A DNA stretch of 35,125 nt, from positions 1 to 35,125 of the IMG/VR virus record IMGVR_UViG_3300021961_000305. One strand, written 5' to 3'. Numbering within the stretch: position 1 is the stretch's first letter; each line of letters opens with the position of its first letter. A program made the position numbers and the translations under genes. Below the pieces are notes generated by a model. It searched no databases, was not told where the DNA came from, and worked only from the letters and a program-made list of their open reading frames with translations. Of the stretch, positions 1 to 35,125 are shown piece after piece. The stretch comes from a virus.

Positions 1-2
1 AG

Positions 3-1172
3 TTAATTGAAATGCCACCAGAGGTTCCAAATAAAAATGTATCTCTTATATGTCCCACTTATCAACAGGCTTGCGATATCTACTTTCCATTACTGGCCCA
101 TACTCTTGGTCTAGATGATTGGTCAGAAAAGAACTCGCTATCCTCAGGAACCTTCTGGTTCCACAATAATGTCAAGTTAAAGCTATGGTCATATGAAGCC
201 TCAGAGCGTATGCGTGGTAGCGGTCAATACTTTGTTGTATGTGACGAGGTAGAAGACTGGGTAGGAAACCCTGGATTGAAAGAATCTTGGGAGTCTATTA
301 TTCAGCCTACCATGACTACTCGTTGGCCAGGAAACCATAAGGGTCTCTTGATTGGTACCCCTAAGGGTTACTCCCACTTCTATGACATGACTAACTATGG
401 TTCAACAGACGACCGCTGGAAGCATTTCCATTATACTTATAGAGACTCTCCCTTCTTGGATCGGGAAGAGATTGAGCGTGTAAGACGCTTAGTAGATCCA
501 ATTAAGTTCGCTAGGGAATATGAAGGTAGCTTTGAAGATTCAGGAGCTAAGGTGTTCTATTGTTTCGATCGTAAGAAACATCTAGACTCCACTTTACCAT
601 ACTTCACTAGTGATGAAAAGAACAAAGAAGATGTTCATGTTGCTATCGACTTCAACATTGGCATTATGGCTGCAGTAGTATTTGCTGTTAGAGCCAATCA
701 AGTACACATCCTAGAGGACATGCAGAATGTTCTCGATACAGAACAGTTAGCAAGTAAGTTAAAGGCTAAATTCAAGGACAAGGGTCATCGGATATTCGCT
801 TATCCTGATCCGGCAGGTCGTGCTAGGAAGACGTCAGCCGTGGCAGGAGCCACCGACTTCTCCATCCTTGAGTCTCATGGAATTATCTGTAGAGCACATA
901 AAGCTGCTCCCCCGATTGTTGACTCAGTAGCCGCAGTTAATCGTAAGTTTTTAAATGCTAATGGTGATATAGATTGTTATATTCATCCAAGAGCAGAATC
1001 AACTATCCGTAGTCTTGAGAGAACCACATGGGTCGAGTCAAACCCAAACTCAGCACAGATTAGCAAGTCCGAAGGTGTAGAACACTGGACTGATGCACTA
1101 AGATATGCCATTGAGTATCTCTTTCCATTACGTAGTGGAACTAAGACAACTACAAAGGGCTTTATGTTTTAA
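3..1172 (+). CDS. terL: Terminase large subunit, 5'-truncated by window edge
   Basis: Packaging motor ATPase and nuclease that drives phage DNA into the prohead through the portal. The reading frame is open to the left edge, and codons before the first ATG at 12 (Leu-Ile-Glu) still read through, so the N-terminus with the Walker A loop lies outside the window. Counting from that ATG, the Walker B segment VVCDEVED is at about 75-82, the coupling motif GTPKG at about 115, and the RNase H-like nuclease domain begins with AIDFNIG near 212. Further acidic residues occur in YPDPAG and in HWTDALRY near the C-terminus. Family identity is secure from this motif order. Which packaging class it belongs to (headful or cos) cannot be judged here. 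The next gene starts 14 bases after the stop. Confidence 0.93.
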   Translation, partial: LIEMPPEVPNKNVSLICPTYQQACDIYFPLLAHTLGLDDWSEKNSLSSGTFWFHNNVKLKLWSYEASERMRGSGQYFVVCDEVEDWVGNPGLKESWESIIQPTMTTRWPGNHKGLLIGTPKGYSHFYDMTNYGSTDDRWKHFHYTYRDSPFLDREEIERVRRLVDPIKFAREYEGSFEDSGAKVFYCFDRKKHLDSTLPYFTSDEKNKEDVHVAIDFNIGIMAAVVFAVRANQVHILEDMQNVLDTEQLASKLKAKFKDKGHRIFAYPDPAGRARKTSAVAGATDFSILESHGIICRAHKAAPPIVDSVAAVNRKFLNANGDIDCYIHPRAESTIRSLERTTWVESNPNSAQISKSEGVEHWTDALRYAIEYLFPLRSGTKTTTKGFMF

Positions 1173-1186
1173 TTTAGGGAGATTCT

Positions 1187-1687
1187 ATGATTGAATTACT
1201 TGGAGGCGGTTTACTTGGAGGTATCTTTGGTGGTGTCTTCCGATTATTCCCAGAGGTATTAAAGTTCTTTGATAAGAAGAACGAGAGAGAACATGAGTTA
1301 GCAATGTTTAATCGACAGTGTGAACTCGAATCAATAAGAGGACAACAAAAATTAGCCGAGATTGGTGCACAACGGGATGCAGCAGTAGATGAAGGTGTTA
1401 TGCAAGCTTTTAAGGCTGCTATTGACCAACAAACTGAAATGGTCAAGACTGCTGGTAAGGGCTGGATTGCCTCTTTGTCTGCTTCTGTGCGCCCTGTAGT
1501 AACCTATTGGGTTCTACTAATCTGGACATTTGTTCATTGCTATACTGCCTATGTAGGATATTCTACAGGGTTAAACGCTATTGATACATTCAAGCTATTC
1601 ATGACTGCTGACTTTACAGCACTAGTCTCTGGAACAGTTAATTATTGGTTCCTTGATCGAACTCTTGCAAAACGAGGGTTATCATGA
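1187..1687 (+). CDS. Holin candidate, GTA-type three-TM family
   Basis: A 166-residue membrane protein preceded by a strong AGGGAG ribosome site. It begins with a glycine-rich hydrophobic segment (about 1-25), followed by a charged coiled-coil-like helix (about 28-75, rich in E, K, Q and R). Two hydrophobic stretches then lie around 95-125 and 130-155, the first introduced by SLSASVRPVVTYW. The SxRP-x-T-x-W lead-in and the overall layout match the 'holin of 3 TMs, for gene-transfer release' family as I remember it. The likely role is to permeabilise the inner membrane so that the endolysin encoded about 700 bases downstream can reach the wall. Position in a lysis group supports this. It could instead be another small phage membrane protein. 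The stop overlaps the next start by 4 bases (ATGA). Confidence 0.65.
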   Translation: MIELLGGGLLGGIFGGVFRLFPEVLKFFDKKNEREHELAMFNRQCELESIRGQQKLAEIGAQRDAAVDEGVMQAFKAAIDQQTEMVKTAGKGWIASLSASVRPVVTYWVLLIWTFVHCYTAYVGYSTGLNAIDTFKLFMTADFTALVSGTVNYWFLDRTLAKRGLS

Positions 1688-1896
1688 TTGATGACCGAAG
1701 AGTAAACGATGAACGAATTCTTATACTCGAGGTTGAGGTAAAGCAATTAAAAGAAGAACAGGCTAAGATTTTAGCTTGTGTTCAATCGATTCATGGAGAG
1801 ATGACAAGATATAAAGGATTCCTTGGAGGTATCGCATTTATAATCTCTGGTATTCTATTAGCTGTATCTTTTATTAAAGATTGGATATCAAAATGA
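1684..1896 (+). CDS. Small coiled-coil and single-TM protein, XhlA/holin-like
   Basis: A 70-residue protein whose first 40 residues form a charged heptad-like helix (ILEVEVKQLKEEQAKI), followed by one transmembrane helix (about 47-66, FLGGIAFIISGILLAVSFI) and a short basic tail. This build is that of haemolysin XhlA-type or class III holin-like proteins, which accompany holins in phage lysis groups. Start and stop both overlap neighbours by 4 bases (ATGA at 1684 and at 1893), so translation is probably coupled to the holin candidate and to the next gene. It may modulate holin action, but that is inferred from shape and position only. Confidence 0.55.
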   Translation: MIDDRRVNDERILILEVEVKQLKEEQAKILACVQSIHGEMTRYKGFLGGIAFIISGILLAVSFIKDWISK

Positions 1897-2384
1897 TAGA
1901 TCCCATAACCGCACTTGCAGCAGTTCAATCTGCTGTTGCTCTCATTAAGAAAGCATCTAAGACTGTTGATGATGTTGCTAGCCTAGGTCCATTGATTGGT
2001 AAGTATTTCGATGCTAAATCTACAGCAACTAAAGCCGTAAAAGAGGCTAAGAAAAAAGGCGGTTCTAATCTAGGTAAAGCCATTGAATTAGAGTTAGCAC
2101 TTAAAGCTCAGGCTGATTTTGAGAGAGAATTACAAGGTTTATTTTTCTCATCAAATAATATGGATATCTGGCAAAATATAATGAAACGTGTGGCTGACAT
2201 GAATGCAGCAGATGCTGAAGAAGCTAAACATAGTGCTATTGCTGAAGCTAAACGCAAGCGCCGTGAAGAAGAACTCACTGAGATGGTATTAGCCATTACT
2301 GTAGCCTTAATTGCCACAGGTCTTCTTATTTGGGCTGCATGGGAAGCTTTCACGTTTTGTTCAAAAGCAGTTTGTGGAGGTTAA
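1893..2384 (+). CDS. Membrane-anchored protein of unknown function in lysis group
   Basis: I place the start at ATG 1893 (MIDPITALAAVQ) because it makes the usual 4-base ATGA overlap with the previous stop. An in-frame ATG at 1881 would lengthen the protein by 4 residues. The product of 163 residues has an alanine-rich helical N-terminus, a lysine-rich segment (KEAKKKGG), a long charged helix with KRKRREEEL near 125-133, and one hydrophobic helix close to the C-terminus (MVLAITVALIATGLLIWAAW). A short tail with two cysteines follows. It directly abuts the endolysin gene. Its place suggests a lysis role such as a spanin-like or regulatory protein, but classical inner-membrane spanins have an N-terminal, not C-terminal, anchor. 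I do not recognise the family. Confidence 0.6.
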   Translation: MIDPITALAAVQSAVALIKKASKTVDDVASLGPLIGKYFDAKSTATKAVKEAKKKGGSNLGKAIELELALKAQADFERELQGLFFSSNNMDIWQNIMKRVADMNAADAEEAKHSAIAEAKRKRREEELTEMVLAITVALIATGLLIWAAWEAFTFCSKAVCGG

Positions 2385-2843
2385 ATGGATCTATCCCTTG
2401 CAACTGAGTTATGTAAGCTCTTTGAAGGATTCCGAGCAAAGCCCTACTTATGTCCAGCAGGAATTCCTACCATTGGGTATGGATCTACCTATTATGCTGA
2501 CGGTCGTAAGGTCTCAATGTCAGATCCTCCGATTACGGAGCCAGAAGCTAAGAAGCTCCTCGTACATGAATTAAAAGAAACATATGCACAGGGTGTAATA
2601 CGGTTATGTCCTCAGCTATACTCTAAAAGTCTTGCTGAAAACCAATGGGGTCGATTTAATGCCCTAGTAGACTTCTGCTATAACCTAGGTGTTGGTCGAT
2701 TACAGACTTCAACCCTTAGACGTAAGGTTAACGCAGGGGACTGGGAAGGCGCAAAGGAGCAACTACTACTCTGGAATAAAGCTGGAGGACGAATATTGCC
2801 TGGGTTAGATAAAAGACGTAAAGCAGAGATCGCTTTATTTTAG
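2385..2843 (+). CDS. Endolysin, GH24 (T4-type) lysozyme
   Basis: Muramidase that cuts peptidoglycan between MurNAc and GlcNAc to release progeny. The 152-residue protein shows the phage lysozyme spacing Glu-8aa-(Asp/Cys)-5aa-Thr as E14, C23 and T29 in [22 protein letters not shown] cysteine sits where T4 lysozyme has Asp20, a variant known in this family. The C-terminal half carries the usual conserved segments: [12 protein letters not shown], then GDWEGA, then [12 protein letters not shown]. No signal peptide or SAR helix is visible, so export should depend on a holin, which fits the upstream genes. The start codon directly follows the previous stop. A second, different GH24 domain is present in the tape measure protein. 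Confidence 0.93.
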
Positions 2844-2851
2844 GAGTTACT

Positions 2852-2992
2852 ATGCCACTGAAAAAAGGATATGGCGAAAAAACCATTTCGGAAAATATTA
2901 AAAAGCTGAAAAAAGAGGGCTACTCTCAGGATCAATCCGTGGCGATTGCTCTAGAAGAAGCAAAGAAGTATCGTCCTAAAAAGAAAAAGTGA
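2852..2992 (+). CDS. 46-residue conserved phage protein (KTIxxNIxxL / QxxAIAL type)
   Basis: A short gene with a TAGGAG ribosome site 5 bases upstream. The product is very lysine-rich: it starts [20 protein letters not shown], then has [17 protein letters not shown] and ends in a run of lysines. Tiny proteins with this pattern (KKG...TIS.NI..L...G....Q.VAIAL..A) are common in tailed phages near terminase and portal genes. Their function is unknown to me. The size, basic charge and location suggest a small nucleic-acid or virion protein, which is speculation. Its TGA stop lies in the same reading frame as the following phoH gene, with only two codons between that stop and the TTG where phoH must begin. 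Confidence 0.75.
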
Positions 2993-2998
2993 GCCACA

Positions 2999-3673
2999 TT
3001 GAAAAGACAAAAAAGAAAAGCTATTAACGAGCGACAACCAAAGAATTTTCATATTCAACCAAAAAATAAGAAACAACAAAGATTAATTGATTCAATTAGG
3101 CAATCAACCATTACTGTTACTATAGGCTGTGCAGGTACAGGTAAAACATACTGTAGTGCAATGACAGCCGCACAGTTGTTTCTTTCTGGTGGATATAATA
3201 AAATTGTTTTAACTAGGGCTAATGTTCCCACAGGTCGTTCACTTGGTCATTTCCCTGGCACAGTTCAGGAAAAGATGGCTCCTTGGTTAGCGCCTTTAAC
3301 TAATGTATTAAAACGAGCCTTTGGTGAGTCACACTACAATTATTTAGTTAATCGCTCATCGATCGAGATCCAACCTTTAGAGACCATACGTGGCCAATCT
3401 TATGAGTCATCTATTATCCTAGTAGATGAGGCACAGAACTTAAACTTTGAAGAAATTAAAGCCATTACGACTAGACTTGGGGAGAACTCTAAGTTAGTAC
3501 TAATGGGAGACCCTGCACAAAGTGACGTTAATGATGGACGTTCATTGATTCGATTCGCAGAGATCTGCAAGAAACACTCAATCTCAATTCCAGTAATTGA
3601 GTTTAAAGTTGAAGACATTGTTCGCTCGGATATTGTTGCTCAACTAGTTAAAATATTTATGATGGAGAAATAA
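2999..3673 (+). CDS. phoH: PhoH-like P-loop ATPase
   Basis: A 224-residue PhoH family protein, a P-loop NTPase related to superfamily 1 helicases and widespread in aquatic phages. The exact role in infection is unsettled. Walker A is GCAGTGKT at 43-50, Walker B is ILVDEAQN at about 140-147, and a sensor-like segment MGDPAQSD follows. The frame has no ATG before Walker A, because the first in-frame Met comes just after it. The start must therefore be TTG at 2999, 6 bases after the upstream TGA. A weak GTGAG overlapping that TGA is the only ribosome site, so expression may rely on translational coupling or stop-codon readthrough from the 46-residue gene. The portal gene follows after 3 bases. 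Confidence 0.9.
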   Translation: MKRQKRKAINERQPKNFHIQPKNKKQQRLIDSIRQSTITVTIGCAGTGKTYCSAMTAAQLFLSGGYNKIVLTRANVPTGRSLGHFPGTVQEKMAPWLAPLTNVLKRAFGESHYNYLVNRSSIEIQPLETIRGQSYESSIILVDEAQNLNFEEIKAITTRLGENSKLVLMGDPAQSDVNDGRSLIRFAEICKKHSISIPVIEFKVEDIVRSDIVAQLVKIFMMEK

Positions 3674-3676
3674 CCA

Positions 3677-5251
3677 ATGGCTAACTTAACTACAACGCCA
3701 AGTAAAGCCGTAACAAAGTCTGTGGGTGATCCAAATCCAGCATATGAATCTTTACGTGGGTTGTGGGAACGGTCAAGAGCTATCCTTAACGGGGAGACTC
3801 ATGCCAAAGCCTATGATGATGTTATTGATACATACAGCTTTACTAACTTGTTACTGCCTTTCAGTCCAACGATGACTCAGGCGCAATATAACTTTTACCG
3901 TAGTGAGGCAGAGTTACCAGGACTAGTTCAGCAGTATGCTAAGATCCTTCTTGGCGGTATTCTTAGGAAGCCTCCTTCTTTGGCACTTGGCAATTCAATT
4001 CCAGCTGATGCTCAAGCATGGTTAACAAACAATTTTACTGCTAGTAATGGTTCTATGTTGAGTTTCCTCGATGAAGCGCTTTGGGAAGAGTTACAAACCT
4101 CACGTTGCTGGGTGATTGTAGATTATCCTGAGATCGATTCTAACGCTGATTTAACACCAGAACAGAAGGCAGAATTAAACCCTTACTGTGTAATCGTTAA
4201 AGCAGAAAACGTCATTAACTGGCAACAGTCATCAATAAAAGGTAGCTCTCATCAGAAGCTGTCTAGGTTCACTATTAGATTTTTTATTGAGAGCTTTTCC
4301 AACAATCAATTTCATCCAGACTATGTAGATACTGTGATGGATTATTACCTTGATGAGTCAGGACTCCTTGTAATTGATACTTATCAGAAGTCTGACACTA
4401 ATGAAACTATCAATGTAGTCAATGGTGAACTAACCAAGAAATACCAAACAGAGAATGCTCAACAAAACTGGTCAAAGATTAAAACTGTTTATCCTTTGAT
4501 GAACGGTGAAAGAATGGACTTCATTCCTGCCTATCCATTGAATGGTCAAGTTCAACCTGTCGAACCTATTTTACAACCATTAGTTAACAGAGAGATTTCT
4601 TTATACAATAAAGTAAGTCGTAGAAACCATTTACTTTATGGTGCAGCTACCTATACTCCTGTAGTTATGTCTGATATGACTGACGAAGAGTTTGAGGCTA
4701 TTGTTAACGCTGGTCTAGGCAGTTGGATTAAGCTAAGAGCAGGAGACGAGATCAAAGCCCTAGAGACACCTACAAAGAGTCTTGAGGATATGGAAAAGGC
4801 TATTGAGGCTACCATCAATGATCTATCTAAAATGGGTATCCGAATGCTTGCTCCTGAGGGTTCAGGAGACAGTGGTGTAGCACTCGAGATTCGAAATGCT
4901 AGCCAGACAGCCCAATTAGGTATGTTGAATACTAAGATTAGTTCCACAATGGAACAGATCATTACTACTATGCTTCGCTGGAAGTATGGTATCGATATAA
5001 CAGAAGAAGATGTTGAATTTGAGTTATCCGCAGACTTTAACCCAGTACCTGTTGGTGCTGACTGGATGCGACTAGTCACTGAATGGTATCAAAATGGTAT
5101 TATTCCACGTAGTACATTTATTAAGATTGCTAAGAGCAATGATGTATTACCTAATGACTATAATGACGAAGAGGCTGTTCAGGAAATCCAGACAGACCCT
5201 CTAATCGATCTTCAATCAACTCAAATTGATTCATCAATCACAGGACAGTAA
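3677..5251 (+). CDS. Portal protein, DUF4055 family
   Basis: Portal proteins form the ring at one capsid vertex through which DNA is packaged and ejected, and which nucleates head assembly. This 524-residue protein shows the DUF4055 hallmark segment YRSEAELPGLVQQYAKILLGG followed by RKPP (about 72-98). Later come a QPVEPILQPLVNREISLY helix and a long central helix region with EGSGDSGVALEIRNASQTAQLG. The C-terminus is acidic and lacks obvious structure. Position (after terminase, before the minor head protein and scaffold) agrees with a portal. Length is in the usual range. DUF4055 is assigned from remembered sequence pattern. Confidence 0.88.
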   Translation: MANLTTTPSKAVTKSVGDPNPAYESLRGLWERSRAILNGETHAKAYDDVIDTYSFTNLLLPFSPTMTQAQYNFYRSEAELPGLVQQYAKILLGGILRKPPSLALGNSIPADAQAWLTNNFTASNGSMLSFLDEALWEELQTSRCWVIVDYPEIDSNADLTPEQKAELNPYCVIVKAENVINWQQSSIKGSSHQKLSRFTIRFFIESFSNNQFHPDYVDTVMDYYLDESGLLVIDTYQKSDTNETINVVNGELTKKYQTENAQQNWSKIKTVYPLMNGERMDFIPAYPLNGQVQPVEPILQPLVNREISLYNKVSRRNHLLYGAATYTPVVMSDMTDEEFEAIVNAGLGSWIKLRAGDEIKALETPTKSLEDMEKAIEATINDLSKMGIRMLAPEGSGDSGVALEIRNASQTAQLGMLNTKISSTMEQIITTMLRWKYGIDITEEDVEFELSADFNPVPVGADWMRLVTEWYQNGIIPRSTFIKIAKSNDVLPNDYNDEEAVQEIQTDPLIDLQSTQIDSSITGQ

Positions 5252-5311
5252 GATCAAACCTACGGTTATGGGTCTTGTTGTTCAGTCGTTGACTTTCCTT
5301 GAAAGGGAACC

Positions 5312-8300
5312 ATGACACTTAATGATGAGATCTATGATCGTATTGTACAGCATTTGGCTGATACACGATTATATGAATTAGAAACACAAACACTACTAGG
5401 AAGAGGTATTCGTAGACACAAGAAACGTTTACGAGATCTCTTAGTAAAGGACATTAAAGCTAACCTCCGTCCTGAAGTAACAAGGATGACGAGAGAGTTA
5501 AGAGCAACAACAGAAAATAGCCTAACAGATTATGCGGGAGCAAGCATAAACTTCCATACCAATAATCTCGAAAAGAGCACAGGACGTTTCTTTAAAGTAA
5601 CTAAGCCTAAAGCTTCCGATCTGTTAGTGTCTATCATTGGCCCTAATATTGAAACATCACGATCAATCAAACAACACTTTGATTCTATTGGTGAAGGTGA
5701 ATTAGTTCGAATTCAGAACAAGATTCTTTCAGGACTAGCTAATGGTAAGACAAATAAAATAATTATTCAAGAAGTACTCGAGACTACTTCGATTACTGAA
5801 CGTCAGGCTAAAGCCTTAGTTCGAACAGGTATTACAAGAACACAATCAGTAGTATTGAATCGAGTAATGGAAGAGAACAAAGACATTATTGCTGGATATC
5901 GGTTTACTGCGGTACTAGACTCTCGTACATCACCTACTTGTGCTCATCATGATGGTGAGTTCTATAAGATAGATGATAAACGATATCAGCCTCCATTACA
6001 TTGGAACTGTCGTAGTTCACTAGTACCCGTATTGAAAGCTAAATCAGAAATACTAAGAACAGAGTCGAATAGAGTCCGTCCAAGGAATCTTGAAAAGGTA
6101 GACCCAAAGGTTCTGGATGGAGTTCCTCCTAAGAAGGAGAACTACAACGAATGGCTGAAGCGTCAGCCGATGGATGTTAAGCTAAAACAGCTAGGATCAG
6201 AAGAAAAGGTAGCTCTATTTGATGCAGGTAACTTACCTGTTAAAGAGTTTATTACGCCTAAGGGCGGATCTATTAGTGTAGCTGTTCTTCGTAAGCTAGA
6301 CAATGCTAGGACTTCTATATTCCCTACTAGACAGTCAGTATTAACTGAGTCTCAGGATGCAGCCTTTGCTGTAGCCGCTAGTCGTCCATACGATATTCTC
6401 CGATCACCTCAAGTACAGAACCAACTAAGGGCTATGTATATTAGTGATGCAGAGTCTATGAATCAAGCAATGTCTTTAACTGACTTCCGTGGTACTACCC
6501 TCTTAGGTAAACGTACATCACGCATCAGAGCAAATAATGAGTTTGATGAACGCAATACATCATTCGATCCATTTACTGGTGAAGTAAAGACTACCATGAT
6601 GTATGATCCTGACTTTCAAGTATATCAGGAACGACTAGACTTTCTACGTAACTCAAAACTATTAGACAAAGATCAAAAACAATTTATTGAGGACTTTGCA
6701 GAATCTCTTGAGGATAAAATATCGGTTAATCAACAGTCTGTAGTAGTAGAGAATCTAAGGGTTCTCTTTGAACGATATGAGAACTCTACGCCTAAGGTGC
6801 CATGGGAAAACTTCATGAATGTTGCTAGAGCAGAGTCTCAGTATTCTGTTGTTAACGTATCTCGTATCCTTGATAGACGTTCAAGAGAACGTGCTGAAGC
6901 GTTTGCTACTTATGGTCGTGCAGGAGAACCCGCCAAGGTTCAAATATTCGGGCGATACTATTCATTCGATGATATCTCTAAGAACCTATTAGACAACCAA
7001 CGCTATACAAGTAATTGGAAGACAGTATATGGTCGTTCACTTGCTCGATCTGTATACTATCGTGGTAGAGCACCACTAAAGGCTTATTTTATTAAGCCTG
7101 ATAGAACTAAGCCACAGACAATTAAAGACAGAATCATAAAAGCTCTTGAAGAGTCAGTTCCAGGATTTAAGACTTTCCTAAAGTTAACAGATGGTAAACC
7201 TAGAGATTCTCTTATTACAGAATTCCTTCGTGATAAACGAGAAGCATACCGGCGTATTGTTGATCTAGAATTCCTATTTGGAAGACAACGACAATCATAT
7301 TTAGACCAGTTAGTTGAGGATGCTACTGGAGATAAAGAAGCTATTGATGTACTATCAGGAATCATGGAATTGATCGCTGATGGACAATCTACGGATTATG
7401 ATACCCTTGCAATTAATATTGGTAAGAACTTAAGGGACAACTGGAAACCCAATTTTCCTTTCTTTAAACCTACACTGAAAGACTATCATGAAGATGGTAG
7501 TAAGATACTTCAAGGACTGCGTGATCAAGGATTGATTCGTGTTCTGCCCAGGGGTAAAAATAGACGTTCTGTTATCGATCTTGAAACAGGACGACCAAGT
7601 GGACCGTGGAAAAATACTATGTCTAGAGAAGTTGTTATCCTAGACCGTAACATGCGAGAACTACAATCTCGTAATAGACAAATATTAGTCTCCCAGAATA
7701 TTGGAGTAGTTAATCCTCGAGACCGATTATATATTCGTGCAGGAGAAAAGACTTATTATGACGCTAGAGGTAAGAACACAGGAGTCTCAATTATCACTCG
7801 AAGAGCTAGTGGTAACTATGACAAAGATTTAATTGATAGAGACTTCGCTAAGATGTTGAATCATACTATGGATGCTCAGTACGAGGTTGACAATGAATTC
7901 TCTGGATTCATGGATGAGCTAGTACGCTTTAGAGACCCTAGGGGTAATGTTAAAAAGTATGATGATCTAAATGACTTTAGACGATTGATCTTAAAACGAG
8001 GTGATCAAGGCTATGCATTTATGCAAACAGTTAAATGGCATAGAGATCGAGGAGCACCATTTAGAGTTATTGCTCAGATTGATGGACGAGGACGAGTATA
8101 CTATCAAGGATACTTAACACCAACAGGTGGTGAAGTTGCTCGACCATTTATCAATAGTAACAGAGCTATTAGCATGAATCGTGAGTCTCTCCGAGAGTTA
8201 ATGACTCAAACAGGTGCATTGATTGGACCTACTACAGAGGCATTGACGGTTGATGGTCGTATGGAGATCTTTTTAAGAAATGAAAAAGCCCTTAGAGAGA

Positions 8301-9724
8301 TTGGTGAGCTTGTGTTAAGCACAACTCAACGAGATCGGCGTATTAGAGAGTTCCTTGAACATCCTCTAATTAGAGCAACCGAGGCTGAAGAAATACCAAA
8401 GCTAACTAGATTGGCAGTTGAATACACTCGTATTCATCGTTGGACTAATGGAAATCTAACCGATGAAGCCCGTCTAGCACAATATAAAACAAAACTAATG
8501 ATTGAGAATGATGCCTCCTCCTCTGGAGCACAGATTATTGGGTTATCTACAAAAGATCGCTCAATCTCAGTCAACTCTAATGTACTACCAACAGCACAAA
8601 AGAATCGACTATACGACTTAGTAGCAATGGATACAGTGTCTGATCCAGACTTTCAAAAGATCACTGCGTTAGCTAATGCAGATATCCAGTGGACTGATCT
8701 TCAGAAAGCAGCTAAAGCTCAGAATATGGTTTCATTCTATGGTGCTGGTAAAGCAACTCAAGCAGCTAATATTGAGGCTAAGTTTGCTAGTGTATTAGAA
8801 GACAAAGGTTATACGGTTATCACAAGAGAAGAGTTACGAGAAGTGACTAATCTCATTGATAAGAAAATAAAAGATGCAGACTACCTAGGCGCAGAGAATG
8901 TATCTTTTGGATTAAAACAATTAAAGCGTGAGCTAAACGAAGTAATTGAAGGTGAAGCCCCTGTGGGGAACGCACTACTTCAAGCTGCTCGTGATGTTCA
9001 TCCTGATGTTGAGGTGTTTGTTGATAAAATATCGAATGTAAGATCTGGGCTAATTGGGCCTGCTGAATTTAAGGCAGTGTCAGAAATTATGTCTCGGAAG
9101 CTTGCAGAGCGAGCACCTGTTACTGGCAAATTCGTACAGTTCTGGAATCAAGCAGCCAAAGCTTTCGTTGAAGAAACACAGAAGGTTGATATACCCTGGG
9201 TGACTTTTGATGGAAAGCGATTGTACCAGAGATACCGTCCAAAGGTTCAAACCTCAATTGAATTCCGTGATCCACAAACCGGAAGGATGGTAAGAAATAT
9301 TTACGAAGCCAAAGCAGAAGACGCTACACTACTAGGTAAAGCTAGTATTAGCAGAGCGAGGATTGGTCTTGGTGTTAATGGCAACCATATGAATGATGCA
9401 TCGATTGTTCGACAGTTTCATTTATGGGGTGCTAACAGTGGAATACCAACAGCAACAATCCATGACGCTTTCTTCACTAATATCGGAGACGCAATGAGGG
9501 CAAAGAGTGCTCTCAGAACTATTTACGCAGATGCCCTTGAAGGTAATACAATTGAAAAAACCTTAAAGGCTATGCGGGATGAAGGGCTATCAAGGAGTTC
9601 TTATGAAAGACTTCTTGCGCTGGCAAAAGAAGAAGGGTTGATTGACCCTCCAAATGCAATTACAAGACAAGACATTCTAGCCCCTATCCCTAGAGGTATG
9701 GATTGGTATGGAATTGGACCTTAA
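5312..9724 (+). CDS. MuF minor head domain fused to single-subunit RNA polymerase
   Basis: A 1,470-residue protein joining two functions. Residues about 130-245 match the MuF/SPP1 gp7 head morphogenesis domain: ALVRTGITRTQ, then DSRTSPTCAHHDGEFY (203-218) and PPLHWNCRS (227-235). Such proteins bind the portal inside the head. Residues about 890-1400 carry T7-type RNA polymerase signatures. D924-GRG-R928 is the DxxGR motif. DASSSGAQ at 1067-1074 is motif A (T7 D537). K1135...M1139...YG1144 is motif B (T7 K631, M635, Y639, G640). HDAF at 1384-1387 is motif C (T7 H811-D812), preceded by NHMNDAS as in T7 NFVHSQDGS. Residues about 260-890 match nothing I recognise and may include the polymerase N-terminal domain. 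GAAAGGGAACC precedes the ATG, and the scaffold gene follows. I infer a capsid-packaged, possibly injected polymerase comparable to N4 virion RNAP. The T7 R627 position is Gln (1131), with Lys at 1132. Confidence 0.9.
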   Translation: MTLNDEIYDRIVQHLADTRLYELETQTLLGRGIRRHKKRLRDLLVKDIKANLRPEVTRMTRELRATTENSLTDYAGASINFHTNNLEKSTGRFFKVTKPKASDLLVSIIGPNIETSRSIKQHFDSIGEGELVRIQNKILSGLANGKTNKIIIQEVLETTSITERQAKALVRTGITRTQSVVLNRVMEENKDIIAGYRFTAVLDSRTSPTCAHHDGEFYKIDDKRYQPPLHWNCRSSLVPVLKAKSEILRTESNRVRPRNLEKVDPKVLDGVPPKKENYNEWLKRQPMDVKLKQLGSEEKVALFDAGNLPVKEFITPKGGSISVAVLRKLDNARTSIFPTRQSVLTESQDAAFAVAASRPYDILRSPQVQNQLRAMYISDAESMNQAMSLTDFRGTTLLGKRTSRIRANNEFDERNTSFDPFTGEVKTTMMYDPDFQVYQERLDFLRNSKLLDKDQKQFIEDFAESLEDKISVNQQSVVVENLRVLFERYENSTPKVPWENFMNVARAESQYSVVNVSRILDRRSRERAEAFATYGRAGEPAKVQIFGRYYSFDDISKNLLDNQRYTSNWKTVYGRSLARSVYYRGRAPLKAYFIKPDRTKPQTIKDRIIKALEESVPGFKTFLKLTDGKPRDSLITEFLRDKREAYRRIVDLEFLFGRQRQSYLDQLVEDATGDKEAIDVLSGIMELIADGQSTDYDTLAINIGKNLRDNWKPNFPFFKPTLKDYHEDGSKILQGLRDQGLIRVLPRGKNRRSVIDLETGRPSGPWKNTMSREVVILDRNMRELQSRNRQILVSQNIGVVNPRDRLYIRAGEKTYYDARGKNTGVSIITRRASGNYDKDLIDRDFAKMLNHTMDAQYEVDNEFSGFMDELVRFRDPRGNVKKYDDLNDFRRLILKRGDQGYAFMQTVKWHRDRGAPFRVIAQIDGRGRVYYQGYLTPTGGEVARPFINSNRAISMNRESLRELMTQTGALIGPTTEALTVDGRMEIFLRNEKALREIGELVLSTTQRDRRIREFLEHPLIRATEAEEIPKLTRLAVEYTRIHRWTNGNLTDEARLAQYKTKLMIENDASSSGAQIIGLSTKDRSISVNSNVLPTAQKNRLYDLVAMDTVSDPDFQKITALANADIQWTDLQKAAKAQNMVSFYGAGKATQAANIEAKFASVLEDKGYTVITREELREVTNLIDKKIKDADYLGAENVSFGLKQLKRELNEVIEGEAPVGNALLQAARDVHPDVEVFVDKISNVRSGLIGPAEFKAVSEIMSRKLAERAPVTGKFVQFWNQAAKAFVEETQKVDIPWVTFDGKRLYQRYRPKVQTSIEFRDPQTGRMVRNIYEAKAEDATLLGKASISRARIGLGVNGNHMNDASIVRQFHLWGANSGIPTATIHDAFFTNIGDAMRAKSALRTIYADALEGNTIEKTLKAMRDEGLSRSSYERLLALAKEEGLIDPPNAITRQDILAPIPRGMDWYGIGP

Positions 9725-9741
9725 TCGGGTTTGTAACCCAC

Positions 9742-9747
9742 TATAAT
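9742..9747 (+). promoter_or_regulatory. Possible -10 box before scaffold and capsid genes
   Basis: The 46-base gap before the scaffold gene holds a perfect TATAAT, but no TTGACA-like hexamer sits 16-18 bases upstream (TTGGAC is 22 bases away). An inverted repeat GGGTT-TGT-AACCC at 9727-9739 lies just before the TATAAT and could be an operator or RNA hairpin. With no -35 box and an AT-rich genome, this is only a candidate promoter for the capsid transcription unit. Confidence 0.3.
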
Positions 9748-9770
9748 GGCTGTGCCAAAAGGAAATAAAC

Positions 9771-10469
9771 ATGAGAGTAGATAAGTTCGGAGTTAAAGAG
9801 TTTCTTGATGATGGTGTAACAGCCAATCCAGAGTTTCAAGCAGATCAGGTAGATAGTAATGCTGGCAGTGCCCCTAGCAATAAGGACACTGAAGATATTA
9901 TTAACCGCTTGGTTGAAGAGCGACTTTCTAAAATTAAATCGAGTCTTGATAAGGCATATAAAGAGCGTGACGATGCTGTCCGTGAACGAGTACGCCTAGA
10001 AGATGAGAAGAAACAACAACACCTAAAGTCTCTAGAGGCTGAGGGTAAACACAAGGAAGTGGCTGAAATGAAAGTAGCTGAGTTAAGTGAAAAGCTAGCT
10101 CTAGCTGAACAAAAGGTTACACAATTGACAAGAGATAGTGCTGTTCGTAACGCACTAACAGGTCTCGACTTCCGCAATGAACGATCAAGCGAAATGGCTT
10201 ATCGTGATATTCTCGAACAACTGACGCAAGATCCCGAAACTGGAAGCTGGATTCACAAGTCTGGCGTAGGTATTAAAGATTTTGTACAACAGTATGTTAA
10301 GAATGAGGATAATTCTTTCCTATTCAAACCTAAAAATAATTCTGGCGGTGGCTCCGGTTCAATGAATGGAACACCAAAACTAGATCCAAACAAGAAGCTT
10401 TCCGAAATGTCCCAGGCTGAAGTTCTACAACTTGCAGCAGCTGGTAAACTAGGGAGTTTCTCATTCTAA
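9771..10469 (+). CDS. Capsid scaffolding protein
   Basis: A 232-residue, highly charged protein with a long predicted coiled coil (about 45-125, rich in E, K, R and A, with ERLSKIKSSLDKAYKERDD). A mixed region follows, then a glycine-serine linker (NNSGGGSGSMNG at about 192-203) and a C-terminal helix (KLSEMSQAEVLQLAAAG), the type of end by which scaffolds bind the capsid protein. Location immediately before the major capsid gene and lack of a protease gene suggest that it chaperones capsid assembly and then leaves the head. Assignment rests on composition and position rather than on a diagnostic motif. An AAGGA ribosome site lies upstream. Confidence 0.78.
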   Translation: MRVDKFGVKEFLDDGVTANPEFQADQVDSNAGSAPSNKDTEDIINRLVEERLSKIKSSLDKAYKERDDAVRERVRLEDEKKQQHLKSLEAEGKHKEVAEMKVAELSEKLALAEQKVTQLTRDSAVRNALTGLDFRNERSSEMAYRDILEQLTQDPETGSWIHKSGVGIKDFVQQYVKNEDNSFLFKPKNNSGGGSGSMNGTPKLDPNKKLSEMSQAEVLQLAAAGKLGSFSF

Positions 10470-10488
10470 CTCTTAGGAGAAATTTTAA

Positions 10489-11580
10489 ATGATTGATCAT
10501 ACACTATTTAAGAACGTAGCTATTGCTATCAGTGCATATGCTGATGAGGCTTACACTACTGCTAAACGTGTTAACACTTCTGGCATCGTAGGTACTGATG
10601 CCCGTATTCAACCCAATGGCGAGAGCTTTATTGGTCAAATGCGTTGGTACAAACCACTAGCTGCTAACATTAACGTAGCTAGCCTAACCTCTTCTGCTGA
10701 TGGTACTTACACCGACATCTCTACCGAGATCGCTGACTACATCAAGTCTGTCCGTACCTTCGGTTCACAACAAGTTAACCTACAACAAGTAATTAGCCAG
10801 CAAGATGGTCTAGCCAAGATTGCTCGTGACTTTGCCCAAGTTCGTGGCGATGACGAGAATGATGCTGTTATGTCAGTAATGAAGGGTGTCGCTGCTTACG
10901 AAGTAGGTCGTGGTGCTGGTATCGTTGCTTATGATACTAATGCTGATGGTGCCTCTGTTGGTAACTTCGTAGACATCAACGCTCTAAGCGTATTCGGTGC
11001 TGCTGCTACTGGCACTTCTGATGCTCGTAAACTATTCGACTCTACCGCTATTGGTGCTGCCCGTGGCCAACGTCTATTCCAAGCTATTGGTATGGCATTC
11101 AAGGATCATGAGCCTGACTACATGTACATGGTTACTTCTCCAGAAGTTCTAGCCGAACTACGTGCTGCTAATCTAGTAGACACTACCCCAATTATGGATG
11201 GCAACCTAGAGTTCCAAACTGTATTCGGTGGTAAGTTCCGTCTAGTTCTAACTCGCGCTTCACAAGGCAACCTATCCGCTAGCGCTAACGTTAACGACCA
11301 GTCTACCAAGACTACTCTAATCGTTAAACCAGGCTCTATTGCCTTCTCTGGAATTGCTGTACCAACCCCTGTTGAAGTTGATCGCAATGCTGCTTCTTAT
11401 ACTGGTGGTGGTTCAACCAATATCTGGTATCGTTATGGCTTCGTTGCTCATCCTATGGGCTATGATTGGGCTGGTTCAACTTCTGCTTTCGCTACCAACG
11501 CTGCCTTTGCTACCGCTGGTTCATGGAGCCGTAAGATGGATGCTCTAAACCTAGGCATTCTACCTATCCTTCACGCTTAA
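10489..11580 (+). CDS. Major capsid protein
   Basis: A 363-residue protein at the major capsid position between scaffold and connector genes, with a strong TAGGAG ribosome site. It has features common to HK97-fold capsids: a helix-rich middle with the motif DFAQVRGDDENDAVMSVMKG (about 114-133), an EPDYMYMVTSPEVLAELR segment that resembles the capsid spine and A-domain, and a C-terminal region ending in a conserved-looking NLGILPILHA. Codon use is strikingly unlike most neighbours: 19 of 20 leucines use CTA, and many other codons end in C, as expected for the most highly expressed gene of the window. The fold assignment is inference; identity as capsid protein rests on gene order, length and codon bias. 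Confidence 0.85.
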   Translation: MIDHTLFKNVAIAISAYADEAYTTAKRVNTSGIVGTDARIQPNGESFIGQMRWYKPLAANINVASLTSSADGTYTDISTEIADYIKSVRTFGSQQVNLQQVISQQDGLAKIARDFAQVRGDDENDAVMSVMKGVAAYEVGRGAGIVAYDTNADGASVGNFVDINALSVFGAAATGTSDARKLFDSTAIGAARGQRLFQAIGMAFKDHEPDYMYMVTSPEVLAELRAANLVDTTPIMDGNLEFQTVFGGKFRLVLTRASQGNLSASANVNDQSTKTTLIVKPGSIAFSGIAVPTPVEVDRNAASYTGGGSTNIWYRYGFVAHPMGYDWAGSTSAFATNAAFATAGSWSRKMDALNLGILPILHA

Positions 11581-11597
11581 TCCATTAGGAGGAACTG

Positions 11598-12095
11598 ATG
11601 GCACTAGTATTAGGTACAAATTCCTATGTGACATTGGAACAAGCTGATGCTTACTTTGACACACGCCTCGATGCGGGGGCGTGGGTAAATGCAGATAGCG
11701 ATGACCAAGAGTCAGCATTAGTGACCGCAACTCAGATTCTTGATAATTATCATTATATTGGTGTTGCTGTCAGTTCCGCACAAAGTCTTGCATGGCCTCG
11801 TAAAAATGCAGCTTACTATGAACCCAAATTGGGTACTCAATTAGGAGTAGATGATTCTACTTACCCTAATCGGTTAAAGTTTGCCACATACGAGCTTGCT
11901 CTGCATTTGCTTACTAACGAAAATCTTCTAGATAATAAAACACAAACATTCGAAAGAATTCGTGTTGGTTCAATTGAGATCGAAGACTCTAATAATGATG
12001 TTACTAGAACTCCAGTTATGCCAAATCGAGTAAAAACATTCATCAGTCCTTTGTTGATTGATGGAGGCACTCGTTCATGGTGGAGGGCAAACTAA
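11598..12095 (+). CDS. Head-tail adaptor, DnaT-like connector family
   Basis: A 165-residue protein starting with the family signature NSYVTLEQADAYFDTRLDAG, then SALVTATQILDNYHYIG and SLAWPRK at about 75-81. This pattern is frequently annotated as 'putative DnaT-like ssDNA binding protein' in phage genomes, but its constant place right after the major capsid gene argues for a portal-adaptor ring protein like HK97 gp6 or SPP1 gp15. I favour the structural role. A GGAGG ribosome site lies 7 bases before the ATG, and the stop directly abuts the next ATG. Confidence 0.75.
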   Translation: MALVLGTNSYVTLEQADAYFDTRLDAGAWVNADSDDQESALVTATQILDNYHYIGVAVSSAQSLAWPRKNAAYYEPKLGTQLGVDDSTYPNRLKFATYELALHLLTNENLLDNKTQTFERIRVGSIEIEDSNNDVTRTPVMPNRVKTFISPLLIDGGTRSWWRAN

Positions 12096-12440
12096 ATGTC
12101 ATTAAGGAACAAGATCTCAAAAGCAGTTGATGCTGTATTTGTAAAAATCGGAGATCTTGCTGTCGATGCTACATTCACTAATAAAACTGTAACAGACTTT
12201 AATTTCTCTTCTGGAGAAGTTGTTTCTGCTACTGCTACATTAGTTAAAAAAGTTGTAGTTGAAGAAAAGATCAATCGCTCTCAAGAACAGCCCACTGTTG
12301 TTACTACATTAATGACAAAATCAACAGGAGAAGATTTTTCTGTGTATACCACTGTAACAGTAAACTCAGTAGTATATAATATTATTAGTATTGCAGATGA
12401 TGGTTTCTTAGTAAACGCTACTATTACTAGGAGTGTATAA
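12096..12440 (+). CDS. Probable head-closure (stopper) protein
   Basis: A 114-residue, mainly beta protein with alternating V, T and S strands (VVSATATLVKKVVVEE and YTTVTVNSVVYNIISI). It has a helical N-terminus and no membrane segment. It sits between adaptor and tail terminator genes, where the stopper that closes the filled head (SPP1 gp16 or HK97 gp7-type) is normally encoded, and beta-barrel character fits. No diagnostic motif is visible, so the function is from position only. The stop overlaps the next start by one base (TAATG). Confidence 0.5.
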   Translation: MSLRNKISKAVDAVFVKIGDLAVDATFTNKTVTDFNFSSGEVVSATATLVKKVVVEEKINRSQEQPTVVTTLMTKSTGEDFSVYTTVTVNSVVYNIISIADDGFLVNATITRSV

Positions 12441-12841
12441 TGTTTGATTCAATTCGATCTGATATATACTCTGTATTTGCTTCACCCTCTTGGGTAGCAA
12501 CTGGTATTAAGGCATATCCAGGAAATTATCAGGGTACAATTTCTAATAAGAATGAATTTGCTCGCATCTCAATTATTCCAGGAAGAAGTCAATTTGACTC
12601 TCATAATCTTACTAAGACATTAACTGGAATTCTTACACTATCAGTTTTCGTAAAAACTGGTGCTGGAGATAAACGATTATTTGAGATTGCAGATTTATTA
12701 GATGATATTTTCGAAGGTAAAACTTTGCAAAATGGAACACAATTCAGTTCAAGTGCATTAAATGTAATTGGACTTGATCGTGATGATCCTGCGCTATATC
12801 GTGGAGATTATACGATTACCTTTAACAAATTTGGAGAATAA
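12440..12841 (+). CDS. Probable tail terminator protein
   Basis: A 133-residue protein with an N-terminal helix (MFDSIRSDIYSVF), a central beta region (FARISIIPGRSQFDS, then TGILTLSVFVKTGAGDKRLFEIADLLDDIF) and a C-terminal strand RGDYTITFNKFGE. This is the layout of lambda gpU and SPP1 gp17 type terminators, which cap the tail tube and join it to the head. The gene directly precedes the tail tube gene, which supports the call. It starts at the one-base overlap with the previous stop. Confidence 0.6.
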   Translation: MFDSIRSDIYSVFASPSWVATGIKAYPGNYQGTISNKNEFARISIIPGRSQFDSHNLTKTLTGILTLSVFVKTGAGDKRLFEIADLLDDIFEGKTLQNGTQFSSSALNVIGLDRDDPALYRGDYTITFNKFGE

Positions 12842-12846
12842 CACAA

Positions 12847-13398
12847 ATGGCCCATATTACTTCAATTGGAGCTGGCATTTATTCTGCTCTAGCTGTAAAC
12901 ACTACTGCTATCACAGATTTAACTACTGTTGATACGCTAAGTGAGCTAGTTGCAAAATTTAGTTCAGCTGGCAACTTCTCAGAGATTAAGAATGTTCGTG
13001 AGTTCCCACAGATTGGTACTCCCGCTAATATTGTAAACGTACCTGTCTATGGTCAAAAGACCTCTAGCCAGATTCAAGGTCAGGCTGATGCCCCAACTCT
13101 TGAAATGACTATTAACTATGTTCCTTCAGAGTGGGCTTCTGGCTCAACTCTAGGTGCCCTAGTTGGTGATGGTAATGTTTATGCATTCCAGTTTTCACTA
13201 TTGAATGCTAAACCAGCTGGTCTTAACACCACTGCAGGTGGCACTGGTCTAGGTTCTGTAGCTAACTCTAACTTCTACTTTGTTGGTAAAGTTGAAGCCC
13301 TACTAGTTAGCCCACAGTTGACTGATGCTAACCAAGCAACACTAACACTATCAGTACTAGGCGACTTCTTTGGTCCCTCTACTGTAGCTGCTGCTTAA
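12847..13398 (+). CDS. Major tail tube protein
   Basis: A 183-residue protein with SPEWASGS-like tube features: a segment PVYGQKTSSQIQGQADAPTL followed by EMTINYVPSEWASGS (about 74-108), then alternating strands to a C-terminal FFGPSTVAAA. The QGQADAP-type segment followed by 'TINYVP' is common in tail tube proteins of siphoviruses. It should polymerise around the tape measure protein into the tail tube. Leucine is mostly CTA as in the capsid gene, consistent with high expression. A transcription terminator follows the stop within 10 bases, as is usual after a highly expressed structural gene. Confidence 0.8.
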   Translation: MAHITSIGAGIYSALAVNTTAITDLTTVDTLSELVAKFSSAGNFSEIKNVREFPQIGTPANIVNVPVYGQKTSSQIQGQADAPTLEMTINYVPSEWASGSTLGALVGDGNVYAFQFSLLNAKPAGLNTTAGGTGLGSVANSNFYFVGKVEALLVSPQLTDANQATLTLSVLGDFFGPSTVAAA

Positions 13399-13404
13399 TA
13401 GTTA

Positions 13405-13439
13405 GGTAAAAGGGGAATCTTCGGATTCCTCTTTTTACC
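13405..13439 (+). terminator. Rho-independent terminator after tail tube gene
   Basis: A GC-rich hairpin with a stable TTCG loop: arm AGGGGAATC pairs with GATTCCTCT, and flanking GGT-AAA pairs with TTT-ACC, with the T-run on the 3' side. It lies 6 bases after the tail tube stop, so it should end or reduce transcripts from the head and tube genes. Confidence 0.85.
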
Positions 13440-13479
13440 AGGGGACGCTTAAGGATAGCTCTCCGGGGAGATATATAAT
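13437..13479 (+). promoter_or_regulatory. Candidate phage promoter, copy 1 (shared box plus TATAAT)
   Basis: Just after the terminator lies ACCAGGGGACGCTTAAGGA (13437-13455), then GCTCTCC, and a perfect TATAAT at 13474-13479. The same box with two changes and a TATAAT at nearly the same distance is found at 26811-26854. No TTGACA-like -35 is present, so the box may bind an activator, or may be a promoter for the phage's own RNA polymerase. CTCCGGGGAG (13461-13470) forms a small inverted repeat in this copy only. Genes from 13501 onward would be transcribed. Confidence 0.55.
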
Positions 13480-13500
13480 AGTATTAATAAGGTATTATAA

Positions 13501-13740
13501 ATGATGGAAGATAAACCACCTTTTAGTAAGTCATTCGTTATGAAAACTACATTTCGTCATATGAGACGTAGTGTAGATATTAGTATTCGAAAATCATTTG
13601 AACGATTTCAAGACTTTGATAAGGATAGTGATGTAGGCAAAGATATCATGGAAACGCTATCAGTACTTCATACAGTTCGTAAAGTACTTGATGATTTCCA
13701 AGAAAATAATAAACATCTGTTTGTAGATAATAAGGAATAA
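13501..13740 (+). CDS. Hypothetical 79-residue protein before tail chaperones
   Basis: A small, charged protein (MEDKPPFSKSFVMKTTFRHM at the start, acidic C-terminus FVDNKE) predicted as helical throughout, with no membrane segment and no motif I recognise. Two adjacent ATG codons (13501 and 13504) could serve as start. A clear ribosome site is not obvious, although AAGG occurs at 13489-13492. It is the first gene after the candidate promoter and is followed after 2 bases by the tail chaperone gene, so a tail-assembly role is possible, but nothing in the sequence proves it. Confidence 0.6.
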   Translation: MMEDKPPFSKSFVMKTTFRHMRRSVDISIRKSFERFQDFDKDSDVGKDIMETLSVLHTVRKVLDDFQENNKHLFVDNKE

Positions 13741-13742
13741 AA

Positions 13743-14036
13743 ATGAAACATCTAGTTGGAAAGAAACTACCAAAGAAAATTAAATTTATGGGTGAAGAGG
13801 TAACTATTAAAAAGTTATCAATCTCTGAAGTACTTGAAATTCAAAAAGAATACAAAGAAGCTGAAGGTTCACAAGATATTGGTATTTTGAAAACTATTAT
13901 TCGGCTAGCTGTTGAAGGAGCCTCTGAATTATCTGATGAAGATATTGATTCATTCCCATTAGATGAATTAGCTAATCTATCTAATGAAATTATTAAATAT
14001 TCAGGAATGGATAAAGGTACAGCAGTGGGAAACTAA
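13743..14036 (+). CDS. Tail assembly chaperone, lambda G-like
   Basis: A 97-residue acidic helical protein (KIKFMGEEVTIKKLSISEV, then a long amphipathic helix and LSDEDIDSFPLDELANLSNEI). In gene order it takes the place of lambda gpG, which coats the tape measure protein until the tube assembles. It ends just after GGGAAAC at 14027-14033, read as G-GGA-AAC, with TAA directly after it. That heptamer is a canonical -1 slippery sequence, comparable to GGGAAAG in lambda G/GT, so a fraction of ribosomes should continue in the -1 frame to give the longer product. Confidence 0.85.
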   Translation: MKHLVGKKLPKKIKFMGEEVTIKKLSISEVLEIQKEYKEAEGSQDIGILKTIIRLAVEGASELSDEDIDSFPLDELANLSNEIIKYSGMDKGTAVGN

Positions 14037-14368
14037 GTGAAGAAGAATTCTTTATTTATGAAATAGCAGCGACTCTTGGTAAAACTATTTATGAAATAGA
14101 AGAGTCAATGACATATGAAGAATTTCGTGGATGGGTTGAATATTTTAATAGACGTCCATACCAATGGAGAGATGATAATAGAACTGCAATGCTATTACAA
14201 GCACAAGGTGTCAAAAATGCTGAAAGATTATTTGAATCTTTACAGAAATTGAAACAGAATGCACCTGAAAGAGATATTTCAGAAACACTTAAGACCTCAG
14301 GTTTACTAAACCGATTGAAAGAAGCTGCAAAGAATAACAACATTGATTGGGAGGTTACAGATGCTTAA
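13743..14368 (+). CDS. Tail assembly chaperone -1 frameshift product, lambda GT-like
   Basis: Slippage by -1 at GGGAAAC (join 13743..14033 with 14033..14368) gives a predicted 208-residue protein: 97 residues of the G-like part plus 111 from the second frame. The second frame is open from the slippery site through EEEFFIYEIAATLGKTIYE and EESMTYEEFRGWVEYF to the TAA at 14366. An ATG at 14108 lies inside this region, but it has no good ribosome site and would lose the conserved-looking upstream residues. An AAAGG Shine-Dalgarno-like sequence 9 bases before the heptamer could stimulate slippage, as in dnaX. I see no strong downstream hairpin. In lambda both G and GT are needed to recruit tube subunits. 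Confidence 0.85.
14027..14033 (+). other. -1 programmed frameshift site GGGAAAC
   Basis: The heptamer has the X-XXY-YYZ form in the correct frame (G GGA AAC), is followed at once by TAA, and lies in the 3' end of the tail chaperone gene, where such sites occur in most siphoviruses. The -1 frame is open both upstream far enough and downstream for 111 codons. Confidence 0.87.
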
Positions 14369-14723
14369 ATTTGAATTAGTCGGATTTAAAGAAGTATCTA
14401 GAAAACTTAATCAATCAATTGAAAAAGAAAAACAAAAATTCTTTAATCCTGAGATGCAAAGATTAAAGAAACTTCTTGTTAAGGCTACGCCTATTGATAC
14501 GGGATATGCTCGTAGTCGATGGGTCTATAACAAAGAAGATTTATTAAAAATATCATTTAGTTTTAAGAATAGATTTTTCATATCTTTTACAGATATTACC
14601 TATACTTTTACTAATGATGCACCATATATTCAATACTTGAATCAAGGCTCTTCAAAACAAGCGCCAGCATTCTTTATTGAGAAAACTCTTTTATCTCAGG
14701 GTTATATCCCTAAAAAATTATAA
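14361..14723 (+). CDS. HK97 gp10-like tail/neck component
   Basis: A 120-residue protein. I choose ATG 14361 because GGGAGG lies 6 bases before it; a longer TTG-start version from 14343 has no such site. It contains the HK97 gp10 family core, KATPIDTGYARSRWV (about 43-57), then FTNDAPYIQYLNQGSSKQAP (about 84-103), in which the 'TP.DTG..R..W' and 'N...Y...l..G.S.Q.P' patterns are diagnostic. Members act in head-tail joining or tail completion and usually lie before the tail terminator gene. Here the gene is placed after the tail chaperones, which is an unusual but not unknown order. It overlaps the frameshift product's end by 8 bases and is followed by a terminator. Confidence 0.8.
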   Translation: MLKFELVGFKEVSRKLNQSIEKEKQKFFNPEMQRLKKLLVKATPIDTGYARSRWVYNKEDLLKISFSFKNRFFISFTDITYTFTNDAPYIQYLNQGSSKQAPAFFIEKTLLSQGYIPKKL

Positions 14724-14727
14724 TCTA

Positions 14728-14766
14728 AGCCCTTGATGCTCAAACTGCATTGAGGGCTATTTTTTT
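14728..14766 (+). terminator. Rho-independent terminator before tape measure gene
   Basis: Arm AGCCCTTGATGC pairs with GCATTGAGGGCT (two G-T pairs) around a 7-base loop, followed by ATTTTTTT. It is 5 bases after the previous stop and 12 bases before the tape measure ATG. Since no promoter is evident between them, it probably attenuates rather than fully stops transcription into the tape measure gene. Confidence 0.85.
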
Positions 14767-14778
14767 AAGGAGAATCAT

Positions 14779-17700
14779 ATGTCTGAATCCGAATTTGGTT
14801 TTAAGATATCATCAGATTCAAGACAGGCACAGCAAGATTTAGCTAAATTAAATGCTTCCGTAAATAAAATCGCAGATACTACTAAGACTGCAACAGATAC
14901 ATTAGCTAGTTTAGCTAAACAAGTTGCTGTTGTCTTTGGATCAATTGCTGCATTTACATCAATCAATAAAGCCTCTGATGCTCTTATAAATTTAGAAAAT
15001 AGAATTGCGCTTGTAACTGGAAGAACTAGAGATCTAGTAAATATCCAAAAAGAGCTAGTTGCATTATCATTTAGAACTAGAAGTTCAACAAGTGATGCTA
15101 CTGAAGTATTTGTACGTTTTGCGAAAGCATTACAAAATCAAGGTAAGTCTTATAAAGATATATTAACTGCTACAGAGGCGGTACAGAAGTCAATTGCTAT
15201 TTCAGGATCTAGTGCTGATTCAGCTTCAGCTGCTATTATACAGTTAGGTCAGGGTTTAGCTAGTGGTGTTTTACGTGGTGAAGAATTAAACTCCGTATTA
15301 GAGCAAGCTCCACGACTAGCACAAGCAATTGCAGATAGCTTAAAGTTAACTGTTGGTGAATTAAGAGCATTTGCTGCTGATGGTAAATTGACAGCAGAGA
15401 AAGTATTTAAAGCTTTAATTCAACAGTCAGGTAAATTAAATGATGAGTTTAAATTACTTAACCCCACATTTGAACAAGCAACAAAACAGTTAGGTCAATC
15501 AATACAACGAGTAATTGGTGAATTTGCTAAAGCAACAGGATCTTCATCAAAATTAAGTGTATTTATACTTAAGATAGCTGATAGTCTAAATTCATTTTCC
15601 GAAGAAGTCGGATCTATTGTTGACTCAACGTTATTTAATCTTGAATTCTTTTATCAAGATACAAAGAAAATATTTTATGGAATAAGAGGTTTATTTGAAG
15701 ATGCTCTAAGTGGTATCTCTATTTATATTAAACCTATTAATCTTGGACAATTCTTACCCAGCCTTGAATCAATTAAAATTAAAGTACAAGCTTTTGGTGC
15801 TTTTATCAAAGGTGTATTTTATGATATATGGGATGCTGTTGTAGGTAATTCTTATTGGCCAGATACTATCAATGGCGTTATTGAATGGGCTAAGAAACTA
15901 CTTCCAAATATTAGAGATCAATTTGATCGTTTTAAAATTTATATTCTAGATATATTCCAAACAATTAAAACAAAAGTATCTGACTTTACTATAAAAGTTG
16001 GGTTAGAGATAGCTAATGCTAAAGATATTGGATTATTAAACTATTTAGCTAATATTGTAAATGAACTTACTAGTAGATTAAAGGTACTCGGATCTACTTT
16101 AGCTAAATTACCAATAATCTCTAATATATTAGATTTTGATTATAGTGGTTTTAGTCTTAGTATTAAAAATGCCGTTATCGCAGCATTTTCATCAATTAAA
16201 ACTCCAGATCTCAAACCATTTGCAGATGTATTATTATTAACTATTGGTGCTGTTTTTAGTAGTAAAATTAGAAATCTAACTTTTGGTGCAATTGCTATTA
16301 AACTTGCTGTTGATTTCCAAGATGTTATTGGATCAGAAAATACTAAGAAATTTGCATATGAACTTGGTCAAAGTATTGGTCGTATAATTAAATCAGCAAT
16401 ATCAAGTGAAGGTGGAGATGGTATTTCTGGTCTTTTAAAGAAAATTACAGCAATAATTAGCGAATTTGGTCAAGGATTACTTCAAGGTGTGGGATTAACT
16501 AGTGAAACAAAGTCAGGTGGGCTAATTGCAGGTTTACTTTTTGGTACTAGCTTTACAGCATTATTAACTGGTAATTTAACTAAATTATCAAAATTTATAT
16601 TTGATCATATTATTAAACCACTTGGTACAAGTAAAGAAAAAATTACTGAAGTAACAGATGCTGCTGGAAATATTAGTAAAATAACAACTAAAGATGTTCC
16701 ATTCTTAGAGAAATTAATATTTGGTGAGAAAGGGATGGCATCTGGTTCTTCCTCTATAACTGAGACTATTCAGACTATTGAGAAAAATACTATACGTGCA
16801 TTTATTGGAACAGGTACAACAATCTTATCTGCAATCTTTGGTAAATGGATATCTGATACAATAATTAAAACATTTGGAATTGATGATACTTTTACACAAA
16901 TTGGTATAACAATGACTACATCATTAGTTGCTGGATTTCTACTTACTTCCTGGGCAACTAAATTAACTACAGCAATTGAGGCCGCCTTTGTTTCTGCTGG
17001 ATTACTAAGCTCTATTTTTGGGGCAGGTGGCGCTATTGCTGGAGCGCTAGCAGGTGGCTTTCTTGGTGAGAAAGCAGCTGACTTCTTAGGCATTGAAGAT
17101 CCAATGACTAGACTCTTCTTCAAGGTTGGAGGAATAGCTGCTGGCGCATTTATTGGTGGTTTTATTGCGATTAAAGTAGGTGCTGCTATTAGTGCAGCGA
17201 TATTACTAGGTATGAAAGCTTTAGCACTAGAGATTGGTGCAGCAGTTTCTATTGCTGTCGGTGGTGCTATTGCTGGTACTGCTGGTGGCGTTGGGCTACT
17301 TGCAACAATTAAAACAGCATTTGCAGCTGTAACTGCAGCAATTGTTACATTCTTTAGTATACCAGCTGTTCTTGCAGCATTAGGTATTACTGCCGGATTA
17401 GGTCTGCTCTACTATATTTTCTTTGGTTCTGACGAAGATAGTGTGGGTGGTAAGATTCGTGACTGGTCTAAAAGCATCTGGGAAGATCTCAAATCCGGAT
17501 GGGATTCTTTAGTACAAAGAATTAAAAATACCAAGAATCCATTTACATTAACTCCTTCAGATAATTTATTATTTCCACAAGGAACACCATCTCGAGACGT
17601 TAACCCACAATTACGAAGGGCTTCTGGTGGTGATATTAGAGGTCCAGGCACAGGTACTTCTGATAGTATTATGGCCATGCTCTCTAATGGAGAATATGTA

Positions 17701-19554
17701 GTAAATGCAGTATCTACAAAGAAATATCGAAGCTTAATTGAAGCTATTAATACTGATCGTTTACCACGTTTTGTGTCTGGTGGATTTATTAATGCTGTAA
17801 GAGAAAATGAAGGGTATTCTGATCGAGTTTATACAGATACTCAAGGATACCTAACTGTCGGTGTTGGTCACAAACTTACACCAGATGAAATTTCTAGATT
17901 CAATCTTAAAAATTACATAGGTGCAGCTGACTCTATCTTAAGAAAGGCTAATATTGTACCTTATACAAAGGAACAAATTAATAGCATATTTAATAGAGAT
18001 GTTGCTATTGCAATCAATAGTGCGGCTAACGTAGTTCGTAATTTTGGTGGAAACTTTGATCAACTACCTGATAAGGTAAGAGATGTAATTGCTGATATGA
18101 GTTTCCAATTAGGAGAATCAGGATTATCTAGATTTACATCTACTATTCCTGCTCTAATCTCTGGAAAATATCAAGAAGCTATTGCTGGGCTACAGAATAG
18201 TTTAAACTTTAAACAAACACCTGAACGAGTATTAAAACGTATAAATTGGATAGGCGATGCTATTGCATCAGCTACGCCTAGCTATAAAGATCTTTTTGAT
18301 CCTACTCTTGCCACTCGAGAATTACAGGAACCTTCTGAAAGTTTATTTGACAAATTAAAGCGAAGGTTTGAAGAATTTAGAGGAACTGTTTCAGGAGCAC
18401 CTGGAAAAGATCAAATACCTGCATTACTAAGTGATGGTGAATTCGTTGTAAATGCAGAAGATACTAAGAAGAATTTTGGGTTATTAAATTGGATTAATAG
18501 TGGATTACCTGCTTTTCAATATGGCTCAAGTAGATTAGAAACCCCTGCTTTAAATCAGTTAGTTGATCCTAGAAATTATGATCTTGGTTCATTATCTAGT
18601 TCTGAAATGCGTAGTATTGAAAGATACTTAAAAGTCATTGCAGAAGCTAATAAACGTATTGAAGTTGGAGGACTCACCAAATCTGATTTAGCAAGAAATA
18701 CAGACATAGCTAATAAATCTTATGATTCATTATATAAGATTCTTAATCGAGTAAGTTTATTAGACACTAATTTAACCAAAGGTTCTTATCGTATTACTGC
18801 TGAAGGATTAGCTGAAGGTCAAAAGTTATCTAATGCGTTGATTGAAGAAACTAAATCAGGTTTCGCTGCTTTCCTTAAAGGTCAACAATCTTTTTCAGAT
18901 CTTAGAGATTCCCTAATAAATAGTTTCACAAGTAAAGTCATTGATGCCTTCTCTACTGGATTTGTAAATAGCTTAGTTGAATCTTTTGGATTTGATCGTA
19001 TATTTAAAGATATATTTGGTGGTATTTTTGATCTTGGTGGCTTTTTTGGTGGAAAGAGAACAGGAGCTACACCTGCAGAAGCATTATGGGTACAAATTGT
19101 TGGTGCTCTAGGTGATTCTACAGGTACTACTGGTGGTGGTCTCCTTGGAAGCTTAAGTAATTTTGGATCTTCAATTGGTCAAGGTTTATCTAATTTTGGT
19201 AATAGTATAGCTAATGAGTTTGGATACTTTTTTAGTGATACTGGTGGTTTTGAGTTATTAGGTAGTCTCGGATTTGCCGAAGGCGGTATTGTCCCAGGTA
19301 TAAAAGGCCAAGCAGTACCTATCACAGCACATGCAGGAGAGATCATTCTAAATGAAGCTCAACAAGCTCGTGTTGCTGCTGCAATGCAAGCAGGTTCAGC
19401 AAATCAATCTGTAGTAAACCTATCAATCACAGGTGATATCTCTCGTCAGACTCGTTCAGAGATCATGCAGATGCTACCACAGATTACTGCTGGTGTTAAT
19501 GCAAATAATCGTGAAAATAATTACAAAGGTAATGGTACCACAACAAGGAGATAA
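14779..19554 (+). CDS. Tape measure protein with internal GH24 lysozyme domain
   Basis: A 1,591-residue protein that sets tail length and fills the tube. Residues about 70-250 match the tape measure N-terminal domain (VFVRFAKALQNQGKSY and LASGVLRGEELNSVLEQAPR). Hydrophobic Gly/Ala-rich stretches occupy about 715-885 and could form membrane-spanning segments during DNA entry. Residues about 1000-1170 are a T4-type lysozyme with E1011, D1020 and T1026 in the Glu-8aa-Asp-5aa-Thr pattern (ENEGYSDRVYTDTQGYLTVG). Near-copies of a tape-measure motif flank it: LSNGEYVVNA (968-977) and LSDGEFVVNA (1217-1226). A weaker third copy, HAGEIILNEA, lies near 1518. At about 0.15 nm per residue the tail would be at most about 240 nm. 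The lysozyme would cut the wall locally at infection. A ribosome site AAGGAG precedes the ATG. Confidence 0.93.
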   Translation: MSESEFGFKISSDSRQAQQDLAKLNASVNKIADTTKTATDTLASLAKQVAVVFGSIAAFTSINKASDALINLENRIALVTGRTRDLVNIQKELVALSFRTRSSTSDATEVFVRFAKALQNQGKSYKDILTATEAVQKSIAISGSSADSASAAIIQLGQGLASGVLRGEELNSVLEQAPRLAQAIADSLKLTVGELRAFAADGKLTAEKVFKALIQQSGKLNDEFKLLNPTFEQATKQLGQSIQRVIGEFAKATGSSSKLSVFILKIADSLNSFSEEVGSIVDSTLFNLEFFYQDTKKIFYGIRGLFEDALSGISIYIKPINLGQFLPSLESIKIKVQAFGAFIKGVFYDIWDAVVGNSYWPDTINGVIEWAKKLLPNIRDQFDRFKIYILDIFQTIKTKVSDFTIKVGLEIANAKDIGLLNYLANIVNELTSRLKVLGSTLAKLPIISNILDFDYSGFSLSIKNAVIAAFSSIKTPDLKPFADVLLLTIGAVFSSKIRNLTFGAIAIKLAVDFQDVIGSENTKKFAYELGQSIGRIIKSAISSEGGDGISGLLKKITAIISEFGQGLLQGVGLTSETKSGGLIAGLLFGTSFTALLTGNLTKLSKFIFDHIIKPLGTSKEKITEVTDAAGNISKITTKDVPFLEKLIFGEKGMASGSSSITETIQTIEKNTIRAFIGTGTTILSAIFGKWISDTIIKTFGIDDTFTQIGITMTTSLVAGFLLTSWATKLTTAIEAAFVSAGLLSSIFGAGGAIAGALAGGFLGEKAADFLGIEDPMTRLFFKVGGIAAGAFIGGFIAIKVGAAISAAILLGMKALALEIGAAVSIAVGGAIAGTAGGVGLLATIKTAFAAVTAAIVTFFSIPAVLAALGITAGLGLLYYIFFGSDEDSVGGKIRDWSKSIWEDLKSGWDSLVQRIKNTKNPFTLTPSDNLLFPQGTPSRDVNPQLRRASGGDIRGPGTGTSDSIMAMLSNGEYVVNAVSTKKYRSLIEAINTDRLPRFVSGGFINAVRENEGYSDRVYTDTQGYLTVGVGHKLTPDEISRFNLKNYIGAADSILRKANIVPYTKEQINSIFNRDVAIAINSAANVVRNFGGNFDQLPDKVRDVIADMSFQLGESGLSRFTSTIPALISGKYQEAIAGLQNSLNFKQTPERVLKRINWIGDAIASATPSYKDLFDPTLATRELQEPSESLFDKLKRRFEEFRGTVSGAPGKDQIPALLSDGEFVVNAEDTKKNFGLLNWINSGLPAFQYGSSRLETPALNQLVDPRNYDLGSLSSSEMRSIERYLKVIAEANKRIEVGGLTKSDLARNTDIANKSYDSLYKILNRVSLLDTNLTKGSYRITAEGLAEGQKLSNALIEETKSGFAAFLKGQQSFSDLRDSLINSFTSKVIDAFSTGFVNSLVESFGFDRIFKDIFGGIFDLGGFFGGKRTGATPAEALWVQIVGALGDSTGTTGGGLLGSLSNFGSSIGQGLSNFGNSIANEFGYFFSDTGGFELLGSLGFAEGGIVPGIKGQAVPITAHAGEIILNEAQQARVAAAMQAGSANQSVVNLSITGDISRQTRSEIMQMLPQITAGVNANNRENNYKGNGTTTRR

Positions 19555-19556
19555 TA

Positions 19557-20159
19557 ATGGCTGGTATTTTAGAAAATGGTCAGGTTACTATTCGATTCGT
19601 AGCACCTACTTCGATCATTAGTAATCAACCCGCTTTCGTTAAAGATACTGTGTCATTAAAACGTCAGACAAATTCACAGGGGGTTCAACGTTGGGAAATT
19701 AAAACTAACCTTGAACCCTCTAATTATTCAACTGACTTTTTAATCCATAGTGTTACTAATGGATATGATCAGATATTTGATATTCAAGTTCCTCAGGTTT
19801 ATCGATTAAGAGATAAAAATGCAACTACTACAACTAGTATTATAACGGCTAGCGCTAATGCTGTGTCTAATACCAGTTCAATATATATTCAAGGAAATAA
19901 TGGTTCTTTATCAAAAGGTGAATTTATTAAATTTTCCAATCATGATAAAATATATATTCTTACCTCTAACCGTATAGGTAATGGTACTATTAATATTTAT
20001 CCACCATTATTAACAGATGTATCAATAGGCACAGGTATTTCATATGGAGCTAATACTACAATGAAAGTACGTTATGATACAGATGCAGTATTAGGTATAA
20101 CGTTTACTGATGGTATTTTAAGTGATCCAGGATCGATCACTCTTATTGAATCTTTTTAA
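19557..20159 (+). CDS. Distal tail or minor tail protein
   Basis: A 200-residue beta-rich protein directly after the tape measure gene (2 bases), where lambda gpM or Dit-type proteins are encoded. Features are RWEIKTNLEPSNYSTDFLIH (about 49-68), a central segment TSSIYIQGNNGSLSKGEFIKF (about 104-124) and KIYILTSNRIGNGTINIYPP. This 'loads of strands with GxxIKF...Y.v' arrangement resembles domains of distal tail and hub proteins. No catalytic motif is visible. Position suggests it forms the ring linking the tube to the tip complex. Identity beyond 'tail tip' is not certain. Confidence 0.55.
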   Translation: MAGILENGQVTIRFVAPTSIISNQPAFVKDTVSLKRQTNSQGVQRWEIKTNLEPSNYSTDFLIHSVTNGYDQIFDIQVPQVYRLRDKNATTTTSIITASANAVSNTSSIYIQGNNGSLSKGEFIKFSNHDKIYILTSNRIGNGTINIYPPLLTDVSIGTGISYGANTTMKVRYDTDAVLGITFTDGILSDPGSITLIESF

Positions 20160-20167
20160 GGAAATAT

Positions 20168-20764
20168 ATGCGTAACCTTAGTTCGGCAGTAAATACAATG
20201 CTGTCACTTTATAATACCAAGAGTTTCTTTCTTGTGGAACTAAGTGGACTATCTCGCTACCACACTACCCTACCATTTGATATTACTATGAGTAATGGTA
20301 GAACTTACACAAGTGATGGTGGTTTAATCGGGGTAGATCCACCCCGTCTTTCTTCTGTTGTAGATAGAGAAGCATATAAAATTAGTTTTGTTGATACTAA
20401 TTATGAATTTAGAAATTATTTTAATTCAGGTGTTGTTGGTGCACCATTAAAAGTATATTTAGGGTTTTTTAATACTTCTGAAGAAACAATTAATTCTATT
20501 GAGCCAGATGAAATCTTTAATAATATTAATGATACAATTACTGTATATGAGGGTGTAATCGATAATCACTCATATGAAATCGATTTCTCTAATAGTAGTA
20601 TAATCTGTGTAATCGAAGGTTCTAGCCCAATGGCTCATCTTGATTTAGTTAAAACATTTTCAACATCTCGTGATCAAATGGACCAATATAATACTTCAGA
20701 TACTTCTCTTGATTTTACATATCAAGGATCAGGTGAGATCGCTTTAAAGTGGGGTAAAATATAA
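20168..20764 (+). CDS. Tail tip hub-associated protein
   Basis: A 198-residue protein with alternating strands: SFFLVELSGLSRYHTTLPFD (about 19-38), TSDGGLIGVDPPRLSSVVDR (about 48-67) and a C-terminal domain with ITVYEGVIDNHSYEID. The N-terminal 'sFFLVEL..l..yhtt' and 'VDPPRLSSVVDRE.YKI' segments resemble lambda gpL-type proteins that sit between distal tail and J in the tip. No cysteine cluster is visible, whereas lambda gpL carries an iron-sulphur site in its C-terminus, so this is not a full gpL match. It overlaps the next gene by one base (TAATG). Lambda K and I homologues are absent here. Confidence 0.5.
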   Translation: MRNLSSAVNTMLSLYNTKSFFLVELSGLSRYHTTLPFDITMSNGRTYTSDGGLIGVDPPRLSSVVDREAYKISFVDTNYEFRNYFNSGVVGAPLKVYLGFFNTSEETINSIEPDEIFNNINDTITVYEGVIDNHSYEIDFSNSSIICVIEGSSPMAHLDLVKTFSTSRDQMDQYNTSDTSLDFTYQGSGEIALKWGKI

Positions 20765-23700
20765 TGGCAGAGATAACATTCTTTCAAATCGTACAAATTG
20801 TTTTGCTAGCTTGGTCCATCCAACGACAACAAGAAATGCAAAGACGCATGGCTGCAATGCAGGACGCACAAAAAGGCTTCGAATTCACTACAGAAGGTGA
20901 ATCAGCCCCAGTACCTGTTGTCTATGGTCGTAACCTAATTGGTGGATCAAGAGTTTATCATAAAACTTCTGGTAATTATAATCATGCGGGAATTGGGTCA
21001 AATGCTAAAGAATTTGTAAAGAGTCTTACATCTTCTCAAGATGCAGGTAAAAACGATTTTCTCTTTTTCCAACAAGTACTAGCGCATGGTGAAATCAGTG
21101 CTGTGCATGAAATGGTTATCGATGATGCTCGATTCTTTAGTAATTCAGATTTCGATCCAGGACTAAGAGCTAATGTCTATCTAGCTGGTAATCAAGCTGA
21201 CCCAATGATGACTGCTAATTTTAGTGAAAGATCAACAGCAACATTTACTGATTTAGCCTATGCTTCTATCTGTTTAAAATTGAATAGAGATGAACCACAA
21301 TTTAATGGTGGTGTACCTCAAATCCAATTTATGATTGATGGTTTAAAAGTTAATACCATTATAAGAACTGGTGCAGAGGGTAGTTATAGTTATAGTCTAT
21401 CAACTTCTAAGAGTTATTCAAACAATCCAGCATATTGCTTATTAGACTACCTATTATCCTCTAAATATGGTCGAGGTATCTCAGTTAATCAGATTGATCT
21501 CGCTTCTTTCTATAATGCTGCACAGGTATGTAATACTATCGTTAGATCAAACGTAGAATTACAAGGTAATATTTGGAAACCATCTGATGGTTCCCGTAAT
21601 ATAATAAATCGTAACTTGCCTTTATATGAATGTAATATAACATTGGATACGACAGTTGCAGTACGTGATAATATTACTTCTCTACTAGAGACAATGAAGG
21701 GAGCTGAATTACTCTGGTCAAGTGGTAAATACAAATTATTATTACAGTATCCTGCTTCGAATAATGATATTCAACTTGCTGGTACTATTACAGATGATGA
21801 TTTACTAAGAGATACTATTAGTATTAAATGGCCTTCTGCATCAGAGCGTTTAAATTATGTAACTGTGAAATATAAGAATGAAGCAGTAAATTTTAAGGAA
21901 GATACAGTATCTTGGCCTCCAAAGACGGGAACAGTATTTACTACATTTAGGAATGAGGATAACGGAGTTCCTCTCGAATCAGAATTCTTCGAACCTGGAA
22001 TTAAAGATTACTACCATGCACTATCAAAGGCGGAGGAGAGAGTTAGACGTAGCCGTTATTCAGTGATCTATAGCTTTACTACTCGTATTAAAGGTGCTGT
22101 ATATGAACCTGGAGATATAATTAGATTAGAAAGTACTATACTTGATATTCCTTATGAATACCTTCAAATTCAGTCAATTAAGTTTAATGAGGATTATACT
22201 GCATCGATAGAAGCTGTTCGGTTCGATTCTCAAATGTTAGCTTGGAATGTTGACGATAATGAACCAAGTAAAGTTATTCCAAGTTATAGTTTTACATTAA
22301 GTCCCCCAACAAATCTTTCCTATCTTCCATATACAGGAAGCGCCTCTAATTATGCCTACGGAATATTACAATGGATTCCACCAGAAGATGATTCAGCTAA
22401 CTCCTATCTGATTGAATATAAGAAATCATCAGATGCACTTTATACTCAAATCGGAGAAACTACAGGTATATCTTTTGAGATATTTGGATTCGCATATGGA
22501 TACTATGATTTTAGAGTTCGTTCAAAATCTTTAGGTGGGAATTTATCAACTTATAGTCAGAGTATTTCGGTACTAATTAGTGACAGTACGGATTTCTCCC
22601 CATTCTTCACTCTATCGGATGATGTTGTATTAACAAATGGTAAAATTGATTCTCGTTTAATTATTGATATAGTAAGTGAAGAACCTCCATTCTTCTTGGG
22701 TTATGAGACGGAAGTAAAATTATCTTCATCTCCTAATGATATATGGATAAGTCTTGGTATAAGTAAATCTACCAGAGTTATATTTCCTGGCGTTATAGAT
22801 AATGAACTATATGAGGTAAGAGTTAGAATTGTTAATGCTCTAGGAAATGTTGGTAGTTATACTACAGATACTAGAGTTATTATTGGTAAAACAGCAGCTC
22901 CTTCAATTCCATTTAATTTAGTAGCTATTGGCGGCTATAAAATGATTACATTACGCTGGGTAAATCCTAGTGATGCAGATTTTAGTCATGTAGAAATCTA
23001 TAGAAATACGGTTAATAATTCTTCTGGTTCTAGCTTGATTGCTATTGAAAATAGCGATTCTTGGATAGACACTGGATTAGATATGAACGTTACTCGTTAT
23101 TACTGGCTTCGTGCTGTTGATCTTTCTGGTAATAAGAGTGATTTAAGTAGTGGTGTAAGTGCCAATACAGAATTCATTGATTCTGCTAGTTTCAGTGCAG
23201 AGGTTATAAATTTATTTAGTGAAGCAGGTGCTTATGGTATCGAACCTGTTTCGGTCTTACCTAGCGTTGGTGACTTTGAAGGTCAGATCAAGTTTGATAC
23301 GGTAAATCATAAACTATGGCGTTGGGATCCTGTTGCAGCTATGTGGACTGATGATATTTTTAGTATTGAGGCTGGTACAGTCGATGCAGCAAGCTTTACA
23401 GAAGGTATTGAGCCAATTAGTATAGTTACATCGCTACCAAGACCAATTGAATATACTGGACCATTGATAGTTTTTAATACAAGTAATAACAAAATATACA
23501 GGTATACAGGATCAGAATGGACTTCTATTGTACCGGCAACAGATATTTCTGGACAAGTTACTAATGCACAGATTGAGGCATTGGCTGCAAGCAAAATTAC
23601 AGGAACTTTAACAAATGAACAAATAGCAGAACTTAATGCTATAAAAATTACTGGTCAGATTTCTAGTACACAAATTAGTGATGGTGCTATTAGTACTCCA

Positions 23701-24282
23701 AAACTTGCTACAGGTGCAGTAACAGCTAATACTATAGCAGCCAATTCGATTACATCAGCGGCTATACAAAGTGGTGCTATTACTACAGCAAAACTAGCTG
23801 CTGGAGCAGTAACAGCTAATGAAATTGCTGCAAATACAATCACAGCAAGCAATATTGCTGCAAATACAATCACAGGAACCAAAATTGCAGCCGATACGAT
23901 AACTTCTGCTAATATAGCCGCGAATGCAATTACTGCGTCTGAACTTGCGTCAGATAGTGTAATAGCAGGAAAAATAGCAGCAGGTGCGATTAATACTTCT
24001 GCCCTGCAAGCGAATATTATTAATAGTTCACATATCCAGGCAGGTACAATTTCTGGGGATAGGATAGCTGCTAACACTATTACTGGTGGTCTATTGGCAA
24101 CTTCCGGAATTATTACAACATCAGCGCAGATTTCTAATGCTGTTATTGATAATATTGTTGCAAAGAATATAGCTGTTGGAACTGGTACTTCTGGAGCAAG
24201 ACTTGTAATGACAAATACGTATATTAAGGTTTATGACGCAGCTGGCACTCTTCGTGTTCAAATTGGAGATTTATCAGTATGA
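20764..24282 (+). CDS. Tail tip attachment protein, lambda J-like central fibre
   Basis: A 1,172-residue host-specificity protein. The N-terminus begins with a short hydrophobic helix (ITFFQIVQIVLLAW), then APVPVVYGRNLIGGSRVY (about 47-64), typical of J-type hub domains. The middle (about 170-500) carries the tip-hub core, with YEPGDIIRLESTILDIPYEY near 450. Three fibronectin III-like repeats follow at about 515-600, 610-705 and 715-805 (the last begins PSIPFNLVAIGGYKMITLRW). The end (about 938-1115) consists of short tandem units such as ITASNIAANTITGTKIAA, likely a trimeric fibre stem, and closes with RVQIGDLSV, as in J proteins. It probably forms the central fibre that first contacts the receptor. 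The final codons overlap the next gene by 4 bases. Confidence 0.9.
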   Translation: MAEITFFQIVQIVLLAWSIQRQQEMQRRMAAMQDAQKGFEFTTEGESAPVPVVYGRNLIGGSRVYHKTSGNYNHAGIGSNAKEFVKSLTSSQDAGKNDFLFFQQVLAHGEISAVHEMVIDDARFFSNSDFDPGLRANVYLAGNQADPMMTANFSERSTATFTDLAYASICLKLNRDEPQFNGGVPQIQFMIDGLKVNTIIRTGAEGSYSYSLSTSKSYSNNPAYCLLDYLLSSKYGRGISVNQIDLASFYNAAQVCNTIVRSNVELQGNIWKPSDGSRNIINRNLPLYECNITLDTTVAVRDNITSLLETMKGAELLWSSGKYKLLLQYPASNNDIQLAGTITDDDLLRDTISIKWPSASERLNYVTVKYKNEAVNFKEDTVSWPPKTGTVFTTFRNEDNGVPLESEFFEPGIKDYYHALSKAEERVRRSRYSVIYSFTTRIKGAVYEPGDIIRLESTILDIPYEYLQIQSIKFNEDYTASIEAVRFDSQMLAWNVDDNEPSKVIPSYSFTLSPPTNLSYLPYTGSASNYAYGILQWIPPEDDSANSYLIEYKKSSDALYTQIGETTGISFEIFGFAYGYYDFRVRSKSLGGNLSTYSQSISVLISDSTDFSPFFTLSDDVVLTNGKIDSRLIIDIVSEEPPFFLGYETEVKLSSSPNDIWISLGISKSTRVIFPGVIDNELYEVRVRIVNALGNVGSYTTDTRVIIGKTAAPSIPFNLVAIGGYKMITLRWVNPSDADFSHVEIYRNTVNNSSGSSLIAIENSDSWIDTGLDMNVTRYYWLRAVDLSGNKSDLSSGVSANTEFIDSASFSAEVINLFSEAGAYGIEPVSVLPSVGDFEGQIKFDTVNHKLWRWDPVAAMWTDDIFSIEAGTVDAASFTEGIEPISIVTSLPRPIEYTGPLIVFNTSNNKIYRYTGSEWTSIVPATDISGQVTNAQIEALAASKITGTLTNEQIAELNAIKITGQISSTQISDGAISTPKLATGAVTANTIAANSITSAAIQSGAITTAKLAAGAVTANEIAANTITASNIAANTITGTKIAADTITSANIAANAITASELASDSVIAGKIAAGAINTSALQANIINSSHIQAGTISGDRIAANTITGGLLATSGIITTSAQISNAVIDNIVAKNIAVGTGTSGARLVMTNTYIKVYDAAGTLRVQIGDLSV

Positions 24283-24560
24283 CGTATGGTATTAGAATAT
24301 TTAGGCAAGATGGAAAACTTACATACGATTCTAGTAGTGTAACTTGGAATCAGGTAGAGTCCTTTATCGTACCTGCAAATACCAGTCTTACTAAGCAATA
24401 TCCCTTATTACAAAATGCAACAGTTCTTGTTCAAATATCACTTATTAATTCACCCCCCTTTGATCAGCGTTGCATTGCACCTGATGCGATATTTACAGGT
24501 ACTTTGTTAAATATTACAGCAGGTAATGCGGCTGCTATTATTTCGGTATTAACACAATGA
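24279..24560 (+). CDS. Small tail-tip associated protein (unknown)
   Basis: A 93-residue beta-rich protein starting MTYGIRIFRQDGKLTYDSSS and containing SFIVPANTSLTKQYPLLQ. Small genes that start 'YGI.I...G...yDS..' just after the J gene occur in many siphoviruses, and their products are presumed minor tail proteins. No known catalytic motif is seen. It overlaps J and the following gene by 4 bases each, implying coupled expression at similar levels. Confidence 0.6.
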   Translation: MTYGIRIFRQDGKLTYDSSSVTWNQVESFIVPANTSLTKQYPLLQNATVLVQISLINSPPFDQRCIAPDAIFTGTLLNITAGNAAAIISVLTQ

Positions 24561-25468
24561 GTAATGGAATAACTGCATATAATTATGCGAATCAATTATT
24601 GATTTCACAAGACTTCAAAAATCTACATTTTTGGGAAAAAGCTGTATATCAGTCACAATCTATACCTGCTAGTTCTTTTGGTGGATGTATGCTATGGACT
24701 TATTCTAGCAATTGCCCACAATATCCTGTAGTATTCTTCAGCGCCCCAGTAACAAATGCCTATTATGGTATTTCACGTATCTATGGAAGTCCGGGTGCAT
24801 GGTCTATTGAACTAATGTGTGGGAGAGCTGGTACATCACAGACACCATCAGATGTATACGTATTCTCTAATCCAGTGGGTTTTACCACATCTCAAAATAT
24901 GGGTATAATAGTTTATTCTAATGATAGCACCCCTAGCTTTGATAGTAGACTATCACCATTATCTGTCAATGGGGCTCAATCCGTAACGATTCCTAGTGTA
25001 GTATTTACTCATGCGGTTAGTGGCTCTCCATATGCTTGTGGAGGTTATGCTGATGGTACACCAGATCAGGAAAATACCTATATAGCGTCTTATTTAACCT
25101 CCATGACTAAACCTATTCTATCATACTCAAGTCTTGCACAGACGGCTAAAGAATTATATTATACTCAATATAATGAGATGTGTAATCTTCATGATGGTTA
25201 TGGTGGATGTATTGATAAAGCCTGGACTAGGTATGAATCTTGGTATTGGTATTTTTATAGGGGAGGTGTAAAACTTGATAAGGCGAATGGTCGTTTAAAT
25301 ACTAGTTGGGTAACTGCTAACTATGGATGTAGATGGCAAGAAACAGGCAATTCCGGGTTTTTGGGTGGCGGTAATAATGCAGGCGGGGGTAGTTGGCCTT
25401 ATAATAATGAAACATTGAATATGCAAGCACGTACAGTATTAGTTTCAGAAGGATCTCTATATGACTAG
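24557..25468 (+). CDS. Cysteine- and aromatic-rich tail protein (unknown)
   Basis: A 303-residue protein I do not recognise. The N-terminal part has paired strands (LHFWEKAVYQSQSIPASSFG, then GGCMLWTYSSNCPQYPVVFF). It also has a middle GISRIYGSPGAWSIELMCGR and a C-terminal half rich in W and Y (SWYWYFYRGGVKLDKA). At least seven cysteines are spread through it (GGCM, NCP, MCGR, ACGG, MCNLH, GGCID, GCRW), unusual in a cytoplasm-made virion protein, and could bind metal or form disulfides after release. The C-terminus has a glycine-rich loop (GFLGGGNNAGGGSWPYNNE). Location between J and fibre genes suggests a tail-tip or receptor-contact role. It overlaps the next gene by 8 bases. Confidence 0.6.
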   Translation: MSNGITAYNYANQLLISQDFKNLHFWEKAVYQSQSIPASSFGGCMLWTYSSNCPQYPVVFFSAPVTNAYYGISRIYGSPGAWSIELMCGRAGTSQTPSDVYVFSNPVGFTTSQNMGIIVYSNDSTPSFDSRLSPLSVNGAQSVTIPSVVFTHAVSGSPYACGGYADGTPDQENTYIASYLTSMTKPILSYSSLAQTAKELYYTQYNEMCNLHDGYGGCIDKAWTRYESWYWYFYRGGVKLDKANGRLNTSWVTANYGCRWQETGNSGFLGGGNNAGGGSWPYNNETLNMQARTVLVSEGSLYD

Positions 25469-25673
25469 TTCAATTAAAATTCTAGGTGAGGTTAACAAAG
25501 GTGATGCTAGGTGTATTATTTATTTGGCATCTCTTGTAACTATTAAAAATGAAAAAGAGTCAAGCTTACTGGAATATAGAGGTGTGGTAGATACTTATGA
25601 CTTATCTACGCCTGCTATTGATTTGGCTAGAACTCAAATGGAAACTTTTATATGGTGGTCTTATGACAACTGA
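25461..25673 (+). CDS. Small hypothetical protein, 70 residues
   Basis: A short protein with three predicted strands and a C-terminal helix ending in an aromatic cluster (MTSSIKILGEVNKGDARCII at the start, IWWSYDN at the end). No known motif. It overlaps the previous gene by 8 bases and the next gene (start 25663) by 11, so it is embedded in a translationally coupled run, which is the main support for it being real. I cannot suggest a specific function. Confidence 0.55.
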   Translation: MTSSIKILGEVNKGDARCIIYLASLVTIKNEKESSLLEYRGVVDTYDLSTPAIDLARTQMETFIWWSYDN

Positions 25674-26304
25674 AATATTTATTGAAGAGCAATGGGATGG
25701 TGATATTAAAAGAAATTCTGCTGTTGCAGGTACAGAAGTTTTTGAGCAAATATTCGAGGAAGTTGTGAAGGTTTTCCCATGGGTAAATCCTAGAGAATAT
25801 CTAGCGGTATCAACACCTACTTTTAATTCAGCTTTTAATTCTCATGTAATTACAGGAACATTGTCATATATGATTACTAATATGTTATATGGTAATACTG
25901 CAGGTGCGGCTGCTAGAAAATTTGATCTTGAAAATAAAATGGCATATTCACGCCACTATGAATTACCAAAGGAAGGATTTAAACTAGACGGTCTTCCACC
26001 CTCAGTTAAAATTTTGGGAGTAGGTATTAACCATGATGATCTTCCGGTAGCCGCCCCAAAAGGATTAGATACACAAGATATATATATTAAAGCAGATCCA
26101 GAAGAAATGGAAAAGACCTTTAATCTTCCAGTACGAAGAGGCAAGTATTCTACTTTTTATGGGGTATCTTATAAAGATAATAAAATACTTAGGGTGAAAC
26201 AATATATATATGATAGACAGTCTCCATTATCTGATTGGGATATCGCATATCTGATTAAGATGAAAAATGTTGAGCCTGAACGCTATGCCCGATTGATTCA
26301 ATAA
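25663..26304 (+). CDS. Hypothetical 213-residue tail-region protein
   Basis: I start this at ATG 25663 (MTTEIFIEEQWDGDI), which has TGGTGG about 6 bases upstream. A longer frame from 25597 would add a run of hydrophobic residues read from inside the previous gene and is unlikely. The product has a helical N-terminus (EVFEQIFEEVVKVFPWVNPR), a middle NSHVITGTLSYMITNMLYG, and a C-terminal domain KYSTFYGVSYKDNKILRVKQ followed by WDIAYLIKMKNVEPERYARL. No transmembrane segment, signal peptide or catalytic motif is evident. The gene ends the coupled cluster that begins at J, so it may be a tail accessory or fibre-attachment protein. Confidence 0.6.
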   Translation: MTTEIFIEEQWDGDIKRNSAVAGTEVFEQIFEEVVKVFPWVNPREYLAVSTPTFNSAFNSHVITGTLSYMITNMLYGNTAGAAARKFDLENKMAYSRHYELPKEGFKLDGLPPSVKILGVGINHDDLPVAAPKGLDTQDIYIKADPEEMEKTFNLPVRRGKYSTFYGVSYKDNKILRVKQYIYDRQSPLSDWDIAYLIKMKNVEPERYARLIQ

Positions 26305-26354
26305 GATATAAAATATCCTTTGATAATAGATCTTAAAATTGTAAAATAAATTAT

Positions 26355-26807
26355 ATGGATACTATAAGATTTAGATCACCTATATCCGAAGAAGAGTTAT
26401 CTTATTGTCTCGAAGAGTATTCCAAAACTGTTAAAGAGGCTCTCTATCACTCAGATACTGCACTAAAGAATTTAAAATTAGCTTATAAGAATCCATATAC
26501 AATATTTAGAGTGATACTTTACAATGGTATTCGAGTAGGCTGGTTTTTAGCACGTATCTCAAATACTTCTGAACATACAAATATTAAAAGTATTAATCAA
26601 ATTTATTATTATTGTAATACATCAGGTTATAAAAGTGTAAGGTGTGTTAAAGAAACATTTAAATATTTAGAGCAAGAAGCTGTAAATAGGAAGATAAGGG
26701 TATTAACAGCTACTAATAGTCCATATGATGAAAGACTACAATTAGTTAAAATACTTGAAAAACAAGGTTGGAAAAGATATAGTTATTATGCTATAAAACA
26801 ACTCTAA
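26355..26807 (+). CDS. GNAT-like protein of unknown function
   Basis: A 150-residue protein that resembles the Gcn5-type acetyltransferase fold: an N-terminal helix pair, a strand FRVILYNGIRVGWFLARIS (about 51-69), a long strand-helix with SGYKSVRCVKETFKYLEQEA (about 92-111), and a last strand-helix with ATNSPYDERLQLVKILEKQG followed by WKRYSYYAIKQL. The acetyl-CoA loop is degenerate: only one glycine of the usual Q/RxxGxG/A remains (TSGYKS), so catalysis is doubtful. Similar GNAT-fold proteins appear in phage tail-fibre regions. Base composition is strongly AT-rich. Identification is tentative. A start at ATG 26355 is used; the ribosome site is not obvious. Confidence 0.45.
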   Translation: MDTIRFRSPISEEELSYCLEEYSKTVKEALYHSDTALKNLKLAYKNPYTIFRVILYNGIRVGWFLARISNTSEHTNIKSINQIYYYCNTSGYKSVRCVKETFKYLEQEAVNRKIRVLTATNSPYDERLQLVKILEKQGWKRYSYYAIKQL

Positions 26808-26810
26808 CCT

Positions 26811-26854
26811 ACCAGGGGACCTTTAAGGAGGCTTCCAAATTCTATATCTATAAT
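26811..26854 (+). promoter_or_regulatory. Candidate phage promoter, copy 2 (shared box plus TATAAT)
   Basis: ACCAGGGGACCTTTAAGGA at 26811-26829 repeats the box at 13437 with two differences, followed by GCTTCC and a perfect TATAAT at 26849-26854. Gap between box and hexamer is 19 bases here and 18 in copy 1. It is intergenic, 33 bases before the start of the next gene, and would serve the side tail fibre transcription unit. No good -35 box is seen. Both copies being intergenic and upstream of tail gene sets supports a regulatory role. Confidence 0.55.
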
Positions 26855-26886
26855 CTCCACCTGAGGGTTGAGTGAAAGGGTCAAAA

Positions 26887-27327
26887 ATGTCTAGATCAAA
26901 AATTACATCATCTTCTAAAGATCTAATTGTAGATGATGGTTCTGTATTAGTGTCAGTAATTAAAGGTGAGCAGATTCAGTTAAATTTAACCCTATCCTGG
27001 TTGACAAATATTAGCGATTATACTATCTTCTCTAAGGTAATAGAAGCTGATAATGATGGTCTTGGTACAATACCAACAAGTATACGTAATAATGGTGTAG
27101 TTACTGAACTACCTATTTTAGATAAGGAGGATAGTGATAATTCCTTTACTCTAGTAATCCCACAAACTCTTGGATTCACATGGACTATCCAGCCATCTCC
27201 AGATAAACCTGTTTATGGTTTTATTGATCTCGAAGTGCAAGATACTGGAATTGGTGATAGACAACAAATTTGGAAACCTTTTAGGGGATTAGTAGAGATT
27301 CGTTATTCACCAACTGAAGAGGTATAA
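26887..27327 (+). CDS. Fibre-upstream beta-rich protein, BppU-like N-terminal layout
   Basis: A 146-residue protein. ATG 26887 is chosen since GAAAGGG precedes it by 6 bases; a GTG at 26872 would add five residues. The sequence (IKGEQIQLNLTLSWLTNISD at about 26-45, then FTLVIPQTLGFTW and GFIDLEVQDTGIGDRQQIWK) alternates strands in the manner of small immunoglobulin-like domains that attach fibres to the tail in siphoviruses. It lies directly before the side tail fibre gene (2 bases between stop and start), so an adaptor role is likely, but there is no motif that proves it. Confidence 0.55.
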   Translation: MSRSKITSSSKDLIVDDGSVLVSVIKGEQIQLNLTLSWLTNISDYTIFSKVIEADNDGLGTIPTSIRNNGVVTELPILDKEDSDNSFTLVIPQTLGFTWTIQPSPDKPVYGFIDLEVQDTGIGDRQQIWKPFRGLVEIRYSPTEEV

Positions 27328-27329
27328 TC

Positions 27330-30300
27330 ATGAGTAGCTATAGCGTTGTAGTTAATGGAAATGATTACATAATCCATCTAGATCAACTTGATTATAATAT
27401 CTCTCTTTCTCGTACAGGAGGTCAAGGTAGTCAGGGACCTAGTGCTTACGATGTTGCTGTACAGAATGGATTTGAGGGTACTGAACAAGAATGGCTTGAT
27501 ATGATGGCCATGACGGTTCAGACGTTAGAAATATATGACCAATCAGCTAGCTTATCTGCTACTCAGGCCTCCCAGTATGCCAATGAAGCCTCCCTTAGTT
27601 CTGCCACCGCTTTAGGTAGTGCAGAATTTGCTGGTAATGCGGCCTTATCAGCTTCCACTAGTGCAACAGCTGCAAGCGAAAGTAGTACCGAATCAGCAGC
27701 ATCTGCCTTAGCTGCATTTAATAGTGCATCAGCAGCAGCCATTTCTGAGAGTAATTCAGCAACATCCGCAACATCCGCAAGTAATAGTGAACTTAATGCA
27801 ATTTCTCAGGCAACTAATGCAGCTAATAGTGCAAGCGCTGCATCTAACTACGCATCTAGCGCCCAGACAGCAGAAATAGCGGCTGTTAATGCTGCAACTC
27901 AGGCAGTAGCAAGTGAAGGTAATGCAGCAGATTCTGCAGCTAGTGCAGCTGTAAGTGCCACAAATGCTGGACTGAGTGCTGCTGAAGCATTAGTAAGTGA
28001 AACGTCTGCCGGTAATTCTGCGAATGAGGCATGGAATAGTAAGGAAGCAGCTGCTACTAGTGAGTTTAATGCAGCTACCTCAGAGACTAATGCTGCTACT
28101 AGTGCTTCTAATGCAGCTTCATCCGCAAATGCTGCGGCAACATCAGCTACTAATTCCGCTACTTCAGCAGTTGCAGCTAGTAATTCAGCTGCGAATGCAT
28201 TAGTTTCTGCTACTAACTCCGAGAATAGCGCAGTTAATTCAGCCACTAGTGCTTCTAATGCAGCTATTAGCGCTTCTAGTGCAGCTACCTCACTCGCAGC
28301 AGTAGAACTAATTTTTGATAACTTTGACGATCGCTACTTAGGTGCAAAACCAAGTGATCCTATAACAGATAATGATAGTGATCCTCTATCAGCTGGAGCG
28401 GTATATTGGAATACAACAACAACTAGTTTAAGATTTTATAATGGAAACTCTTGGGAAGACCCCGAAGCTTCTACTACAGCTAGCGCTAATAGCGCCCTAA
28501 CTAGTGCTAATAGTGCTGCTTCATCTGCTAATTCTGCTTCCAATAGTGCTGCTGATTCTTTAACTTCTGCTAATAACTCAGCTGCTAGCGCAACTTCTGC
28601 AGCTAATTCTGCAAGTGCAGCTTTAATTAGCGAAACAAATGCGGCACACTCAGAGTCTGAATCCTTAGCAAGTTCTAGTGATGCTTTATCTTCTAAAAAT
28701 GCTGCTGCTGCATCAGAATCAAATGCTGCTGTAAGTGCATCAAGCGCTTCTACCTCTGCAACCAATGCAGCAATAAGTGCTAGTAATGCTTCAGCAAGCG
28801 AAGCTAGTGCTGCTTCATCAGCTACCTCTGCTACTAGCTCGGCTAATTCTGCAAGTAACAGTGCTACCTCTGCTAGTGCTTCTGCTAATTCCGCTTTGAC
28901 TTCAGCAGCTAATGCTGCTATCAGCGAATCTGATGCTGCTAGTCATGCAGCTAGTGCCGCATCTAGTGAATCAAATGCTGCTACATCAGCAACAAATGCT
29001 TTAAGTAGTGAAAATGCTGCTTTTGCCTCAGAACAAGCTGCTGCTATTTCTGCAACTAGTGCTTCTACAAGTGCAACTAATGCAGCTACTTCAGCAACAG
29101 CTGCTTCAACTAGTGCATCTAATGCGGCTACCTCTGCAACCTCTGCGGCTAATTCTGCAACTAATGCAGCTACATCTGCGACTCAAGCAGCGACTAGTGA
29201 AACTAATGCGGCGAATTCTGCTACATCTGCCGCAACAAGTGCGTCAAATGCTTCTGCTTCTGAGATTTCTGCTCTAGAGTCACTAACTCAAGTTTCTAAT
29301 ATTTATGATCAATTTGATGATCGTTATTTAGGTTCTAAGACTAGCGCACCTACTTTAGATAATGATGGTAATGCCCTACTTGAAGGTGCATTATACTGGA
29401 ATTCAGTTTCCAAGGTTATGTATGTATTTAATGGTACAAGCTGGATACAAACAGTTACTATTGGTGCCTTAACTGCTGATAATAATTTAAGTGACCTTAG
29501 CAATACTACTACAGCATTAGCAAACTTAGGGTTAGGCCCAACAGACAACGTTGAGTTTGGTACAATTAAATTTAATGGTTCAGATGTCGATAATGGTGTA
29601 TTATCCTGGGATTCTACTATTGGTAGTTTAAAGACAACTTTGAATAGTGGATTAGTTTTACATCATGGTGAAGAGTTATATTATCCTTTAGTTAAAAATA
29701 CTACAGCATCAATTATTACCAAAGGTACTGCTGTTGGATATAATGGTGTAACTAGTGGAGCAATCAATATTCAACCAATGATTGCTGATGGTTCTATAGA
29801 TTATGAACATTACCTAGGTTTAGCTAGTGAAGATATTGGTGCGGGTGAATATGGACGTGTAAATTATTTTGGTATAGTATCAGGAATCAATACTAATGCA
29901 TATCCCGTTGGTACACACTTATATGTAAGCGATCAGACTCCTGGGGGTTTTAGTGCAACTAGACTACAATCCCCTTCATATAGTTTGAGGGTTGGTACTG
30001 TTTTAATTCAAGATTCTACCAATGGTAGTATCTCACTTGTATATGATTCTATCCATAATGCTGAAGAAACAAACTATGATAGTAGTGATACAACTTTATT
30101 AGCTACAAACGTAAAAGCAGCATTAGATGAATTAAGTTTAACAAAAGTTGATATTGCACTATTAAATGCTAATATTACTTTTTATCCAACTACTACAATT
30201 GGAGACTTTGGTTATTATCGATTAGTAACTACTACAAGTGATCCTGACTATGATATTGTAGCTGTTGATGTTCCTACTGGAATTATTACAACTAATAATC

Positions 30301-33300
30301 AATTACTTGCTACTTTAATTTCTGATGCTAATATTATTAAAGGAGATCCTGGATTAATTAGTATCCCTACTATTGGTAATATTGCTAAGATTTCTGGTAA
30401 TAATACACAATTTGCTGCATTCTATTTTGAATTATATAGAAGAAATTCTGGAGGTACAGAAACATTAGTAGGTACTTCTAATAATACATTGAATGTTAAT
30501 CCAGCTGATTCAGGTTATCATCAATTTAATGCTTCCGCATTATTATCTAATGGTACTTGGGCTATAACAGATCGTTTAGTTGTTAAATATTATGCAGCAT
30601 TAACAGGTAATACTGGAGCCGCTTACTATTTCCAATTTGGAGGTAATTCTCCAATTAGAACAGAAGTACCTGTTCCAGTTTCTGTTATACCTGCCGCACC
30701 TTCAACTGAGATTCTTACTGTTACTGCTAACTTTAATGGAATACTTAGTGGTACTGATTCTACAGTTCAACAGGCTCTAGAAACCATTGATGACCATGAT
30801 CATGACGGTATCTACGAACCAGCTGACGCTACAATCCTTAAGGATGCTGATATTGGTGTAACTGTACAAGCTTATAATGCCTCAACTGTAGTTGATGCGG
30901 GTTATGTACATACAGATAATAACTACACAACAACTGAAAAGAATAAGCTAGCAGGTATCGAATCTGGTGCAACAGCTGATATGACGGCTAGTGAGATCTT
31001 AACAGCTATTAAAACTGTTGATGGTGCAACTTCTGGATTAGATGCTGACCTATTAGATGGCCAAGATAGTTCTTATTTTGCTACTGCATCTGGATTAAAC
31101 ACAGAGATTTCAAATAGGACTACAGGAGACGCGAATACTTTATCTTCGGCTAATACTTATACTGATAATAAAGTAGCTGCACTTGTAGATTCAGCTCCTG
31201 CTACATTAGACACTCTAAATGAGTTAGCTGCCGCACTAGGCGATGATCCTAACTTTGCTACTAGCATAAGTACTACAATTGGTACGAAAGCTAATAGTTC
31301 AGTCACTATTACTGCTGGAACCAATCTAACTGGTGGTGGAGACTTAACTACAAATAGGACTATATCACATTCTGCTTCAGGTGTTGTTGCTGGTACTTAT
31401 GGTTCAAGTACTTCAATTCCAGCAATTACAGTAGATGCTCAGGGTCACGTTACTGCAGCCTCAGGAAATTCTATTAGTGTAGGCGACGGTTCAATGACTG
31501 TTACCGCAGGTTCAGGATTGACTGGCGGTGGTCAGGTTGGTACTGCTAATCAATCAGGTAATACCTCTGTAACTCTGTCTCATGCTGATACTAGTACTCA
31601 AGCTAATCTTACTGCAAGCTCACGTACTTATGTTACTGGGTTAACATTTGATACATATGGTCACGTTACAGGATTAACAACAGGTACTGAAACAGTAGTC
31701 GATACTAATACAACGTATAATGCTGGTACTGGCTTATCATTGTCAGGTACTACATTCAATATGGATGTAAATGGGCTAACTGAAGTTACATCTTTACAAG
31801 GTACTGATACTATTCCTGTATATGATGTATCTGGTACTGCTGTTAGAAAAGTAACTCGAGATAATCTTGGATTACAAGCTAATCTTGTTAGTGGTACAAA
31901 TATTAAGACTATCAATGGCTCTTCAGTATTAGGTAGCGGAGATCTACTCATTACTGGTGGTATTAATTATGTAGTTAAAACAGCTAATTATACTACTCAA
32001 GACAATGAGGGTGTTCTTGCTGATACTTCTAATGGTTCCTTTACAGTTACCCTACCTGCAAACCCTTCAGTAGGTGATCAAGTAGTAGTAGCAGATTCAG
32101 GTGACTATTGGAATGTAAATAATCTGACTATTGGACGTAATGGTTCAACAATTGCTAACTCTGCTACTGACTTAATTTGTGATCTTTCAGGTTCATCAGT
32201 TCAACTTGTTTATGATGGTACAACATGGAATGTTTACACTCTACTTGGTGGTTATGGTACAACTTCTCAAAGAATTGTAACAACAGTTGTCGCTACTGCT
32301 GGACAGACTACATTTACAACATCTAGCGGTTATACACTTGATTATATAGATGTTTATTTAAATGGTATTAAGCTTGTCAATGGTACTGATTATACTGCAT
32401 CAAATGGAACAACAGTTGTTCTAACTGATGCTGCTGTAGTAAATGACATTGTTGAGATGGTCGCTTATATCCCACGAGGATTATCTGATGGCTATACTAA
32501 AGCTGAAGCTGATGCTCGTTACATGGATATCAATGAAGTAATTGATACTAATCAAATTGCTAATACAAGTGTTACCCCAGCAAAGATGGACTTTAGTGCT
32601 GGCACAGCCAACGGTGTGCTGTACCTCAACGGCTCTAAGGCTGCTACCTCTGGTAGCGTATTAACCTTTGATGGCGCTCAACTTGTCGTTAATGGCATCA
32701 CCGTAGGCCGTGGCGCAGGTGCTGTGTCCACCAATACTGCGGTGGGTGCGAGTGCGTTAAATGCGAATACTACTGGCACTGGTTTGACGGCTATTGGTTA
32801 TCAATCTCTTCAATCAAACACAGGTGATTTCAACACTGCCGTTGGTCGTGCCTCGTTGAACGCAAACACTTCAGGCGGGTCTAACGCTGCGCTTGGATAC
32901 AACTCCTTAATCAATAACACTACTGGAAGTAACAACACGGGCATTGGTATGCAAGCCCTCAACTTCAACACCACCGCCTCCAACAACACTGCTGTGGGCT
33001 ATCAAGCAGGGTATAGTAATACAACAGGTACAGCCGGAACATTTGTTGGCTACAAAGCTGGCGTATTTAACACCACAGCAAGTGATAATACAGCGGTTGG
33101 TTTTCAGTCTGGATATACGCAATCAACAGGCGTAGGAAACACAAGCCTTGGTGCGTATTCTTTCCAGAACTCTAACGGCAATCACAATACAGCGGTTGGT
33201 AGAACTGCCATGTATCTAAATACTGGCGGCGATTGGAATACTGCTGTTGGTCGAGATGCTTTGTATTCTTCTGGCGCATCGAGTAGTAATACAGCACTTG

Positions 33301-34199
33301 GCGCCAAAGCCCTCTACTTCAACACCACCGCCTCCAACAACATAGCGATTGGTTACACGGCTCTTTACAGCAACACCACTGGGCAGATAAATACGGCGGT
33401 CGGTACAAATGCGATGTATCAAAACACCACTGGTGCTGATAACTCTGCATTTGGTTATGACGCACTCAAAGCAAACACAACAGGAAATTACAACACAGCC
33501 CTTGGTCGTCAAGCGCTTACCGCCAACACCATCGCCTCCTACAACACTGCTGTTGGTTATCAGGCACTTTACAGTTCTAATAGAACAGCAGATGATAATG
33601 ATGGAAGCACTGCGGTTGGTTTTCAAGCCGGAGTTAATAAAACTACCGGACAAAATAATTGTTTTTTCGGTAAAAGTGCTGGCAGCAACATGACAACTGG
33701 TGTCGGTAACATTTTTATCGGTCAAGGTTGTCAGGCAAGTAGCACCACGGTCAGTAGTGAAATTGTTATAGGTACTCAAGCCACAGGTAAAGGTTCACAA
33801 ACAGGATTTATAACTGCCGGTGGCGGTGGTATGTACCAAGGCAACAACTCATCGTCTTGGTCAACTACTTCTGACCAACGCCTAAAGAAAAACATCGTTG
33901 ATAACACTGAGGGTTTGGACAAGATTGTCGCCATTCAGGTTCGTAATTTTGAATACCGTCTGCCTGAAGAAGTTACCGAACTAGACCCATCTTGCGCCGT
34001 TGAAAAGGCTGGCGTTCAGCTTGGTGTTATTGCCCAAGAACTGCAACAGGTTTGCTCCGACTGCGTGAAGGAAGAATCCACAGGCGTTCTGTCGGTAGAT
34101 TCAGACAACATCTTCTGGCACATGGTCAACGCAATTAAAGAACTCAAATCTGAACTCGACTCGGTGAAAGCCGAACTTGCAACCCTGAAAGGAAACTGA
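27330..34199 (+). CDS. Side tail fibre with Ala/Ser-rich stem, YadA-like repeats and S74-type chaperone end
   Basis: A 2,289-residue fibre. Residues 1-60 form an attachment domain with SQGPSAYDVAVQNGFEGTE, a common fibre motif. Two long Ala/Ser/Asn/Thr-rich stretches (about 65-326 and 381-656) resemble the lambda Stf stem. Each is followed by a similar globular module (FDDRYLGAKPSDP near 331; FDDRYLGSKTSAP near 661). Middle parts contain TTTEKNKLAGIESGATADM and LDADLLDGQDSSYFA, standard fibre modules. From about 1800 to 2125 come about 22-residue repeats of the type NTAVGxxALxxNT, likely a left-handed beta-roll as in YadA-type adhesins. The end holds an endosialidase-chaperone (peptidase S74) domain with SDQRLKKNI at 2181-2189, where self-cleavage is expected. 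DNA from about 32590 on is more GC-rich, which suggests that the end was acquired separately. Confidence 0.92.
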   Translation: MSSYSVVVNGNDYIIHLDQLDYNISLSRTGGQGSQGPSAYDVAVQNGFEGTEQEWLDMMAMTVQTLEIYDQSASLSATQASQYANEASLSSATALGSAEFAGNAALSASTSATAASESSTESAASALAAFNSASAAAISESNSATSATSASNSELNAISQATNAANSASAASNYASSAQTAEIAAVNAATQAVASEGNAADSAASAAVSATNAGLSAAEALVSETSAGNSANEAWNSKEAAATSEFNAATSETNAATSASNAASSANAAATSATNSATSAVAASNSAANALVSATNSENSAVNSATSASNAAISASSAATSLAAVELIFDNFDDRYLGAKPSDPITDNDSDPLSAGAVYWNTTTTSLRFYNGNSWEDPEASTTASANSALTSANSAASSANSASNSAADSLTSANNSAASATSAANSASAALISETNAAHSESESLASSSDALSSKNAAAASESNAAVSASSASTSATNAAISASNASASEASAASSATSATSSANSASNSATSASASANSALTSAANAAISESDAASHAASAASSESNAATSATNALSSENAAFASEQAAAISATSASTSATNAATSATAASTSASNAATSATSAANSATNAATSATQAATSETNAANSATSAATSASNASASEISALESLTQVSNIYDQFDDRYLGSKTSAPTLDNDGNALLEGALYWNSVSKVMYVFNGTSWIQTVTIGALTADNNLSDLSNTTTALANLGLGPTDNVEFGTIKFNGSDVDNGVLSWDSTIGSLKTTLNSGLVLHHGEELYYPLVKNTTASIITKGTAVGYNGVTSGAINIQPMIADGSIDYEHYLGLASEDIGAGEYGRVNYFGIVSGINTNAYPVGTHLYVSDQTPGGFSATRLQSPSYSLRVGTVLIQDSTNGSISLVYDSIHNAEETNYDSSDTTLLATNVKAALDELSLTKVDIALLNANITFYPTTTIGDFGYYRLVTTTSDPDYDIVAVDVPTGIITTNNQLLATLISDANIIKGDPGLISIPTIGNIAKISGNNTQFAAFYFELYRRNSGGTETLVGTSNNTLNVNPADSGYHQFNASALLSNGTWAITDRLVVKYYAALTGNTGAAYYFQFGGNSPIRTEVPVPVSVIPAAPSTEILTVTANFNGILSGTDSTVQQALETIDDHDHDGIYEPADATILKDADIGVTVQAYNASTVVDAGYVHTDNNYTTTEKNKLAGIESGATADMTASEILTAIKTVDGATSGLDADLLDGQDSSYFATASGLNTEISNRTTGDANTLSSANTYTDNKVAALVDSAPATLDTLNELAAALGDDPNFATSISTTIGTKANSSVTITAGTNLTGGGDLTTNRTISHSASGVVAGTYGSSTSIPAITVDAQGHVTAASGNSISVGDGSMTVTAGSGLTGGGQVGTANQSGNTSVTLSHADTSTQANLTASSRTYVTGLTFDTYGHVTGLTTGTETVVDTNTTYNAGTGLSLSGTTFNMDVNGLTEVTSLQGTDTIPVYDVSGTAVRKVTRDNLGLQANLVSGTNIKTINGSSVLGSGDLLITGGINYVVKTANYTTQDNEGVLADTSNGSFTVTLPANPSVGDQVVVADSGDYWNVNNLTIGRNGSTIANSATDLICDLSGSSVQLVYDGTTWNVYTLLGGYGTTSQRIVTTVVATAGQTTFTTSSGYTLDYIDVYLNGIKLVNGTDYTASNGTTVVLTDAAVVNDIVEMVAYIPRGLSDGYTKAEADARYMDINEVIDTNQIANTSVTPAKMDFSAGTANGVLYLNGSKAATSGSVLTFDGAQLVVNGITVGRGAGAVSTNTAVGASALNANTTGTGLTAIGYQSLQSNTGDFNTAVGRASLNANTSGGSNAALGYNSLINNTTGSNNTGIGMQALNFNTTASNNTAVGYQAGYSNTTGTAGTFVGYKAGVFNTTASDNTAVGFQSGYTQSTGVGNTSLGAYSFQNSNGNHNTAVGRTAMYLNTGGDWNTAVGRDALYSSGASSSNTALGAKALYFNTTASNNIAIGYTALYSNTTGQINTAVGTNAMYQNTTGADNSAFGYDALKANTTGNYNTALGRQALTANTIASYNTAVGYQALYSSNRTADDNDGSTAVGFQAGVNKTTGQNNCFFGKSAGSNMTTGVGNIFIGQGCQASSTTVSSEIVIGTQATGKGSQTGFITAGGGGMYQGNNSSSWSTTSDQRLKKNIVDNTEGLDKIVAIQVRNFEYRLPEEVTELDPSCAVEKAGVQLGVIAQELQQVCSDCVKEESTGVLSVDSDNIFWHMVNAIKELKSELDSVKAELATLKGN

Positions 34200-34200
34200 A

Positions 34201-34416
34201 ATGGAAACCATTGAAATCACCGCAGAAGAAATCGCACGCCATCTGAGTGCCGCTATGGACTCGGTAAACCTAATCAACGCTGGCAAGCCAGAAGAGATGT
34301 CCGATGAAGATTGGGCAGATACAGTTGCTCGGAATAAGGAGCATCTGAACATCATGCTTTCAAAGGACTTCTGGACTAACGAAGATTTGACTCCGCTGAG
34401 TCAAGCCGCTGCCTGA
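34201..34416 (+). CDS. Small acidic protein after tail fibre (unknown)
   Basis: A 71-residue acidic helical protein beginning METIEITAEEIARHLSAAMD, with MSDEDWADTVARNKEHLNIM in the middle. It starts 1 base after the fibre stop and has the same GC-richer composition as the fibre end, so the two probably moved together. Small proteins directly downstream of S74-ended fibres are common in aquatic phage genomes. Their function is unknown to me; a fibre-assembly helper is a reasonable guess. A hairpin terminator overlaps its stop codon. Confidence 0.6.
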   Translation: METIEITAEEIARHLSAAMDSVNLINAGKPEEMSDEDWADTVARNKEHLNIMLSKDFWTNEDLTPLSQAAA

Positions 34417-34432
34417 CGGTTTCAGGTTTTTT
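34412..34432 (+). terminator. Rho-independent terminator overlapping stop codon
   Basis: A 5-base-pair hairpin, CCTGA pairing with TCAGG around a 5-base loop, followed by TTTTTT. The 5' arm includes the TGA stop of the 71-residue gene. The stem is short, so termination may be partial. Confidence 0.65.
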
Positions 34433-34446
34433 ATAGGAGAACTGAG

Positions 34447-34668
34447 ATGGGAAAAAATGAAAAAACCCCTATCAGCATTGACGGCGTAGAGTATCAACTG
34501 GAAGACATGACTTCAGAACAGCAAATTTTGGTTAATCATGTAGCCGACTTGGATCGAAAACTGTCTTCGGCTAGATTCAATGTCGATCAGCTACAAGTGG
34601 GCAGGGATGCCTTCTTTGCCATGCTAAAAACTGAACTTGAAAATAAGCCTGAAATTGAAAAATTATAA
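34447..34668 (+). CDS. Small conserved phage protein, DUF6447-like
   Basis: A 73-residue helical protein: ISIDGVEYQLEDMTSEQQIL, then a helix VADLDRKLSSARFNVDQLQV and GRDAFFAMLKTEL. The pattern 'I.Gk.Y..edLt.eQ..lv.hv.dLd.kl....f.ldQl.vgr..F...L' recurs in small proteins next to fibre genes of cyanophages and other aquatic phages (I recall it as DUF6447). The function is unknown, but the heptad pattern suggests oligomerisation. An AGGAGA ribosome site lies about 8 bases before the ATG. Confidence 0.7.
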   Translation: MGKNEKTPISIDGVEYQLEDMTSEQQILVNHVADLDRKLSSARFNVDQLQVGRDAFFAMLKTELENKPEIEKL

Positions 34669-34706
34669 TTCTCATCAAAATAGGCAAGCTTAAATGGAGA
34701 ATCTAA

Positions 34707-35125
34707 ATGAGTAAAGCAAGAAATATTGCGAAAATCGTTGTTGACTCGAGCGGCGATATTGATGCGTCCTCACTAGGTAATGTCCCTCCTAGTAATGATG
34801 CGAGTGCGCTTACAACAGGGACATTGGCTGCTGCACGTATTGCTGATGCCTCATTAGGTATCGCCAAGGTTTCAGCCACAGGGACTGCTAGTTCCTCTAC
34901 ATTCCTGCGTGGGGACGGTGCGTGGATCAACCAGTCCTCTATTGCGGCAGGATCAGCCACTACGGCAACTAGTGCAACCACAGCAACATCAGCAACCAGC
35001 GCAACCAGTGCAACTACAGCCACAACTGCAACCAACCTCGCTGGCGGCGGTGCAGGTCAGGTTCCCTACCAAAGTGCATCAGGCACTACCGCTATGTTGG
35101 CGGCTGGCACATCTGGTCAAATCCT
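34707..35125 (+). CDS. Second tail fibre-like protein, truncated by window edge
   Basis: Open reading frame from ATG 34707 (MSKARNIAKIVVDSSGDIDA) to the window edge, 139 codons seen. The start is preceded by TGGAGA. It continues with ALTTGTLAAARIADASLG, a FLRGDGAW motif typical of phage fibre modules, and a short threonine/alanine/serine repeat tract (ATTATSATTATSATSATSAT region), followed by AGGGAGQVPYQSASGTTAM. The opening MSKARNIA is frequent in phage fibre or structural proteins that carry 'RGDG.W' knobs. I infer a second receptor-binding or accessory fibre, possibly an alternative to the large fibre. Its C-terminus cannot be seen. Confidence 0.75.
   Translation, partial: MSKARNIAKIVVDSSGDIDASSLGNVPPSNDASALTTGTLAAARIADASLGIAKVSATGTASSSTFLRGDGAWINQSSIAAGSATTATSATTATSATSATSATTATTATNLAGGGAGQVPYQSASGTTAMLAAGTSGQI

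Follow-up and report, generated by a model that had tools for sequence, protein, structure and literature searches.

The whole stretch of DNA analysed here (35,125 nucleotides; hereafter, the window) carries four consecutive genes on the + strand, in the order portal protein (3677..5251; phrog_145, E value 3.6e-56), MuF-RNA polymerase fusion (5312..9724), head scaffolding protein (9771..10469; phrog_206, E value 2.2e-12) and major head protein (10489..11580; phrog_247, E value 1.2e-24). The fusion gene is a single ORF of 1,470 residues with no internal stop, in which profile searches identified a MuF-like and an RNA polymerase part; we propose that it encodes a virion RNA polymerase, with the portal protein as the putative docking partner of its MuF part. 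The fusion is genuine, neither a chance joining nor an assembly chimera. An identical fusion gene (100 % identity) is present in L002, an independent contig, and both parts lie in one unbroken ORF of 1,451-1,584 aa in all complete relatives analysed for fusion integrity (67/67), thus ruling out a frameshift or an assembly chimera as its source.

Residues 1-334 (5312..6313, +) constitute the part common to the fusion and pelagiphage MuF proteins. They contain the MuF/gp7 motif LDSRTSPTC...PPLHWNCRSS (residues 202-236) and are matched by Pfam Phage_Mu_F (PF04233; residues 134-237, E value 1.2e-15, 58.6 bits, curated cut-off 29.6) and by the head morphogenesis profile phrog_241 (residues 50-332, E value 9.5e-54). 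With a Phage_Mu_F match above the curated cut-off and a gene adjoining that of the portal, the protein meets the criteria for the MuF/SPP1 gp7 family. By analogy with SPP1 gp7 (PMC6316719), the MuF part is inferred to bind the portal and to be present inside the head. Comparison of the predicted N-terminal model with the PDB returned no fold match, just generic helix bundles. The connector that follows (residues ~335-554; 6314..6973, +) is conserved across the fusion family and has no known domain, as it returned no informative Pfam or PHROG match, to a protease or otherwise, beyond the tail of the MuF match.

The remainder of the protein (residues ~555-1470; 6974..9721, +) is a T7-class single-subunit RNA polymerase, as shown by profiles and predicted fold; enzymatic activity and promoter-specific RNA synthesis are inferred. 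The motifs DGRGR (924-928), DASSSGAQ (1067-1074), K1135xxxM1139xxxY1143G1144, NHMNDAS (1358-1364) and HD (1384-1385) fulfil the requirement for this class, namely DxxGR, DxSxSGxQ, KxxxMxxxYG, NxxHxxD and HD, all in order. DxxGR, motif A, NxxHxxD and motif C line up in an alignment with T7, while motif B falls outside that alignment. Residues D924/R928, D1067, K1135/Y1143/G1144 and H1384/D1385 are invariant in 82-83 sequences (~50 % overall identity); the best-conserved stretches of the fusion family include the motif blocks. Profile matches were obtained to Pfam RNA_pol (E value 8.5e-8, 31.9 bits, cut-off 22), phrog_414 RNA polymerase (E value 1.3e-21) and, using hhalign, a T7/RNAP2 profile (E value 4.5e-5). 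An AlphaFold model covering residues 341-1470 aligned with T7 RNAP in VIA-align (8dh5_M; Z 30.6, 523 residues, rmsd 4.0) over model positions 215-1127 (residues ~555-1467), consistent with a predicted right-hand T7 fold across the whole enzyme. Other fold matches were to mitochondrial RNAPs (Z 20-27) and the N4 mini-vRNAP (Z 17.5), and Foldseek matched the polymerase model with an E value of 3.9e-17.

Kinship with the N4 vRNAP was rejected, since hhalign against the profile of the gp50 polymerase domain gave no match (E value 0.36); relatedness to a proven virion enzyme is therefore not available as an argument for packaging. Nor does the architecture fit the N4 or the P23-45 type of packaged polymerase: the enzyme is T7-sized (~915 aa) and lies at the C-terminus of a 1,470-residue protein, not midway along a ~3,500-residue one as in N4, and, as opposed to the P23-45 type, it has a right-hand fold and the tape measure is a separate gene (14779..19554) whose listed matches include no polymerase family. 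In the tree, the branch of the fusion polymerase is very long compared with those of other RNA polymerases, too long for the tree to resolve whether the enzyme arose by duplication of RNAP2, the second polymerase described below.

The preliminary description of this locus, made from sequence alone, had read it as a MuF domain (motif at residues 203-235) and a T7/N4-type RNA polymerase (DxxGR, DxSxSGxQ, KxxxMxxxYG and HD signatures with NHMNDAS, residues 924-1387) in one 1,470-residue protein encoded between portal and scaffold. The ORF, profiles and fold upheld this reading, with the T7/N4 assignment holding only in part, as the enzyme is nearer T7 than the N4 vRNAP. Of the checks suggested there, profile searches confirmed both halves and structure prediction confirmed the polymerase, and two of the outcomes named as refuting (a frameshift or stop between the two parts, or the lack of a polymerase right hand in residues 850-1470) were not borne out. 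Its size argument, which likened the ~1,220 residues after the MuF domain to the N4 core, failed because the fold of the enzyme does not start until about residue 555.

The fusion has 260 relatives in IMG/VR; the tailed phages that carry it form a large, aquatic family. Full-length homologues are the 'minor head protein-like' gene of DSS3_VP1/PM1 (50 % identity) and gp47-gp49 of EBPR siphovirus 1 (31 %), which database labels describe as head proteins only, leaving the polymerase half unnamed. One scan of genome contigs found no relative in bacterial genomes or prophages. In two relatives, polymerase motif B is split by group I introns with HNH genes. Such introns usually occupy conserved sites of functional genes; hence, we count them towards a functional polymerase. 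DSS3_VP1 and PM1 are cultured Ruegeria phages (Naomviridae) with dU-DNA. A search for a common dU-DNA marker detected dCTP deaminase relatives in five records; the dTMP phosphatase family of DSS3_VP1 was not found in the records searched, and dU-DNA is therefore not established for the window's clade.

The window does not include the early region; therefore, RNAP2 and the early motif (motif 2) are shown in relatives only. RNAP2, a separate T7-like polymerase, is encoded by all longer records covering the early region (8/8) and by DSS3_VP1/PM1. An SP6-like, promoter-like motif (motif 1, AGGKGACGYTAAAGAG) is located after the RNAP2 gene and across the middle and late regions, almost exclusively on the coding strand, and in G005, G006, G008 and G020 a site starts a few bp past the RNAP2 gene. 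Two sites are present in the window, TTTACCAGGGGACGCTTAAGGATAGCTC in the gap that follows the gene for the major tail protein (13434..13461, +; PWM 17.0 bits) and the intergenic CCTACCAGGGGACCTTTAAGGAGGCTTC (26808..26835, +; PWM 16.1 bits), against 0.05 expected for the pattern, which was itself derived from these same two sites; the PWM returned no site on a shuffle. The former site and the DSS3_VP1 site at 29392 share their position with respect to the tail genes.

Motif 2 (AAAAAGTGAGAAAANNNANGYATCTATAATGA) is a distinct 37-bp motif with an information content of 58 bits, confined to the early region and present in every examined record that covers it. It contains TATAAT and its spacer region is conserved, but no −35 box was detected at spacings of 14-18 (mean match at most 1.74 of 6) and it is not an extended −10; matches to the sigma70 consensus in the early region are few. 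An exact-pattern scan of all IMG/VR returned 86 stretches. The fusion is present in 25 of the longer records tested (n=46), and a phrog_241 MuF gene without it does not occur in any of the remaining 21. Significant matches among 50,697 phage records were confined to DSS3_VP1/PM1. From this co-occurrence, we infer that motif 2 is tied to the fusion system in IMG/VR, with no counter-example among the records tested. Separately, in a PHROG portal search on fusion-lacking contigs, the control itself gave no signal.

The fusion, the predicted polymerase fold, the intact catalytic residues, RNAP2 and the two motifs with their placement are thus shown. It is likely, in our view, that they represent a cascade in which a packaged, injected, MuF-fused virion polymerase starts early transcription and hands over to RNAP2; packaging, ejection, activity and the pairing of polymerases with motifs are inferred. 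In this view, the phage is long-tailed and of the DSS3_VP1 (Naomviridae) type, and the fusion would serve as its virion RNA polymerase. As inferred from SPP1 gp7, its MuF part would bind the portal during head assembly, placing a few polymerase copies inside the procapsid. At infection, the fusion would exit through the tail with the DNA, presumably unfolded as proposed for N4, and in the cell it would transcribe the early operon from motif 2 as its dedicated promoter. That operon includes the RNAP2 gene, whose product, a second, free T7-like polymerase, would then transcribe the middle and late genes from motif 1.

The preliminary description had proposed both that the MuF domain is a head-targeting tag delivering the polymerase into the virion and that early transcription proceeds without the host enzyme. 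The former is supported by the genome-wide arrangement, virion location being inferred; the latter is supported indirectly, through RNAP2 and the early motif in relatives, injection and activity being inferred. Because these relatives have a stand-alone RNAP2 and a separate early promoter-like motif, the head-tag and injection idea gains independent support. Against it, the TATAAT within motif 2 means that host RNA polymerase could possibly read this motif.

The rival that survives best, although we regard it as unlikely, builds on this point: the fusion would be packaged for another role (e.g. pulling DNA in, or using other promoters), and motif 2 would be a host promoter from which the early operon is transcribed by host sigma70 RNA polymerase. 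TATAAT speaks for it; the lack of a −35 hexamer at the spacings searched, the conserved spacer, the absence of an extended −10 and the linkage of motif 2 to the fusion across IMG/VR speak against it. Less probable still is that a late-made polymerase, whether cleaved from MuF or kept with it, works in late transcription in the infected cell without being injected. The fusion gene does lie within the late structural operon and there are no cleavage data; however, RNAP2, with an apparent promoter set of its own, already covers the late stage, and the MuF fusion in every complete relative would have no evident purpose. The idea that the polymerase has decayed into a passenger serving only as a structural ejection protein, as its very long branch might suggest, is all but excluded by the invariant catalytic residues, the conserved motif blocks and the good T7 fold match.

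Returning to the virion-polymerase reading, the system resembles coliphage N4, where a large protein of the late operon, gp50, likewise carries a single-subunit polymerase fold and a vRNAP to RNAPII cascade involves a second phage polymerase from the early region and two promoter classes. However, gp50 has ~3,500 aa, lacks MuF and belongs to a short-tailed phage; its profile does not match that of the fusion, its fold match is weaker than T7's, and motif 2 is not an obvious hairpin promoter of the N4 type. Thermus phage P23-45 (PMC10770324) is also long-tailed and joins its virion polymerase to a structural protein; it has a second, free polymerase in the pre-early genes and an early AT-rich motif tied to the presence of the fusion. 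Its virion polymerase, however, is a two-barrel cellular-type enzyme carried by the tail tape measure, whereas here the enzyme is T7-class and its carrier a head protein. T7 and SP6 RNA polymerases (Autographiviridae) share the fold and catalytic motifs, and motif 1 resembles the SP6 promoter, but they are produced in the cell, without fusion to a virion protein. SPP1 gp7, Mu F and the MuF-toxin/effector fusions (PMC6316719, PMC5512222) share a MuF part encoded next to the portal, a C-terminal enzyme and proposed host delivery. In the text searched, the cargoes named are toxins and effectors (RelA/SpoT, PBECR, PRTase and zeta kinase), with no RNA polymerase among them, and N4-like vRNAPs are stated to be restricted to N4-like phages.

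Whether the fusion had been described before was left undecided in the preliminary description. We found no report in the literature searched, although the Curr Biol 2021 paper on DSS3_VP1/PM1 could contain a mention of it. Packaging of polymerases by other means is known (N4 vRNAP, P23-45 tape-measure RNAP); the coupling of MuF to a T7-class polymerase appears to be unreported, and the head-protein tether, RNAP2 in the longer relatives and the two promoter-like motifs are new here. On balance, and with less assurance than for the cascade itself, we favour a bolder reading, in which MuF anchors a T7-class enzyme at the portal and the enzyme is injected through a long tail. This would be a further independent packaging route, with two polymerases and two promoter classes forming a cascade in a widespread family. 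Cultured members of this family have uracil-DNA, and infection could begin on such an unusual template with no need for the host RNA polymerase. DSS3_VP1 on Ruegeria pomeroyi offers a cultured test system in which both promoter classes are predicted. If the reading is true, T7-class polymerases, known as cell-made enzymes, also became injected virion parts, and MuF proteins carry gene-expression machinery besides toxins; a small MuF tag could account for the loading of a ~165-kDa protein at the portal. The finding also bears on how transcription starts in dU-DNA phages. PBS2-type dU phages bring multisubunit enzymes; here, if the reading is true, a single-subunit enzyme would serve.

The gene at 5312–9724 (plus strand) encodes 1,470 residues without interruption. 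Its N-terminal part is a minor head protein of the MuF/SPP1 gp7 type, as shown by matches to Pfam Phage_Mu_F (residues 134–237, E value 1.2e-15) and a PHROG head morphogenesis family (residues 50–332, E value 9.5e-54). The C-terminal part matches DNA-dependent RNA polymerase in Pfam (E value 8.5e-8, above the curated cut-off) and a PHROG RNA polymerase family (E value 1.3e-21). The preliminary description had placed a MuF/SPP1 gp7 motif at residues 203–235 and the signatures DxxGR, DxSxSGxQ, KxxxMxxxYG and HD within residues 924–1387; all of its sequence signatures held, each in its place. Portal and scaffold genes flank the fusion gene, one on either side, and the surrounding terminase, PhoH-like, lysozyme, major head, adaptor, major tail protein, tape measure and central tail fibre genes make up the late module of a long-tailed phage; the 35,125-base record is evidently a fragment lacking the early region. 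The tape measure protein (14779–19554) contains an embedded lysozyme-like segment at residues ~999–1162 (phrog_7 endolysin, phrog_2083 internal virion lysozyme). A 2,289-residue tail fibre-like protein with many Ala/Ser/Asn repeats is encoded at 27330–34199, followed by further repeat-rich sequence (34199–35125) cut by the contig end.

The fusion is not an artefact, given an identical gene (100 % identity) in a second contig, a single ORF encoding both parts in complete relatives and the conservation of key residues. A profile scan found 260 relatives in IMG/VR, of which 80 were kept; all 67 copies complete in their own contig encode both parts in one ORF (1,451–1,584 aa). In an alignment of 83 sequences (one row truncated before motif C), the catalytic residues D924, R928, D1067, S1069, G1072, Q1074, K1135, M1139, Y1143, G1144, H1384 and D1385 are invariant, as are C210, H230, C233, R234 and S235 wherever the MuF part is present. 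Two cultured phages of Ruegeria pomeroyi, DSS3_VP1 and DSS3_PM1, have full-length homologues (50 % identity), as does EBPR siphovirus 1 (31 % identity); these are annotated as minor head or head proteins. In EBPR siphovirus 1 (23902–24128) and a second distant relative, L005 (13396–13662, inside gene 10001–15214), the polymerase motif B codons are split by an HNH-bearing group I intron. DSS3_VP1 and PM1 carry a tRNA-Asn between the portal and fusion genes (21063–21138 and 19822–19897, respectively). Pelagibacter phage Kolga encodes a 633-aa MuF protein (L161, 2501–4402) matching fusion residues 1–334 only, i.e. the same head part with other C-terminal cargo.

An AlphaFold2 model of residues 341–1470 (38 sequences; pLDDT 76.9, pTM 0.70) was compared with solved structures using VIA-align and also Foldseek. 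T7 RNA polymerase was the best match (VIA-align Z 30.6, 523 residues, rmsd 4.0), spanning model residues 215–1127 (protein 555–1467), followed by mitochondrial polymerases (Z 20–27), N4 mini-vRNAP (Z 17.5) and N4 RNAPII (Z 14.6). Profile comparison agrees: a T7 and RNAP2 profile matched the fusion polymerase (E value 4.5e-5, 424 columns) and N4 vRNAP did not. In a tree, the MuF polymerases group as a single clade with a very long branch, and their origin within the superfamily is unresolved. The N-terminal part, as modelled, is mostly helical with no informative PDB match, and searches assigned no domain to the conserved connector (residues ~335–554).

RNAP2 is a separate, free polymerase, annotated in DSS3_VP1 and PM1 (E value 2.6e-132 against the same PHROG RNA polymerase family) and present in all eight longer environmental fusion-bearing records that reach the early region. 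Such genomes therefore encode a pair of T7-class enzymes: the head-protein fusion and the free polymerase. The RNAP2 gene of one environmental relative, G002, is apparently split by an intervening ORF (555, 182 and 205 aa).

Intergenic comparison of DSS3_VP1, PM1 and five environmental genomes yielded two promoter-like motifs. Motif 1, AGGKGACGYTAAAGAG, is similar to the SP6 promoter as found in the SP6 record and lies almost exclusively on the coding strand (a single weak opposite-strand match, in G006). Sites number 16 in VP1, 16 in PM1, three in G002, seven in G006, six in G008, four in G020 and five in G005, with two in the window (13434 and 26808). A site begins at most a few bases 3′ of the RNAP2 gene in G005, G006, G008 and G020, with further sites in the middle and late regions; between motif 2 and the RNAP2 end, none was found in VP1, G005, G006, G008 or G020 except one inside the G008 RNAP2 gene.

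Motif 2, AAAAAGTGAGAAAANNNANGYATCTATAATGA, carries 58 bits over 37 positions. It is located in the early region and precedes RNAP2 in records showing both. It is present in every examined record covering that region (DSS3_VP1, at 35788 and 36235, PM1, G002, G005, G006, G008, G020 and five further loci); a weak G002 match at 22566 (19.5 bits) probably arose by chance. Many sites, seen in L152, L154, L080, G006 and G008, are directly followed 3′ by a short inverted repeat such as GATATA...TATATC; judged from sequence alone, the early transcript would thereby begin with a hairpin. When 2.9 million IMG/VR contigs were scanned for the exact pattern, motif 2 turned up in 86 stretches, and among 50,697 phage records only DSS3_VP1/PM1 gave significant matches. 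The fusion polymerase occurs in 25 of 46 longer motif 2 records tested, and RNAP2, the fusion or both in 45. The other 21 records contain no phrog_241 MuF gene, as expected of fragments; hence, no record has motif 2 beside a polymerase-free phrog_241 MuF gene. This linkage is observed directly and supports an argument of the same kind as that put forward for P23-45: its relatives that do not carry the fused polymerase also lack the early motif (PMC10770324).

We infer that the polymerase is packaged and injected because of several precedents: SPP1 gp7 enters the procapsid in few copies through portal binding (PMC6316719), MuF proteins bear enzymatic effectors for which delivery into the host has been proposed (PMC5512222), N4 polymerase is ejected and thought to unfold en route (PMC12633501) and P23-45 has a two-barrel polymerase joined to its tape measure (PMC10770324). 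On this economical reading, the MuF part would dock on the portal, so that the polymerase is packed in the head, and the enzyme would be injected along with the DNA. Motif 2 may then serve it as the promoter of the early operon, and RNAP2, a product of that operon, would transcribe from motif 1; activity and both enzyme–motif pairings are likewise inferred. The main rival is that host polymerase reads motif 2 by way of its TATAAT; no −35 hexamer fits at spacings of 14–18, and we consider this explanation weakened but not excluded.

Relatives of the DSS3_VP1 dCTP deaminase (38–40 % identity) occur in G002, G005, G006, G008 and G020, suggesting that dU-DNA is possibly wider in the group; a DSS3_VP1-type dTMP phosphatase was not detected in these five. 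We found no description of a MuF–RNA polymerase fusion in the literature searched, which left out the DSS3_VP1/PM1 isolation paper, and a survey of polyvalent proteins confined N4-like virion polymerases to N4-like phages. Phage polymerases that are packaged and joined to other virion components already form a known class, within which the MuF tether is a new variant.
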